64,000 nt of DNA from Agromyces allii (lineage in GTDB: Bacteria; Actinomycetota; Actinomycetes; Actinomycetales; Microbacteriaceae), in contig NZ_WBIN01000006.1 in the NCBI RefSeq assembly GCF_009749385.1, forward strand, positions 248,001-312,000, given 5' to 3'. The position numbers and the translations under genes were made by a program. The notes beneath the pieces are model-generated. The model was not told where the DNA came from. It saw nothing but the letters and a program-made list of their open reading frames with translations, and ran no database searches. Positions within the stretch are counted from its first letter, which is position 1; every line of letters starts with the position of its first letter. Shown in pieces: positions 1-64,000 of the stretch.

Positions 1-507
1 GAGCGGCCAGACGAAGTAGAACTGCTCCTCGACCGAGAGCGACCAGTAGTGCTGGAGGGGCGAGGGCAGTTGGCCGAGTTGGAAGTAGTCGGTGCCCACC
101 ATCATCGAACGCCAGTTCGCACCGAAGAAGAAGGCCCAGACGCCGTCGATCGCGACGCTCACTGCGCGCCCGCGCGGCAGGAGGAATGCCGATGCCGTCA
201 CGGTCACGACGATGACGAGCGTCGCCGCAGGCGCGATGCGCCGAATCCGTCGGCGGTAGAAGCCCGAGAGCGAGAGCCGGCCGGTGCGCTCGAGCTCCTT
301 CAGGATGTGCGACGTGATGAGGAAGCCCGAGATCACGAAGAACACGTCGACGCCGACGAATCCGCCGCTCGGCCAATGGAAGAGATGGTCGAGGATCACG
401 ACGACCACGGCGAACGCCCGGAGACCCTGGATGTCCGCGCGGAACGAGGGCTTGCGCTGGTCGGGCGCGGCCGTCGGCGCGGCGAGGGTGGACACTGGGA
501 GGCTCAT
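1..507 (-). CDS. Acyltransferase 3 family membrane protein, N-terminal part (runs off window)
   Basis: The minus-strand frame is open from an ATG at 505-507 to the window edge and gives the first 169 residues; the C-terminus lies outside. The protein begins with a short polar tail, then FRADIQGLRAFAVVVVILDH, a membrane segment with the conserved His of the acyltransferase-3 (OafA/YrhL) family. GFVGVDVFFVISGFLIT follows, and later LPSPLQHYWSLSVEEQFY, a hallmark of this family. Such integral membrane enzymes O-acylate sugars of surface polysaccharides, peptidoglycan or lipids. Full-length members often also carry a C-terminal SGNH domain, which cannot be judged here. It lies upstream of a minus-strand methyltransferase-like gene in a polysaccharide region, which fits glycan decoration. 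The substrate is unknown. Confidence 0.9.
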   Translation of the reverse strand, partial: MSLPVSTLAAPTAAPDQRKPSFRADIQGLRAFAVVVVILDHLFHWPSGGFVGVDVFFVISGFLITSHILKELERTGRLSLSGFYRRRIRRIAPAATLVIVVTVTASAFLLPRGRAVSVAIDGVWAFFFGANWRSMMVGTDYFQLGQLPSPLQHYWSLSVEEQFYFVWPL

Positions 508-628
508 GCAGTCGTCTTCATGTGGGGGCGGATCGATGGCGCAACGCGGTGGCGCCCATCAGTGAAGTATCGCCTACGGCCATCGACGCGTGAAATCGGG
601 CCGCCCGATCGCGGCGGGTTCGAACCGA

Positions 629-1684
629 CTACGCCGGGTCCGAGCCTCGGACCCGTTCGAGCACGACGGCGCCCTTCTCGGCCGGCGGCCTCCGTGCGGA
701 GAACCCGTCGAACTCCTCGAGCCAGCGCTCGACCGTCGATCGTTCGTCGGGACGGTCGGCGTCGTCGAGGATCACGACGAGGTCCTGCGACCCCGCGTCG
801 AGGAACGCCGGCAACGCCGGATACCTCGCGTCGGGTGCCGTGGCCGCCGGAGGGCCGTCGACGAAGAGGAGGCCGACCTCGCGCAGGTCGTCCGTCATGC
901 GGAGGTCGTACCACGGCTGGGGTTCCGACTGCGGCGTGCGGCGGTACTCCACGAGCGGTGCGTGGCGCACTTCGACCGTGTCGTCGAGACCGTACGACGC
1001 GACGAGCTCCCGGGAACGTGCCGCGAACTCGGCGTCGTGCTCGAGGGAGACGAGTCGCCCCCCGACCTTCCGGACCGCAAGCCCCAGCCAGACGCTGGAG
1101 GTGCCGCTGCCGCACTCGACGACGAGGGCGGGTCGGTCTCGGAGGAGCCGATTCACGACGATGCGAAGGATGTCGGGGGAGGCCGCCCAGCCGCGGAGCG
1201 GTGGCATCGGCTGCGTGACGCCGAGCACCTCCCGCAGCTCGGTCCACGCCATGACCTGCTCGGAATCGTTGATCCCGGCATTGGTGATGTGCCGACGGAG
1301 CGCCGGGAGCTGGACGTCCTGGAACCGCTTCACGCTCGCGTGGACGTCGGCCACGGCATCGTAGATGCGTCCGTCCTGCCGCTGTCCGGCGATCTCGAGC
1401 TGCTGCAGCACGGACTCCAGCCGCGACGCGTCGGCCGACACCCGACCGGCGAGATCGGCGATCTCGTCGTGCAGGCCGTCGGCCCGCGCCGCGCGCCGGG
1501 CGTACCGGAGGATGGCGAGGCCGAGACATCCGAGCGCCCACATGCCGATCAGGACCAGCAGCGCACCGACATCGATGGAGCCGATGGCGAAGAGCGCCAC
1601 TGCTGTTCCGAGCCAGATCACGGATGCGGTGGCGGTCGCCAGGGGAACGGCGATGTTCCGGTTGCTCACTTCGATGGCCTCCAT
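629..1684 (-). CDS. Membrane-anchored class I SAM-dependent methyltransferase-like protein
   Basis: 351 residues from an ATG at 1684. Residues about 12-60 form two hydrophobic segments (IAVPLATATASVIWLGTAVA and a second one), followed by a polar, probably helical linker of about 100 residues. The C-terminal half is Rossmann-like: VVECGSGTSSVWLG is the glycine-rich SAM-binding loop, LVSLEHD the acidic residue after strand 2, and VGLLFVDGPPA a strand-4/5 motif typical of the methyltransferase-24 type. Members of this type often sit in glycan clusters, where they methylate sugars or lipids. Two N-terminal membrane spans are unusual and suggest action at the inner membrane face on a lipid-linked or nascent glycan. 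That location is inferred, and the substrate is unknown. Confidence 0.75.
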   Translation of the reverse strand: MEAIEVSNRNIAVPLATATASVIWLGTAVALFAIGSIDVGALLVLIGMWALGCLGLAILRYARRAARADGLHDEIADLAGRVSADASRLESVLQQLEIAGQRQDGRIYDAVADVHASVKRFQDVQLPALRRHITNAGINDSEQVMAWTELREVLGVTQPMPPLRGWAASPDILRIVVNRLLRDRPALVVECGSGTSSVWLGLAVRKVGGRLVSLEHDAEFAARSRELVASYGLDDTVEVRHAPLVEYRRTPQSEPQPWYDLRMTDDLREVGLLFVDGPPAATAPDARYPALPAFLDAGSQDLVVILDDADRPDERSTVERWLEEFDGFSARRPPAEKGAVVLERVRGSDPA

Positions 1685-1810
1685 CGGGTCATGGCCATCA
1701 GACTACGGTGTCGAGGCGGAGCGCGCCGACCCGACCGCGCCTCGGACCGACCGCCGAGGGCGACATGCCGACCCGGGCCGAGGCCGCGGAAGATGTGAGA
1801 TCGTGGAGCC

Positions 1811-4800
1811 GTGCAAGCCGTTACTCCGTCGTCGCGGGTGCAGGTCGCCGACGACCGCGCCGTGGAACCGTCGACTCCTCGACGGCGCGCCCTCCGGGTC
1901 GACCGTGCCGCAGCACGCGCTCGCCTGGCCGCGTTCCGGAGCGTGGTCGGCCGACTGGCCGCGACGTCGCGGAGCCTGCTCCGGGGCCGCGGGAACGGAC
2001 GACCTGGCGCGCGGCGGAGCACGACGCTGCTCCCGCCCGTCGTGGCAGCGGCCGCGGACGGCTTCGAGCTGCCGTACTTGCGCGACCCCGACCGCCCAGA
2101 GCGCCCCTCCATCGAAGAGCTGTGCCGAGAACTCGAGTCGTTCGACGTGATCTCGTTCGACCTGTTCGGAGTCGTGCTGCAGTCGACCGTCGAGACACCG
2201 GCCGACGTGTTCCGGGTCGTCGGCGCCAAGCTGGGGCTCATGGGGTTCGCCGAGATCCGGAGTGCCGCCGAGGCGCAGGTACGCCGCAGCTCGGATCCCG
2301 ACCGGGTGCACGCCACGGCGTTGCTCGACGAGGTCTACGCCGAGCTGGCCGCGCGACACGGAGTCGCCCCGGCCGTCCGCGCGGTCGAGGAGGCGACGGT
2401 GATCGAGCTCACGAGGCCGAATCCCGACATCCGCGCCGTCTACGATCACCTCGAGGCGATGGGGAAGCGGATCGTCTTCACCGGGAACGTGGCACTGGAC
2501 CCCGTGAACGTCGGGCGGCTGCTCGAACGCAACGGGTACGGCGATCGCCTGGACGCCGACCTCGTGAGCGGGCCGTCTGCGCGCGAACACGTCAGGTCGG
2601 CCCCTGAGACGCTGCTCGACCTCGTCGCGCCCGATCTGCGTGCGGCGCACGTCGGCGAGGTCTCGGTGTCGGAGGCCGCACGCCTGGAACCGATCGGAGT
2701 CCATGTCGTCGGGTACCGTACCGCACGGTCGTTCGTTCGCGAGGCGGACATGGACACGCTCGCCGGGAGCTTCTACGGCGCGGTCGTCGAGAACGTCATG
2801 GGAGCGGAAGCCTGGAACGGGAACGCCCACTACGCACACGGGTTCCGCGTCGGCGGGATCCTCGCGCTCGGGTACAGCGAGTTCCTCGAGCGGCTCGCGC
2901 GCGAGCGACGCGTCGACCGGATCCTCTTCTGCGGCCGCGGGTCGTACCTGATCTCGCAGGTGTACACGCGATTCAACGGCTCGGTTGAGAGCGCCTACAT
3001 CGGCACCTCGCGCACGGCCCTGTTGGGGATCACGCTCGGCCGGCACTTCGGCGACTACCTCAACCGGACCGTCTTCCGGTGGCTCGCCGACTCGGACGAG
3101 TCGCGGACGATCGGCCAGATCCTGTCCGACACCGGATTCGGCTACCTGCTCCCGCACCTCGAGGGTGCGGACATCGAGCGCTTCCTCTTCCCGTCGGGCG
3201 GCGCGCCGAGCGCGATCCGCCGCCGGCTCGAGAAGTTCCTGTGGGACCACCGGCGCGAGATCGAGGAGCACAACGCCCAGAGCCGGTCCGCGGCGAAGCG
3301 CATGCTCGAGGACGCCATCGGCGACGCGCAGCGAGTGCTCGTCGTGGACCTCGGCTGGGCGGGCACCACGGCGCAGGTCATCCGCGAGTTCGTCCACGAC
3401 GAGATCGGCGAGGATCGCGAGGTGATCGGCGCGCTGCTGTGCAGCAGCCGCTCGAGGGGCACGTCCGACGCGATCGCGACCGGTCTCCTGACCGCATACC
3501 TCCAATCGGCGACGCACAACATGGACCTCACGAGGCTCCTCGTGCCCAGCGGGCCGCATCCGGCGCAGCTCGACGACCTCCAGCGATACCCCATCGAGTA
3601 CCTGTTCGCCGAGCCGGAGGCCACCGTCACCGGCTACGGGTTCGACGCATCGGGGGAGCCGCGGGCCCTGACCGGCAACAACACGCCGCCGAACGTCGAC
3701 CAGATCCGCGAGATGCAGCGGGGCGTCCTCGATTTCGCGGCCGCATACACGTCGTCCTCGGCCGGGTTCGCCGTCTGCCGGCCGATCTCGCCGTACGTCG
3801 CATACAGCCCGATGAAGAACGCCATGGGGCGCGACCGGTATCGCGACGCCGTCTACCGCGACTTCGCCTACGACACGGGCCCGGCACTGTTCGCGCCCAC
3901 CGCGAGTCCTGGACGGTTCGGAGACCTGTCGGGCGAGGCGGTGGGGCGTGCCGTCGCAGCCGATCGCTCGCTCGAACCATGGCCCCCGCGCTCCCACAGG
4001 GATCGCATCCTGTTCGTCGCCGCCGATCTCGCCGACACCGACGCCGCCCGCGGTCTGCTGAGGCAGTGCGATCTCGCCGTCTCGCTCGGATACGAGCCGA
4101 TCGTCTGGACCGCCCGGACCGGGGCGCTGTCGCGCGACTTCCGCGCACAGGGGTATCCGGTGAGCGTCGTCGAGCCGGCCGAGCTGTCCGATCCGACGGT
4201 CGCCGAGCTGTCCGCTCGGGGCGTTCGGTTGGTCGTGTGCGACTCCGTGACGGTCGACGGGTTCGTCAGGCGCTTCGAGGGGCGACTTCCGCTCGTCTGG
4301 AACGTGCGCGCGACCGACGACCTGCCAGAGCTGCTGCGCTCGGATCCCGACCGGGCCGCCGCACTCCGGCGCAGCCCGAACCTCTGCTGCACCGACGACC
4401 ACGCGGCAGCCGTGATCTCCGAGTACGCCGACGGCCCGGTCGCCGTGGTCGGGGACTCGGCCGTCGATCGGGCGGCGGAGCCGCTGCACCCGGTCGACAG
4501 GCCGGCCGGCGTGTTCCGGTTCGCGCTCCTCGGAATCCTCGAACCGCGGTCGGGCATCGATGTCGCCGTCGCCGCCTTCCGCTCACTGCCGGAGACGTAC
4601 CGGCAGCGTGCCGAGCTGCACCTGGCGGGCACCTTCACGAACCGCGGCACGAGCTTCGCCTCGTTCGTCTTCGGCCGGATCCAGCACGAGCCGAACATCA
4701 GGTTCCACGATCTGGGTTCCGATGAACGCTCCCGGAGCGCGTTCCTCTCCGACGCGGACGTCGTGGTCGCCGCCGCCGCGGACGAGTCGTGCTCATCCGT

Positions 4801-6001
4801 CATCCGGGAGGCGGCGATGCTCGCGAGACCACTCGTCGCGACCGTCGAATCCGGAGCGGCAGGACTCGTTCGACCGCAAAACGGCACGCTCGTCGGCCTC
4901 GGCGACGTCGAGGCCCTCCGCGACGCGTTCATCGAACTGATCGATGCCGATCCCTCCGACCTGGTCGAGATGGGTGCCGCCTCGAGGGAGCGCTACGCGC
5001 ATCACGCGAGCCGCGAGGCGCACCGTCGAGCGCTGGGCGAGCTGTTCCGACAGCGGATCACCGCAGGGGCGACGGGCGAGACGGCACCTCGATGTGATGG
5101 GCACGAGCCGCGATCGCGGGCCGAGCAGCTCGTGAACGCAGGCGCGCCGGTCATCGTGTCGCTGACGTCGTTCCCGGCGCGGATCGCGTCGATCGGGGCG
5201 TGCATCGATTCGCTCCGCGCCCAGACGCTCGAGGCGGATGCCGTCATCCTCTGGCTCTCCGTCGCGCAGTTCCCCGGACGAGAGGCCGACCTGCCGCGAG
5301 ACCTGCTCGGCCGCCGTGACGACGTGTTCCGCATCGAGTGGGTCGACGAGGACCTCGGCCCGCACAAGAAGTACTTCTACGCGGCGCAGGCCCACCCCGA
5401 CGCGCTCATCGTGACGGTCGACGACGACGCCGTGTACGGCACACGGCTGCTTCGGAACCTCGTCGAGGGGCACCTGGAGCAGCCGCACTCGATCGTCTGC
5501 GACCGCGCGAACCTGATGCTCTTCCGGCCCGACGGAACGCCGCGCGAGTACGACGGGTGGGCCTATGGCGTCGACCATCTCCGCGGAACGCTGACCTACC
5601 AGCTCCTTCCGACCGGGGTCGGCGGTGTGCTCTATCCGCCCGGATCGCTTCCACCCGAGGCGTTCGTCTCGTCCGCGATCCTCGAGACCTCGCCGTACGC
5701 GGACGACCTCTGGCTCAAGGTCATGACGAGCGCGAACGGATTCCCGGTGTGGATGCCGCGCGAGCGCTCCGGCTACCAGCTCATCGAGGAGACCCAGTCC
5801 TCCGCCCTGTGGAAGTCGAACGCGATCCAGCGCGGGAACGACGAGGCGCTCGCCCGAGTGCTCGCGTACTTCGACCGGGCGATCGAGGACCGAGCGGCGC
5901 TCCTGCGACGGATCCTCGGAGTCGGACCCGACGGGGTGTTCGTCGAGCCTCGCGGATCCGAGGTGGTCCCGCTCGTCGGACTCACATCAGATAGGGCCTG
6001 A
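1811..6001 (+). CDS. Multidomain HAD-like / glycosyltransferase-like surface polysaccharide protein
   Basis: 1396 residues; GTG start at 1811, uncertain because only a weak GGAG lies close to it. Domain 1 (about 110-310) is HAD-like of the FDxFDT type: FDVISFDLFG has the nucleophile Asp117, and KRIVFTG supplies motif II. The usual acidic motif GDxxxSD is changed to GEVSVSE (282-288), so phosphatase activity is doubtful. Domain 2 (about 330-640) has RILFCGRGSYLI and VVDLGWAGT, typical companions of this HAD type in polysaccharide clusters. Domain 3 (about 720-1090) resembles a GT-B/GT4 glycosyltransferase (FALLGILEPRSGIDVAV). Domain 4 (about 1110-1390) begins VIVSLTSFPARI and carries VTVDDDAVYG, a GT-A-like metal-binding DDD. 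It therefore may make two linkages. The 3' end overlaps the opposite gene tail-to-tail by 20 bp. Confidence 0.75.
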   Translation: MQAVTPSSRVQVADDRAVEPSTPRRRALRVDRAAARARLAAFRSVVGRLAATSRSLLRGRGNGRPGARRSTTLLPPVVAAAADGFELPYLRDPDRPERPSIEELCRELESFDVISFDLFGVVLQSTVETPADVFRVVGAKLGLMGFAEIRSAAEAQVRRSSDPDRVHATALLDEVYAELAARHGVAPAVRAVEEATVIELTRPNPDIRAVYDHLEAMGKRIVFTGNVALDPVNVGRLLERNGYGDRLDADLVSGPSAREHVRSAPETLLDLVAPDLRAAHVGEVSVSEAARLEPIGVHVVGYRTARSFVREADMDTLAGSFYGAVVENVMGAEAWNGNAHYAHGFRVGGILALGYSEFLERLARERRVDRILFCGRGSYLISQVYTRFNGSVESAYIGTSRTALLGITLGRHFGDYLNRTVFRWLADSDESRTIGQILSDTGFGYLLPHLEGADIERFLFPSGGAPSAIRRRLEKFLWDHRREIEEHNAQSRSAAKRMLEDAIGDAQRVLVVDLGWAGTTAQVIREFVHDEIGEDREVIGALLCSSRSRGTSDAIATGLLTAYLQSATHNMDLTRLLVPSGPHPAQLDDLQRYPIEYLFAEPEATVTGYGFDASGEPRALTGNNTPPNVDQIREMQRGVLDFAAAYTSSSAGFAVCRPISPYVAYSPMKNAMGRDRYRDAVYRDFAYDTGPALFAPTASPGRFGDLSGEAVGRAVAADRSLEPWPPRSHRDRILFVAADLADTDAARGLLRQCDLAVSLGYEPIVWTARTGALSRDFRAQGYPVSVVEPAELSDPTVAELSARGVRLVVCDSVTVDGFVRRFEGRLPLVWNVRATDDLPELLRSDPDRAAALRRSPNLCCTDDHAAAVISEYADGPVAVVGDSAVDRAAEPLHPVDRPAGVFRFALLGILEPRSGIDVAVAAFRSLPETYRQRAELHLAGTFTNRGTSFASFVFGRIQHEPNIRFHDLGSDERSRSAFLSDADVVVAAAADESCSSVIREAAMLARPLVATVESGAAGLVRPQNGTLVGLGDVEALRDAFIELIDADPSDLVEMGAASRERYAHHASREAHRRALGELFRQRITAGATGETAPRCDGHEPRSRAEQLVNAGAPVIVSLTSFPARIASIGACIDSLRAQTLEADAVILWLSVAQFPGREADLPRDLLGRRDDVFRIEWVDEDLGPHKKYFYAAQAHPDALIVTVDDDAVYGTRLLRNLVEGHLEQPHSIVCDRANLMLFRPDGTPREYDGWAYGVDHLRGTLTYQLLPTGVGGVLYPPGSLPPEAFVSSAILETSPYADDLWLKVMTSANGFPVWMPRERSGYQLIEETQSSALWKSNAIQRGNDEALARVLAYFDRAIEDRAALLRRILGVGPDGVFVEPRGSEVVPLVGLTSDRA

Positions 6002-7106
6002 GCCGCGTACGGGAGACGAGCAGGCCCACAGCGAGGGGGAGCAGGTAGGCGAGAAGGAACGTCCACTTGGTCGGTTCCATTCCGGCGCGCTCGGTGAACC
6101 ACAGGACGAGCGTGTGGGTCAGGATGATCGGCAGCGCCACGGCCGCCCAGGCGGTGATCATCGGCGCGGACCACCGGGGAAGGACGCCGTCGGTCCACTC
6201 GGCGACGAGGATGAGCCCGCATGAGATGAGTGCGCCGGCGACCATGCTCACGAGCGGGTCTCCGAGGTCGGCGTACTTGAGGTCGAGCGGCGCGACGACA
6301 CCGAACCCGCCGGCGATCAGGAGCGGGACCGCGACGGCTGCACCCACGACGAGGGGCCGGCCGATGCTCGCCCGGTGCGTGCGAAGCAGGCGCCCGGCGC
6401 CGATGAAGGCGACGGCGGGAAGCGCGAGTCCGAGACCAGCGGGGATCGCGGTGATCGTCGACGGTGAGACGAGGCACCAGAGCACCCCGAGTCCTCCTGC
6501 AATCCAGACGAGTGGCGGCGAGATCCTCTGCAGCACGCGCATCAGCACGGCCGCGAAGAACAGCGTGGTGATGAACCAGAACGGGGAGTACGGGCGACCG
6601 GCGTACGAGCCCCCCGCTGCGGCCCGCAGCAGCCAGTCGGGGTCGATCGCGCCGTCCGCCGCCAGCAGTGCGGTCTGGAAGATCACGGTGACGATCAGGA
6701 GCCAGAACAGATAGGGCACCACGAGCGCGCGGGCGCGACGCCGAGTGTCAGCGCCGATCGGGCGATGGTCGTTCCAGAGATACCCGGTCAGCACGAAGAA
6801 GATGACGGTGTGCCAGGTGGAGAACCACGCGGGCGCCCACTCCTCCTGCCAGTTGTGGGTCAGGACGATGCTCGCGACCGTGACGATCCGGAGGAGGTCG
6901 ATGCCGATGCTGCGATCTCGTCGGGGCAGGTCGGATGCCGCGACCTCGATGCCGAGCCGGCTCGCGGCGGTGCCCGATGCGTTCGCCGTCGGACTGATCG
7001 CATCGGAGCGGGTCGCATCGGGTCGGCTCGCGAACGATCGGCCCGAGAACGATCGGCCCGTCATCGGGCGGTTCGGCGGGTCGAGCGGGGCAGTCGTATC
7101 GGTCAA
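5982..7106 (-). CDS. Acyltransferase 3 family membrane protein
   Basis: 374 residues with about ten hydrophobic segments. After a 60-residue polar N-terminus comes GIDLLRIVTVASIVLTHNW, the first membrane span with the conserved family His. WHTVIFFVLTGYLW and RARALVVPYLFW follow in the order expected for acyltransferase-3 proteins. The protein likely acylates an exported or membrane glycan. The start is uncertain: the frame opens with TTG at 7106, and an in-frame ATG at 7064 would remove 14 residues containing the start of the repetitive GRSFSGRSF stretch; neither has a clear ribosome-binding site. The last 20 bp overlap the 3' end of the opposite multidomain gene. It is the second acyltransferase-3 in the region, so at least two acyl decorations are possible. 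Confidence 0.85.
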   Translation of the reverse strand: MTDTTAPLDPPNRPMTGRSFSGRSFASRPDATRSDAISPTANASGTAASRLGIEVAASDLPRRDRSIGIDLLRIVTVASIVLTHNWQEEWAPAWFSTWHTVIFFVLTGYLWNDHRPIGADTRRRARALVVPYLFWLLIVTVIFQTALLAADGAIDPDWLLRAAAGGSYAGRPYSPFWFITTLFFAAVLMRVLQRISPPLVWIAGGLGVLWCLVSPSTITAIPAGLGLALPAVAFIGAGRLLRTHRASIGRPLVVGAAVAVPLLIAGGFGVVAPLDLKYADLGDPLVSMVAGALISCGLILVAEWTDGVLPRWSAPMITAWAAVALPIILTHTLVLWFTERAGMEPTKWTFLLAYLLPLAVGLLVSRTRLRPYLM

Positions 7107-7363
7107 CGTCCGTGTTCCGGTTCGGTTGGTGGCAACGCGACGATCCTGGGCCGTGGCCGATCATCGGCGACACTGTACCCCAGCGATCGCCCTGCGCCGG
7201 TACATGCGGCCGTGGAGCGGCACGGGTCGCGGGCGCGGCTTGGGGTATTGTTTTCAAGTTCGTCGCGCGAGATCCGCCGCGACGCGATCGACCGTTCGCC
7301 CGGCTCCCAGATTCTCTCGAAGATCCCTTCTGATCGTGCGATGAGTGAGAGGAAATCACCCGA
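7107..7363. other. Divergent intergenic region, 257 bp
   Basis: This gap separates the minus-strand acyltransferase from the plus-strand UbiA-HAD operon, so it must hold promoters for both. A locally AT-rich patch lies around 7241-7262 (TATTGTTTTCAAG). TATTGT at 7246-7251 could be a -10 element for the rightward operon, but I find no convincing -35. A GAGAGGA Shine-Dalgarno-like stretch precedes the ATG at 7364 by about 10 nt. I see no RNA gene or repeat. Confidence 0.4.
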
Positions 7364-8794
7364 ATGGATGCCGGGACCGCCGTACGACCGCAGAACATCG
7401 CCGTCGACCTCGACGGAACGCTCATCGCCACCGATCTCCTCTGGGAATCCGGACTTCGCTACCTGATGTCCTCGCCGGCCGCGCCGTTCCGCGCCGTCGG
7501 CATGCTCTCGCGCGGCAAGTCGGCGCTGAAGACCTCGATCGCCGCCGAGGTCGATCTCGATCCCGAACTCCTGCCCTACCGCGCCGACGTCGTCGCCTGG
7601 CTCCGATCGGCGAAGGACGACGGTGCGAGGATCGTCCTCGCGACCGCGGCGGCGCGTCCCTACGCAGAGGGCGTCGCGGAGCACCTCGGGCTCTTCGAGG
7701 CGGTCATCGCGACCGATCTCGGCGGCCCGAACATGCGTTCCGGGGCCAAGGCCGCGGCGATCGACGACCACTTCGACGGCGAGCCGTGGCTGTACGTCGG
7801 CGATTCCCACGCGGATCTCGCCGTGTGGCGCGGCGCTTCCGCCGCCGTCACGGCCGAGGCGCCGCCGCGCGTGCGCTCGGCCGTCGACCGCATGGACATC
7901 CCGGCGACCCACCTCGAGTCGCCGCAGACGAGCACGGCACGGGCGTGGGCGAAGCAGTTGCGGATCCACCAGTGGATCAAGAACATCCTCGTCCTGCTCC
8001 CGCTCGTCACGTCGCACCTCTGGACCGTGACGGCCATCGTCGACTCGCTCGTCGCGTTCCTCGCCTTCGGGTTCGCCGCGTCGTCCGTCTACGTCTGGAA
8101 CGACCTTCGCGACCTCGACACCGATCGTGCGCATCGCACGAAACGCCGGAGGCCGCTGGCCGCCGGACGACTCCCGATTCCGCAGGCCGTCGTGGTGGCC
8201 GTCGTGTTGGCGATCCTCAGCCTGGTGCTCAGCGCCATCGTGGGGTGGCTGTTCCTCGTCTGCATCCTCGTCTACGTCGTGGTGACGACCGTCTACACCG
8301 CGTACCTCAAACGCAAGCTGATCGCCGACGTGGTCACGCTGGCGGTGCTCTACACGTGGCGGATCGTCGCGGGCTGCGCGGCGGTCATGGTGGCGCCGTC
8401 GATCTGGCTGCTCGCCTTCTCGATCTTCCTCTTCTTCAGCCTGGCCGTCATGAAGCGCTACGCGGAGCTCGTGAACCACGAGTCGAACGCGAAGGGGCGA
8501 GGGTACGAGAACGCCGACGCTCCCGTGCTCCTGTCGACGGGCATCTCGGCCGGCCTGGTCGCGACGCTGGTGCTCGTGCTCTACCTGGACTCGCCGCAGG
8601 TCACCCGGCTCTACGAGAACCCGATCGTGATGTGGGCGCTGGTGCCGCTCGTGCTGTACTGGCTCACGCGCACCTGGTCGTTGGCCGGTCGGAAGAAGAT
8701 GGACGATGATCCCATCCTGTTCGCCGCCCGTGACCGTGTGAGCTTGATGGTCGTCGCCCTGGCGGCCGTCGTCGTGGTGATCGCGTCCCTCTGA
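7364..8794 (+). CDS. HAD phosphatase-UbiA prenyltransferase fusion (DPPR synthase-like)
   Basis: 476 residues. The N-terminal 190 residues are a HAD phosphatase with all motifs intact: AVDLDGTL (Asp15, Asp17), IVLATA, the Lys of RSGAKAAAI, and YVGDSHAD. The rest is a UbiA-type integral membrane transferase: NDLRDLDTDRAH starts at Asn246 and is followed by KRRRPLAAG, then YLKRKLIAD and about eight membrane spans. The NDxxDxxxDRxHxxKRxRPxAAG pattern is that of decaprenyl-phosphate 5-phosphoribosyltransferase (mycobacterial Rv3806c) rather than quinone-pathway enzymes. The inferred reaction is transfer of a phosphosugar (PRPP is the known donor of that family) to polyprenyl phosphate, with the HAD domain removing the remaining phosphate. 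It is first in a tight operon with a transporter, epimerase and GT-C-like protein. Confidence 0.85.
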   Translation: MDAGTAVRPQNIAVDLDGTLIATDLLWESGLRYLMSSPAAPFRAVGMLSRGKSALKTSIAAEVDLDPELLPYRADVVAWLRSAKDDGARIVLATAAARPYAEGVAEHLGLFEAVIATDLGGPNMRSGAKAAAIDDHFDGEPWLYVGDSHADLAVWRGASAAVTAEAPPRVRSAVDRMDIPATHLESPQTSTARAWAKQLRIHQWIKNILVLLPLVTSHLWTVTAIVDSLVAFLAFGFAASSVYVWNDLRDLDTDRAHRTKRRRPLAAGRLPIPQAVVVAVVLAILSLVLSAIVGWLFLVCILVYVVVTTVYTAYLKRKLIADVVTLAVLYTWRIVAGCAAVMVAPSIWLLAFSIFLFFSLAVMKRYAELVNHESNAKGRGYENADAPVLLSTGISAGLVATLVLVLYLDSPQVTRLYENPIVMWALVPLVLYWLTRTWSLAGRKKMDDDPILFAARDRVSLMVVALAAVVVVIASL

Positions 8795-8826
8795 GGGACG
8801 CATCCTGTGCAGAGAGAGGTGTGCCG

Positions 8827-9216
8827 ATGGCCCTGACCTTCGGAGTCTGGGTGATGTTGATCACGGGTGTCCTGCTGAACGCAGGGGCCCAGCTGCTGAT
8901 CAAGGCGGGAACGACCGCGCTCGGCGGGCAGCTCGTCTCGCCCGACGGCATCGTGCAGACGGTGTTCCGCGTGCTCTTCCAGCCGTTCATCCTCGGCGGA
9001 CTCGCCGCCTACGTCGTCAGTGTCGGCCTGTGGATCGTGGTGCTGTCGAAGGCTCCGGTCTCGGTGGCCTACCCGATGCTCTCGATCGGCTACATCGTGA
9101 ACGCCTTCCTGGCGTACTTCCTGTTCGGTGAGGCGCTCAGCGTCTGGAAGCTCGTCGGAATCGGCGTGATCGTGCTCGGCGTGTTCATCCTGGCCCGAGC
9201 CGGAGCGACCGCGTGA
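8827..9216 (+). CDS. Small four-helix EmrE/ArnE-F-like transporter (possible lipid-sugar flippase)
   Basis: 129 residues with four hydrophobic helices and almost no soluble part, the size and layout of the SMR/EamA-like superfamily. [11 protein letters not shown] in helix 1 and [19 protein letters not shown] in helix 3 match the ArnE/ArnF-type subunits that flip undecaprenyl-linked aminoarabinose, more than drug exporters, whose helix-1 Glu is not obvious here. I chose ATG 8827 because AGAGAGAGG at 8811-8819 is 7 nt away; GTG 8821 is in frame but too close to it. The 3' end overlaps the epimerase by 4 nt (GTGA), so translation is coupled. Placed between a lipid-sugar synthase and a GT-C-like protein, it is best read as the flippase of the lipid-linked sugar. 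That role is inferred. Confidence 0.75.
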
Positions 9217-10151
9217 GAGTGCTCGTGACCGGAGCGAGCGGGTTCGTCGGGCGCCGCATCTGCGCCCAGCTCGCCGCGAACGGCCACGACGTGATCGCGA
9301 CCGACCGCCACGGTCAGCGCCTCGCGGGCGATCTCGCCGACACCGCGTTCGCCTCGAGCCTGCCCGACGTCGATGCGGTCGTCCATGCGGCGGCCGTGCA
9401 GTACGTCACGTCGCCCCGCCCGCGGTTCGTGCGCAAGCGGTGGTTCGAGCGCAACAACGTGACGGCGACCCAGAACCTCGCGGACCGGTATTCGGGGCGC
9501 GTGCGGTACTTCCTGCTCATCGGCACGTCGATGATGTACTCCCAGCGGCATCGTGCCACATACGCGACGACCGATCCGCTCACCGGTGAAGGGGTCTACT
9601 CCCGGTCGAAGCTCGAAGCCTACGAGGTGGTCGAGCGCATGGACAACCCGTTCGGCGTGCTCGTGCCGACCATCATCGGCGGCCCCGGACGCGCCGGCCT
9701 CTTCGGCATGTTCGTGCTCACCGTGCAGCGCTGGGGACTCGCAGCCATGCCCGGCGCCTGCACGGCGAAGACGCAGATGGTCCACGTCGACGATGTCGCC
9801 GCACTCGTGCGAGTCATGGTCGACACCGAGGCGACCGGCTTCCGCAACGCCGGCGGACCCGATCCCCTCTCGATCAGCCAGTGGATCGACATCGTCCAGA
9901 GCGTCGTCGGCGTGGAACGCGTCCGACGCGTCCGGATCCCGTACTGGGCGATCCGCTTCGGCGCGTGGCTGACCGCCTACCGATTCCTGGCCAGGGAGCA
10001 GACGCTCATGCTCGGTCAGGATCACGTGCTCGACATCTCGCGGTCCGAGGAGCTCGGCTGGCATCCGCAGTACTCGAACGAGCGGATCCTGCGCGATATC
10101 GCCACCGGTTGGCTCGAGGAGCACGCCCCGAAGGCCGAGAGCGCTTCGTGA
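9213..10151 (+). CDS. NAD(P)-dependent sugar epimerase/dehydratase (extended SDR)
   Basis: 312 residues starting at GTG 9213, inside the stop of the transporter gene. TGASGFVG at the N-terminus is the dinucleotide-binding loop of the extended SDR family; [21 protein letters not shown] and YSRSK (Tyr129, Lys133) supply the active-site Ser/Tyr/Lys region. The C-terminal half binds the substrate, usually a nucleotide sugar. In this operon the substrate could instead be the polyprenyl-linked sugar made by the UbiA-HAD protein, in analogy with the DprE1/DprE2 two-step epimerization of decaprenylphosphoryl ribose. No FAD-dependent DprE1-like partner is present in the window, however. The next gene overlaps its stop by 4 nt. 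Confidence 0.85.
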
Positions 10152-11680
10152 CCATGTCATGGCGTCGCAACGCGGTCTGGGTGGTCCTCGGCCTCGCGCT
10201 GCTCGCGGCGGCATCGCTCGCTGCGACCAGGGTTCCCGTGTACGGCGATGACTTCCGCCTCGCCCAGAAATCGTTCGACATGTTCGACGGGTCGCTCGGT
10301 GGCGTGCTCAAGGATTCGTGGAACACCGGTTGGCAGCCGAACCGGTTCAACCCGGTCGGCCGGTTCTTCGCCTTCACCTACCATTTCCTCGCGTTCGACG
10401 TCTCCGCGCAGTTCGGCGTGAGCATCCACTGGTTCTACCGCCTCGGCGCGTTCGTGCTCCTCGTGCTCCTCGTGCTCGCAGCGTCCGCGTTCATGCTCAT
10501 CGGGGTGCGGTTCATGAGCGTCGAGAACCGCTGGCTGACGTTCGGGCCGGTCTTCGCGGGCATCGCGGCCGGGCTCGCGATCACGATGCAGTTGCATCCC
10601 TGGTCTCACGACCCGATGCTCACCATCAGCGAGATCGGGCTCACCTCCTGGGCGCTGTCGTTCGCATTCCTCGCGCTGGCGCTGCGGGTCGCGTCCCGCC
10701 CGCCGTCGCTCGCGGGGTACCTGGGCGTCGGCGCGGTGGCCGTCGTCGGCACCATGTTCTACGAGACGTTCGTCGCCGCGGTGGCGGCCGCCGGGCTGGT
10801 CTGGCTGTGGGTGCTGGTGCGCGACATCCGTGTTGGAGCGAAGCCGTGGCATGCCCTGACGTTGGCCGCCGTCGGCGCGCTGGCGCCGCTGCTCGTCTTC
10901 GTGCTCGGCCGGGTCTACGTCGCCTCGCTCGACCTCCCGCCCTATCCAGGCACCGAGCTCGAGTTCGGTCCTGCAGGACTCGTGCCGTTCTCGTTCCTCG
11001 CGCTGGGCATGGTTCCCGCCTCCGCGTGGCCCGAGGCCGCACGGTACGTCTCGGGCGGCGGCGATGCCGGGATCTTCCCGGCAGGGGCGATCACGCTCAG
11101 TTCCGCCTCGATCGCGACGACGGCGGTCATCGTGCTCGTGCTCGGCATCGGTGCCGCGCTCGCGCGTGCCGACATCCGACGGAGGCTCGTCTTCGCGAGG
11201 CGCGGTTGGGTGGTCGGCGGAGTGCTCCTGCTCGTCGTGGGCCTGATGCTCGCCATGCACTCCTTCACCGAGAAGTACATCGCCGAGATCACCTCCCCGG
11301 GCGACATCTACCTGTCGTACACCGGTCTCGCCGTGGTCGTCGTGATGATCGTGTTCGCCGCGCTGCTCGCCGCGAGGCGCCGCCTGCTGCTCGTGATCGT
11401 CCTCCTCCCGATCGCCGGTGCCTTCGTCACGGCCCAGCAGGCGGTGAACTGGTCCGTCGCGAACGCCGCCGGCGCCGACAACTCCACGAACCGCGCCATC
11501 ACCGCGATGGCCGTCCGATGGGAACCCGACGAGGCGGTGCGGTGCGACGCGCTGCGCGCCTGGGACGAGGGTCACAACTGGCGCCCGTACTACCGGGAGG
11601 CCGTCATCCCGAGTCTCAACGCGAACTACGAGCGCCTCTTCGGCGAGCCGTTCTGCGCGGGCTACGCCATCACCGAGTAG
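10148..11680 (+). CDS. Polytopic membrane protein, candidate GT-C glycosyltransferase
   Basis: About 510 residues; GTG 10148 overlaps the epimerase stop (GTGA), and ATG 10154 is an alternative two codons in. There are about eleven membrane spans. After the first span the sequence [15 protein letters not shown] places two acidic residues in the first extracytoplasmic loop, where GT-C enzymes keep their catalytic acid. A second region, [17 protein letters not shown], lies before span 2. The C-terminal 70 residues are soluble. GT-C enzymes use polyprenyl-phosphate sugars on the outer membrane face, which suits this last gene of a lipid-sugar operon. I cannot assign a named family by eye; an O-antigen-polymerase-like or GtrII-like protein is the main alternative. 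Confidence 0.7.
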
Positions 11681-11741
11681 CGCGCTTCCGCTCGCGTGCG
11701 GGCGAGTGCCGGTTCGCCGGCGCGCGGACGGGCGAGCATGA

Positions 11742-11777
11742 CGGATGCCGCGGGCGAACGCTCGCCCGCGGCATCCG
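11742..11777. terminator. Bidirectional terminator between convergent genes
   Basis: A perfect 16-bp stem (CGGATGCCGCGGGCGA with its complement at 11762-11777) and a 4-nt loop lie between the ends of the GT-C-like gene and the acyl-CoA dehydrogenase gene. It lacks a strong T tract, as is common for actinobacterial terminators, and can serve both strands. Confidence 0.8.
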
Positions 11778-11805
11778 ATCGCCGTCGTGGTTCAGCTGAC
11801 GGGCG

Positions 11806-12984
11806 TCACACGAACGCGGCGCTGCCCGTGATCTTGCGGCCGACGATGAGCGTGTTCATCTCGCGCGTGCCCTCGTAGGAGTAGAGCGCCTCGGCGTCGG
11901 CGAAGAAGCGCGCGACGTCGTACTCGAGCGTGATGCCGTTGCCGCCGCAGGCCTCGCGGGCCCAGGCGACCGTCTCGCGCATGCGCGCCGTCGTGAACGC
12001 CTTGGCGAGGGCGGAGTGCTCGTCGCGCTGCTCGCCGCGGTCGAGCATCTCGGAGACGCGCACGACCATGCCGAGCGAGGCCGTGATGTTGCCGAGGCTC
12101 TTCACGAGCAGGTCCTGGATGAGCTGGTGCGAGCCGATCGTCTTGCCGAACTGCACGCGCTCGCCGGCGTACTTGACGGCCGCCTCGTAGGCGCCCATCG
12201 CCGTGCCGACGGCGGCCCAGGCGACCTCGGCGCGGGTGAGTCGCAGCACCTGCGCGGTGTCGCGGAACGAGTTCGCGTTCGCCAGGCGGTTGGACTCGGG
12301 CACGACGACGTTCTCGAGCGTGATGTCGGCGTTCTGCACCGCGCGCAGGCTGATCTTGCCCTGGATCTTCGTGGCCGTGTAGCCGGGCGTCGAGGTGGGC
12401 ACGATGAAACCCTTGACCTGGTTGTCGTCGACGTCCTTCGCCCAGATGATCGTGATGTCGCTGAACGTCGCGTTGCCGATCCAGCGCTTCGAGCCGTTCA
12501 GCACCCACGTGTCGCCGTCGCGCTTCGCGGTGGTTCGCAGGCCCTGCGCCGAGTCGGAGCCCGAGAGCGGCTCGGTCAGGCCGAACGCGCCGATGATCTC
12601 GCCGCTCGCGAGCTTGGGGATCCACTCGTCGCGCTGCTCCTTGGAGCCGCACACGCTGATGCTGCCCGTGGCGAGGCCGTTCTGCACGCCCACGAACGTC
12701 GCGACCGACGCATCGACGCGAGCGAGCTCCATGGCCACGAACCCGCGGAAGACGGCCGAGTTCTCGAACGGCTTCGTCTCGTCCCAGCCGAACGAGAGCA
12801 CGCCGTGCTCGGCGAGCGGCTTCACGATCTGCATGGGGAACTCGGCCCGCTCCCAGTAGTCGCCGACGATCGGCTTGACCTCGGCCTCGAGCCACGCGCG
12901 AAGTTCGGCGATGGCCTGCTTCTCGCGGTCGGTGAGGAGGGATTCGTACGAGTAGAAGTCGCTCGCGAGCGGCTCGAAGGTCAT
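11806..12984 (-). CDS. Acyl-CoA dehydrogenase, glutaryl-CoA dehydrogenase-like
   Basis: 392 residues, the normal family length, from ATG 12984 with AGGAG 5 nt upstream. It is a flavoprotein that oxidises acyl-CoA to enoyl-CoA and passes electrons to ETF. FGLTEPLSGSDSA and KRWIGNATFSDI are the FAD/acyl-CoA motifs, and EACGGNGI with YEGTREMNTLIVGR close the C-terminal domain. The Glu of YEGT is in the catalytic-base position of the glutaryl/isobutyryl group, and GDYWERAEFP near the N-terminus also fits glutaryl-CoA dehydrogenase-like members. No lysine or tryptophan degradation gene and no ETF gene lies nearby, so the substrate stays open. It is a single metabolic gene between two polysaccharide blocks. 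Confidence 0.9.
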   Translation of the reverse strand: MTFEPLASDFYSYESLLTDREKQAIAELRAWLEAEVKPIVGDYWERAEFPMQIVKPLAEHGVLSFGWDETKPFENSAVFRGFVAMELARVDASVATFVGVQNGLATGSISVCGSKEQRDEWIPKLASGEIIGAFGLTEPLSGSDSAQGLRTTAKRDGDTWVLNGSKRWIGNATFSDITIIWAKDVDDNQVKGFIVPTSTPGYTATKIQGKISLRAVQNADITLENVVVPESNRLANANSFRDTAQVLRLTRAEVAWAAVGTAMGAYEAAVKYAGERVQFGKTIGSHQLIQDLLVKSLGNITASLGMVVRVSEMLDRGEQRDEHSALAKAFTTARMRETVAWAREACGGNGITLEYDVARFFADAEALYSYEGTREMNTLIVGRKITGSAAFV

Positions 12985-13088
12985 GACTGCTCCTATGCGT
13001 CGTCGGATGCCACGAGCCTACGTCCGTGATCCGATCGTCATCCGGCCGTTGGTAGCTTTGAGGGAATTCTCGGAAGGGGCCACACGGG

Positions 13089-14354
13089 ATGTTTGTGTCC
13101 ATCGGCAATACCCCGCGCGACTACGCGTGGGGCTCGACGACGGCGATCGCCGGATTCCGCGGGGTGCCCGCTTCGGGCGCCCCCGAGGCCGAGCTCTGGC
13201 TCGGCGCGCACGCCGGATCGCCGGCCCGCATCATCGGCGGCGGCGGCGATGCGGCGGCCGGGTACACCGACCTCGCAGCGTGGATCGCGGCCGATCCGGC
13301 CGCAGCGCTGGGCCCGGAGCTCGCGGCGCGGGGCGCCCGGCTCCCGTTCCTGCTGAAGGTGCTCGCCGCGGCCGAGCCGCTCTCGCTGCAGGCGCATCCG
13401 ACGCCCGAGCAGGCCCGCGCCGGCTTCGCACGCGAGGAGGCCGAGGGCATCGAGCTCACGGCCTACGACCGCAATTACAAGGACGAGTTCCACAAGCCCG
13501 AACTGATCGTCGCCGTGAGCGACACCTTCGACGCGCTGTCGGGCTTCCGCCCGCTCGACGAGGTGGCCGGCGTGCTGGAGGCGCTCCGCGAGGCCGACGC
13601 GGCCGGGGCCGCGGGCGAGCCGCAGCCGGGTGCGCTCGACCTCCTCGCCGAGCACCTCGCCTCGGAGCAGCCGCTCCGCGACACCGTCGAGTGGCTGCTC
13701 CGCGACGGACGCGGGGGCGACACCGGCGAGGCCTCATGGGTGACCGAACGCGTGACGGCGCTCTCGGCATCCGCCATCGCCCTCGACTCGGCGTACGCGC
13801 CGTCGTTCGCGACCGTCGGCGTGCTCGCCGAGGCGTACCCCGGCGACCCGGGCATCGTCATCTCGCTGCTGCTGAACCGCGTGCGACTCGTGCGCGGCGA
13901 GTCGCTCTACCTGGCGGCTGGCAACATCCACGCCTACCTCGAAGGCCTCGGCATCGAGCTCATGGCCGCGAGCGACAACGTGCTGCGCGGTGGCCTCACG
14001 CCCAAGCACATCGACGTCGACGAACTGCTCGACGTGCTCGACTTCACGCCGATCGCGCCGCCGAGGCTCGCGCCGGAGCGCCTGGGCGAGGGCGTCGAGG
14101 TCTTCCGGCCCGATGTGCCCGACTTCGTGCTCTACCGGGTCGAGGCGAGCAGTACGACGACGGATGCCGCGAGCTCGCCGATCGTGCTCGACGGCCCGGC
14201 GATCGTGGTCGCCGAGGGCGGCGACCTCGTGGTCGCGGGCGCCTTGGGCTCGGCATCCGTCGCGCGCGGCGCATCGCTCTACGTCACGCCCGACGAGCTG
14301 GGCCTCACCGTGACGGGCGACGGCATCGCCTGGATCGCGACGACCGGGCGCTGA
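13089..14354 (+). CDS. manA: Mannose-6-phosphate isomerase, class I
   Basis: 421 residues, cupin-fold zinc enzyme interconverting fructose-6-phosphate and mannose-6-phosphate. NTPRDYAWGS near the N-terminus, FLLKVLAAAEPLSLQAHP (zinc-ligand Gln and His), the Glu of HKPELIVAV, and AGNIHAYLEG (further zinc His) are the class I active-site set. ASDNVLRGGLTPKHID is the family signature near the C-terminal cupin. A GGAAGGGG ribosome-binding site lies about 10 nt before ATG 13089. Its product feeds the phosphomannomutase encoded at 28055, giving mannose-1-phosphate for GDP-mannose. In mycobacteria manA lies close to whiB2/manB; here the polysaccharide genes and galE separate them. Confidence 0.95.
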   Translation: MFVSIGNTPRDYAWGSTTAIAGFRGVPASGAPEAELWLGAHAGSPARIIGGGGDAAAGYTDLAAWIAADPAAALGPELAARGARLPFLLKVLAAAEPLSLQAHPTPEQARAGFAREEAEGIELTAYDRNYKDEFHKPELIVAVSDTFDALSGFRPLDEVAGVLEALREADAAGAAGEPQPGALDLLAEHLASEQPLRDTVEWLLRDGRGGDTGEASWVTERVTALSASAIALDSAYAPSFATVGVLAEAYPGDPGIVISLLLNRVRLVRGESLYLAAGNIHAYLEGLGIELMAASDNVLRGGLTPKHIDVDELLDVLDFTPIAPPRLAPERLGEGVEVFRPDVPDFVLYRVEASSTTTDAASSPIVLDGPAIVVAEGGDLVVAGALGSASVARGASLYVTPDELGLTVTGDGIAWIATTGR

Positions 14355-14427
14355 GCTTGCGGCCTGCCGGCCGTTTCGGACGCCGGGCCGATCGCGACCT
14401 CACGAGGGACGGATACGATGGGTTCTC

Positions 14428-15528
14428 GTGCGCACGATTCACAAGGTCCTGGTCTTCCCCGCGTGGGACGACAATCCGTATCTGAACCTGCTGAGTCTCG
14501 CCCCGAGGACAGGCGGCTTCGAGTTCTCGGGCTCGACCACGAACGACTCCCTGCGGAGCGCCGCAGCGAACTTGGGCGCCCGCGACGTGCTCCACCTGCA
14601 CTGGACTTCGCCGATCCTGCAGCGCTGCGAGACCGATGCCGACGCCTGGGCGGCGCTCGCCCAGTTCACGATCCTCCTGCGCGACGCGCAGGAACGCGGG
14701 GTCCGCGTGATCTGGACCGTGCACAACCAGCTGCCCCACGAACTCGCCCACCGCGATGCCGAGATCGCGCTCTACCGATTGCTCGCGGAATCCGTCGACG
14801 TGATCCACGTCATGGCCCCCGCGACGGCGCGACTCGTCGCGGACATCTGCGAGCTCCCGGCCGACCGGGTCCGGATGCTGCCCCACCCGAGCTACCTCGG
14901 CGTGTACGGGGTGCCTCCGTCGAAGGCCGAGGCGCGGCGTATGCTCGGCGTCGGAGCCGATGAGCCGACGGTGCTCTTCCTGGGCCAGATGCGACCGTAC
15001 AAGGGCCTCTCCACGCTGCTCACGGCCGTTCGGACCCTTGCCGAACGGGGTGAACCGACCCCCACGCTCCTGCTCGCCGGCTCGGCGAAGCCCGAGGCGC
15101 AGGAGGAGATCGAACGGGCTCTGCCCGCCGGAGCCCGCGTGATCACCCGATTCGGGTTCGTACCGGATGGCGACGTCGGAACGTGGTTCGCCGCGGCCGA
15201 TGTCGCGGTGTTCCCGTACTCCGCGATCTTGAACTCGGGCAGCCTCCACCTGTCCGCGGCGTTCGAGGTTCCGGCGATCCTGCCGCGCGAGGAGCACCTC
15301 GTCGAGCAGTTCGGGGCGGAGCCCTGGGTGCGGTTCTTCGACACCGAGGCGCCAGTCGAATCCATGGCCCGTCTGCTGTCGGATGTGGTCCGCGACCCGG
15401 TGGGTCCGAATCTCACACCGGAGTTCGACCGGTTCAACGGATCCATCTCGCCGTGGCTCGTCTCAGCGCAGTACAGTCGCCTCCTCGAGGAGCTGGTGGG
15501 GGAGCCACCGGAGCACAGCAGCTCCTGA
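14428..15528 (+). CDS. Glycosyltransferase, GT-B fold (GT4-like)
   Basis: 366 residues from GTG 14428. TACGAT at 14414-14419 ends 8 nt before the start, which suggests a leaderless transcript; there is no Shine-Dalgarno sequence. The N-terminal half contains VIWTVHNQLPHE and VIHVMAPATARLV. The C-terminal half contains VLFLGQMRPYKGLSTLL, the strand-loop that opens the nucleotide-sugar domain of GT4 enzymes, and AAADVAVFPYSAILNSGSLH, the donor-binding helix region. The layout resembles GumK-type and mannosyl/glucuronosyl transferases of exopolysaccharide synthesis. The manA gene just upstream makes a mannosyl donor plausible, but the sugar cannot be read from the sequence. Confidence 0.85.
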   Translation: MRTIHKVLVFPAWDDNPYLNLLSLAPRTGGFEFSGSTTNDSLRSAAANLGARDVLHLHWTSPILQRCETDADAWAALAQFTILLRDAQERGVRVIWTVHNQLPHELAHRDAEIALYRLLAESVDVIHVMAPATARLVADICELPADRVRMLPHPSYLGVYGVPPSKAEARRMLGVGADEPTVLFLGQMRPYKGLSTLLTAVRTLAERGEPTPTLLLAGSAKPEAQEEIERALPAGARVITRFGFVPDGDVGTWFAAADVAVFPYSAILNSGSLHLSAAFEVPAILPREEHLVEQFGAEPWVRFFDTEAPVESMARLLSDVVRDPVGPNLTPEFDRFNGSISPWLVSAQYSRLLEELVGEPPEHSSS

Positions 15529-15632
15529 GCAGGAGGTCGTCGACATCGACCGGGGGGTGCCCCGAAGGCGCCTGGGCGATCGTCGATGACGTTCTGGTCT
15601 CGGGTGTCGGCAGTCCGAGGCGCAGATGGCGG

Positions 15633-18356
15633 TCAGACGGCGTCCGACCGGGCATCGCTCGGCCGGCGGATCCTTCGGCTCGTGGCGCGCCCGACGCGCG
15701 CTGCGGCGCGTTTCAGCCAGTTCGACCGTCGTGCGAGACGGATGCCGCGAGGGTCGAACGTCATGAGGAACCGGTCGAACCGGTCGTACTCGGGAGTCAC
15801 CGCGTCGAACCGGGTCGTTAGGACCTCGCCGGTCGCGACATCGCGGAGTGCGGGGCGCAGGAAGACGTGCTTCGGCAGAGCCGAGTGGGCGATCGTGCCG
15901 GTCCACTGCATGTTCTCGTCGTCGCCCTGCGAGCTCGCCGACATCGGGTGCGCTGCGCCGGTCGCCTCGTCGTACAGCACGGGCTCGAGTGCGTACGCCG
16001 AGATCGACCCGGCGAACCGAATGGTCAGGGCGGAACCGGTCTCCACGCTGAGGAGCGCCGCGTTCACCTCGCGGGCTCGCGCGAGCCTGCGCTCGAGAAG
16101 CTCTGGTTCGAGGGGTCGGGATGCGAGCTCGGGGATCGCGGTCAGGGGAGCGGGGTGGCGCCGTTCGAGCGTTCGGGTCAGGTCGAGCACCGCCGCCCCA
16201 TCGACGCCCGATTCGAGGACGGCGCGCGACAGGTCGTGGAGGAGCGCATCTGCGAAGTACTCCTGCTCGAACGGGTCGGGTTCGCCATCGGGTCGCTCGA
16301 CAGCGCGACGCCAGTGGTGCAGTCGCACCGCGAGGTCGGTCTCGGCGCCGCTGAAGAGCGTCGCGATCGTCGTCGCGAGGCCGTACCACCCGCCGTCGAT
16401 GAGCTGCAGGAGCATTCGCTTGTTCGGTTCGCGCACGGCGTCGGGGCCGAGGTCGAGCACCTCGACGATCTCGCCGACGAGGCCGGCGATCTCGTCGTCC
16501 TGCGCTCGGGTGCGGTCCTCAGACCGGAAGTACTTCGCGAGGTGCACCCATCCGTCGCGGGCGAGGAAGAGCATCGCGTAGCGATCGCGAAGCTCGTCGG
16601 AGGCGTGATCGCGGATCAACCGAGCGCACGCCAGTTCCTGGGTCAGGTAGCTCTTGACGGCCTCGGCCGAAGCGGCCTTCGCCGTCATCGACGACGCGCC
16701 GGGGCGCTCGCGGTAGAGATAGACGACGTTCTCGACGACGTCGAGGCGTTCTGCGGCGAGATACGCGGTCACCATCGGCACGATGTCGTTGGAGCGCGGG
16801 ACATCCGGGAAGCGGATGTCGGACGCCTCCCAGAACGACCGCCGGAACGCCTTGTTCCAGCAGGGGCGCCCGTTGATCAGGGTCGGCTCGTCGTGAATCG
16901 TGATCCCACGGCTGGGCGCGGCGTATGCGGGCCAGTTCGCGGTGGGGCGCCACGTGCTCGTGGGCGAGAACTTCACGTAGTCGCCGAACGCGATGTCGGA
17001 CCCCGAGCCCTCGAGGCTGGCGACGAGCGAGCGGTACGCCCCTTCGGGGACGAGATCGTCGCCGTCGCAGAACACGAGATACCGGCCGCGCGCGTGGTCT
17101 GCGCCGATGTTGCGCGCCGTTCCGCCGCCGCGCGTCACCGAATCGATGACGCGGAGTCGCGAGTCGGTCGCCGCGATCTCCTCGAGCGCCGCACGGGTGC
17201 CGTCGGTCGAATGGTCGTCGACGACGATGACCTCCATGCCGTCGAGGTCCTGCGCGAGGACCGACGAGAGCGTCTCGCCGATCCAGGGCCTCGTGTTGTG
17301 CGCCGGGATCACGACGGAGAGCAGCGGGGCCGTCGTCGCGTCGCCGATCGGCCGCGCGAGTCCCGCGTAATCGAGCTCCTCGCGGGTCAGTCCGGAGACG
17401 GGGGCGTCCTGCGCGGAGAGGGCGTCCAGCCGCTCGAGCGCCTCCAGCGTCTCGCTGCCGGGATCCGTGCCCGCCTCGTTTCGGAGGGCTGCGCGCTGCA
17501 TGGCGGCGTCGGCGGCCAGTTCGAGGTACGCGGTCGGAGCGTCGGCCGGGAACCCGGGCGACGCGTCCCCGGTCCACACGTCGAAGGGGAACGCAGCGAG
17601 GAGCGCGTGAGGATCCCACACCGCGGCGGGTACCGGCCCGAGCGCGATCGCCTCGTCGATGGAGCTCGCGAAACGGACGTCGGGTCGACCGGTGCCGGCG
17701 TAGTGGTCGAGGTACTTGAACGGGTTCTCCGCCACCGCGGTGATCGGTCTCGACGGGATCCCGAGTGCGTCGGCGATGATGAGCGCGTGCAGTGAACTCG
17801 CCGCGACGAACTCGCTCGCCGCGATCTCCTCGACCATCGTCCAGGGGTCGGTGAGCGGGCTCAGCGTGCCCTCGTGAGTGAATCGATCGAGCTCGTGCAG
17901 GTTCGGCACGACGAGCACGGACCGGCGCTTCGACGGCGAAGCCGCGGCGAACTCCGGGAAGAGGTGGGGGATGAGCAGGGCGGGATCGCCGTAGACCGCG
18001 GGGGCGGCGATGCCGCGCGCCGCGAGCACGGCCCGCGTGTACGGCCCGCGGACGGCGCGGACGTCGAGCGACGGGGTGAACTGCTGGTCGTCGATCTTGC
18101 CGTTGACACCGGTGCCCCAGACGACGTCGCCTGGCCGGCTCAGGTGCAACACCGATCCCACGCTGAGGACCCGTCGAGCGCGGCCCGTGTCACGCCGGCC
18201 GACGCGCTCCGCGAGGATGCGCTGCATGACGAGCGGTCCGAGCAGATCGCCGAAGTTCATCGGGTTCGCGGTTCCGGATGCGGAGGGTTCCGGGGCCCAT
18301 CGCACGCATCGGACTCCGTCAACGATCACTTCGAACTCTTGCGCCACTCTGACCAT
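15633..18356 (-). CDS. Polysaccharide pyruvyltransferase-like / GT2 glycosyltransferase fusion
   Basis: 907 residues from ATG 18356; the frame stays open further upstream, but MVRVAQEFEVIVDGVRCV is the first stretch that looks like protein. Residues 1-300 resemble the polysaccharide pyruvyltransferase (CsaB/ExoV) family: ANPMNFGDLLGPLVM, VWGTGVNGK and SEFVAASSLHALIIADALG. Residues about 370-640 are a GT2 domain: LSVVIPAHNTRPWIG, VIVVDDHSTDGTR, ARNIGADHARG and FCDGDDLV (the metal-binding DxD-type site). The C-terminal 250 residues are helical with no recognised domain. A fused pyruvyl-donor and sugar-transfer enzyme would add a sugar and a ketal-linked pyruvate to the same glycan. No signal peptide is visible; cytoplasmic action is expected. 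Confidence 0.8.
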   Translation of the reverse strand: MVRVAQEFEVIVDGVRCVRWAPEPSASGTANPMNFGDLLGPLVMQRILAERVGRRDTGRARRVLSVGSVLHLSRPGDVVWGTGVNGKIDDQQFTPSLDVRAVRGPYTRAVLAARGIAAPAVYGDPALLIPHLFPEFAAASPSKRRSVLVVPNLHELDRFTHEGTLSPLTDPWTMVEEIAASEFVAASSLHALIIADALGIPSRPITAVAENPFKYLDHYAGTGRPDVRFASSIDEAIALGPVPAAVWDPHALLAAFPFDVWTGDASPGFPADAPTAYLELAADAAMQRAALRNEAGTDPGSETLEALERLDALSAQDAPVSGLTREELDYAGLARPIGDATTAPLLSVVIPAHNTRPWIGETLSSVLAQDLDGMEVIVVDDHSTDGTRAALEEIAATDSRLRVIDSVTRGGGTARNIGADHARGRYLVFCDGDDLVPEGAYRSLVASLEGSGSDIAFGDYVKFSPTSTWRPTANWPAYAAPSRGITIHDEPTLINGRPCWNKAFRRSFWEASDIRFPDVPRSNDIVPMVTAYLAAERLDVVENVVYLYRERPGASSMTAKAASAEAVKSYLTQELACARLIRDHASDELRDRYAMLFLARDGWVHLAKYFRSEDRTRAQDDEIAGLVGEIVEVLDLGPDAVREPNKRMLLQLIDGGWYGLATTIATLFSGAETDLAVRLHHWRRAVERPDGEPDPFEQEYFADALLHDLSRAVLESGVDGAAVLDLTRTLERRHPAPLTAIPELASRPLEPELLERRLARAREVNAALLSVETGSALTIRFAGSISAYALEPVLYDEATGAAHPMSASSQGDDENMQWTGTIAHSALPKHVFLRPALRDVATGEVLTTRFDAVTPEYDRFDRFLMTFDPRGIRLARRSNWLKRAAARVGRATSRRIRRPSDARSDAV

Positions 18357-18360
18357 CTTA

Positions 18361-18400
18361 GAGTCAGCGCCCGCCGCGCTTCGAGTCAGCGCCCGCCGCG
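18361..18400. repeat. Two 18-bp direct repeats in a divergent promoter
   Basis: GAGTCAGCGCCCGCCGCG occurs at 18361-18378 and again, identical, at 18383-18400, a 22-bp period (about two helical turns). The pair fills most of the 66-bp gap between two divergent glycosyltransferase genes and lies upstream of the TAGCGT -10-like element at 18411-18416. It may be a regulator-binding site or a local duplication. Confidence 0.7.
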
Positions 18401-18422
18401 GTCCGTGGGGTAGCGTGTTCGG

Positions 18423-19703
18423 GTGTCGTCTCGAAGCGTGGATCGACCCAACCCGATCGCGTGGGCGTCCAACCTCGGTCGATCGGTCGTGGGTCGCCTT
18501 CTGGTCCCCGTCAGGGGCGGTCGCGGAAGGTCGCACGCCCGCGGCGTCGAGCCCGATCGCCGCACGGACGGATGGATCTCCGTCGTGATCCCCACGAAGA
18601 ACGTGGAACGCTACATCGACGCGTGCCTGGCGTCCGTCCTGGGCCAGTCCTACTGGCGCGTGGAGGTCATCGTCGTCGACGACGCATCGACCGACCGGAC
18701 GCGCAGCAAGCTCGCGCGGTGGGTGTCGAAGGACTCTCGCGTGCAGGTGTTCGATGTCGATGTCTCCGATCCGAACGCCGCGAGGAACTTCGGCATCGAA
18801 CGGGCCCGAGGTGAGTACGTGACGTTCCTCGACGGAGACGACGTCCTGCTCGCCGGCGCCTACCGCGATCTCATCGCGAGCCTGCGGGCCACCGGGTCGG
18901 ACTTCGTGGTCGGTTCCTACGACCGGCTCGTGGGCGGCCGTCGGACGCCCGCGGCCTTCTGGATCGACGAGGCGCATCGTGTCGACCGCCCCGGCACCAC
19001 GGTGCAGGCGTTCCCGGACATCATGGTCAACGCCGTGCAGTGGACCAAGCTCTACGTTCGCCGGTTCTGGGATGAAGCGGGCTTGCGTTTCCCCGAGGGC
19101 GGGCACTTCCAGGATCAGATCGTCAGCGCCTCCGCATACTCGCGGGCCTCGCGATTCGACGTGGCGAGCCGTCGGATCGTCGCCTGGCGCATCCGGCTCG
19201 AGGGCACGTCGATGACCCAGCAGACCGTCTCTCCGCGGCAGGTGTCAGATCGGTTCGGCAGTGCGGCGGCCGCCCTCGCCATCGTCAGGGCCGAGGCGGG
19301 TGCAGACGTCGCCGAAGAACGCCTCATCCAGTTCCTCTCCAACGACGTGGCGATCGCCGCCGCGCAGTTGCCGGGAATGGGCGACGAGGCCTGCCGTGCG
19401 CTGCGTGCCGGTCTCCTCGCGCTCGCGCCGCCGATCGAGCGCCGCGCCGTGTGGGACCGCGTCCCGGCCGAGTCCAAGGTCCTGTACGCCCTGCTGATCG
19501 CCGGAGACGAAGCTCGCGCCCGAGCGTACGTCGAGCAGGGCGGACTGGACCTGCTCGCGCATGAACTCGTCGTCGTCGACGGGCGCACCTACGTCACGCT
19601 TCCGTTCTGGGACGATCAGGATGCGGCGCTGCCCCTGGCCTGGTTCCAGGCGGCGCCCCGCGAGCTCCGGGCGTTCGAGCACGCACGCAGCAGCGCTCAC
19701 TGA
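18423..19703 (+). CDS. Glycosyltransferase family 2
   Basis: 426 residues from GTG 18423; TAGCGT at 18411-18416 ends 6 nt before it, so the transcript is probably leaderless. After a basic, arginine-rich stretch of about 50 residues the GT2 core starts: WISVVIPTKNVERYIDACL, VIVVDDASTDRTR, AARNFGIERARGEYVTFLDG and DDV, with the second acidic cluster typical of GT-A folds. PEGGHFQDQIVSASAY matches the catalytic-base region (ED/QD motif). The C-terminal 150 residues are not recognised. It resembles the GT2 half of the divergent fusion gene, and the two may act in one glycan. The acceptor and donor are unknown. Confidence 0.85.
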   Translation: MSSRSVDRPNPIAWASNLGRSVVGRLLVPVRGGRGRSHARGVEPDRRTDGWISVVIPTKNVERYIDACLASVLGQSYWRVEVIVVDDASTDRTRSKLARWVSKDSRVQVFDVDVSDPNAARNFGIERARGEYVTFLDGDDVLLAGAYRDLIASLRATGSDFVVGSYDRLVGGRRTPAAFWIDEAHRVDRPGTTVQAFPDIMVNAVQWTKLYVRRFWDEAGLRFPEGGHFQDQIVSASAYSRASRFDVASRRIVAWRIRLEGTSMTQQTVSPRQVSDRFGSAAAALAIVRAEAGADVAEERLIQFLSNDVAIAAAQLPGMGDEACRALRAGLLALAPPIERRAVWDRVPAESKVLYALLIAGDEARARAYVEQGGLDLLAHELVVVDGRTYVTLPFWDDQDAALPLAWFQAAPRELRAFEHARSSAH

Positions 19704-19708
19704 CATCG

Positions 19709-19730
19709 GCCAGGAGGTCGACGACCTGGC
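19709..19730. terminator. Weak hairpin between convergent genes
   Basis: GCCAGG at 19709-19714 pairs with CCTGGC at 19725-19730 around a 10-nt loop that is itself partly self-complementary. It lies between the ends of the GT2 gene and the GlxA-type regulator gene. No T tract follows; the call rests on position and symmetry only. Confidence 0.4.
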
Positions 19731-19750
19731 GCCGAGGCGGAGCCGACCGG

Positions 19751-20737
19751 TCAGGCCGTGTGCGCGACCAGGCCCTCGTCGAGGGACTCGGCGCGCATGC
19801 CGAACAGGCGCCGGTAGGCGGTCGGGGTCGTCTGCAGCACCTTGACGAAGTGGTGCCGCATCACGGCGGCCGCGCCGAACCCCGTCTCTCGCGCGATCTC
19901 CTCGAGCGAGAGGCTCGTCTCCTCGAGGAGCTGCTGCGCTCGCAGGAGGCGCTGGCGGTTGAGCCAGGCGTTGGGCGTCGTGCCGGTCTCGGCTCGGAAC
20001 CGACGCGCGAAGGTGCGCGGCGACATCAGGGCCTTGCGTGCGAGCAGGTCGACGGTGAGGTCCTCGTCGAGGTGCTCGAGCATCCACGCGGTGACGGTGG
20101 CGAACGAGTCGCTGCGGCACTCCGGAACGGGCGCCTGGATGAACTGGGACTGCCCGCCGTCGCGCTGGGGCGGCACGACCATGCGGCGGGCCACGATGTT
20201 CGCGGCGCTCGCGCCGAGTTCGGTGCGCACGATGTGCAGTGCGGCGTCGATGCCGGCCGCGGTGCCTGCGCCCGTGACGATCCTGCCGTCCTGGACGAAG
20301 AGCACGTCGGGGTCGACCTGGGTGTCGGGGAACATCTCGGCCATGAGGTCGGTGTACATCCAGTGCGTGGTGGCCTTTCGGCCGGCGAGGACACCGGCGT
20401 GGCCGAGGGTGAAGGCTCCGGAGCACACCGAGAGCACCCACGCGCCCCGCTCGACGGCGTGCCGGATGACGTCGAGCACGCGTTCGTCGGGAGGCGTGCC
20501 GATGACCGAGGCGGGCACGGCGACGAGGTCGGCCGTGTAGGCGACGTCGAGGTTCTCGTGCACGACGACGTCGAAGCCCATCTTCGTGGAGATCGGGCCG
20601 GTGTCGGCGGCCACGACGTGGAAGTCGAAGGTCGGCCCGCCCTGCGCGGATCGGTCGATGCCGAAGACCTCGCACACGACGCCGAACTCGAACGGGGCCA
20701 TCTGGGGGAGCGCGATGCACGCGACGGTGTTGAGCAC
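19751..20737 (-). CDS. GlxA-type AraC family transcriptional regulator with DJ-1/PfpI domain
   Basis: 328 residues from GTG 20737, chosen because GGAGG lies 4 nt upstream and because it starts directly with VLNTVACIALPQMAPFEFGV, the usual N-terminus of this family. Residues 1-190 form a DJ-1/PfpI-like class I glutamine-amidotransferase fold with AWVLSVCSGAFTLGHAG (nucleophile-elbow Cys). Residues about 215-320 are the AraC/XylS DNA-binding domain with two helix-turn-helices (LDEDLTVDLLARKA and LSLEEIARETGFG). It senses an unknown small molecule. The divergent small membrane ORF and the inverted repeat at 20778-20801 suggest local or self-regulation. Confidence 0.9.
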   Translation of the reverse strand: MLNTVACIALPQMAPFEFGVVCEVFGIDRSAQGGPTFDFHVVAADTGPISTKMGFDVVVHENLDVAYTADLVAVPASVIGTPPDERVLDVIRHAVERGAWVLSVCSGAFTLGHAGVLAGRKATTHWMYTDLMAEMFPDTQVDPDVLFVQDGRIVTGAGTAAGIDAALHIVRTELGASAANIVARRMVVPPQRDGGQSQFIQAPVPECRSDSFATVTAWMLEHLDEDLTVDLLARKALMSPRTFARRFRAETGTTPNAWLNRQRLLRAQQLLEETSLSLEEIARETGFGAAAVMRHHFVKVLQTTPTAYRRLFGMRAESLDEGLVAHTA

Positions 20738-20777
20738 GGGGCCTCCATGGCAGGAACTGATCGGTGGTTGTCCATGC

Positions 20778-20801
20778 TGCCACTTTCGGCAGAATATGGC
20801 A
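20778..20801. promoter_or_regulatory. Candidate operator between glxA-type gene and divergent small ORF
   Basis: TGCCA at 20778-20782 and TGGCA at 20797-20801 form an inverted repeat with a 14-nt spacer, and a further CTGCCA follows at 20815-20820. The half-site spacing suits an AraC-type dimer, and the location in the divergent gap suggests regulator binding. Binding is inferred; no family consensus was used. Confidence 0.4.
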
Positions 20802-20819
20802 ACGACGAGACTTTCTGCC

Positions 20820-20960
20820 ATGACCATTCTCCTGATCCTCGCCATCGCCGCCCTGGCCGTCTGGGCGGTCGCCGGAGCCTTCTTCTCGACCGCCCGCGAC
20901 GGGTATCACCGCCTCGACGCGCGCGACGTCGCCCGACGAACGCCGGTTAGCATCGACTGA
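20820..20960 (+). CDS. Small single-span membrane protein, unknown function
   Basis: 46 residues from ATG 20820: the first 20 are one hydrophobic helix (TILLILAIAALAVWAVAGAF), followed by a polar tail rich in Asp and Arg. It ends 35 bp before galE on the same strand. I do not recognise the family. Support for it being real is the clean membrane helix, the fitting position in the divergent promoter gap, and reading toward galE. No good Shine-Dalgarno sequence is visible. It could be a short leader peptide or a small envelope protein. Confidence 0.5.
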   Translation: MTILLILAIAALAVWAVAGAFFSTARDGYHRLDARDVARRTPVSID

Positions 20961-20995
20961 GGCCTGCCGCCCGGGCGCGCCCGGAAAGGCAGGAC

Positions 20996-21964
20996 ATGAG
21001 CTGGCTCGTCACCGGAGGCGCCGGATACATCGGATCGCACGTCGTACGTGCATTCCATGCGCAGGGCATCGACGCGGTCGTGATCGACGACCTCTCCTCC
21101 GGCAAGGAGGGGTTCGTCCCCGCCGGCATCCCGCTCGTCCAGGGTTCGATCCTCGACGGCGACCTGCTCGAGGCGACCATGACGAAGTACGCCGTGCAGG
21201 GGGTCGTGCACCTCGCCGGCTTCAAGTACGCGGGCGTCTCGGTCACGCGACCGCTGCACACGTACGAGCAGAACGTGACCGGCACTGCGACCCTGCTCGC
21301 CGCCATGGAGCGCGCGGGGGTCGACCGCATCGTGTTCTCGTCGAGCGCGGCGGTGTACGGCACGCCCGACGTCGACCTCGTCACCGAGTCCACGGCGAAG
21401 CGCCCCGAGTCGCCGTACGGCGAGTCCAAGCTCATCGGCGAGTGGCTCATCGCCGACCAGGCGAAGGCGACCGGTCTGCGCCACACGAGCCTGCGCTACT
21501 TCAACGTGGTCGGGTCGGGCACGCCCGAGGTCTACGACGCGAGCCCGCACAACCTGTTCCCGCTGGTCTTCGACGCGCTGCTCGACGGCCGCACGCCCCG
21601 CATCAACGGCACCGACTACGCGACCCCCGACGGCACGTGCGTGCGCGACTACATCCACGTGGCCGACCTCGCCGAGGCGCACGTCGTGGCCGCCAAGTGC
21701 CTCGATGCCGGCGAGCCCGTCGAGCCCGTCTACAACCTCGGATCGGGCGACGGCGTCTCCGTCGGCGAGATCATGACCGCCGTCGCGTCGGCCACCGGCA
21801 TCGACTTCGTGCCGGAGGTCGGCCCCCGACGCACGGGCGACCCCGCCCGGATCGTCGCCTCGGGAGAGCTCGCCGCCCGCGACCTCGACTGGCGCATGCG
21901 GCACACGCTGCCCGATATGGTCACGAGCGCCTGGGAGGCCCGCCGCACGGCGACCGAGGGGTGA
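20996..21964 (+). CDS. galE: UDP-glucose 4-epimerase
   Basis: 322 residues, slightly shorter than E. coli GalE (338). WLVTGGAGYIGSHVV is the NAD-binding loop, IVFSSSAAVYG and SPYGESKLIGEW give the catalytic Ser, Tyr and Lys, and LRYFNVVGSG follows as in GalE. It interconverts UDP-glucose and UDP-galactose in the cytoplasm and so supplies galactose for surface glycans. Start ATG 20996 has GGAAAGGCAGG 3-8 nt upstream. The substrate-loop sequence YNLGSGDGVSVGEIM and the complete length fit a functional enzyme. Flanking polysaccharide genes and downstream manB support a role in envelope sugar supply; a related UDP-GlcNAc epimerase cannot be fully excluded. Confidence 0.93.
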   Translation: MSWLVTGGAGYIGSHVVRAFHAQGIDAVVIDDLSSGKEGFVPAGIPLVQGSILDGDLLEATMTKYAVQGVVHLAGFKYAGVSVTRPLHTYEQNVTGTATLLAAMERAGVDRIVFSSSAAVYGTPDVDLVTESTAKRPESPYGESKLIGEWLIADQAKATGLRHTSLRYFNVVGSGTPEVYDASPHNLFPLVFDALLDGRTPRINGTDYATPDGTCVRDYIHVADLAEAHVVAAKCLDAGEPVEPVYNLGSGDGVSVGEIMTAVASATGIDFVPEVGPRRTGDPARIVASGELAARDLDWRMRHTLPDMVTSAWEARRTATEG

Positions 21965-22080
21965 GCGGCCGTCCGCGACATCCGCGACCCCGAGGTGCCA
22001 GATCACAACTCGTGACGTCCTCGGCGTGTCGATCGCGTGTCGAAGCCTCGACGCCCGATCGAGGGTTTACGATCTGCGAC

Positions 22081-22109
22081 TTGACTCTCACGAACTACAC
22101 CGGTGTAAT
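22081..22109 (+). promoter_or_regulatory. whiB2 promoter with overlapping palindrome
   Basis: TTGACT (22081-22086) and TGTAAT (22104-22109) are separated by 17 nt, a good housekeeping-type promoter. The perfect palindrome TACACCGGTGTA (22096-22107) overlaps the spacer and -10 element, so a bound dimer would block or shape initiation. A GACAC, the core of the WhiA motif known from Streptomyces, lies just downstream at 22117-22121. The regulator is unknown. Confidence 0.65.
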
Positions 22110-22159
22110 TGTTCAAGACACACCCTCTGGGTGGTCGGTACAACTGGGTGGGAGACGAT

Positions 22160-22480
22160 ATGAGCAATCCTGAATATCGTTCTGGAGTACCTGACGATTG
22201 GTTCATCGATCCGGTTCGGCTCGGCGTTCCTGGGGTTCGTCCGGGAGCCGGCGACGAGAATCCGTTGGCATGGCAGAGCGACGCACTGTGCGCGCAGACC
22301 GATCCGGAGGCGTTCTTCCCTGAGAAGGGCGGTTCGACTCGCGACGCGAAGAAGATCTGCACGGGCTGCGAAGTCCGCGCGCAGTGCCTCGAGTACGCGT
22401 TGGGCAACGACGAGCGCTTCGGAATCTGGGGTGGACTCTCCGAACGCGAACGTCGCAAGCTCCGCAAACGCGCGGTCTGA
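22160..22480 (+). CDS. whiB2: WhiB-family iron-sulfur transcription factor (WhiB2/WhmD type)
   Basis: 106 residues from ATG 22160, with GGGTGGGAG about 6 nt upstream. The four cluster cysteines are in ALCAQTD, then ICTGCEVRAQC (CxxCxxxxxC), as in all Wbl proteins binding a [4Fe-4S] cluster. FGIWGGLSERERRKLRKR is the G(V/I)WGG turn and basic C-terminal DNA-contact region. The order whiB2, glycosyltransferase, metallopeptidase, DUF3499, manB, ahcY follows the actinobacterial whiB2/whmD locus. In mycobacteria and Streptomyces this paralogue, with WhiA, controls septation and cell division. A frame extends upstream to TTG 22109, but that start lies within the promoter. Confidence 0.93.
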   Translation: MSNPEYRSGVPDDWFIDPVRLGVPGVRPGAGDENPLAWQSDALCAQTDPEAFFPEKGGSTRDAKKICTGCEVRAQCLEYALGNDERFGIWGGLSERERRKLRKRAV

Positions 22481-22492
22481 GCGGTTCCGAGC

Positions 22493-22533
22493 GAATGCGC
22501 GCCGTCACCCGTCGAGGGTGACGGCGCGCATTC
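22493..22533 (+). terminator. whiB2 terminator
   Basis: A perfect 18-bp stem (outer AATGCGCGCCGTCACCC paired with GGGTGACGGCGCGCATT, plus one G-C pair) closes a 5-nt loop, starting 13 nt after the whiB2 stop. TTCCGTTT follows. It separates whiB2 from the glycosyltransferase gene. Confidence 0.85.
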
Positions 22534-22612
22534 CGTTTCGGGGCCGGAACGGATTCGAGGCGCGCCCGGGGAGTTCCGGATGCCTCGCCGAGGGCCGCCT
22601 AGGCTTTCCACG

Positions 22613-25802
<3,190 letters not shown>

Positions 25803-25813
<11 letters not shown>

Positions 25814-27266
25814 CCGCAGCAGGATCCTCCGCACGGGCGTGCGGACGCTCGCCGCACTCGCGACCGCCGCGGTGGCCGTCGGCTTGGTCGGAGCCGCCGC
25901 ACTCGGCACGTGGCCGTCGTCGCGGGCGGAGGCGCCGTCGACCGTCGTCGAGCCCGAAGCGGTGAGCCAGCAGCGCGTGTGTCCGGGGCCGGTCCTCGCG
26001 ATCGGCGCGGACGCCGCCGAAGCGACGGCGATCGAGTCGGTCGGCACGGCCTCGGTCGTCACGGCGAGCGACCCCGACGACGTCGACCTCGAGCTGTCCT
26101 GGCTCGCCTCGGCCGAGAACCCCGACGGCGCGGAGGACTCCGGGCCGCTCGTGATCGACGCGGCCGCCGGTGCGGTCGAGTCCGGCATGCTCGCGGGCGC
26201 CCAGTCGCAGACGGTCGGCACGGACGTGCTCGGCGGGTTCGCCGCGGCATCCTGCACCGAGGCCGTCGAGGAGTCGTGGCTCGTCGCGGGTGCGACGACC
26301 GTCGGGCGCAGCAGTCTCGTGCTGCTGTCGAACCCCACCGCGGTCGCGGCGACGGTGGACGTGCGCGTCGTCGGCGAGGCCGGGCCGGTCGAGGCGCGGT
26401 CCGCCATCGGCATCACCGTGCCGCCTCGGACGCAGCGGGTGCTGTCGCTCGCCGGGCTCGCCCCGAACCTCGCATCGCCCGTCGTGCACGTCACGAGCAC
26501 GGGCGGTGCGATCGCCGCGTCGCTCGAGCAGAGCGTCGTCGAGGGGCTCGCGCCCGCGGGCGTCGAGCTGACCGGTCCGACGGCTCCGCCCGCGCCGTCG
26601 CAGATCATCCCGGGTCTCGTCATCGACGGCGCGGCGGGCGTGCACGCCGACGAGGACCACGCCGATGGCGATGCGTTCCCCGCCCTGCGCCTGTACAGCC
26701 CCGGCGACGAGGCGGTCGAGGTCGCGATCGGCATCGTGCCCGTCGACGGTGGCACGGGCGATGCGATCGACGTCGACCTGCAGCCGGGCAAGGTCAGCGA
26801 CATCCCGCTCGGCGATCTTCCCGCCGGCACGTACACGGTGCGGATCGACGCCGACGGCCCGGTCGTCGCCGCGGCCCGTTCGACCGTGGCCGGCACGAGC
26901 GACGGTTCCGATGACGAGGCGACGGATGCCGCGGCGCCGGCCGATCTGGCCTGGTTCACCGCAGCCCTACCTCTGCTCGATTCCGCCGTGGTCGCCGTCG
27001 CGTCGGGGCCGTCGCCGACCCTGCACCTCGCGGCCGGCCCCGAGGGTGCGGACGCGGCATCCGTCACCGTCGGGGGATCGACGCGGGAGGTCTCGGTGCC
27101 GCCGCTGGGCACGGTGTCGGTGCCGCTCTCGCGCGGCACCGTGCTGCTGGAGGGCGTCGAGGGGCTGACGGCGTCGGTGACGTATCGCGGTGGCGACGCA
27201 CTCGCGTCGTTCCCGGTCGCGCCGCCGGGGCCGCTGGACTCGCCGATCCGCGTCTACCCTCGCTGA
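25803..27266 (+). CDS. DUF5719 family envelope protein
   Basis: 487 residues overlapping the preceding glycosyltransferase by 11 bp, so the two are translated together. Residues 14-35 are one hydrophobic segment ([20 protein letters not shown]), a signal anchor or signal peptide. The rest, about 450 residues, is a soluble, Val/Ala/Gly-rich, beta-type extracytoplasmic domain without Cys pairs beyond two isolated ones. [10 protein letters not shown] after the anchor and [20 protein letters not shown] are typical of DUF5719 proteins, which sit beside a large GT2 protein near whiB2 in many Actinobacteria. The function is unknown; context suggests that it assists the glycosyltransferase outside the membrane. 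Confidence 0.75.
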
Positions 27267-27353
27267 GCGGGCCGCCGGGCAGCGAGCCGGCCTCGAGCGC
27301 CGCTCACGGGTGCTCACGGGGCGCGCCGGGGCCCCGCAGGCGAGTGGGATGCC

Positions 27354-27793
27354 TCAGAGGTGGCGGTAGCGCCCCGGTGCGAGCTCCCAGGGGTCCTTGT
27401 CGAGGAACTCGGCGACCGCGCGGAACACGCAGCTCTCGATGAGGAGCTTCTCGTCGCGCTCCTCGCCCTCCTGCAGGCGCAGGAACCGCACGATCGGCAG
27501 CCGGTGGAACGTGATGCGGCGTTCGTCGTGCGCGACCTTCCACCGGTCGATGTGATCGACGTGGATCGCCTCTGCGGGCGCCTGGGTGACCTCGAAGACG
27601 ACGCCCTCGAGTTCGGGCCAGAGCCCCCGAAGGTACGAGGCGGTGCCGGCGACGGTCGCGTCGAAGTCCTCGAGCCTCGTCGACAGCGGTTCGAGGTGCG
27701 GACCGGTGACGGCCGACCGCATGCCGCGGCCGTGACGGTCGCGAGCGAGTCGCCTCGGCGAACGCGGGGTGGCGACACGACGGGAACGGGGCA
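27354..27793 (-). CDS. Zincin-like metallopeptidase family protein (Rv3259-like)
   Basis: About 146 residues from ATG 27793. The promoter element TACGAT on the minus strand (27806-27801) ends 7 nt before this ATG, which argues against the earlier ATG at 27802. The basic N-terminus RSRRVATPRSPRRLARDRHG is followed by MRSAVTGPHL and WPELEGVVFEVTQAP, as in the short DUF1025/zincin-like proteins next to whiB2-manB in Actinobacteria. In the metal-binding region of that family an HExxHxxG motif is expected; here the matching stretch is ESCVFRAVAEFLDKDPWEL, so the classic motif is not intact. Catalysis is therefore doubtful. It is transcribed divergently from the DUF3499 gene. Confidence 0.7.
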
Positions 27794-27823
27794 TGCCCTC
27801 CATCGTAATGTCCGGCTGGATCG

Positions 27824-27829
27824 CTACAG
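27824..27829 (+). promoter_or_regulatory. -10 element of the DUF3499-manB operon
   Basis: TACAGT lies 10 nt before the ATG at 27840. With TACGAT on the opposite strand (27801-27806), two outward promoters share a 46-bp gap. No convincing -35 element is seen for either. Confidence 0.5.
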
Positions 27830-27839
27830 TGGTCTCGCC

Positions 27840-28058
27840 ATGAAGAGACGTTGTTCGCGCACCGCGTGCCCCGCCGAGGCGGTCGCGACGCTGACCTTCG
27901 ACTACGCCGACTCGATGGCGGTGCTCGGCCCCCTGTCGGTGGCCCCCGAACCGCACGGCTACGACCTCTGCTCCACCCACGCGGAGCGCACTTCAGCGCC
28001 CGTCGGCTGGCAGATCGTTCGGTATGTCACGCCGGGTCGGGTAGATTCCACGGCATGA
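27840..28058 (+). CDS. DUF3499 family protein (small Cys-containing)
   Basis: 72 residues from ATG 27840. RCSRTACPAEAVATLTFDYA at the N-terminus and DLCSTHAER carry three Cys and one His in a zinc-ribbon-like arrangement; LSVAPEPHGYDLC is the conserved core. This matches DUF3499 (Rv3258c), encoded directly before manB across Actinobacteria. The stop codon overlaps the manB start (ATGA), so the proteins are translationally coupled. The function is unknown; a metal-binding accessory role in mannose-donor supply is only a guess from context. Confidence 0.8.
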   Translation: MKRRCSRTACPAEAVATLTFDYADSMAVLGPLSVAPEPHGYDLCSTHAERTSAPVGWQIVRYVTPGRVDSTA

Positions 28059-29488
28059 CTAACGCCGAGAATCCTGTCGACCGCGAGCGACTCAGCGCGA
28101 TCGTGAAGGCCTACGACGTCCGTGGAATCGTGGGCGACGCCCTCACCGAGCAGTCCGTCGAGGCCCTTGCCGCGGCCTTCGTCGACGAGGTCGGCGCCGC
28201 AGGCGGCAAGGTCGTGGTCGGCCACGACATGCGCGATTCCTCGCCGGTGTTCGCCGAGGCGTTCGCCCGTGGCGCGACCAGCCGCGGAGCCGACGTCGTC
28301 GCCATCGGGCTGTGCTCGACCGACGAGAGCTACTACGCCTCCGGCATCCTGAACGCTCCCGCGGCCATGTTCACGGCCAGCCATAACCCCGCCGCGTACA
28401 ACGGCATCAAGTTCTCGCGCGCCGGCGCTCAGGGCATCTCGCTCGACACCGGCCTCGCGGCGATCCGCGATCGCGCGGGCGACTACCTCGAGCAGGGAGT
28501 GACCCCGGTTGCGGCGCCGGGCACCGTGCAGCCCCTCGACGTCCTGGCCGACTACGCGGCCTACCTCCGGTCGCTCGTCGACCTGACCGGCATCCGCCCG
28601 CTGAAGATCGTCGTCGACGCGGGCAACGGCATGGGCGGACTCACGGTGCCCGCGGTGCTCGGCACCGCCGCCGGTCTGCCCGAGCTGCCCCTCGAGATCG
28701 TGCCGCTGTATTTCGAGCTCGACGGCACCTTCCCGAACCACGAGGCGAACCCCCTCGAGCCCGCGAACCTCGTCGACCTCCAGAAGGCCGTCGTCGAGCA
28801 CGGCGCCGACCTGGGCCTCGCGTTCGACGGCGACGCCGACCGTTGCTTCGTGGTCGACGAGCGCGGCGGCGCGGTGACGCCGTCGGCGGTCGCCGCGATC
28901 GTCGCGGTGCGCGAGATCGCCCGCGTCGCAGCCCTCGGCGAGTCCGACGTCAACGTGATCCACAACCTGATCACGTCGCGATTCGTGCCCGAGACCATCG
29001 AGGCGGCCGGGGCGAACCCGGTCCGCACGCGCGTCGGCCACTCGCTGATCAAGGACCGCATGAAGGAGACCGGTGCGGTCTTCGGCGGCGAGCACTCGGC
29101 CCACTACTACTTCCGCGACTTCTGGGGCGCCGACAACGGCATGCTCGCCGCCATGCACGTGCTCGCCGAGTTCGGCGCGCAGCAGGCGCCGCTCTCCGAG
29201 CTGGCCGACCGGTTCACGCCCTACGCTCTCTCCGGCGAGATCAACTCGGTCGTCGACGACGTGCCGTCCGCCTACACGCGGGTGGTCGAGGCGTTCACCG
29301 GCCGCGGCGACTTCGACGAGCTCGACGGACTCACGGTCTTCGGCACCACCGCCGAAGACGAGCCGTTCTGGTGGTTCAACGTGCGCCCGTCGAACACCGA
29401 GCCGCTGCTCCGCCTGAACGTCGAAGGTGCGGATGCCGCGACTATGACCGTCGTGCGCGACGAGGTGCTGGCGCTCATCCGCTCCTGA
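28055..29488 (+). CDS. manB: Phosphomannomutase/phosphoglucomutase
   Basis: 477 residues, full length for the alpha-D-phosphohexomutase family; ATG 28055 overlaps the DUF3499 stop. [10 protein letters not shown] opens domain 1; [11 protein letters not shown] holds the phosphorylated Ser109; DGDADR (258-263) binds Mg2+; [19 protein letters not shown] is the sugar-recognition loop (the GEMSGH/GEHSAH type); [14 protein letters not shown] binds the substrate phosphate. It converts mannose-6-phosphate to mannose-1-phosphate, following ManA, for GDP-mannose and polyprenyl-phosphate-mannose. The GEHSAH loop is typical of actinobacterial ManB. Activity on glucose phosphates is possible. Confidence 0.93.
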
Positions 29489-29556
29489 CCCGCGCGGCCG
29501 GGCCTCGGCGCACAACACGATCGGGCAACACCTCGCGAGCCTGCGACAATGGACGC

Positions 29557-31035
29557 ATGACGCTCGCCGAGACATCCGCCCTCCCGTTCAAGGTCGCCGA
29601 CCTCTCGCTCGCCGAGGCCGGCCGCCACCAGCTGCGCCTCGCCGAGAACGAGATGCCCGGCCTCATGTCGCTCCGCGAGGAGTTCGGCGCGTCGCAGCCG
29701 CTCGCCGGCGCGCGCATCGCGGGCAGCCTGCACATGACCGTCCAGACCGCGGTGCTCATCGAGACACTCGTCGCCCTCGGCGCGCAGGTGCGCTGGGCGA
29801 GCTGCAACATCTTCTCCACCCAGAACGAGGCGGCCGCGGCCATCGCGGTGGGCCCCGACGGCACGCCCGACGATCCCAAGGGCGTTCCCGTGTTCGCGTG
29901 GAAGGGCGAGACGCTTGAGGAGTACTGGTGGTGCACCGACCGCATCTTCGACTGGAGCGCCGAGGCGGCAGCAGCGGGCGCCGACTGGATCGGCCCGAAC
30001 CTGATCCTCGACGACGGCGGTGACGCGACGCTGCTCGTGCACGACGGTCGCGCGTTCGAGGCCGCGGGCGCCGTGCCCGAGACGCCCGCCGACGCGAGCC
30101 ACGAGTACCGCGTGGTGCTCGACACGCTGCGCGGCTCGCTCGCGGTGAGCGGCGACCGCTGGACCCGCATCGCCGAGGAGCTCAAGGGCGTCACCGAAGA
30201 GACCACGACCGGCGTGCACCGTCTCTACGAGCTGCACTCGAAGGGCGAGCTGCTCTTCCCGGCGATCAACGTCAACGACTCGGTCACGAAGTCGAAGTTC
30301 GACAACAAGTACGGCATCCGCCACTCGCTGCCCGACGGCCTGAACCGCGCCACCGACGTGCTCATGGGCGGCAAGGTCGCGTTCGTCGTCGGCTACGGCG
30401 ACGTCGGCAAGGGTGCCGCCGAGGCCCTGCGCGGCCAGGGCGCGCGCGTCATCGTCAGCGAGGTCGACCCGATCTGCGCCCTGCAGGCCGCGATGGACGG
30501 CTACCAGGTCGCCCGCGTCGAAGACGTCGTCGGCGAGGTCGACATCTTCGTCACCTGCACCGGCAACAAAGACGTGCTGCGCCTCGCGCACATGCTCGGC
30601 ATGAAGCACCTCGCGATCGTCTCCAACGTCGGCCACTTCGACAACGAGATCGACATGGCCGGCCTCGAGTCGCTCGAGGGTGCCGAGAAGGTCGAGATCA
30701 AGCCGCAGGTGCACGAGTGGCGCCTGCCCACCGGCCGGTCGATCCTCGTGCTCTCCGAGGGCCGCCTGATGAACCTCGGCAACGCCACGGGCCACCCGTC
30801 GTTCGTGATGTCGAACTCGTTCACGAACCAGGTGCTCGCGCAGATCGAGCTCTGGACCCGCCCCGAGGAGTACCCCATCGGCGTCTACGTGCTGCCGAAG
30901 CACCTCGACGAGAAGGTCGCACGCCTGCACCTCGACTCGCTCGGCGTGCAGCTCACCGAGCTCAGCCCCGAGCAGGCCGCCTACATCGGCGTCCCGGTCG
31001 AGGGCCCGTACAAGGTCGACCACTACCGGTACTGA
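29557..31035 (+). CDS. ahcY: S-adenosylhomocysteine hydrolase
   Basis: 492 residues, the long actinobacterial form containing the roughly 40-residue insert. It hydrolyses S-adenosylhomocysteine to adenosine and homocysteine and keeps methyltransferases active. [42 protein letters not shown] (substrate Lys/Asp/Asn) and [15 protein letters not shown] (NAD-binding GxGxxG) are all present; the C-terminal [14 protein letters not shown] and KVDHYRY supply the conserved terminal Lys and Tyr for cofactor binding across subunits. The start ATG 29557 lacks a strong ribosome-binding site; GACAAT ends 6 nt upstream. It lies 68 bp after manB, matching the order seen in mycobacteria. Confidence 0.97.
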
Positions 31036-31057
31036 TCGACCGGGTCCCGATTCGAGC

Positions 31058-31095
31058 GGGCGGATGCCGCGGGCGGCTGCTCGCGGCATCCGCCC
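31058..31095. terminator. Bidirectional terminator after ahcY
   Basis: GGGCGGATGCCGCG (31058-31071) pairs perfectly with 31082-31095 around a 10-nt loop, between the convergent ahcY and RDD genes. Confidence 0.8.
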
Positions 31096-31118
31096 GGCTC
31101 GGTTCGGCCCGCCGGAGG

Positions 31119-31967
31119 TCAGCGCTGCGGGAACCCCGTCGCCGTCGCGGTGAGCACCGGCTCCAGCGCGTTCAGGCGGGCCCGCTCGAGCTCGAGCGCA
31201 CGCGTGTCGCGGGCGCGCCGGAGCGCGACCACTCCGGCGAGGAACGGCTCGGGTGCGGCATCCGGAATGGGTGCGACGTAGGGCGCGACCTCGGCGGCGA
31301 GCGAGGCGGCCAGGCGGGCACGGCTCGCGGGTGCGAGCTGGGCGACGTTCTCGAAGTACGAGGCGACGCGGCGGGCGAGCGGGTCGGGCAGCCGTGCGAC
31401 GTCGGCGATCGAGGCCCACCCGACGAGCTCGGCCGGCACGCCGAACGGGTTCGAACGCACGGCGGGCACCCGCTCGACCTGGGCGTGGGTGCCGGCGAGC
31501 AGGTCGCCGAGGCGCTTGGACGACGGGTTCAGGAACCCGACGAGCACGGCGAGGCCGCCGAACGTGAGGTAGATCTCGAGCACGCCCGTGAGCGCGCGGA
31601 TGAATGCGTGGCGGAACCCGATGGCCCCGCCGTCGTCGCGGACGACGCGGAGGCCGAGCGCGAGCTTGCCGAGCGAACGCCCGTGCGACGCGGTCTCGAC
31701 GGCCGTGGGCACGACGATGATCACGATCACGACGCCGCCGATCGCGATGGCGCGGAACGCGGCCCCGTCGACCGTGAGTCCGGCGCCGGTCGCGATGAGC
31801 GCCATGCCGACGAGGAGCACGATCGAGACGAGCACGTCGATCATCGTTCCGGCCCCGCGGATGAGGGCGGAGGCCGGTCGCAGGTCGAGCGCGACGGCCT
31901 CGCCGATGACCACGCCCTCGTCGTCGTGTCGGGCGGCAGCGGTGCGGGCGTTGGGCGCGTCGACCAT
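31119..31967 (-). CDS. RDD family membrane protein
   Basis: 282 residues from ATG 31967. The sequence LRPASALIRGAGTMIDVLVS contains the RxxDxxxD-like entry to the first span; SHGRSLGKLALGLRVVRDDG between spans and PSSKRLGDLLAGTHAQVER match the RDD signature. About four membrane spans occupy residues 35-170, followed by a soluble C-terminal domain of about 110 residues. RDD proteins are poorly understood; some help cation/proton exchange. It is transcribed divergently, 17 bp apart, from the SpoIIM-type gene. This pair is part of a cluster with MoxR, DUF58 and DUF4129 genes, as in mycobacterial Rv3692-Rv3695. Confidence 0.9.
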   Translation of the reverse strand: MVDAPNARTAAARHDDEGVVIGEAVALDLRPASALIRGAGTMIDVLVSIVLLVGMALIATGAGLTVDGAAFRAIAIGGVVIVIIVVPTAVETASHGRSLGKLALGLRVVRDDGGAIGFRHAFIRALTGVLEIYLTFGGLAVLVGFLNPSSKRLGDLLAGTHAQVERVPAVRSNPFGVPAELVGWASIADVARLPDPLARRVASYFENVAQLAPASRARLAASLAAEVAPYVAPIPDAAPEPFLAGVVALRRARDTRALELERARLNALEPVLTATATGFPQR

Positions 31968-31970
31968 GGC

Positions 31971-31976
31971 TAGTAT
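31971..31976 (+). promoter_or_regulatory. -10 element for the SpoIIM-type gene
   Basis: TAGTAT ends 8 nt before ATG 31985 in a 17-bp divergent gap with no room for a leader, so a leaderless transcript is expected. The -35 region would lie inside the RDD gene. Confidence 0.5.
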
Positions 31977-31984
31977 TCAAGCAG

Positions 31985-32980
31985 ATGGACCTCGACGCGC
32001 TCGCCACCGCCCGCCATGACGCATGGCAGCGGCTCGACGCGCTCGGCCGCGAGAACCGGCTGTCCGGGCCAGAGGCCGACGAACTCATCGAGCGCTATCA
32101 GGGCGCCGCGTCCGACCTCTCGCTCGTGCAGACCACGGTCGGCTCGACGGCGCTGGGCGACCGGCTCTCGGTCGGGCTCGCGAAGGCCCGACTGCGGTTC
32201 ACGGGCGCACCCGAGAACCCCCTGAAGCTGTTCACGAGGTTCGTGGTGGTCGACCTTCCGGCCGCGCTGTACCGGGTGCGGTGGCTGACGCTCGCGGTCG
32301 CGATCGCGACGGTCGTGGTCGCGGCGCTCTACGCGTGGTGGATCGCCGCCGATCCGCGCGTGCTCGCGACGCTCGGCAGCGAGGCCGACCTGCAGCAGCT
32401 CGCCGACGAGGGGTTCGTCTCGTACTACTCCGAGAACCCGGCGGCCTCGTTCGCCGGGTCGGTCTGGACGAACAACGCGTGGATCGCCGCGCAGTGCGTC
32501 GCGTTCGGCATCACCGGCATCTGGGTGCCGGCGGTGATCCTGCAGAACGCGCAGAACCTCGGCGTCACGGCCGCCGTCATGTTCGCCTACGACGAGGCCG
32601 ACACGTTCTTCCTCTACATCACCCCGCACGGCCTGCTCGAGCTCACCTGCGTGTTCGTCGCCGCGGCCGCGGGGCTCCGCATCTTCTGGGCCTGGGTCGC
32701 GCCGGGCGCCCGCCCACGGGGCGTCGCCCTCGCCGAAGACGCGCGGGCGCTCTTCACGGTCGCGATCGGGCTCGTGTTCTTCCTCTTCGTCTCTGGCCTC
32801 ATCGAGGGCTTCGTGACCCCGGCGCCCTGGCCGTGGCCGGTGAAGATCGGCATCGGCGTGCTCGCGTTCGGCGGGTTCCTCGCCTACATGCTCGTGCTCG
32901 GCGGCCGGGCGACGCGCGCCGGTGCCACGGGCGATCTCGACGAGTTCGACGCCGGAGCCACGCGCATCATCGCCGGCTGA
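31985..32980 (+). CDS. SpoIIM-type (stage II sporulation protein M family) membrane protein
   Basis: 331 residues. The N-terminal 85 residues are soluble and helical (MDLDALATARHDAWQRLDAL, LSGPEADELIERYQGAASDL). Then come about six spans with WTNNAWIAAQCVAFGITGIW, NLGVTAAVMFAYDEAD and ITPHGLLELTCVFVAAAAGL, the conserved NN(x)aa and PHGxxEl motifs of the SpoIIM/DUF95 family. In Bacillus SpoIIM is part of a peptidoglycan hydrolase complex; non-sporulating Actinobacteria use the family in an unknown envelope role, normally beside RDD, MoxR and DUF58 genes as here. No sporulation gene is in the window. Confidence 0.9.
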   Translation: MDLDALATARHDAWQRLDALGRENRLSGPEADELIERYQGAASDLSLVQTTVGSTALGDRLSVGLAKARLRFTGAPENPLKLFTRFVVVDLPAALYRVRWLTLAVAIATVVVAALYAWWIAADPRVLATLGSEADLQQLADEGFVSYYSENPAASFAGSVWTNNAWIAAQCVAFGITGIWVPAVILQNAQNLGVTAAVMFAYDEADTFFLYITPHGLLELTCVFVAAAAGLRIFWAWVAPGARPRGVALAEDARALFTVAIGLVFFLFVSGLIEGFVTPAPWPWPVKIGIGVLAFGGFLAYMLVLGGRATRAGATGDLDEFDAGATRIIAG

Positions 32981-33006
32981 GCGGCCCGCCGGGGCGCCCG
33001 GGCATG

Positions 33007-33044
33007 CGAATGGCGGATGCCTCGTGGGAGACATCCGCCATTCG
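33007..33044. terminator. Bidirectional terminator after the SpoIIM-type gene
   Basis: CGAATGGCGGATG (33007-33019) pairs perfectly with 33032-33044 around 12 nt that can form three more pairs. It lies between the convergent SpoIIM-type and aquaporin genes. Confidence 0.8.
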
Positions 33045-33058
33045 GAACCGCAGCGCGA

Positions 33059-33841
33059 CTACGCCGAGAGCTTCGCAGCGCGGTCGAAGACGGCCTTGTA
33101 GATGGCGCCGGCGATGATCGCACCGAGGATCGGGGCGACGATCGAGAGCCAGACCTGGCCGATCGCGTCGGTGCCGCCGTAGATCGCGGTCGCGATCGAG
33201 CGGGCCGGGTTGAACGAGGCGTTCGAGACGGGGATCGCGACGAGGGCGATCGCCGTCAGGGTGAGGCCGATCGCGATGGGGGCGAAGTTCGCGGCCGCGC
33301 GCCCGGCGCTCGTGACGCCGAGGATGACGAACAGGAACACCGCGGTCGCGATCGTCTCGACGAGGAACACCGAGAGCAGGCCGTAGCCGCCGGGGGAGAG
33401 CACGTCGTAGCCGGTCGACGCGCCGCGGAACACGGCGATGTCGAACACCGGTCCGGTCGAGAGGATGCCGAGCAGCGCCGTCGAGGCGAGGATGCCGCCG
33501 ACGAGCTGGGCCGCGATGTACGGGCCGACCTCGCGCCAGGCGAACCTGCCGGCGACCGCGAGCCCGATCGACACGGCCGGGTTGAAGTGCCCGCCCGAGA
33601 TCGGGCCGAACGCGTACGCGGCGACCAGCACGCTGAGGCCGAGCGCGAACGCGACGCCAAGGAAGCCGACGTTCAGTCCGCCCTCGCCCGCTGCGAAGCC
33701 GGCCGCGAAGATCGCGGTGCCGATGACGCCGAAGACGAGGATGAAGGTGCCGAGCACCTCTGCGGTGAGTTTCTGAGCGGTCGACGGCGCTTCGGGCGTC
33801 GACGTGGTCGACGCTGCGTCGACGGGTGCGGTTTCGGACAT
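33059..33841 (-). CDS. Aquaporin (MIP family)
   Basis: 260 residues from ATG 33841, with GAAAGGA 6 nt upstream; the longer open frame beyond it is spurious. After an Ala/Thr-rich 25-residue N-terminus, six spans enclose the two pore half-helices: GGHFNPAVS and SNASFNPARS, the NPA boxes. Residues such as AAYAFGPISGGHFNPAVS resemble AqpZ-type water channels more than glycerol facilitators, since the second box is NPARS with Ser, not the D of GlpF-like NPARD. It passes water, perhaps small neutral solutes, through the inner membrane. It interrupts the MoxR/DUF58/SpoIIM cluster and has its own terminator, so it may be separately regulated. Confidence 0.93.
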   Translation of the reverse strand: MSETAPVDAASTTSTPEAPSTAQKLTAEVLGTFILVFGVIGTAIFAAGFAAGEGGLNVGFLGVAFALGLSVLVAAYAFGPISGGHFNPAVSIGLAVAGRFAWREVGPYIAAQLVGGILASTALLGILSTGPVFDIAVFRGASTGYDVLSPGGYGLLSVFLVETIATAVFLFVILGVTSAGRAAANFAPIAIGLTLTAIALVAIPVSNASFNPARSIATAIYGGTDAIGQVWLSIVAPILGAIIAGAIYKAVFDRAAKLSA

Positions 33842-34131
33842 GACCGATCCTTTCGTAGGGACGGGTTGGAGGCGCGAACGTGAGAAGGCGGAACGGCGAC
33901 CCCCCGTCGCCGTTCGTTGCGACCATAGCGATCGCGTGTTGGGCGGCACGGGACATCCGCGGCGCATGACCAAATCGTTACCCGAACGGACCGATGGACG
34001 ACACATGCGGACACACGCCGACGCATTCGGGCGTGACATCGTGCGGTCGCGCGGTCGCGCGGTCGCGCGGGCGCGCCGGGTGCGCAGCAGGTCCGGGTGC
34101 GCAGCACGTCCGGGCGCGCGGCGCGGCCGGG
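33842..34131. other. 290-bp intergenic region with short tandem repeats
   Basis: The first half must hold the aquaporin promoter on the minus strand; no clear -35/-10 pair was found. The second half has three tandem copies of the 8-mer GCGGTCGC (34043-34066). These are followed by three copies of a 17-bp unit starting CCGGG (34076-34092, 34093-34109, 34110-34126; the first two differ at one base, the third is diverged) that ends against the DUF58 stop codon. Confidence 0.7.
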
Positions 34132-35469
34132 TCAGAGCAGCCCGGCCGACTTCAGCTCGAGGTAGCGGTCGGCGAGCGCCGGCGGCAGGTCGCGCGGCGC
34201 CGCCGAGACCGGGTGCGCGCCCGACTGGCGGATCGCCGCAGCGACGCGATCGACGTCGAGGCGCGCGCGCTCGGAGGCGGCGGCGAGGTAGGCGTCGTCG
34301 AGCGTGTCGCGGCGCGCGGCCGCGGCATCCGCCTCGGGGTCCTGCACGGAGGCCACGAGCACGGTGTGCCTGGCCGTGAGCTGGGGCAGCACCGAGAGCA
34401 GTCCGCGCGCGGAGCCCGGGGAGTCGGCGGCCGTGAGCAGCACCACGAGCGCGCGCCGGCTCGTGACCGCGCGGATCTGCGCGGGGAGCCCGGTCCAGTC
34501 GGCCTCGATGAGCTCGGCCTCGACGCCGGCCATCGCGTCGACGAGGCGCGCGAGCAGTTGCGAGCCCGTGACCCCGGTGACCCTGGCCCGTGCCCGGCGG
34601 TCCCACGCGAAGAAGTCGACGCGGTCGCCCGCGTGCGTTGCGAGCGCCGAGAGCAGCAGCGTCGACTCCCAGGCGGTGTCGAGCCGGGGTTCGTCGGCCA
34701 CGCGGGCGGCTGCCGTGCGCGAGGTGTCGGCGACGATCACGATGCGGCGGTCGCGCTCGGGCCGCCACGTGCGCACCATCAGCTTCGTGCCGCCGCGGGC
34801 CGCGGGATCGACGTGGCGCGCCGTCGCCCGCCAGTCGATCGAGCGCACGTCGTCGCCGCGCACGTACTCGCGGATCGAGTCGAACTCGGTGCCCTGGCCG
34901 CGCACGAGCATGGGCGTGCGGCCATCGAGCTCGCGCAGGCGTGTGAGCCTCGACGGCAGGTGCACGCGCGAGTGGAACGGCGGCAGCACGCGCAGGCGCC
35001 CCGGCGAGGCGAGCGTCGCCTGACGGCACCAGAGGCCGAGCGGCCCGGCCGAGCGGATCGTGACCTGCTCGGTGCGACGATCGCCGCGCCGCCATGGCGT
35101 CAGTTGCAGGCGGAGGCTCCGGCGCTCGCCGGGGGCGACGACGAGCCGGGAGCGGTTCGCCCCGGCGACCCCGGCCGACGGCTCCCACCCGTCGCGAACG
35201 GTGGCCCGCAGCATCCGCTCGCCCGTGTTCACGACCGTGAGCGCCGACACGACGGGCTCGCCGAGGCGGACCTTCGCCGGGAGGTCGCGGATCAGCGAGA
35301 CCCGTCGCGGCGAGGCCGCGAGCGAGAGGTCGAGCACGCCGAGCCCGACCGTGAGCGCGAGCCAGCCGAGCAGCGCGAACCACGCGGCTTCGGCCCCGGA
35401 CCCGCCCAGGACGACCACGGGCACGACGCCGAGGGCGACGAGCAGCACGAACCGACCGGTGACCGCCAT
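34132..35469 (-). CDS. DUF58 domain protein
   Basis: 445 residues from ATG 35469, one base after the MoxR stop. Two N-terminal spans (FVLLVALGVVPVVVL and WFALLGWLALTVGLGVLD) precede a beta-rich part. The conserved DUF58 core follows: GQGTEFDSIREYVRGDDVRS, then IDWRATARH. Then comes a von Willebrand A-like half with IVIVADTSRT, a degenerate MIDAS (DxSxT). DUF58 proteins pair with MoxR ATPases, which are thought to remodel or activate metal- or cofactor-dependent partners in the envelope. Operon order here is DUF4129-DUF4350-MoxR-DUF58 with overlaps or 1-nt gaps. Confidence 0.9.
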   Translation of the reverse strand: MAVTGRFVLLVALGVVPVVVLGGSGAEAAWFALLGWLALTVGLGVLDLSLAASPRRVSLIRDLPAKVRLGEPVVSALTVVNTGERMLRATVRDGWEPSAGVAGANRSRLVVAPGERRSLRLQLTPWRRGDRRTEQVTIRSAGPLGLWCRQATLASPGRLRVLPPFHSRVHLPSRLTRLRELDGRTPMLVRGQGTEFDSIREYVRGDDVRSIDWRATARHVDPAARGGTKLMVRTWRPERDRRIVIVADTSRTAAARVADEPRLDTAWESTLLLSALATHAGDRVDFFAWDRRARARVTGVTGSQLLARLVDAMAGVEAELIEADWTGLPAQIRAVTSRRALVVLLTAADSPGSARGLLSVLPQLTARHTVLVASVQDPEADAAAARRDTLDDAYLAAASERARLDVDRVAAAIRQSGAHPVSAAPRDLPPALADRYLELKSAGLL

Positions 35470-35470
35470 G

Positions 35471-36453
<983 letters not shown>

Positions 36454-36457
<4 letters not shown>

Positions 36458-37857
36458 CGCTGCCTTCCTGGCTGGTCGTCTGAGGGTGTCGCGGTGGTCG
36501 TGGTGGTCGGGCCGGCGGCGGTCGGGCCTGGGTGCGCCGGCCGCACGCCGGTGTCGGGTCTGCTCGCGGCGGCGACGTCGCGTTCGAGGTCGTCGAGAGC
36601 CGCCGCGAGCGCGACGAACCTCGCGTCGTTCGCGGGCAGCTCGTCGACGAGCAGGCGCATGACGGATGTCGCGTCGCGCCCGGTCGCGGCGGCCGCCGCC
36701 CGGGCGACGGCCGCGACCTCGCTTGTGCGCGGCAGGCGCAGTGCGACCGCGAGACGTCGGATCGCGGCGACGCGCATCTGGTCGAGCGCATGCGTGCGCT
36801 GGGCGGATCGGGCGTAGAGGCGGGCGCGCCCCTGCCGCGTCTCGCCGGCCGGCACGGTGACCGGCAGCCGCTCGACGACGAGCGGTCCGAGCCGGCGCCC
36901 GCGCCAGAGTCCGGCGACGACGGTCACGACGAGCCCGAGCACGAGCACGGGGCTGACCCAGCCGGGCGTGAGCTCCCCGAGCGTCGGCGCGGCGGTCGCC
37001 TCGGCGTCGGCAGGGCCGGGCAGGTACCAGACGAGGTCGGGCGTCGCCCCGAGCAGCCCGATCGCGAACGCCGCGTTGCCGTCTTCGTCGATGCGGGAGT
37101 TCTCGAAGACGGTCGTCGCGGCGACCAGCGAGAGCGGGGCGGACGCCGCGGACGGATCGGCGTCGCCTCCGCCGCTGCCCGGGCTCGGGCCGAAGGCCGC
37201 GGCGAACCCGTCGTCCTGACTGAAGCATCCGTGCCATCCGGCGCTCCGGGCGTCGTCGTCGATCGTCAGCAGGCGCTGCCCGTCGGACAGCGCCTCGGCG
37301 CGGATCGCGGGCCGCACGTCGCAGTCGGCGTCGTCGAGCACGCCGTCGGCCGCCCCCGCCATGCGCACGCCGGGTGTGAGCGCCTCGAGGGCCCGGAACC
37401 CCGGTTCGACGACGACGAGGCGTGCGCCGCTCGCCGCGAGCGCATCGAGGCCGTCGGCGTCGAGGGTGGCGAACTCGTCGAAGAGCAGCAGCGTCGCCGC
37501 GCCGTCGGCCGCCGCCACGGCGTCGAGCGCCGCATCGAGCGAGCGCGTCGGCGCGACCTCGACGCCGTGCGAGCGCAGCACCTCGACGAGCGCGCCGGAA
37601 CCGCGCGAGCCCGGGCTCTCGGGGTCGAGCAGCCCGGCCTGGGCGCGCACACCGCCCTGGATCACGAAGAGCACGAGCACGCCGACGACGAGCACGCCCG
37701 CGAGCACGAGCCACGTGCGTCCGCGTCTGAGCAGCGCCCCGATGGTCGGCGAGACGGCCGTCGCGGCCTCCGTGCGGGGGGTCGACGCGGTCGTGGGGGC
37801 GCTGCCCGCGGCGGGCGCGGCGACCTCGGCGACGTCGGACGGTGAGCCGGGCGTCAT
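36454..37857 (-). CDS. DUF4350 domain membrane protein
   Basis: 467 residues from ATG 37857. An Ala/Thr-rich cytoplasmic N-terminus of 45 residues is followed by one span (WLVLAGVLVVGVLVLFVI). The extracytoplasmic DUF4350 domain has VEVLRSHGVEVAPTRSLDAA, TLLLFDEFATLDADGLDALA and VVVEPGFRALEALTPG. A second span lies near residue 310 (VSPVLVLGLVVTVVAGLW), followed by a cytoplasmic, Arg-rich part. Such proteins lie between DUF4129 and MoxR in Actinobacteria. The function is unknown. It overlaps both neighbours by 4 bp, so all are coupled. Confidence 0.85.
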
Positions 37858-38555
37858 CGCACGGCCTCGAAACGGTCGGATGCGGCATCCGCCGACCCGT
37901 CGGGCGCGTGCATCGGTCGCATCGCCTGGAGGTCGCGATCCAGCGTCGTGACCCGTTCGTAGGTCGGCGCATCGCCCGCGGCCCCGAGATAGCGAACGCC
38001 GTCGAACGCGTCGGCCGCGGCCGCGAGCCGCGTTCGCTCGTCGGGGAACGGGCGAGCCGCGGCATCCGCGACGCCGCGCGCCGTCGTGCCGGGATGCACG
38101 TGCACGAGCTCGCGTTCGACGAGATCGCGCACGATCGCGCGGAAGCGCTCCTCGATCGCGAGCGGCCAGTCGCGATCGCGCGCCGCGGCCTCCGCGGCGC
38201 GGCGGATGGTGCCGGCATCGCGAAGATCGCCCTCGAACGCCGCCGACGAGAGGGACGCCCGGCGACGCCGGAGTCGGGGGAGGCCGAAGACGAGCAGTCC
38301 GACCACGACGAGGAGGAGCACGATCACCACGACGAGCAGCGCGACGACCTCGCCCGGAACGGCGCCGGCGCCGTTCAGCAGATCGACGAACCAGTCGCGG
38401 ATGCCCTGGGCGAACCGGTCGAACGCGTTGGGCTCGCTCGCCCGGTACCTCGGCTTCGACAGCTCGTCGAGCAGCCAGCGGCGGGCCTCGTCGGCGTCGG
38501 GATCGAGCGGGTCCGCGTCGAAGCCGAGCGCGCGCGCCGCCGCGGCCGGGATCAT
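37854..38555 (-). CDS. DUF4129 domain membrane protein
   Basis: 233 residues from ATG 38555, overlapping the preceding gene's stop by 4 bp (ATGA). ARRWLLDELSKPRYRASEPN at the N-terminus precedes a span, VVALLVVVIVLLLVVVGLLV, and a cytoplasmic helical domain with the DUF4129 features RAAAEAAARDRDWPLAIEER, FRAIVRDLVERELVHVHPGT and TTARGVADAA. The family often occurs fused to transglutaminase domains; here it is the short stand-alone form. Tight coupling to the DUF4350 and MoxR genes suggests that they work as one membrane complex. Confidence 0.85.
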   Translation of the reverse strand: MIPAAAARALGFDADPLDPDADEARRWLLDELSKPRYRASEPNAFDRFAQGIRDWFVDLLNGAGAVPGEVVALLVVVIVLLLVVVGLLVFGLPRLRRRRASLSSAAFEGDLRDAGTIRRAAEAAARDRDWPLAIEERFRAIVRDLVERELVHVHPGTTARGVADAAARPFPDERTRLAAAADAFDGVRYLGAAGDAPTYERVTTLDRDLQAMRPMHAPDGSADAASDRFEAVR

Positions 38556-39820
38556 GCGGGAGCGCCGCCGGACGGCACCGGGCCGGGGGAGACCTCGTCG
38601 GGTGCGATCCACGGATCGGAGACGGGCAGCCCGGCGTCGCGGAGCTCGACGTGGCGCGCGAGCTCGAGGTCGAGACCCTCGGTGCGCATGCGCAGATCGA
38701 TGTAGACGACGCCCACGACCGCGGCCTGCACGACGGTCGTGATCGCGGCGATGATGAGCGAGAGCACAGTGGACACGACGCCGAGGACGATCGCGATGGT
38801 GATCGCCGAGCCCGTGTTCGTCGGGTCGATGATCGCGGGCAGCAGCCCGCCCAGCAGCGAGATGGGCTGCACGACGACCTGCGAGGCGACGTTCAGGATG
38901 AGGCCGACGAGCAGCAGCACCCCGAGCGTGCGCCAGAAGTAGCCGATCGTGAGACGCCATGAACGGCGCATCGCCGTCGCGATGCCCGCATGCTCGAGCA
39001 CGATGATGCTCGGCACGAGCGCGAGCCGCACGCCGAGCCACCAGCCGAGCACGAGGAGCCCGAGCGAGAGGAGCACGACGACCGCGATGCTGACGCCCAG
39101 CCCGACCGGAGAGGTGGCCGCTCCGAGGACGATGATGCCGACGAGGATCGCGAGGGCGACGAGCAGCGCGAGCGTGACGAGCAGGGTCCAGCCGATGAGC
39201 GCGCCGATGCGCGGCAGCGTGCGACGCCAGAGCGCCCCGAGCGACAGCTTCTCGCCGAGCGTGCCCGTGGCGACCTCGACGATCATGACGCCCTGCAGGA
39301 ACGCGCCGGCCACCACCGAGATGCCGACCGCGAACAGCATCGTCACGACGAGGGCCGCGATCGACCCCGGCAGCAATTCCTCCACCTCGGCCGGGCCCGC
39401 CGAGTCGAGCCGGCCGAAGAACCAGAGGAACACCGGCACGGCGACCGCGGCCGCGAGGATTCCTGCGGCGAGCTGCACGAGCAGCCCGCTGCCGAAGGTG
39501 GCCGCGGGGTTGCGGCGCAGCGTGCGGAACGGAGCCCAGAGCAGCGTGCCGAACCCCAGCGGCCGCAGCGGCAGCAGGCCCGGCTTCGGCGGGGCGGTCC
39601 AGCCCTGACCGCCGGCGGGTGCCCCGGGGGCCGGCGCGACGTACTGCGGGGCGCCGTACGGCGGGGCTGCGTACTGAGGGGCCGCGTACTGCGGTGCTGC
39701 GTACTGCGGTGCGCCGTACGGCTGGGCGCCGTGGGCCGGAGGCGCGGGCGGCACCGGTGGTGCTGAGGCGTCGGGCTGCGGCTCGGGCGCTCCGGGCGCT
39801 CGCCAGTCGTGTTCGGCCAC
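38552..39820 (-). CDS. Polytopic membrane protein with QYAAP-repeat N-terminus
   Basis: 422 residues from GTG 39820, with GGAAGGAG 9 nt upstream. The first 90 residues are a Pro/Ala/Tyr/Gln tail with the repeated unit YAAPQ (YGAPQYAAPQYAAPQ and further units), as often seen in actinobacterial membrane proteins. GLLPLRPLGFGTLLWAPFRT leads into about six to eight spans with FWRTLGVLLLVGLILNVAS. The core resembles the glycerophosphoryl-diester-phosphodiesterase membrane-domain/DUF7847 type, which is non-catalytic. It is the first gene of the minus-strand DUF4129-DUF4350-MoxR-DUF58 operon. The function is unknown. Confidence 0.8.
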   Translation of the reverse strand: MAEHDWRAPGAPEPQPDASAPPVPPAPPAHGAQPYGAPQYAAPQYAAPQYAAPPYGAPQYVAPAPGAPAGGQGWTAPPKPGLLPLRPLGFGTLLWAPFRTLRRNPAATFGSGLLVQLAAGILAAAVAVPVFLWFFGRLDSAGPAEVEELLPGSIAALVVTMLFAVGISVVAGAFLQGVMIVEVATGTLGEKLSLGALWRRTLPRIGALIGWTLLVTLALLVALAILVGIIVLGAATSPVGLGVSIAVVVLLSLGLLVLGWWLGVRLALVPSIIVLEHAGIATAMRRSWRLTIGYFWRTLGVLLLVGLILNVASQVVVQPISLLGGLLPAIIDPTNTGSAITIAIVLGVVSTVLSLIIAAITTVVQAAVVGVVYIDLRMRTEGLDLELARHVELRDAGLPVSDPWIAPDEVSPGPVPSGGAPA

Positions 39821-40003
39821 CTCGTCGTGCTCCTTCCGCTGCGGATTCCCATGCTCGCATATCGGGGAGCGGGCCACGGCCCGGATGCGCGCCCGCCCGC
39901 GGCATCCGCCCCCTTGTCGTGCCGTACGACTACGCTGGTCACACCGTCCATCCGGCCCGGCGCGAGAACCCCGCCCCGGGCGCAGCCGCACAGGAATGAA
40001 CCG

Positions 40004-40684
40004 ATGACTTCACGCGTACTCGTCGTCGACGACGACACGGCCCTCGCCGAGATGATCGGCATCGTGCTGCGCACCGAGGGCTTCGATCCCGTCTTCTGCG
40101 GCGACGGCTCGAGCGCGCTCGCGGCGTTCCGCGAGAGCCGCCCCGATCTCGTCCTCCTCGACCTCATGCTGCCCGGCATGGACGGCATCGAGGTCTGCGC
40201 GCGCATCCGCGCCGAATCCGGCACGCCGATCATCATGCTGACCGCCAAGAGCGACACCGCCGACGTCGTGAAGGGCCTCGAGTCGGGCGCCGACGACTAC
40301 ATGGTCAAGCCCTTCAACCCGAAGGAGCTCGTCGCACGCATCCGCACGCGACTCCGACCGACGCCCGAGTCGGCCGTCGAGACGTACGCGGTCGGCGACC
40401 TCATGATCGACGCGGCCGGCCACGAGGTGCGTCGCGGCGACGAGCGCATCTCGCTCACGCCCCTCGAGTTCGACCTGCTTCTCACGCTCGCGTCGAAGCC
40501 GCAGCAGGTGTTCACGCGCGAGATGCTGCTCGAACAGGTGTGGGGCTACCACTACAAGGCCGACACGAGGCTCGTGAACGTGCACGTGCAGCGCCTTCGC
40601 GCCAAGGTCGAGCACGACCCCGACAACCCGCGCATCGTGATGACCGTTCGCGGCGTGGGCTACCGCGCCGGCGCGACCACCTGA
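40004..40684 (+). CDS. mtrA: Response regulator MtrA
   Basis: 226 residues from ATG 40004 with AGGAA 7 nt upstream. VLVVDDDTALAEMIGIVLRT forms the acidic pocket, LVLLDLMLPG has the phosphoacceptor Asp53, and DDYMVKPFNPKELVARI has the conserved Lys. The C-terminal winged-helix OmpR/PhoB domain has ISLTPLEFDLLLTLASKP and the recognition helix region HYKADTRLVNVHVQRLRAK. MtrA governs cell division, cell-wall and osmotic genes in Actinobacteria; it is essential in several. The mtrA-mtrB-lpqB-comF-hpf-secA order is the conserved one. It is divergent to the MoxR cluster across 183 bp. Confidence 0.95.
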   Translation: MTSRVLVVDDDTALAEMIGIVLRTEGFDPVFCGDGSSALAAFRESRPDLVLLDLMLPGMDGIEVCARIRAESGTPIIMLTAKSDTADVVKGLESGADDYMVKPFNPKELVARIRTRLRPTPESAVETYAVGDLMIDAAGHEVRRGDERISLTPLEFDLLLTLASKPQQVFTREMLLEQVWGYHYKADTRLVNVHVQRLRAKVEHDPDNPRIVMTVRGVGYRAGATT

Positions 40685-40689
40685 CGGGA

Positions 40690-42387
40690 ATGACCGCCGC
40701 CGACGACTCGCGCGCCACGGGCTCGTGGCGCGGCCTTCCGCGGCGTCTGCGGGCGACCGTCGCGTCGACCTGGCGGCGTTCGCTCCAGGTGCGCACGGTC
40801 TTCATCACGATCGGGCTGTCGACCCTCGCGATCCTCGTCATCGGCCTCTACATCTCGTTCAGCGTCGCCTCGAACCTCTTCCAGGACCAGCGCTCGCGCG
40901 TGCTCGAGGTCTCGAACAACGCCACCACGGCCGCGCAGCTGATCCTCGACTCCTCCGACGCGGCCGACCGGGGCTCGCTCCAGCTGCTCATGAAGGCGAC
41001 CCTCGACACCGTCACGAGCATCGCCGGCACCAACGACGTCGCGATCTTCCGAGCGCCCGACCAGCCGGCGAGCAACAACGCGCCGCCCGACCGACTCAGC
41101 CCCGATCTCGCGGGCGTCATCTCGCCCGCGCTGCGGGCGCAGGTGCAGGAGCACTCCGAGAACCAGTACTGGCAGTCGGTCGCGCTCGGGAGCTCTTCCG
41201 GCGGCAGCGACCCCGGCATCGTGGTGGGCAGCGGCCTGCAGGTGCCGGCCGGCGCGGGCCGGTACGAGCTCTACATCGGGTACAACCTCGCCGAGGCGCA
41301 GCGCACCCTCGCCTTCATGCAGGTCACGGGCACCGTCGGGGCGATCGCCCTGATCGCCCTGCTCAGCGCCATCACGCTCGTGGTCGTGCGCGGCGTGATC
41401 GAGCCGATCCGCACGACCGCCTCCACGAGCCGGCGCCTGGCCGCAGGCGACCTCGGCGTGCGCATCCCCGAGCGGGGCGAAGACGAGCTGGCCTCGCTCG
41501 CGGCCTCCTTCAACGGCATGGCCGACAGCCTGCAGGCGCGCATCCGCGAGCTCGCCGAGCTCTCGGTCATGCAGCAGCGATTCGTGTCGGATGTCTCGCA
41601 CGAGCTCCGTACCCCGCTCACGACCATCCGGCTCGCCGGCGACGTGCTCTACGGGCAGCGCGAGGACTTCGCCGGCCCCACGGCCCGAACGGTCGAACTG
41701 CTGCACACCCAGACCGAGCGGTTCGAGCGCCTGCTCGGCGACCTGCTCGAGATCAGCCGGTACGACGCCGGCTCGGTGAAGCTCGCGACCGAGCCGACGA
41801 ACCTCGTGCACCTGGCGGGCGATGTCATCGAAGAGATGCACGGCCTCGCCCGCGAACGCGGATCCGAGCTCCGTCTCGAGGCCCCCGGCGGACACCTCGA
41901 CGCCGAGGTCGATCCACGCCGGGTGCGCCGCATCGTCACCAACCTGCTCGGCAACGCGATCGAGCACGGCGAAGGCCGCCCGATCGTCATCGCGGTCGAC
42001 AGCAACGCGAGCGCGATCGCCCTCTCGGTGCGCGACTACGGGCTCGGCATGACCACCGAGGCGGCCGAACGCGTCTTCGACCGCTTCTGGCGGGCCGACC
42101 CGAGCCGCGTGCGCACCATCGGCGGCACCGGGCTGGGGCTCGCGATCTCGCTCGAAGACGCCGTCGCGCACGGCGGGCACCTCGACGTCTGGTCCCACCC
42201 CGGCAAGGGGAGCGTCTTCCGGCTGACCCTGCCGCGGTCCGTGGGCGCGGGCCTCGAGCCGGCGGACGCCGCGGTCGTCTCCCCGCTGCCGCTCGAGCCG
42301 GGCGACCCGGAGGCGGCCGGTCCGCCGCCGACGGCCTCCGTGGGGGCCATCCTCCCCGACGACGATCGCGAGGTGCACGATGCGTAA
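40690..42387 (+). CDS. mtrB: Sensor histidine kinase MtrB
   Basis: 565 residues from ATG 40690, 5 bp after mtrA. A basic N-terminus and first span (VFITIGLSTLAILVIGLYIS) precede an extracytoplasmic sensor of about 160 residues. A second span leads to HAMP (STSRRLAAGDLGVRIPERGE), HisKA with FVSDVSHELRTPLTTIRLAG (phospho-His), and HATPase with NLLGNAIEHG, DYGLGM and GTGLGLAISLEDAVAHGG. MtrB phosphorylates MtrA, and in mycobacteria it localises to division sites. The C-terminal 50 residues are an acidic, disordered tail. It overlaps lpqB by 8 bp. Confidence 0.95.
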   Translation: MTAADDSRATGSWRGLPRRLRATVASTWRRSLQVRTVFITIGLSTLAILVIGLYISFSVASNLFQDQRSRVLEVSNNATTAAQLILDSSDAADRGSLQLLMKATLDTVTSIAGTNDVAIFRAPDQPASNNAPPDRLSPDLAGVISPALRAQVQEHSENQYWQSVALGSSSGGSDPGIVVGSGLQVPAGAGRYELYIGYNLAEAQRTLAFMQVTGTVGAIALIALLSAITLVVVRGVIEPIRTTASTSRRLAAGDLGVRIPERGEDELASLAASFNGMADSLQARIRELAELSVMQQRFVSDVSHELRTPLTTIRLAGDVLYGQREDFAGPTARTVELLHTQTERFERLLGDLLEISRYDAGSVKLATEPTNLVHLAGDVIEEMHGLARERGSELRLEAPGGHLDAEVDPRRVRRIVTNLLGNAIEHGEGRPIVIAVDSNASAIALSVRDYGLGMTTEAAERVFDRFWRADPSRVRTIGGTGLGLAISLEDAVAHGGHLDVWSHPGKGSVFRLTLPRSVGAGLEPADAAVVSPLPLEPGDPEAAGPPPTASVGAILPDDDREVHDA

Positions 42388-44068
42388 GGGACTGCTCGCG
42401 GCATCCGTCGCCATGCTGTCGCTCCTGCTGAGCGGGTGCGTGTCCATCCCGAGCTCCGGCAACGTGCAGCAGGGCGACCCGGCGCCGTCCGACGCCTCGT
42501 CGCTCGACCTCGACATCCTCGTCGATCCGCCGATCGTCGACGGCACCCAGCAGCAGATCCTCGACGGATTCCTCACGGCCGCGCTCAGCCCGCGCAACAA
42601 CTACCAGGCGGCGTACGAGTTCCTCACCCCGGCGTTCAAGGAGCAGTGGCAGGCCGACGAGAACGCCACGATCGACGTGCTCGCCGATCGCGAGTTCGAG
42701 GAGGTCTCCGACTCGCAGATCCAGCTCACGGCGACGCCGGCCGCGTCGCTGCGCGACAACGGCCAGTACGAGGTCGCGACCTCGGCGGCGCCCCTCCAGC
42801 TCCCGTACACGTTCGAGCAGGTGCAGGGCCAATGGCGTATCGCGAGCGCGCCTGCCGGCATCGTCATCGATCAGGCGAACTTCACGCAGGTGTTCCGGGA
42901 GTACACGCTGTACTTCTTCGACCCGGCCTACCGCTTCCTGGTGCCCGACTCCCGATGGTTCGCCGGCCGCGACTCCGCGCAGACGAGCGTCGTACAGGCG
43001 CTGCTCGCCGGCCCCGCCGCCTGGCTCGCACCCGGCGTGGTGACGGCGTTCCCCGAGGGCACCGAGCTCTCGCCGGCCGCGGTGCCGGTCTCGGGGCGCG
43101 TCGCCGAGGTCTCGCTCACGGGGGCCGCATTCGACGACATCGCCGCCGCCCAGCGCATGCAGTTGCAGCTCAACCAGAGCCTCGTCGGCAGCGTGCGCAA
43201 CGTGGGCGACGTCGCCCTGATCCTGAACGGCGTCGAATCCGATGCCGGCATCCCGGCGAATCCGGCGGTGCGCGACCCCCGGGTCGACCCCCGTCCGGTC
43301 GTGTTCGACGGCGAATCGCTCGGCTACCTCTCGACCTCGGGCGACGGCATCACGCCGATCCCCGGCATCTCCGAGCAGGTCGCGCAGTCCGATGCGTCGG
43401 GCGCGGCGATCGGCCCCGATGCCGAATCCGCGGCGATCCTCGACGAGTCGGGCGTCTCGGTCATCACAGCCGATGCAGACCCGGTGCCGCTCGATCCCAG
43501 ATCGGGCCTGATCACCCCCGCGTTCGACCGGGACGGCGTCGTCTGGTCTGTGCCGGCCGACGCTCCGTCGGATCTCGTCTGGTTCTCGGCCGACGGTCAG
43601 AAGTCCGACCGGATACCGGTGCCGTGGTCGGGCACGTCGATCGCCGCGATCGAGGTCTCCCGCGACGGCACCCGCCTGCTCGCCCTGCTCGGCGACGGGC
43701 CGCGCACGTACTTCCTCGTGGCGGCGATCGTGCGGGACGGCGACGGACTGCCCGTCGAACTCGGCACCACGGTGCTGCGGCTCGCCGAGGTCGACGGCGT
43801 GCCACTCGACGTCGCCTGGGTCGACGGCCGTTCGGTCGTCTCGCTCACGCGGGTCGACGGCGAGGCCACGCGCATCGTCACCCAAGATCTCGGCGGCTTC
43901 GCATCCACACGCGACGGCCCGCTCGCCGGCCGCCTCCTCGATGCGGGCAACAGCATCCGCGACGTTCGGGTGCTCACCGACTCCGGCTCGCTCGTCGTGC
44001 AGAGCGGCGTCGGCTGGCAGGAGCGGGCGAGCGGCATCCGCTTCATCGCGTCGCAGCTGCCCGGCTGA
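42380..44068 (+). CDS. lpqB: Lipoprotein LpqB, MtrAB modulator
   Basis: 562 residues. Signal peptide MRKGLLAASVAMLSLLLSGC ends in the lipobox LLSGC, so it is a diacylated lipoprotein at the outer face of the membrane. The N-terminal part contains FLTAALSPRNNYQAAYEFLT; a GerMN-type domain spans about 190-290 (ALLAGPAAWLAPGVVTAFPE); the C-terminal half is a beta-propeller-like LpqB domain. In mycobacteria LpqB binds the MtrB sensor domain and tunes MtrA phosphorylation. The start overlaps mtrB by 8 bp. Length and lipobox fit a functional protein. Confidence 0.93.
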   Translation: MRKGLLAASVAMLSLLLSGCVSIPSSGNVQQGDPAPSDASSLDLDILVDPPIVDGTQQQILDGFLTAALSPRNNYQAAYEFLTPAFKEQWQADENATIDVLADREFEEVSDSQIQLTATPAASLRDNGQYEVATSAAPLQLPYTFEQVQGQWRIASAPAGIVIDQANFTQVFREYTLYFFDPAYRFLVPDSRWFAGRDSAQTSVVQALLAGPAAWLAPGVVTAFPEGTELSPAAVPVSGRVAEVSLTGAAFDDIAAAQRMQLQLNQSLVGSVRNVGDVALILNGVESDAGIPANPAVRDPRVDPRPVVFDGESLGYLSTSGDGITPIPGISEQVAQSDASGAAIGPDAESAAILDESGVSVITADADPVPLDPRSGLITPAFDRDGVVWSVPADAPSDLVWFSADGQKSDRIPVPWSGTSIAAIEVSRDGTRLLALLGDGPRTYFLVAAIVRDGDGLPVELGTTVLRLAEVDGVPLDVAWVDGRSVVSLTRVDGEATRIVTQDLGGFASTRDGPLAGRLLDAGNSIRDVRVLTDSGSLVVQSGVGWQERASGIRFIASQLPG

Positions 44069-44098
44069 CCGGCACCGCTCCTCCACGGGCGCTCGCGG

Positions 44099-44142
44099 GC
44101 GGCATCCGCCGTGCCGTTTCAGTGAGGGCGGGCGGATGCCGC
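44099..44142. terminator. Hairpin after lpqB
   Basis: GCGGCATCCGCC (44099-44110) pairs with 44131-44142 around a 20-nt loop, between lpqB and comF. The loop is long and no T tract follows, so read-through into comF is plausible. Confidence 0.5.
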
Positions 44143-44165
44143 GGCGCGCTGGACAGGCTCGGTGC

Positions 44166-44924
44166 ATGTCCTCTCGACCCGCCCACCGACCCGACGAGCC
44201 GAATGGCATCGGTGCCGTCGAGGTCGCGCGCGCCGCCCGCGCCGCGGGTGCCGCTCGTGCCGCGCTCGCCGCGGCCGCCGCGACCGTGATGCCGGTCTCC
44301 TGCGCCGGGTGCGGCCGGCCAGACCTCGCGGTCTGTCCCGCGTGCCGTGCCGCGGTCGCGGCACGACCCGTCGCGGTGTCGCGAGCCGATCTGCGGGCCC
44401 ATGCCGGCCTCGAGTACGGCGACGTCGTCGCATCCGTCATCGGCGCCTTCAAGGACGGCGGGCGGGCGGATGTCGCGCGCGTGCTCGCCCCGGCACTGGC
44501 CGCGTCGATCCGTGCGGCGCTCGCCGAGGTGCCGCGGACGGGCGGTTCGAGCGGGGCCGGCCTGCTCGTGGCGACGGTGCCCTCGCCCCCGGCCGCGCTC
44601 CGGGCTCGCGGATACCGGCCCGTGCCCCTGCTGCTCGCGGCGTGCGGGCTTCGCGCGACCTCCGTGCTGCGGCTCGCGCGCGACCGCGACGACCAGGCCG
44701 GACTCGGCGCGGCCGCCCGCGCGGCCAACGCCGAGGGCGGGCTCGTGGCTCGCAGACGCCTCCACGGACGGCGGTTCCTGCTCGTCGACGACGTGCTGAC
44801 CACGGGCTCGACACTCCTCGAAGCCCGTCGTGCGCTCGTGGCCGCGGGAGCGTGCGTCGAGGCGGTGGCGGTGCTCGCCGAGACGCCCCTGCGAAGCGGA
44901 CGACGTTCAGGGTCCTCTCGGTGA
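44166..44924 (+). CDS. ComF family phosphoribosyltransferase-like protein
   Basis: 252 residues from ATG 44166. A Cys-rich zinc-ribbon (SCAGCGRPDLAVCPACR) follows an Ala-rich N-terminus; then SVIGAFKDGGRADVARVLAP and TVPSPPAALRARGYRPVPLL lead to the PRPP-binding loop LLVDDVLTTGSTLLEARRAL. This is the ComFC/GntX layout. ComF is linked to DNA uptake in naturally transformable bacteria but also occurs widely elsewhere, and its substrate is unknown. No other competence gene lies in the window. Its location between lpqB and hpf is the conserved one in Actinobacteria. Confidence 0.9.
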   Translation: MSSRPAHRPDEPNGIGAVEVARAARAAGAARAALAAAAATVMPVSCAGCGRPDLAVCPACRAAVAARPVAVSRADLRAHAGLEYGDVVASVIGAFKDGGRADVARVLAPALAASIRAALAEVPRTGGSSGAGLLVATVPSPPAALRARGYRPVPLLLAACGLRATSVLRLARDRDDQAGLGAAARAANAEGGLVARRRLHGRRFLLVDDVLTTGSTLLEARRALVAAGACVEAVAVLAETPLRSGRRSGSSR

Positions 44925-45024
44925 ACAGGTGGTGACATCCGATGGTTCGCAGACTACGGTGGCAGGACAGGCGTGGTCTACCACCCTTCAGAACCGGGTG
45001 ACACGTCGGTGGATGGAGGTCGTC

Positions 45025-45726
45025 ATGGAACTGAACATCGTCGGACGAAACCTGGGGATCACGGATCGCTTCCGTACCTACGCGACCGAGAAGTCGGAGA
45101 AGATCTCCCACCTCGCCGACCGTGCCATTCAGCTCGATGTGAAGCTCTCGCGGCACCACGAGAAGAACGGCAACACCGGGCCCGACCGAGTCGAGCTCAC
45201 CCTCGTCGGCAAGGGGCCCGTCGTCCGGGCCGAGGCCGACGGATCCGACAAGTACGCGGCGTTCGACGTCGCACTCGGCCGATTGCTCGAACGCATTCGC
45301 CGAGCCAAGGACCGGCGAAAGGTCCATCGGGGGCAACATCGGCCCACGTCCATCCGGGAGGCGACCGACCTCGGGTTCGCCGAGGTGGGAGTGCAGGCAG
45401 CACGTCCGGAGGTGCTGGAGCAGGTGCGCACCGGGTCGATCCCCGTCATCGACGACGCCGCGCCCGTCGCCGAAGACGAAGACGTGTACTGCCCCGTCGT
45501 CATCCGACGCAAGGTGTTCGCCATGGCGCCGATGACCGTCGACGACGCGCTCTCCTTCATGGAGCTCGTCGGTCACGACTTCTACCTCTTCGTCGACTCC
45601 GAGACCGGTCGGCCGAGCGTCGTCTACCGCCGCAAGGGCTGGGACTACGGCCTGATCGGGCTCGACGAGAACGCCGACGCGTTCGTCGACGACGAGGAGG
45701 TCTCGCTGCAGCGCGCGAGCGCATAG
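45025..45726 (+). CDS. hpf: Ribosome hibernation promoting factor, long form
   Basis: 233 residues from ATG 45025, with GGAGGT 4 nt upstream. The N-terminal S30AE domain (MELNIVGRNLGITDRFRTYA, then KSEKISHLADRAIQLDVKLS) binds the decoding centre of the 30S subunit. A linker of about 60 residues with IREATDLGFAEVGVQAARPE follows. The C-terminal dimerisation domain is VIRRKVFAMAPMTVDDALSF and YRRKGWDYGLIGLDENA. Long-form HPF makes 100S ribosome dimers or protects 70S ribosomes in stationary phase or stress. It lies between comF and secA, the usual order in Actinobacteria. Confidence 0.95.
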   Translation: MELNIVGRNLGITDRFRTYATEKSEKISHLADRAIQLDVKLSRHHEKNGNTGPDRVELTLVGKGPVVRAEADGSDKYAAFDVALGRLLERIRRAKDRRKVHRGQHRPTSIREATDLGFAEVGVQAARPEVLEQVRTGSIPVIDDAAPVAEDEDVYCPVVIRRKVFAMAPMTVDDALSFMELVGHDFYLFVDSETGRPSVVYRRKGWDYGLIGLDENADAFVDDEEVSLQRASA

Positions 45727-45766
45727 CCGCGGCATCCGTCATTCATCGCCCGAGTGAGGGCCGACG

Positions 45767-45803
45767 GCGCCACCGAGTTCGCGAACCCGCGAGTCGGTGG
45801 CGC
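45767..45803 (+). terminator. hpf terminator
   Basis: GCGCCACCGA (45767-45776) pairs with 45794-45803, extendable by four more pairs past one mismatch. The loop contains the palindrome GTTCGCGAAC (45777-45786). It starts about 40 nt after the hpf stop. Confidence 0.65.
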
Positions 45804-45988
45804 TGTCGCGTTCGCGACGGGCGAAGTCCGATCGGGGCTGCACAGGCTCCTCTCCGAGTCCGCCCAGCCCGGTGCCCGCTAGCATGGTTATGATGCCGTC
45901 GATACGGCGCAACCGGCGTGCCTTCGGCGTTCCACCCGAGGAACGTTCCTCCGAGAACATGGCGCGCCGCAATGACAGGAGATCATTC

Positions 45989-48784
<2,796 letters not shown>

Positions 48785-48790
48785 CACGCA

Positions 48791-48833
48791 GACGACGGGG
48801 CCGGACATCCGATGGATGTCCGGCCCCGTCGTC
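48791..48833. terminator. Long perfect hairpin after secA
   Basis: A 20-bp perfect stem (GACGACGGGGCCGGACATCC paired with 48814-48833) has a 3-nt loop. It starts 7 nt after the secA stop and serves as a terminator, probably also for the convergent Rv3235-family gene. Confidence 0.85.
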
Positions 48834-48910
48834 GTATCTGCGGTCGCCGCCGCGACGCCTCGTATGCCGCCTCGATCCGCTCCAGGGCGTCTGGGGTCTC
48901 GTGCGCGGCA

Positions 48911-49348
48911 TCAGAGCACCGTGATCGCGCTCGCCCTCCAGCGCTGGTCGAGGCCTTCGAGGCGGATGGCGACGGCACGCACCCGGTGGGGCTGGTGCAC
49001 GAGCACGACCGCCTCGACCACGCCGTCGGCCGGTTCGCAGGTCACGACCCGGCCGAGGCGGAACACCGGCCGCTGCGGCGCGACGCCCTTGACCCGTCGT
49101 GACCGGTTCGCGAGCACGACGCGCATCGAGAGGCTGCGGTAGACGTCGTCGGTGACCCACCGGGCGAGCTGCTCGAGGTCGCGTGCGCCCGCCATGACCT
49201 CGACGACGCAGTGCGTGAGGCTCTGCAGCATGGCCGACGGATCGGGCAGTTCGGTTCGCCTCGACGCCTGCGGGCCGAAGAACTCGTCGTCGTCGAGGAA
49301 CGAAGCGGACGTGCGCGCGTCGGTGCGCAGGGCGGGGCGTGCGGGCAT
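48911..49348 (-). CDS. Rv3235 family protein (DUF6459)
   Basis: 145 residues from ATG 49348, with GGAG 5 nt upstream. The first 45 residues are polar and disordered (MPARPALRTDARTSASFLDD). Then comes the conserved core MLQSLTHCVVEVMAGARDLE, QLARWVTDDVYRSLSMRVVL, VFRLGRVVTCEPADGVVEAV and HRVRAVAIRLEGLDQRWRAS. This matches the short actinobacterial family encoded near secA (Rv3235 in Mycobacterium). The function is unknown; no membrane span or metal site is seen. It is convergent with secA and divergent from the next gene. Confidence 0.85.
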   Translation of the reverse strand: MPARPALRTDARTSASFLDDDEFFGPQASRRTELPDPSAMLQSLTHCVVEVMAGARDLEQLARWVTDDVYRSLSMRVVLANRSRRVKGVAPQRPVFRLGRVVTCEPADGVVEAVVLVHQPHRVRAVAIRLEGLDQRWRASAITVL

Positions 49349-49390
49349 CTGTGCTCCATCGGGAGGGTGGCGTGAGCCGTGGGGGCGGTG

Positions 49391-49404
49391 CCCCCGAACG
49401 GGGG
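49391..49404. promoter_or_regulatory. Palindrome in a divergent gap
   Basis: CCCCCGAACGGGGG is a perfect inverted repeat of 6-bp arms, 43 bp upstream of the Rv3235-family gene. It is preceded by GGGGGCGGTG, which can compete for pairing. It could be an operator; no function is known. Confidence 0.35.
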
Positions 49405-49521
49405 ACGTTTTCGGGGGACCCTGCGATGAATGTATGAGCGTGGCGGAATACATGTCAAGAGGGTGTTTCGACCTGTGGAGAACCGCGGTCCTGCGGGCGT
49501 CATGACGGGTAACGTGCCTGC

Positions 49522-50130
49522 ATGCGGTGGGACCTCCTGTTCGACGACCTGGAGGCGCGACTCGACCAGGAGCAGCGCGACGAGGAGCGCGCCCTCGCGC
49601 TCGAAGAGGAGCGGTTGCGGCTCGGTCGTCTGGGCCTCCGCGATCGATTCGCGGGCATGGCGCGCGCCATCCACGACGACCTCGCCGCGTTCATCCGCCT
49701 CGAACTGCGCACGGGCGCGACGCTCGCCGTGCGGCCCTCCGCGTTCGGTCGCGACTGGATGAGCGCCGATCAGCTCGACGGCGACCGCAGCGGCCGCCAC
49801 TGCATCGTCCCCTTCGAGGCGATCGCGGCCGTGCTCGCAGGCCCTTCGCTGCTCGAGCGGAGTCTCGAGCCACTCCAGGAGCCGTCGTCGAGCCTCACCG
49901 ACCGCATGGGGCTGGCGTTTCCGCTTCGAGACCTCAGCAGGCGACGAGCGCCCGTCCACGTGCACACCGAGGGCGGCCGCGTGCACGGCACGATAGACCG
50001 CGTCGCCCGCGACCACCTCGATCTCGCGCTGCACCCGGTCGGCACGCCGAGACGTGAGCGCGACGTGCAGGGCTATCGCATCGTGCCGCTCGATCGCGTG
50101 ATGCTGGTGTCGTTCGGTCCCTCGAACTGA
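49522..50130 (+). CDS. Conserved hypothetical protein
   Basis: 202 residues from ATG 49522; TAACGT at 49510-49515 ends 6 nt before it, so the start is probably leaderless. The N-terminal 40 residues are highly charged and helical (DLLFDDLEARLDQEQRDEER, then ALALEEERLRLGRLGLRDR), likely a coiled coil. The remainder alternates beta-like stretches, e.g. LELRTGATLAVRPSAFGRDW and VHVHTEGGRVHGTIDRVARD, with a VPLDRVMLVSFG ending. I do not recognise a family. The codon usage matches its neighbours and it lies between conserved actinobacterial genes, which supports a real gene. Confidence 0.75.
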   Translation: MRWDLLFDDLEARLDQEQRDEERALALEEERLRLGRLGLRDRFAGMARAIHDDLAAFIRLELRTGATLAVRPSAFGRDWMSADQLDGDRSGRHCIVPFEAIAAVLAGPSLLERSLEPLQEPSSSLTDRMGLAFPLRDLSRRRAPVHVHTEGGRVHGTIDRVARDHLDLALHPVGTPRRERDVQGYRIVPLDRVMLVSFGPSN

Positions 50131-50201
50131 TCGCGGCGCGCCGTGATTCGGGTACGCGCTGGCGCCTGAACTCGGCGCCGGCGCCGGGCCTGGACCGCGT
50201 C

Positions 50202-50495
50202 TCAGGTGTGCAGGCGGCGAGGACCGAGGGCGGTGACGTTGGAGAAGTCGGCGACGTCGGCGAACTCGCCCTGCTCCCACAGCGCCGAACGACGGGTCTG
50301 CTCGAGCCGGAAGTCGATCCAGAACTCGAGCTGCGTTCGTTCGATGCGCCACGGGCCGGCATCGCCGACCCTGATGGCCGGGAGCTCGCCCGACGTGATG
50401 AGCCCCGTGATCGTGGCCGCGTCGACCTCGAGCATCTGCGCGGCGTCGGCGATCGACAGGAAACGCCCCAGCTCGCTCGCATCTGATGTGCTCAT
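50202..50495 (-). CDS. Small helix-turn-helix protein (excisionase/MerR-like HTH)
   Basis: 97 residues from ATG 50495. ELGRFLSIADAAQMLEVDAA, TITGLITSGELPAIRVGDAG and PWRIERTQLEFWI form the winged HTH-17 type seen in excisionases and BldC-like proteins: the recognition helix TITGLITSGELPA and the wing VGDAGPWRIER are clear. BldC-type proteins bind direct repeats at promoters. No phage or integrase gene is near, so a regulatory role is more likely than excision. It lies just upstream of, and divergent from, the SAF-ParA pair. The C-terminal 35 residues are acidic. Confidence 0.85.
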   Translation of the reverse strand: MSTSDASELGRFLSIADAAQMLEVDAATITGLITSGELPAIRVGDAGPWRIERTQLEFWIDFRLEQTRRSALWEQGEFADVADFSNVTALGPRRLHT

Positions 50496-50615
50496 TTCTC
50501 GATTATCGACCGGAAGGGGCGATCCGAGCCTCGATGTGGATAACTTCATGGTGATTCGGCAGGCATCCGGAACGATGGTCCCGGTGCGACGGCGGGCGTC
50601 GCCGAAGGGAGCAGG

Positions 50616-51239
50616 ATGCCTCGTCGCACGGAGCGCGGTTCGATCCGCATCGATCCGCGCCTGATCATCGGCGTCGTGCTGATCGTCGGCTCGACGGTCG
50701 GCGTCTACACGCTCGTCAGCGGCCTCGACGACGCGACCGAGGTTTACACGGCGACCGAGACCTTCACGCCCGGCGACCGCATCCTCGAGTCCGACCTCGT
50801 CGTCGAGCGGGTGCGATTCGGTGCCGCCGACGTGCGGTACCTCGAGCCCGACGCCCTGACCGACGGCGGTCTGCTCGTCACGAGCACCATCCGCCAGGGA
50901 GAGCTCGTGCCGCTCGGCGCGGTCGACGAGGTCGATCGCGCCGGACTCGCGACCGTGGTCGTGCCCAGCAGGGGAGCACTGCCCGAGGGCGTGGTGCGCG
51001 GCACCGTCGTCGACGTGTGGTCGGCACGCCGGCTCGACCGGGGCGACTCGGCCCCGCCGACCGTGCTCGTTCCCGAGGCCGAGGTCGCGGCCGTCATCGA
51101 CAGCGGCGGAATGGTCGACGGCGACAGCAGATCCGTCGAACTGCTCGTGCCGCGCGAACGCGTGGCCGCGCTGCTGCAGGCGCTGGCCGCCGAAGACGCG
51201 ATCGACCTCGTACCCGCCCGGCCCGAGGCCGATCGGTGA
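50616..51239 (+). CDS. SAF domain protein (CpaB/FlgA-like)
   Basis: 207 residues from ATG 50616 with GGGAGCAGG just upstream. One N-terminal span (LIIGVVLIVGSTVGVYTLVS) precedes an SAF domain: TETFTPGDRILESDLVVERV, then TIRQGELVPLGAVDEV and TVVVPSRGALPEGVVRGTVV. CpaB proteins with this layout line the Tad pilus channel in the periplasm. No pilus secretion ATPase, pilin or Tad gene is in the window, so this is an orphan. The stop overlaps the start of the ParA-like gene by 4 nt (GTGA), so the two proteins probably act together. Confidence 0.8.
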   Translation: MPRRTERGSIRIDPRLIIGVVLIVGSTVGVYTLVSGLDDATEVYTATETFTPGDRILESDLVVERVRFGAADVRYLEPDALTDGGLLVTSTIRQGELVPLGAVDEVDRAGLATVVVPSRGALPEGVVRGTVVDVWSARRLDRGDSAPPTVLVPEAEVAAVIDSGGMVDGDSRSVELLVPRERVAALLQALAAEDAIDLVPARPEADR

Positions 51240-52489
51240 GCCGCCTCGCCTTCGCACTCGATCAGGCCACCGAAGACCGGCTGCTCGCCGACGCCGTCGA
51301 GCACGGTCACCTCATCGTGGGGCGCGCACTCGCCCAGGCGGAGCTCCTCGCCGGCATCGATGCGATCGCGCCCGAGGTCGTGCTCGTCGGGGCCGGTCGT
51401 TCTGCGCTGAGCGCGGCACTGCTCGAGGCCTGCGACATCCGCGGCATCCGCATCGTCGCGCTCGCTGCGAACGATGCCGAGCGCGCTCAGGCCCGGGCGC
51501 TCGGACTCCACGAGGTGTTCGCGCTCTCCGCGACCTGGCGGGAGCTCGAGCCGATCGTGAGCGGGGGAGTGCCCGTGGCGGCGGCAGGGCAGAGCGGCGC
51601 TGCCAGCCGTGAACCGGCGCGCACGGCACCGGTCATCGCCGTATGGGGCCCCGCCGGGGCCCCCGGACGCACGACCGTCGCCGTGAATCTCGCGGCCGAG
51701 CTCGCTGCGGCCGGGCATCGGGTCGCCCTCGTCGACGCCGATCCGTACGGCGGCGTCGTGGCCGCCTCGCTCGGCCTCCTCGACGAGGCGCCGGGGTTCG
51801 CCTCGGCATGCCGGCTCGCGGGCTCCGGGGCGCTCGACCGCGGCGAGCTCGAACGCATCGCGCAGCGCTACTCGAGCGCCCGAGCCTCGTTCGACGTGTT
51901 CACCGGACTGGTCGGGCCGAGCCGGTGGCCCGAACTCTCGCGCGACCGGGTCACGACCGCGCTCGGAGCGATCCGCGAGTGGGTCGACTACGTCGTGGTC
52001 GACACCGGATTCAGCCTCGAGCACGACGAGGAACTCACGAGCGACCAGTTTGCCCCTCGTCGCAATGCCGCCACGTTCGCGACGCTCGCCCTCGCCGACG
52101 AGGTCGTCGCCGTCGGCCTGGCCGACCCCGTCGGGCTCTCGCGCCTGCTCCGAGGCCACGCCGAACTGGTCGACCTCGTCGACCCCGGGCGCATCCGCGT
52201 GGTCGTGAACCGGGTGCGCGCGAGCGCCCTCGGCATCGACGCCTACGGGCAGGTGCGCCAGACGATGCGCCGATTCGCCGGGCTCTCCGACGTCGTCATG
52301 CTCCCGCACGACGGTCGGGCGGTCGACGCCGCGATCCTCACCGCGCGCACGCTCCGCGACGCCGCATCCAAGTCGCCGCTCCGCACGGCGATGCGCGATT
52401 TCGCGCACGACGTATTCCTCCCCGCGGTGCCTGTCACCGTGCCACGACGACGCTTCGGGCCGGTTCGCGCCGGTGTCGCGGCGAGCTGA
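51236..52489 (+). CDS. CpaE/ParA-like ATPase
   Basis: 417 residues from GTG 51236. The N-terminal 115 residues resemble a degenerate receiver domain (HLIVGRALAQAELLAGIDAI, VVLVGAGRSALSAALLE). A ParA/MinD ATPase follows: VIAVWGPAGAPGRTTVAVNL is the deviant Walker A, with Gly replacing the signature Lys of the KGGxGKT loop (APGRTT keeps Arg-Thr). VALVDADPYGG and YVVVDTGFSL supply A' and B motifs. CpaE proteins have this domain order and localise Tad pili. Without other pilus genes the role is open: polar placement, or an orphan remnant. Confidence 0.8.
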   Translation: MSRLAFALDQATEDRLLADAVEHGHLIVGRALAQAELLAGIDAIAPEVVLVGAGRSALSAALLEACDIRGIRIVALAANDAERAQARALGLHEVFALSATWRELEPIVSGGVPVAAAGQSGAASREPARTAPVIAVWGPAGAPGRTTVAVNLAAELAAAGHRVALVDADPYGGVVAASLGLLDEAPGFASACRLAGSGALDRGELERIAQRYSSARASFDVFTGLVGPSRWPELSRDRVTTALGAIREWVDYVVVDTGFSLEHDEELTSDQFAPRRNAATFATLALADEVVAVGLADPVGLSRLLRGHAELVDLVDPGRIRVVVNRVRASALGIDAYGQVRQTMRRFAGLSDVVMLPHDGRAVDAAILTARTLRDAASKSPLRTAMRDFAHDVFLPAVPVTVPRRRFGPVRAGVAAS

Positions 52490-52548
52490 CGCGACCCGGA
52501 GGCGACGCGGTCGCGGTGGCCGCGGCATCCGACCAGTACGCTTGAACC

Positions 52549-54042
52549 GTGTCGACCCTCAGTGATCTCGTCCTCGCGCAGGGCCGCAGCAGTCAGGCCG
52601 ATGTCGATTGGCTGCACATGCTGGTCGGCGACCTGCAGCTGCTCGCGGACCTCGCCTTCGCAGACATCGTCCTGTGGGTGCCGTCCGGAGACGACGACTT
52701 CGTCGCCGTCGCGCACTCGCGGCCGTCGAGCGCGGCCACGCTGTTCTATCGCGACTTCGTCGGGCAGCCCATCAAGTCGCAGTGGCGAGAACTCGTCGAC
52801 GAGGCGTTCGACGGCGCGCACATCGCCGATTCCTCGGCGCCCGACTGGTACGAGGAGATGCCGACCCGCGTTCGCGCCGTGCCCGTCATGCGGCGCCTGG
52901 CGCTGGCCGGCACGAAGGTCGCCCCCGAACCGGTCGCGGTCATCACGCGGCACACGAACCTCGGGGCGACGCGAACCGCGAGCCGGCAGGAGCTCACGTT
53001 CAACGAGTGCGCCGACGAGCTGTTCGAGATGATCGCCTCGGGCGACTTCCCTGATCTCGGTGCGCCGACCGGCCCGCGACGCGGCGCCCCGCGTGCGTCC
53101 GACGGGCTCATCCGGCTCGACGTCGACGGCACGACGACCTTCGCGAGCCCCAACGCGCTGTCGGCGTTCAACCGCATGGGCTTCGACGACGAGCTCGAGG
53201 GCGAGTCGCTCGCCGAGGTCACCACCCGCCTGCTGACGGGCAAGCTCGTGGTCGACGAATCCCTGCCGCTCGTGGTGACGGGTCGCGCCCCGTGGCGCAC
53301 CGACGTCGAGTCCCGGGGGGTCACGGTCTCGCTCCGGGCCATCCCGATCCGGCGCAGGGGCGAGCGCATCGGCGCGATCGTGCTGAGCCGCGACGTGACC
53401 GAGCTCCGCCACCAGGAGCAGGAGCTCATCACCAAAGACGCGACGATCCGCGAGATCCACCACCGCGTCAAGAACAACCTGCAGACGGTGGCGTCGCTGC
53501 TGCGCATCCAGGCGCGGCGCACGCACTCCGACGAGGCGCGCGAGGCGCTGACGCAGGCCATGCGCCGTGTCGGCGCGATCGCCGTCGTGCACGACACCCT
53601 GTCGGAGGGCCTCTCGCAGAACGTCGACTTCGACGCGGTGTTCGATCGCGCGTTGCTGCTCGTCGCCGAGGTCGCCTCGGCCCACAACACCACCGCGCAC
53701 CCGAAGCGCTCGGGCTCGTTCGGCGTCCTGCCGAGCGAGTACGCGACCCCGCTCGCGCTCGCGTTGACCGAACTCGTGACGAACGCGGTCGAACACGGAC
53801 TCGCGGGTCAGGAGGGCGACGTCGAGATCATGGCCGAGCGCTCCGACACGACGCTGACCGTGCAGGTGCGCGACACCGGATCCGGCCTGCCGGAGGGCAA
53901 GGTCGGCGAGGGCCTCGGCACGCAGATCGTGCGCACCCTCATCCAGGGCGAACTCGGCGGCACCATCGACTGGCACACCGTCGTCGGTCGCGGCACCGAG
54001 GTCACCATCGAGGTCCCGCTGCGCTGGATCACCGCGGTCTAA
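52549..54042 (+). CDS. pdtaS: Sensor histidine kinase PdtaS
   Basis: 497 residues from GTG 52549; TACGCT at 52537-52542 ends 6 nt before it, so the transcript is probably leaderless. Residues 1-150 are a GAF-like sensor, about 180-290 a PAS-like domain (GLIRLDVDGTTTFASPNALS), then HisKA_2 with IREIHHRVKNNLQTVASLLR (phospho-His) and an HWE/HATPase domain with LALTELVTNAVEHGL and DTGSGLP. No span is seen, so it is a soluble cytoplasmic kinase. It matches mycobacterial Rv3220c, whose partner PdtaR is an RNA-binding ANTAR regulator. The gene is convergent with whiB1, as in mycobacteria. No pdtaR-like gene is in the window. Confidence 0.93.
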   Translation: MSTLSDLVLAQGRSSQADVDWLHMLVGDLQLLADLAFADIVLWVPSGDDDFVAVAHSRPSSAATLFYRDFVGQPIKSQWRELVDEAFDGAHIADSSAPDWYEEMPTRVRAVPVMRRLALAGTKVAPEPVAVITRHTNLGATRTASRQELTFNECADELFEMIASGDFPDLGAPTGPRRGAPRASDGLIRLDVDGTTTFASPNALSAFNRMGFDDELEGESLAEVTTRLLTGKLVVDESLPLVVTGRAPWRTDVESRGVTVSLRAIPIRRRGERIGAIVLSRDVTELRHQEQELITKDATIREIHHRVKNNLQTVASLLRIQARRTHSDEAREALTQAMRRVGAIAVVHDTLSEGLSQNVDFDAVFDRALLLVAEVASAHNTTAHPKRSGSFGVLPSEYATPLALALTELVTNAVEHGLAGQEGDVEIMAERSDTTLTVQVRDTGSGLPEGKVGEGLGTQIVRTLIQGELGGTIDWHTVVGRGTEVTIEVPLRWITAV

Positions 54043-54223
54043 GGGCTCGCCGAGCGATCAACGAGTGGAGCGCGGCCGAGCGAGCGGATGCCGCGGTCGC
54101 GCGTGCCGTCGACGGCATCCACAGTTCGTGATCCGCGCGCGTGACACCTGCCCGCGGCGCCGCGCGGTGGAGCGCTCGCAGTCCGGCCCGGGTCGGCCGC
54201 CGGCCCGCAGGGGGCACACGAAA

Positions 54224-54254
54224 CGACGCCGTGGCCTCGAGGGCCACGGCGTCG
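54224..54254 (-). terminator. whiB1 terminator
   Basis: CGACGCCGTGGCC (54224-54236) pairs with 54242-54254 around a 5-nt loop. On the minus strand the stem is followed by TTTCGTG. It lies 24 bp beyond the whiB1 stop. Confidence 0.8.
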
Positions 54255-54277
54255 CTCCGTGCTGTGGTGCAGGCTGG

Positions 54278-54526
54278 TCAGCCGGCGCGGCGCGCGCGGG
54301 CTGCGCGGCGCTTGAGGGCGCGGCGCTCGTCTTCGCTGAGGCCACCCCAGACACCCGAGTCCTGGCCGGTCTCGAGGGCGTACTGGAGGCAGATCTCGGT
54401 GACGGTGCATCGGGCGCACACGGCCTTCGCCTTCTCGATCTGGTCGACTGCGGGACCAGTGTTGCCGACCGGGAAGAAAAGCTCCGGGTCAGCCGTGAGG
54501 CAGGCGGCCTTGTCGCGCCAATCCAT
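54278..54526 (-). CDS. whiB1: WhiB-family iron-sulfur transcription factor WhiB1
   Basis: 82 residues from ATG 54526 with AAGGAG 7 nt upstream. MDWRDKAACLTADPELFFP begins exactly as WhiB1. The four [4Fe-4S] ligands are Cys9 and the three in AVCARCTVTEICLQYA; SGVWGGLSEDERRALKRR is the turn and basic tail. WhiB1 is an essential, NO-sensitive regulator that binds the region-4 domain of the main sigma factor in mycobacteria. Neighbouring pdtaS is also the mycobacterial arrangement. A large inverted-repeat element lies 82-148 bp upstream (54608-54674). Confidence 0.95.
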   Translation of the reverse strand: MDWRDKAACLTADPELFFPVGNTGPAVDQIEKAKAVCARCTVTEICLQYALETGQDSGVWGGLSEDERRALKRRAARARRAG

Positions 54527-54607
54527 GAAGATGCTCCTTGCGATGTGTTTCGTCTGCAGACGCGCACGATTGCGCGAGCCGTAGCCGGCTGTGCTGCATT
54601 GGGGGAA

Positions 54608-54674
54608 AGGCCGAATTACGGGAAGTAGGATCGGTATCGATCGGCTCACGTCCCTGTGAGCATCAATTCGGCCT
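54608..54674. promoter_or_regulatory. Nested inverted repeats upstream of whiB1
   Basis: AGGCCGAATT (54608-54617) and its exact complement AATTCGGCCT (54665-54674) frame 47 bp. Inside that lies a second repeat, CTCAC-N6-GTGAG (54645-54660). The element lies in the divergent gap between whiB1 and the four-span membrane protein. It could be a CRP-like or other dimer site, or a folding 5' leader of whiB1. Confidence 0.5.
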
Positions 54675-54730
54675 CATAAATGTTCGCATAGTGATGAGAC
54701 CGAATCAATAGCCGTGAATGGGATAACGCT

Positions 54731-55189
54731 GTGAATACCGACGAAACCAACGCGAACATGCCGCAGGACGCATCTGATGCCGGCGGCGTCCGCGCCGCGC
54801 TCATCACGGTGTCGGGCGTGCTCGTGCTCGAGGCGCTCGGGCTCGTCGCGGTGGTGGTCTGGCTCGTCGTCGACCTGCTCTCGCTCGCGCCGTCGTCGTA
54901 CGCGACGGCGATCGCCCTGCTCGTCCTCGTGCTCATCGCCGCGCTGTGGGTCGGAGCGGTCGCGGTCGGTTCGCTCCGACGCGCGCCGTGGGCGCGGGGG
55001 TCGGCGATCGTGTGGCAGGTGCTGCAGGTGTCGATCGCGGTCGGCGCGTTCCAGGGCATGTTCGCGAGGCCCGATGTCGGCTGGGTGCTGCTCGTGCCGG
55101 CGATCACGGTGATCGGCCTGCTGCTCTGGACGCCCGTGCGCCTGGCCTACACGCGCGCCGACGACGAACGGGCGCCGCACGGCGCGTGA
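54731..55189 (+). CDS. Four-span membrane protein, unknown function
   Basis: 152 residues from GTG 54731. After a polar, Asn/Asp-rich N-terminus come four hydrophobic helices: ALITVSGVLVLEALGLVAVV, a second around 45-70, WVGAVAVGSLRRAP region, and VGWVLLVPAITVIGLLLWTP. LRRAPWARGSAIVWQVLQVS is a loop conserved in similar small actinobacterial proteins near whiB1/aroA. The C-terminal tail is short and charged. I do not assign a family. It is divergent from whiB1 and convergent with bcp. Confidence 0.75.
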   Translation: MNTDETNANMPQDASDAGGVRAALITVSGVLVLEALGLVAVVVWLVVDLLSLAPSSYATAIALLVLVLIAALWVGAVAVGSLRRAPWARGSAIVWQVLQVSIAVGAFQGMFARPDVGWVLLVPAITVIGLLLWTPVRLAYTRADDERAPHGA

Positions 55190-55229
55190 ACGTCGTGGGC
55201 GCCCGTCGGCGTGGATCGCGGCGGCGAGC

Positions 55230-55706
55230 CTAGCCGTCGAGCCCGAGCTCGCGGCGCACCCGTGCGACGTGCCCGGTGGCCTTGACGTTGTACCAGGCGT
55301 GCTCGATGACGCCGTCGACGCCGATGACCAGGGTCGAGCGGATCGAGCCGACGTACGTCTTGCCGTAGTTCTGCTTCTCGCCCCAGACGCCGTAGCGCTG
55401 CTGCACGGCGAGGTCCTCGTCGGAGAGGAGCGTGTAGTTCAGGCTGTCGCGTTCGGCGAACCTGGCGAGCTTCTCGACCGCGTCCTTCGAGACGCCGACG
55501 ACGCGCACGCCGGCCGACGCGAACGAGTTGAGGTTGTCGCGGAAGTCGCAGGCCTCGGTGGTGCAGCCGGGCGTCATCGCCTCGGGGTAGAAGTAGAGCA
55601 CGACGCGTTCGCCGCGCAGCTCCGAGAGGGTGACGGGGGTGCCGTGCTGGTCGTTCAGGGTGAAGTCTGGTGCGAGGTCGCCGGGGGCGAGTCGTGCATG
55701 GGTCAT
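55230..55706 (-). CDS. bcp: Thioredoxin-dependent thiol peroxidase (BCP/PrxQ)
   Basis: 158 residues. VVLYFYPEAMTPGCTTEACD holds peroxidatic Cys48 (TPGCT) and resolving Cys53, five residues apart as in E. coli BCP. GDLAPDFTLNDQHGTPVTLS opens the AhpC/TSA fold, and GEKQNYGKTYVGSIRSTLVI has the conserved Arg-Ser/Thr region. It reduces peroxides with electrons from thioredoxin in the cytoplasm. It follows aroA-rsgA on the same strand after 94 bp, and lies near the thiol-stress sigma factor sigR; its regulation by SigR is only a guess. Confidence 0.95.
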   Translation of the reverse strand: MTHARLAPGDLAPDFTLNDQHGTPVTLSELRGERVVLYFYPEAMTPGCTTEACDFRDNLNSFASAGVRVVGVSKDAVEKLARFAERDSLNYTLLSDEDLAVQQRYGVWGEKQNYGKTYVGSIRSTLVIGVDGVIEHAWYNVKATGHVARVRRELGLDG

Positions 55707-55800
55707 GCGTCCATGGTGTCACGGCTTCGCTGCGTCCGAGGTGGGGGCGATGGCGTCGCCGGATGCCGCGGGCGACTCGCAGGCCGCGCGCAGGCGGTGC

Positions 55801-56841
55801 TCAGCGGAACGTCTCGAGCAGTCGTTGCAGCGAGTCGAGGCGGGCGCGGCCGGTGTCGCCGAGCTCTCCGGCGTCGACGGCCTCGACGATGGCGCAGTCG
55901 GGTGCATCGGGCAGGTGCGTGCAGCCGCGCGGGCAGCGCTCGGCGATCGCGGCCAGGTCGCTGAACGCGCCCAGGATGTTCGAGGGGTCGACGTGGCCGA
56001 GGCCGAACGAGCGCACCCCGGGGGTGTCGATGACCCAGCCGCGGCCGGCCGGCGAGTCGAGGCGCAGCGAGACCGTCGAGGACGAGGTGTGGCGTCCGCG
56101 GCCGGTGACGGTGTTGACGACGCCCGTCGCGCGATCGGCGCCGGGCACGAGCGCGTTCACGAGCGTCGACTTGCCGACGCCCGAGTGGCCGACGAACACG
56201 GTGCGGTGGTCGACGAGCTCGGCGGTGATGAGGTCGATCGGCATGTCGTCGGTGCGCGAGCGCACGACGGGCAGGTCGAGTCCGGCGAAGTTCTCGAGGA
56301 ACTCGGACGGGTCGGCGAGGTCGGTCTTGGTGATGCAGAGGATCGGCTGGATGCGGGCGTCGTAGGCGGCGACGAGGTAGCGGTCGACGAGCCGGATGCG
56401 CGGTTCGGGGTTCGCCGCGGCGACGACGATGAGCATCTGGTCGGCGTTGGCGACGATGACGCGCTCCACCTCGTCGGTGTCGTCGGCGCTGCGGCGCAGC
56501 AGCGTGCTGCGTTCGAGCACGCGCACGATGCGGGCGAGCGAGCCCTCGTCGCCCGTGGTGTCGCCGACGAGGTCGACGCGGTCGCCCGTCACGACGGACT
56601 TGCGACGCAGCTCGCTCGCGCGGGCGGCGGTCAGGGTGCGCTCGTCTGGGCCGTTCTCGTCGACCATGACCGTGTAACGGCCGCGGTCGACGCCGAGCAC
56701 GAGGCCGACGACGGCGTCGGCGTGCTGCGGACGCACCTTCGTGCGGGGCCTGCTGCCGCGACGACTGGGACGCACCCGCACGCTCGACTCGTCGAACTCG
56801 GGTTCGTCGTCTTCGTCGTCGCCAGCGTCCCACCAGCTCAT
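55801..56841 (-). CDS. rsgA: Ribosome small-subunit GTPase RsgA
   Basis: 346 residues from ATG 56841, overlapping the aroA stop by 4 nt (ATGA). The acidic and Arg-rich N-terminus precedes an OB-like domain ([17 protein letters not shown]). The GTPase is circularly permuted: ITKTDL (G4) comes first, then [15 protein letters not shown] (G1), and [11 protein letters not shown] (G3), as in all RsgA/YjeQ proteins. The C-terminal zinc knuckle is [16 protein letters not shown] (Cys, Cys, His, Cys). It assists late 30S assembly. Coupling to aroA is the usual actinobacterial arrangement. Confidence 0.95.
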
Positions 56842-58208
56842 GCGAGCATCTGCTCCCAGAGCGCGGTGAACTGGGGCAGCGTCTTGCTCGTGGAGCCGAT
56901 GTCGTCGACGATCACGCCGTCGACGGCGAGCCCGACGATCGCGCCCGTCGTGGCCATGCGGTGGTCGGCGTAGGCGCGCCACGGGCCGCCGTGCAGCGGT
57001 GCGGGCACGATGTGCAGGCCGTCGTCGAGTTCGCGCACGTCGCCGCCGAGGCCGTTCAGCTCGGCGACGAGCGCCGCGAGCCGGTCGGTCTCGTGGTGGC
57101 GGATGTGCCCGATGCCCGTGAACGTGCTGGGCCCGTCGGCGAACGCGGCGAGGGCGACGAGGTTCGGCACGAGCTCGCCGGCCTCGGAGAGGTCGAGATC
57201 GGCTCCGCGGATGCCGCGGCCGCCGTCGCCCGTGCGCTCGGGCGCCTGCACGGTGAGCCGGTCGCCGACGCGTTCGACGCGCGCGCCGAAGCGGGGGAGC
57301 AGGTGCTCGAGCTGGGCGCCGACCTGCGTCGTGGTGTCGGGCCAGCCGACGATGCTGACACTGCCGCCCGCGACGAGCGCGGCGACGAGGAACGGCGCCG
57401 CATTCGAGAGATCGGGCTCGATCGCGACATCCACCGCTCGGATCGGGCCGGGTTCGACGACCCAGCGCCCGGGTTCGGGGGAGGAGACCTCGATGCCGCG
57501 TTGACGCAGCGTCTCGATGGTCATCTCGATGTGCGGCAGGCTCGGAAGGCGCTCGCCCGTGTGGCGGAGGTCGAGCCCGCGTTCGAAGCGGGCCGCCGAG
57601 AGCAGCAGGCCCGAGACGAACTGGCTGGAGGCCGAGGCGTCGAGCTCGACCGCGCCGCCCTCGACGCGTCCGGTGCCGTGCACGGTGAACGGCAGCGCGC
57701 CGCGGCGGTCGTCGTCGAGGTCGACGCCGAGTGCGCGCAGGCCCTCGATCGAACCGCCCATCGGCCGGCGCCGGGCGCCCTCGTCGCCGTCGAAGGTGGT
57801 GGGGCCGAGCGCGAGCGCTGCGACCGGCGGCACGAAGCGCATGACGGTGCCGGCGAGGCCGCACTCGACGGTGGTGGAGCCGAGCAGCTCGTCGGCCGGG
57901 ATGACGCGCAGGTCGTCGCCGAAGCCGCCGGTGGCCGGCATCCGCTCGAACGAGGTGCCGAGGGCGCGCAGCGCGTCGATCATGAGCTCGCTGTCGCGCG
58001 ACCAGAGCGGCGCATGCAGCGTCGAGGGGCCGTCGGCGAGGGCCGCGAGCACGAGCTCGCGGTTGGTCAGCGACTTCGAGCCGGGCAGCGCGAGCACCGA
58101 GTCGAGGGGCTGCGCGGCGACGGGCGCGAGCCACCCGGGGTCGGGCTCGGTCTCGCGGCGATCGCCGTAGGGATCGAACTCTGGCTCGGAATACTTCTGG
58201 ATCTGCAT
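56838..58208 (-). CDS. aroA: 3-phosphoshikimate 1-carboxyvinyltransferase (EPSP synthase)
   Basis: 456 residues from ATG 58208, slightly long at the N-terminus. [19 protein letters not shown] has the PEP/shikimate Lys45; [16 protein letters not shown] is the glyphosate-site loop; [17 protein letters not shown] has the catalytic Asp; [13 protein letters not shown] has the catalytic Glu; [14 protein letters not shown] closes domain 1. It condenses shikimate-3-phosphate and phosphoenolpyruvate for aromatic amino acid synthesis. The loop has Phe where many plant-type enzymes have Pro. The start is probably leaderless: TACTGT lies on the minus strand about 10 nt upstream. Confidence 0.95.
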
Positions 58209-58213
58209 CGGTT
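58188..58213 (+). promoter_or_regulatory. Candidate SigR-dependent promoter of sigR
   Basis: GGAAT (58188-58192), exactly 18 nt, then GTT (58211-58213), is the full consensus of Streptomyces SigR promoters (GGAAT-N18-GTT). It reads toward sigR, starts inside the 5' end of the divergent aroA, and would initiate near 58220. A GGAAGGAG ribosome-binding site and an in-frame start follow at once. It matches the position of the autoregulated sigR promoter in Streptomyces. Confidence 0.75.
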
Positions 58214-58223
58214 ACCAACAGTA

Positions 58224-58237
58224 GCGTTCGCGAACGC
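58224..58237. promoter_or_regulatory. Palindrome GCGTTCGCGAACGC between aroA and sigR
   Basis: A perfect 14-bp palindrome lies near the expected start of the SigR-type transcript and between the -10 and expected -35 of the leaderless aroA promoter. The core GTTCGCGAAC recurs at 45777-45786 upstream of secA. The binding factor is unknown. Confidence 0.4.
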
Positions 58238-58338
58238 GGAAGGAGTTGATGCGCGTGCCCGTGGCAGAGCTGCGTACCCCCATCACGACGGCGTCGACCT
58301 CGATGTCGGCACCCGTCTCGACCCGTCGGCGCCGCAGG

Positions 58339-58366
58339 GTGACGTCTCAGGGCGACGGCCTAGGAT
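58339..58366 (+). promoter_or_regulatory. Proximal promoter of sigR (leaderless short form)
   Basis: GTGACG (58339-58344), 16 nt, TAGGAT (58361-58366), ends 8 nt before ATG 58375. It would give a leaderless transcript for the short sigma factor only. Confidence 0.6.
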
Positions 58367-58374
58367 GGCCGGTG

Positions 58375-59013
58375 ATGACTGCCGACGAGATCGACACCGC
58401 ACCGGAGTCCGAGCGTCCGCTCGGCGAACTGTTCGAAGAGCAGGCACTGCCCTTCATCGATCAGCTGTACGCCGCGGCGCTCCGCATGACGAAGAACCCC
58501 GCCGATGCGCAAGACCTGGTGCAGGAGACGTTCGTGAAGGCCTATGCGGCCTTCGGGCAGTTCACGCAGGGCACGAACCTCAAGGCGTGGCTGTACCGCA
58601 TCCTCACGAACACCTTCATCAACACGTACCGCAAGAAGCAGCGCGAGCCGTATCAGGGCACGATCGACGAGCTCGAGGACTGGCAGCTCGGCGGCGCCGA
58701 GTCGACCACGGCGCGCTCGACGCGGTCGGCCGAGGCCGAGGCGATCGACCACCTGCCCGACAGCGCCGTGAAGGACGCGCTCCAGGCGCTGCCCGAGGAC
58801 TTCCGCCTCGCGGTCTACTTCGCCGACGTCGAGGGCTTCTCGTACCAAGAGATCGCCGACATGATGAACACCCCCATCGGGACCGTGATGAGCCGACTGC
58901 ATCGAGGCAGGCGGCTGCTGCGCGAGTCCCTCGCCGAGTACGCGAGCGAGCAGGGCATCGCCACTGCCGCACCGACCCCCAAGAGGCAGAAGTTGCCGAG
59001 GAGCCCGAAATGA
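58375..59013 (+). CDS. sigR: ECF sigma factor SigR (SigH), thiol-oxidative stress
   Basis: 212 residues from ATG 58375. [40 protein letters not shown] and [20 protein letters not shown] are sigma regions 2.1-2.4; [40 protein letters not shown] and [12 protein letters not shown] form region 4. It directs RNA polymerase to thioredoxin, protease and chaperone genes under disulfide stress. The frame is open upstream: ATG 58249 and GTG 58255 follow a GGAAGGAG and would add 42 or 40 residues ([20 protein letters not shown] region), like the unstable SigR' isoform of Streptomyces. The stop overlaps rsrA by 4 nt. Confidence 0.93.
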
Positions 59014-59267
59014 ACGACTGCGGCTGTGAGAAGGCCCGTGCAGAACTCGAGGAGTACCTGCACCACGAACTCGCCAGTGCGGATGCCGCCGACATCCGTG
59101 CGCACGTCGAGAACTGCCCCGACTGCTCGAACGAGGTGCGCGTGGGCGTCGCCATCACCGAGGTGATGCAGCGCGCCTGCAAGGAGAGCGCTCCCGAGAC
59201 GCTGCGCACCCTGGTGCTCGCGCAGATCCGCACGGTGCAGGCCGGTCACGGGGTCGCAGCCGACTGA
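59010..59267 (+). CDS. rsrA: Redox-sensing zinc anti-sigma factor RsrA
   Basis: 85 residues; ATG 59010 overlaps the sigR stop (ATGA). [20 protein letters not shown] has the N-terminal Cys pair, and [12 protein letters not shown] is the HxxxCxxC zinc motif of ZAS anti-sigma factors (His32, Cys36, Cys39). Oxidation forms a disulfide, releases zinc and frees SigR. Size, motif and coupling to sigR match RsrA/RshA. The C-terminal region [14 protein letters not shown] is amphipathic, not membrane-spanning, so the protein is cytoplasmic. Confidence 0.95.
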
Positions 59268-59372
59268 TCCCGGGCGCGCCGCCGGTCCTCGGCGGCCGCG
59301 ACGGTCACCCGCTCGACGTTCAACCGTTCGACGGACGCCGGCGCACGAGGTGCGCGCGTAGCGTCGAGGGTG

Positions 59373-61655
59373 ATGAACGAGTCAGCCCCGCCCACCACCC
59401 GATCCGGTCGTGTTCCGACCTGGCTCAGGGTGCTCCTGCCCACCGTCCTGATCCTCGTCTGGTTCGCCGCATTCGGCGCCGGCGGGGCGTCCTTCGGCAC
59501 GCTCAGCGACGTCGTCGAGAACGACCAGGCCCAGTTCCTGCCCGCCTCCAGCGAGTCGGCCGAGGTGCAGGCGCTGCAGTCCGAGTTCCGCGGCGACGAG
59601 TCGATCCCGGCGATCGTCGTCTATGCGCGCGACGGCGGCCTCACCGAGGCGGATGTCGCGGCCATCGCCGCCGACGTCGACGCGTTCGCGGCGATCGACG
59701 GCGTGCTCGCCGACGGCGTCTCGCCCGCGGTCGAGTCCGAGGACGGCGCGGCCGCCGAGGTGTTCGTGCAGGTCGACACGTCGGCCGAGGTCAAGGAAGT
59801 CGTCGGCGAGGTCCGCGAGCGGGTCGCCGAGACATCCGGAGCCGGCCTCGAGGCCGCCGTCACCGGGCCGGCGGGTTTCACGACCGATCTCTCCGCCGCA
59901 TTCGCGGGCATCGACGGACTGCTCCTGCTCGTCGCGTTCGGCGCGGTGTTCCTGATCCTCGTGAGCGTGTACCGCTCGCCGCTGCTGCCGTTCATCGTGC
60001 TCGGCACGAGCCTCACCGCCCTCTGCGCCTCGGTGCTCGTGGTGGTCTCGCTCGCGCAGGCCGACGTGCTCGTGCTGAACGGGCAGACGCAGGGCATCCT
60101 GTTCATCCTCGTGATCGGCGCCGCGACCGACTACTCGCTGCTCTACATCGCGCGCTATCGCGAGGCGCTGCACCAGCACGAGCGCAAGTGGGACGCCACC
60201 TGGGCGGCCCTGCGCGGCTCGTGGGAGCCGATCCTCGCGTCGGGCGGCACCGTGATCGCGGGCCTGCTCATGCTGCTCGCGAGCGACCTCACGTCGAACA
60301 AGCTGCTCGGCCCGGTCTCGGCGATCGGCATCGCGTTCGCGCTGCTCACCTCGCTCACGCTGCTGCCCGCCCTCATGTTCTGGGCCGGCCGTGCGGCGTT
60401 CTGGCCCGTGCGTCCCAAGTTCGGCGCGCATGTCGAGGCCGACGACGTCGTCGCGCGCAAGGGCATCTGGCCCAAGGTGGCCAGACTCGTCGCCCGTCGA
60501 CCCCGCGTCACCTGGATCGTCTCGACGCTGCTGCTGGCCGTCATGGCGCTCGGCGTGACGCAGCTGAAGGCCGACGGCGTGCCCTCGAGCGAGTTCGTGC
60601 TCGGCCACTCCGAGGCGCGCGACGGGCAGGCGCTCCTGAGCGAGCACTTCCCCGGCGGCTCCGGCACGCCCGCCGTCATCGTCGCGTCCGAGGACGACCT
60701 CGACGCGGTCGCCGAGGTCGTGCTCGCGGCCGACGGCGTCGACTCGCTGTCGGTCGTCTCGGCGGACTCGCCCAGCGGGTCGCTGCCGGTCACCGAGGAC
60801 GGCATCCAGCCGCTCGGCCCTCCCGGCACCCCGGCCGGCGAGCCGACCGTCGTCGACGGTCTCGTGCAGCTCGACGCGACCCTCGCCGATGCGAGCGACT
60901 CCGACGCGGCCGAGGCGACCGTCGTCGCCCTGCGCGACGGGCTCGCGGATGTCTCGACGACCGATCAGCCGGTGCTCGTCGGCGGCGTCACCGCGGTCGC
61001 GCTCGACACGAAGGTCGCGTCGATCCACGACCGCAACCTCATCATCCCGCTCGTGCTCGGCGTGATCCTGCTGATCCTGATGCTGCTGCTCCGGTCGATC
61101 GTCGCGCCGCTGCTGCTCATCGGCACGGTCGTGCTCTCGTTCGGCGCCGCGCTCGGCGTCTCGGCGATCGTCTTCAACCAGGTGTTCGTCTTCGCGGGCG
61201 CCGACCCGGTCGTGCCATTGTTCGGGTTCGTGTTCCTCGTCGCGCTCGGCGTGGACTACAACATCTTCCTGATGACGCGCGTGCGCGAGGAGTCCGTGAA
61301 GCACGGCACGCGCCAGGGGGTGCTGCGCGGGCTCGTCGTCACGGGCGGCGTGATCACCTCGGCGGGCCTCGTGCTCGCGGCGACGTTCGCGGCGCTCGGC
61401 GTGCTGCCGATCCTGTTCCTGGCGCAGCTCGCGTTCATCGTCGCGTTCGGCGTGCTGCTCGACACGTTCCTCGTGCGGTCGCTGCTCGTGCCGGCCCTCG
61501 CCTACGACCTCGGTCGTGCGATCTGGTGGCCGTCGAAGCTGTGGCGGGCCGGACCCGACGCCGGAGAGCGGCGGGCGGATGTCACGGCCGCCGTCGCGGG
61601 CGACGCCGAGACCGCACGTGAGACCGCGGAGCACCACGCAGAGCACCGCGCCTGA
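59373..61655 (+). CDS. MMPL family RND transporter
   Basis: 760 residues from ATG 59373 (GTG 59370 is also in frame); TAGCGT at 59359-59364 ends 8 nt before it. The layout is 12 spans with two extracytoplasmic loops. GAATDYSLLYIARYREAL (Asp253-Tyr254) and ALGVDYNIFLMTRVREE (Asp628-Tyr629) are the two Asp-Tyr pairs of the proton relay seen in MmpL3. VGVGQF-type periplasmic loops are smaller than in mycobacterial MmpL proteins. It likely exports lipids, glycolipids or small hydrophobic molecules. It has no MmpS-like partner in the window. The C-terminal 30 residues are a short His/Glu-rich tail. Confidence 0.93.
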   Translation: MNESAPPTTRSGRVPTWLRVLLPTVLILVWFAAFGAGGASFGTLSDVVENDQAQFLPASSESAEVQALQSEFRGDESIPAIVVYARDGGLTEADVAAIAADVDAFAAIDGVLADGVSPAVESEDGAAAEVFVQVDTSAEVKEVVGEVRERVAETSGAGLEAAVTGPAGFTTDLSAAFAGIDGLLLLVAFGAVFLILVSVYRSPLLPFIVLGTSLTALCASVLVVVSLAQADVLVLNGQTQGILFILVIGAATDYSLLYIARYREALHQHERKWDATWAALRGSWEPILASGGTVIAGLLMLLASDLTSNKLLGPVSAIGIAFALLTSLTLLPALMFWAGRAAFWPVRPKFGAHVEADDVVARKGIWPKVARLVARRPRVTWIVSTLLLAVMALGVTQLKADGVPSSEFVLGHSEARDGQALLSEHFPGGSGTPAVIVASEDDLDAVAEVVLAADGVDSLSVVSADSPSGSLPVTEDGIQPLGPPGTPAGEPTVVDGLVQLDATLADASDSDAAEATVVALRDGLADVSTTDQPVLVGGVTAVALDTKVASIHDRNLIIPLVLGVILLILMLLLRSIVAPLLLIGTVVLSFGAALGVSAIVFNQVFVFAGADPVVPLFGFVFLVALGVDYNIFLMTRVREESVKHGTRQGVLRGLVVTGGVITSAGLVLAATFAALGVLPILFLAQLAFIVAFGVLLDTFLVRSLLVPALAYDLGRAIWWPSKLWRAGPDAGERRADVTAAVAGDAETARETAEHHAEHRA

Positions 61656-61730
61656 CGCGCGGGCCCGGGCGGGGGAACCCGCCCGGGCCCGCCGCGCACC
61701 CGGCGCACGCTCGTCGAGCAGACGGAAACG

Positions 61731-61766
61731 GAAGAGGGCGGATGCCATGCGGCATCCGCCCTCTTC
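61731..61766. terminator. Bidirectional terminator between MMPL gene and kgd
   Basis: GAAGAGGGCGGATGCC (61731-61746) pairs perfectly with 61751-61766, with a 4-nt loop, between the two convergent genes. It is a strong 16-bp stem. Confidence 0.85.
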
Positions 61767-61780
61767 GGGTCTCCGAACGA

Positions 61781-64000
61781 TCAGAGCGTCAGTGCGCGGC
61801 TCACCAGGTCGGCCTGCTCGGCGGCGTGACGCTTGGCCGAACCCGTGGCCGGCGACGCCGACGCAGCGCGCGAGACCACGCGCACGGGCTTCTCGCCGAG
61901 CTTGTTCGTCTCGACGATGAAGTACGGCCAGACGCCCTGGTTCTCGGGCTCGTCCTGCGCCCACACGAACTCGGCGTTCGGGTAGCTGTAGGCCACCTTC
62001 TTGAGCTCGTCGGCCGGCAGCGGGTAGAGCTGCTCGAGGCGCACGAGGGCGACCTCGGGGTTCGGGTTCTTGTCGAGCTCCGAGAGCAGGTCGTAGTAGA
62101 GCTTGCCCGAGACGAACACGATGCGCTTGACGGCGTCTTTGTCGGTGATGCGGGCGTCGTCGATGACCGGCTCGAAGCGGCCGTTCGTGAAGTCGGCGAC
62201 CTCGCTCGTCGCACCGCGCAGGCGCAGCATCGCCTTCGGGGTGAAGACGATCAGTGGACGACGCGGGCGGGCGTACGCCTGACGGCGCAGCAGGTGGAAG
62301 TACGACGCCGGCGTCGACGGGCGCGCGACGGTCATGTTGTCTTCTGCGCACATCTGCAGGAAGCGCTCGATGCGGGCGCTCGAGTGGTCGGGGCCCTGGC
62401 CCTCGTAGCCGTGCGGGAGCAGGAGCACGACGCTCGAGCGCTGGCCCCACTTCTGCTCGGCCGAGGAGATGAACTCGTCGATGATGGTCTGGGCCCCGTT
62501 GGCGAAGTCGCCGAACTGGGCCTCCCAGAGCACGAGCGCGTCGGCCCGTTCGACCGAGTAGCCGTACTCGAAGCCCATCGCCGCGTACTCCGAGAGCAGC
62601 GAGTCGTAGATCCAGAACCGGGCCTGGTTCTCGGACAGGTTCTGCAGCGGCAGCCACTCCTGGCCGTTCGCCCGGTCGTGGAGCATCGCGTGGCGCTGGA
62701 CGAACGTGCCACGGCGAGCATCCTGGCCGGCGAAGCGCACGGGCGTGCCCTCGATGAGCAGGGAGCCGAGCGCGAGCAGCTCGCCGAAGCCCCAGTCGAT
62801 CTTGCCGTTGCGGCTCATGTCGACGCGCTTCGTGAGCAGCTGCTGGATCTTCGGGTGCACCGTGAAGCCGGCCGGCTTGTTGCCGAACGCATCGCCGACG
62901 GCGTGCACGACATCGGTCGAGACGCCCGTGGTGGCGAGCTCACCGGTCGCGGGCGCTTCGAGGTCGAACGACTCGGTCGCGCCGACGATCGGGATCGACC
63001 CGGTCTGCGCGGCATGCGTCTCGGCGAAGGCGCGCTCGAGGCGGTCCTGGAAGTCGCGGTGCGCCTCTTCGTACTCGGCCTCGGTGATGTCGCCGCGGCC
63101 GACGAGGGCCTCGGTGTAGAGCTTGCGGACCGAGCGCTTCGCCTCGATGAGGTTGTACATGAGCGGCTGGGTCATCGAGGGGTCGTCGCCCTCGTTGTGA
63201 CCGCGACGGCGGTAGCAGACGAGGTCGATGACGACGTCGCGGTGGAACTCCTGGCGGTAGCGGAACGCGAGCTCCGCGACGCGGACGACGGCCTCGGGGT
63301 CGTCGCCGTTCACGTGGAAGATCGGGGCCTGGATGGCCTTGGCGACATCCGTCGAGTAGATCGACGAGCGGGCGTCGCCCGGGACCGTGGTGAAGCCGAC
63401 CTGGTTGTTGATGTTCACGTGGATCGTGCCGCCCGTGCGGTAGCCGCGGAGCTGCGACATCTGCATGGTCTCGATCACGACACCCTGGCCGGCCATGGCC
63501 GCGTCGCCGTGGATCAGGATCGGCAGCGTCGAGAACGTGCCGATCGGCTTGCGGTCCTGCTTGGCGCGGACGATGCCCTCGAGCACGCCGTCGACGGCCT
63601 CGAGGTGCGAGGGGTTCGCGGCGAGCGAGACGGGGATCTGCGCGCCGTCGTCGGCCGTGAAGGTGCCCTCGGTGCCGAGGTGGTACTTCACGTCGCCCGA
63701 GCCCTGGCCCGAGGTGGTGCCCTCGAACTCGCGGAACACCTGGCCGTAGGTCTTGCCGGCGATGTTGGTGAGCACGTTGAGGCGGCCGCGGTGGGCCATG
63801 CCGATGGCGACCTCGTCGAGCTGCTCCTTCGCGGCGCCCTGGAGGATCTCGTCGAGGAGCGCGATGACCGACTCGCCGCCCTCGAGGCTGAAGCGCTTCT
63901 GGCCGACGTACTTGGTCTGCAGGAAGGTCTCGAACGCCTCGGCCTCGTTGAGCTTGCCGAGGATGCGCATCTGCTCGTCGTGCGTGGGCTTCTCGTACTT
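61781..64000 (-). CDS. kgd: 2-oxoglutarate dehydrogenase/decarboxylase Kgd, C-terminal part (runs off window)
   Basis: The last 739 residues of a longer protein; its 5' end lies beyond position 64000. GMAHRGRLNVLTNIAGK, VKYHLGTEG and LAANPSHLEAVDGVLEGIVR are E1o substrate-channel motifs. GDAAMAGQGVVIETMQMSQ and HVNINNQVGFTT form the GDG...N thiamine-diphosphate site, and DLVCYRRRGHNEGDDPSMTQ carries further cofactor contacts. The C-terminal transketolase-like part has ADALVLWEAQFGDFANGAQT and HGYEGQGPDHSSARIERFL. Actinobacterial Kgd carries a succinyltransferase-like domain fused in front, expected outside this window. It feeds the TCA cycle from 2-oxoglutarate. Confidence 0.95.
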   Translation of the reverse strand, partial: KYEKPTHDEQMRILGKLNEAEAFETFLQTKYVGQKRFSLEGGESVIALLDEILQGAAKEQLDEVAIGMAHRGRLNVLTNIAGKTYGQVFREFEGTTSGQGSGDVKYHLGTEGTFTADDGAQIPVSLAANPSHLEAVDGVLEGIVRAKQDRKPIGTFSTLPILIHGDAAMAGQGVVIETMQMSQLRGYRTGGTIHVNINNQVGFTTVPGDARSSIYSTDVAKAIQAPIFHVNGDDPEAVVRVAELAFRYRQEFHRDVVIDLVCYRRRGHNEGDDPSMTQPLMYNLIEAKRSVRKLYTEALVGRGDITEAEYEEAHRDFQDRLERAFAETHAAQTGSIPIVGATESFDLEAPATGELATTGVSTDVVHAVGDAFGNKPAGFTVHPKIQQLLTKRVDMSRNGKIDWGFGELLALGSLLIEGTPVRFAGQDARRGTFVQRHAMLHDRANGQEWLPLQNLSENQARFWIYDSLLSEYAAMGFEYGYSVERADALVLWEAQFGDFANGAQTIIDEFISSAEQKWGQRSSVVLLLPHGYEGQGPDHSSARIERFLQMCAEDNMTVARPSTPASYFHLLRRQAYARPRRPLIVFTPKAMLRLRGATSEVADFTNGRFEPVIDDARITDKDAVKRIVFVSGKLYYDLLSELDKNPNPEVALVRLEQLYPLPADELKKVAYSYPNAEFVWAQDEPENQGVWPYFIVETNKLGEKPVRVVSRAASASPATGSAKRHAAEQADLVSRALTL

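Follow-up and report, generated by a model that had tools for sequence, protein, structure and literature searches.

The lipid-linked pentofuranose pathway of Citrobacter youngae was established in 2024 (Kelly et al.; PMC11127046). Its components are a fused polyprenyl-phosphoribose synthase/phosphatase, a four-helix flippase and a GT-C transferase, and the O2 system adds one SDR epimerase that converts ribofuranose into xylofuranose. ORF15 membranes supplied with PRPP and farnesyl-P produce farnesyl-P-ribofuranose, the D18A variant of ORF15 gives the 5-phosphate plus a small amount of dephosphorylated product, and an O2 epimerase mutant has Ribf instead of Xylf. The study also reports that ORF14 is similar to ArnE and EmrE, places the transferase of the three-component system in family GT136, and gives residues 503-652 as the binding module alone of ORF12. 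The mycobacterial arabinan pathway (Rv3806c, Rv3807c, DprE1/DprE2, Rv3789, Emb/Aft) is expected to share the first chemistry, i.e. PRPP plus polyprenyl phosphate, but differs in having a separate phosphatase of another family and a two-enzyme epimerase, and in making an arabinose polymer (PMC11127046).

We analysed a stretch of 64,000 nt (the window, to which all positions refer) of the Agromyces allii contig NZ_WBIN01000006.1. It carries a four-gene operon on the forward strand, which encodes a UbiA-HAD fusion (7364-8794, 476 aa), a four-helix membrane protein of the SMR/EamA type (8827-9216, 129 aa), an extended SDR (9213-10151, 312 aa) and an orphan polytopic membrane protein (10148-11680, 510 aa). 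The open frames agree with the layout first described for these adjoining genes: a 32-bp gap after the fusion gene (8795-8826), then two 4-nt overlaps. The four-helix gene starts at ATG 8827 (alternative GTG 8821), the SDR gene at GTG 9213, overlapping the stop of the four-helix gene, and the last gene at GTG 10148 (alternative ATG 10154), overlapping the SDR gene. The last protein was analysed as 511 aa (10145-11677), one codon ahead of its GTG start. A scan of 6900-11900 for promoters of the sigma-70-like type found none.

We estimate a probability of about three in four that this operon is a three-component pentofuranose-addition system plus an epimerase, of the C. youngae O1/O2 kind. The parts fit the predicted roles of building, epimerising, flipping and transferring a lipid-linked sugar, as proposed at the outset, and we infer the following substrates, roles and acceptor. 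The fusion, a predicted polyprenyl-phosphate ribofuranose synthase, would transfer phosphoribose from PRPP to polyprenyl phosphate at the inner face by its UbiA half, and its HAD half would remove the 5-phosphate to leave polyprenyl-P-ribofuranose. The SDR, a predicted epimerase of lipid-linked pentofuranose, would epimerise the sugar while it is bound to the lipid, with C3 the most likely position; that the product of this step is xylofuranose has roughly even odds. The SMR-like protein, a predicted polyprenyl-P-sugar flippase, would flip the lipid-linked sugar, and the last membrane protein, a predicted GT-C-type pentofuranosyltransferase, would attach the sugar to a surface polymer. This polymer is probably the cargo of the ABC transporter encoded in the same locus.

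Like ORF12-ORF15 of C. youngae O2, the operon combines a fused HAD and UbiA, one four-helix EmrE/ArnE-like protein, one SDR and one polytopic protein; it is also free of DprE1/DprE2, and polymer ABC transporter genes lie in the same locus. It differs in belonging to another phylum and in its last protein, an orphan shorter than ORF12. For the SDR and the last protein the likeness is drawn from the types of part rather than from the ORF13 and ORF12 sequences. The concept is not new: the same type of kit was worked out in C. youngae (PMC11127046). The operon thus reveals no new kind of pathway; it is a known type in a new host lineage, and a limited literature search found no paper on the pathway in Microbacteriaceae.

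The N-terminal HAD half of the fusion (residues ~10-185) has a SerB-like fold and its C-terminal half (~190-475) is the membrane phosphoribosyltransferase. Both halves exceed their Pfam cut-offs (HAD 44.6 bits, UbiA 96.7 bits) and the HAD motifs are in place (DLDGT at 15-19, K129, D147, D151), confirming that a phosphatase domain is fused to the UbiA half. NCBIfam NF006088 matches residues 7-475 at 558.2 bits (cut-off 351, E 1.4e-167), and the next three families are DPPRS. The UbiA motif, NDLRDLDTDRAHRTKRRRPLAAG, lies at 246-268. Residues N246, D247, D250, D254, R365 and E368 are invariant across 40 aligned homologues, ORF15 being outside the alignment. They stand one position below N247, D248, D251, D255, R366 and E369 of ORF15, and the HAD nucleophile D15, likewise invariant in these 40, is the counterpart of ORF15 D18, in a pairing made by motif and spacing from the published residue list, not from the ORF15 sequence. 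The nearest solved structure is that of M. tuberculosis Rv3806c (8j8j), which came first in a PDB profile search (E 1.6e-44) and ranked first in Foldseek (TM by target 0.84) with the AF2 model of the fusion (pLDDT 93.9). No quinone or archaeal-lipid UbiA fits this model as well as 8j8j does. Judged by profiles and model, the UbiA half is kin to decaprenyl-phosphate phosphoribosyltransferase and not to the quinone and haem enzymes, as had been predicted.

The two following proteins are of recognisable types. ArnE and ArnF, which flip lipid-linked 4-amino-arabinose, work as a pair, whereas the operon has a single four-helix protein. They are its best curated matches, both below cut-off (ArnF 54.5 bits against 99, ArnE 39.1 against 92), and Pfam EamA (25.8 against 28.2) and Multi_Drug_Res (21.6 against 23.7) fall just short. 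Relatives of this protein adjoin some fusions in other phyla. The SDR exceeds the Pfam Epimerase cut-off far beyond chance (81.7 bits) and has TGASGFVG at 6-13 and YSRSK at 129-133. It thereby shows the TGxxGxxG and YxxxK combination of the xylofuranose variant, which is weak evidence because many unrelated SDRs show it too. In plasmids the SDR matched four records, one of them adjoining a fusion.

The SDR might nevertheless act on some other substrate, e.g. a nucleotide sugar belonging to this polysaccharide locus, and the lipid-linked sugar stay ribofuranose. The protein stays under the NCBIfam cut-off for each of the 25 best-scoring families out of 94, and in a tree it does not group with the Rhizobiales SDRs that adjoin fusions. 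Moreover, epimerase-free sets exist: a locus of the same genus (L046) has a fusion, a GtrA gene overlapping by 4 nt and a convergent gene for a 561-aa membrane protein, and three loci from the order of Erwinia typographi (L188-L190) combine a fusion with flippase-like and polytopic proteins, the small protein of L188 being a Pfam EamA member. Against this, the SDR gene overlaps both the flippase-like gene before it and the last gene after it by 4 nt, and the C. youngae O2 epimerase gene likewise lies among its kit genes. We regard an unmodified ribofuranose as rather unlikely. An early impression that the A. allii SDR and the Rhizobiales fusion-side SDRs have special motifs in common was not upheld by the tree.

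The last protein has nine hydrophobic segments, with Asp34-Asp35 after the first. The early Asp-Asp on which the original prediction of a GT-C-like transferase drew is present, while the GT-C-like label is a prediction from topology only. The protein belongs to no Pfam family (its sole match, at E 0.15, is meaningless), and at E 0.001 it is found in its own genome only, among 60 genomes of the genus, 199 of the family and 396 of the phylum; the remaining matches in the genus search are short pieces (E 0.026 to 0.51). Plasmid and viral searches returned no relatives: the only hit among phage records was weak and lay in a record lacking annotation, and three viral-contig scans gave nothing useful. 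Of 177 polytopic open frames near fusions or UbiA-only genes, none proved to be a relative (best E 0.37, reverse 3.2 bits), and a single-sequence model is too poor for use (pLDDT 47.9, pTM 0.27), with short helices near the Asp-Asp. A protein with neither family, homologue nor usable model could be another polytopic part of the locus, such as a polymerase, ligase or exporter subunit, instead of a glycosyltransferase. Some partner membrane proteins of other fusions are not orphans: that of L189 has weak DUF6056 and PMT matches, and two from Rhodovulum are annotated as GT39 or mannosyltransferase. Yet Pfam orphans are also found among such partners (L046, L188), and the position of the gene in the operon, the Asp-Asp placed early after the first hydrophobic segment and the GT-C-like topology all favour a transferase. 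We consider the non-transferase roles unlikely.

HAD-UbiA fusions are widespread and not unique to A. allii, and their neighbours bear on the identity of the sugar. We took 80 named fusion loci, the best of at least 435 by similarity to the A. allii fusion; 62 were fully flanked, and the 18 short-flanked ones were excluded from the counts. Partner labels (DprE1, DprE2, GtrA, SMR, SDR) denote phmmer similarity to single proteins of A. allii or of a locus of the same family (L047), with our own score cut-offs; some gene calls were made by a simple script and the fusion tree by a quick method. In these 62 loci from the best 80 of at least 435, a DprE1-like gene occurs in 43. By partner set, DprE1 with DprE2, alone or with GtrA, accounts for 35, DprE1 with SDR and SMR but without DprE2 for five, DprE1 with DprE2 and SDR for three, SMR for four, GtrA for four, and none of the sought partners for 11. 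The A. allii set of SMR and SDR without DprE1 is seen in none of the 62, nor in the 18 short-flanked loci of the same best 80 of at least 435. When 295 genomes from the order of E. typographi (Enterobacterales) were searched for a C. youngae-like kit, 11 fusion loci were recovered (one on a short contig, 8 kb long), none with an SDR above 39 bits and none with that set.

Most of the sampled loci are thus of the arabinofuranose type. Two fusions of the same family, L047 and L048 (44% and 37% identical to that of A. allii), and those on a Ruegeria plasmid (43%) and a Rhizobium etli plasmid (40%) are of the same kind, and have DprE1- and DprE2-like genes, the two plasmids also GtrA, where A. allii has SMR and SDR. 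For L047 these labels mark the nearest named-function NCBIfam families, below cut-off (DprE1-like 348.2 against 500, DprE2-like 130 against 250). The A. allii operon might likewise make polyprenyl-P-D-arabinofuranose if its SDR carried out the 2-epimerisation unaided or together with an oxidase encoded elsewhere, and the five loci with an SDR and DprE1 but no DprE2 would suit this. However, Pfam and NCBIfam find neither DprE1 nor DprE2 in the operon, and none of the nine FAD_binding_4 loci of the genome is a DprE1 ortholog: the best is 31% identical over 90 aa to the DprE1-like proteins of the family, which are 59-85% identical to one another. In addition, the one SDR-only kit tested yields xylofuranose (PMC11127046). 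Because DprE1 and DprE2 are missing from the operon and the genome search yielded no DprE1 ortholog, arabinofuranose becomes less likely, to the point of being quite improbable, and xylofuranose (or ribofuranose) likelier. The view of the operon as a minimal arabinan counterpart hence holds for its Rv3806c-type phosphoribosyltransferase and is weak for the sugar. Finally, an ordinary quinone or haem prenyltransferase among unrelated neighbours, suggested by UbiA superfamily membership and weak quinone and haem family matches, can be dismissed on the NCBIfam ranking (DPPRS families 153.8 bits against at most 38 for haem/quinone and 57.6 for a prenyltransferase family without specified function), the PDB profile and Foldseek, and the genome has four further UbiA genes.

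The operon sits in a variable locus. It is surrounded by polysaccharide genes encoding an ABC-2 permease, a TagH-like ATPase (179.9 bits, below the cut-off of 320), two Wzy_C proteins, several glycosyltransferases and a cytidylyltransferase/SDR fusion, the cytidylyltransferase label being below cut-off. We compared the region by blastn with the congener G596, the nearest by manA identity of the 12 examined (of 60). A stretch of 18,148 bp in A. allii corresponds to 54 bp in G596, between flanks 90.5% and 92.8% identical; its left 6.4 kb precedes the window, its right-hand part covers positions 1-11739, and the operon forms its end. The conserved chromosomal flank follows at 11806-14354, with an acyl-CoA dehydrogenase-like gene (reverse strand) and manA (forward strand); a manA relative is present in 12 of the 12 congeners and the dehydrogenase-like gene lies directly upstream in 11. 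The names manA, acyl-CoA dehydrogenase, dnaK, galE and AraC are presumptive, assigned from the sequence. The homologous stretch of the 12 congeners has none of the four operon genes, and at E 0.001 the last gene occurs in one of 60 genus and one of 199 family genomes, A. allii itself. We therefore reject the idea that the four genes are conserved in the family: they do not stay together in relatives there, an outcome that the original prediction had named as counting against it.

The kit looks modular, because GtrA or DprE1/DprE2-like partners accompany related fusions of the family instead. Partners that vary while the fusion stays are expected of a modular serotype-like locus, so this pattern lowers the case for a conserved pathway and not the case that the operon works as such a pathway. 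If a pentofuranose-addition system is the right reading, a recently described lipid-linked route is placed in an actinobacterial surface-polymer locus, with its parts seen exchanged around one fused enzyme. The four-gene set would then be a compact test case for the action of a single SDR on polyprenyl-P-ribofuranose, and the orphan last protein could represent a new family of transferases. More tentatively, and on balance doubtful as a whole, an ABC-exported actinobacterial wall glycopolymer may bear a side chain of xylofuranose, or even of an undescribed lyxofuranose. One fusion and one SDR would make the donor, and an extracellular transferase, the first of a new GT-C family, would add the sugar, while one fusion lineage of the family would have exchanged its epimerases, flippases and transferases for others in a way resembling serotype switching. 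The left part of the ~18.1 kb insert recurs in some congeners. The window also encodes MtrA and MtrB, both over NCBIfam cut-offs, and an LpqB relative, which are actinobacterial proteins.

The four genes of the proposed lipid-linked sugar operon are present as open frames with the predicted junctions, i.e. a UbiA-HAD fusion (7364-8794), a four-helix protein (8827-9216) after a 32-bp gap, an SDR (9213-10151) and a polytopic last protein (10148-11680), each of the latter two genes overlapping its predecessor by 4 nt. The concept of such a pathway is already published. According to Kelly et al. 2024 (PMC11127046), the Citrobacter youngae HAD-UbiA fusion ORF15 converts PRPP to farnesyl-P-ribofuranose, the four-helix ORF14 probably acts as the flippase, the SDR ORF13 determines xylofuranose in serotype O2, and ORF12 is a GT136 transferase with a predicted GT-C fold that accepts ribofuranose or xylofuranose donors. 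For arabinofuranose systems the paper points to DprE1/E2 homologues, and it also notes Gram-positive candidates, with one Bacillus example. ORF14 is labelled there as a MATE protein, yet is compared with EmrE and ArnE; for the window four-helix protein, the top curated NCBIfam match is ArnF (54.5 bits, cut-off 99). The motif-based family assignments of the original prediction held in Pfam for HAD, UbiA and Epimerase, all above cut-off, and narrowly failed for EamA and Multi_Drug_Res, slightly below it; the last protein had no meaningful Pfam match. Membership of this pathway class is well supported for the fusion, and the rest of the operon plausibly fits.

The fusion matches NCBIfam NF006088 nearly full-length with 558.2 bits (cut-off 351). 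Ranks 2-4 are decaprenyl-phosphate phosphoribosyltransferases (153.8, 133.3 and 108.5 bits, each below its own cut-off), while an unspecified prenyltransferase family scores 57.6 bits and haem and quinone families at most 38. A PDB search with a profile of nine fusions placed Rv3806c (8j8j) first (1.6e-44), with archaeal, chlorophyll and quinone UbiA structures behind it. The AF2 model, built with 40 sequences (pLDDT 93.9, pTM 0.89), has 8j8j and 8j8k as top Foldseek matches (E 1.8e-9 and 3.9e-8; TM by target 0.84 and 0.83), archaeal UbiA being next among UbiA folds (best E 2.3e-5). The UbiA half thus falls, as predicted, with decaprenyl-phosphate phosphoribosyltransferase in structure comparison; the HAD half groups with SerB-like and other HAD phosphatases. 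Residues named for ORF15 in that paper (D18, N247, D248, D251, D255, R366 and E369) correspond by motif and spacing, rather than by alignment to the ORF15 sequence, to window D15, N246, D247, D250, D254, R365 and E368, all invariant in 40 homologues. Because the R366A and E369A variants of ORF15 retain activity (PMC11127046), R366 and E369 are not critical there.

The fusion scores above cut-off in 4 of 199 genomes from the family of the window's genome, 1 of 386 of its phylum (the window genome itself) and 11 of 295 of Erwinia's order. BLAST at 1e-60 retrieves it in 4 of 388 family genomes, a sample overlapping the 199, and BLAST finds it in 3 of 60 genus genomes including the window genome, a fourth match being UbiA only. 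It matches 101 plasmid records, 81 of them across most of the query. The fusion is common outside the family, the best 80 of 435 loci by similarity spanning several phyla. In a quick tree the four family fusions form one group (SH-aLRT 99), with the window and its congener L046 joined at 97. Their partners are an SMR protein, the SDR and the orphan in the window; in L046, a GtrA gene that shares 4 nt with the fusion gene, plus a membrane gene in convergent orientation; and DprE1- and DprE2-like genes in the two other family loci, L047 and L048. To the extent that four cases allow, partners were swapped around a retained fusion core. L046 is a ribofuranose-type kit (L046:9259-12884): it has no epimerase, and its convergent membrane protein is a 561-aa orphan. 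The gene beside it is presumably dnaK-like. In the L048 fusion (L048:9275-10678) the HAD motif GDS reads GTS, with Thr where the window has D147, and its phosphatase half may be altered. A phosphoribosyltransferase-like gene of UbiA-only type occurs in twelve more of the 199 family genomes (L049-L060), and in five of these (L054, L056, L057, L058 and L060) DprE1- and DprE2-like genes are close by. G596, the nearest by manA of 12 congeners examined, has a fusion of a different lineage, about 37 kb from manA.

By analogy with ORF13, the likeliest product of the operon would be xylofuranose. The SDR carries the extended-SDR motifs TGASGFVG and YSRSK; the tree leaves it unplaced, and the sugar may instead stay ribofuranose. 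DprE1 and DprE2 are both missing from the window operon, and no DprE1 ortholog occurs among the nine FAD_binding_4 loci of the genome (best 31% over 90 aa). Among the best 80 of 435 fusion loci, 43 of the 62 with full flanks have a DprE1-like gene no more than 5 kb from the fusion, the label denoting similarity to the L047 protein, itself nearest to NCBIfam DprE1 (348.2 bits, under the cut-off of 500). The combination of SMR and SDR without DprE1 occurs in none of these 62, none of the 18 with short flanks and none of the 11 fusion loci of Erwinia's order. Six Rhizobiales loci (L085, L107, L115, L120, L146 and L170), i.e. 5 of the 62 and one Neorhizobium plasmid, combine the fusion with a DprE1-like oxidase, an SMR protein and an extended SDR; no DprE2-like gene was found in them, and their SDRs form one clade (100/98). 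In these kits the SDR stands in for DprE2, or else inversion occurs at two centres and the product would be lyxofuranose.

The four-gene order is not kept in the family: none of the four genes is found in 20-kb stretches around manA from 12 congeners. A manA relative is present in all 12 (of 60), preceded directly by an acyl-CoA dehydrogenase-like gene in 11 (not found in L215); in G592 (L210 and L211), manA matches as two pieces in different frames, as if frame-shifted. In 7 of the 12 (L212, L213, L214, L216, L217, L219 and L223), no more than 200 bp separate this dehydrogenase gene from a Wzy_C gene. In G596 the two adjoin, separated by 54 bp vs 18,148 bp in the window genome, where an insert of about 18.1 kb lacking a counterpart in G596 runs from L163:13590, in the stretch left of the window, to window 11740, between the Wzy_C gene and the dehydrogenase/manA pair, and ends about 60 bp past the operon's last gene. 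The insert also carries a cytidylyltransferase-SDR fusion (L163:13604-14983; IspD 163.9 bits, cut-off 181.3; D-ribitol-5-phosphate cytidylyltransferase 158.1, cut-off 166), methyltransferases, a UDP-glucose/GDP-mannose dehydrogenase, acyltransferases and a protein of 1396 aa (1811-6001) whose GT4 domain, at about 900-1080, lies between unassigned ends. The cytidylyltransferase-SDR fusion may be a CDP-ribitol synthase and, if so, would suggest a ribitol-phosphate polymer. Genes for an ABC-2 permease and for a TagH-like ATPase (179.9 bits, below the cut-off of 320) are found immediately outside the insert; from this gene content, an exported wall glycopolymer is a likely acceptor. The insert's left part is not unique to the window genome: L218 has, in the same place, relatives of the cytidylyltransferase-SDR enzyme, one methyltransferase and the dehydrogenase, and L215, L220, L221 and L222 have single relatives nearby. 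Glycosyltransferases at 14428-19703 separate manA from the next conserved gene, a pair that adjoins in G596. The window also encodes MtrA (386.2 bits, cut-off 300) and MtrB (609.1 bits, cut-off 450), an actinobacterial pair.

We infer from operon position and topology that the last protein is a transferase. It has nine segments by hydropathy, with Asp34-Asp35 after segment 1; its structure model was unusable. At E 0.001 its own genome is the sole match among 60 genus genomes (others are short, at E 0.05 or worse), 199 family genomes and 396 phylum genomes, and there is no match in plasmids or viral contigs and no relative among 177 polytopic open frames around other fusions and UbiA-only genes. 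The partner membrane proteins of L046 and of L188, a fusion locus from Erwinia's order, are Pfam orphans too. That of L189, from the same order, has weak DUF6056 and PMT matches, and those in Rhodovulum are annotated as GT39 or mannosyltransferase.
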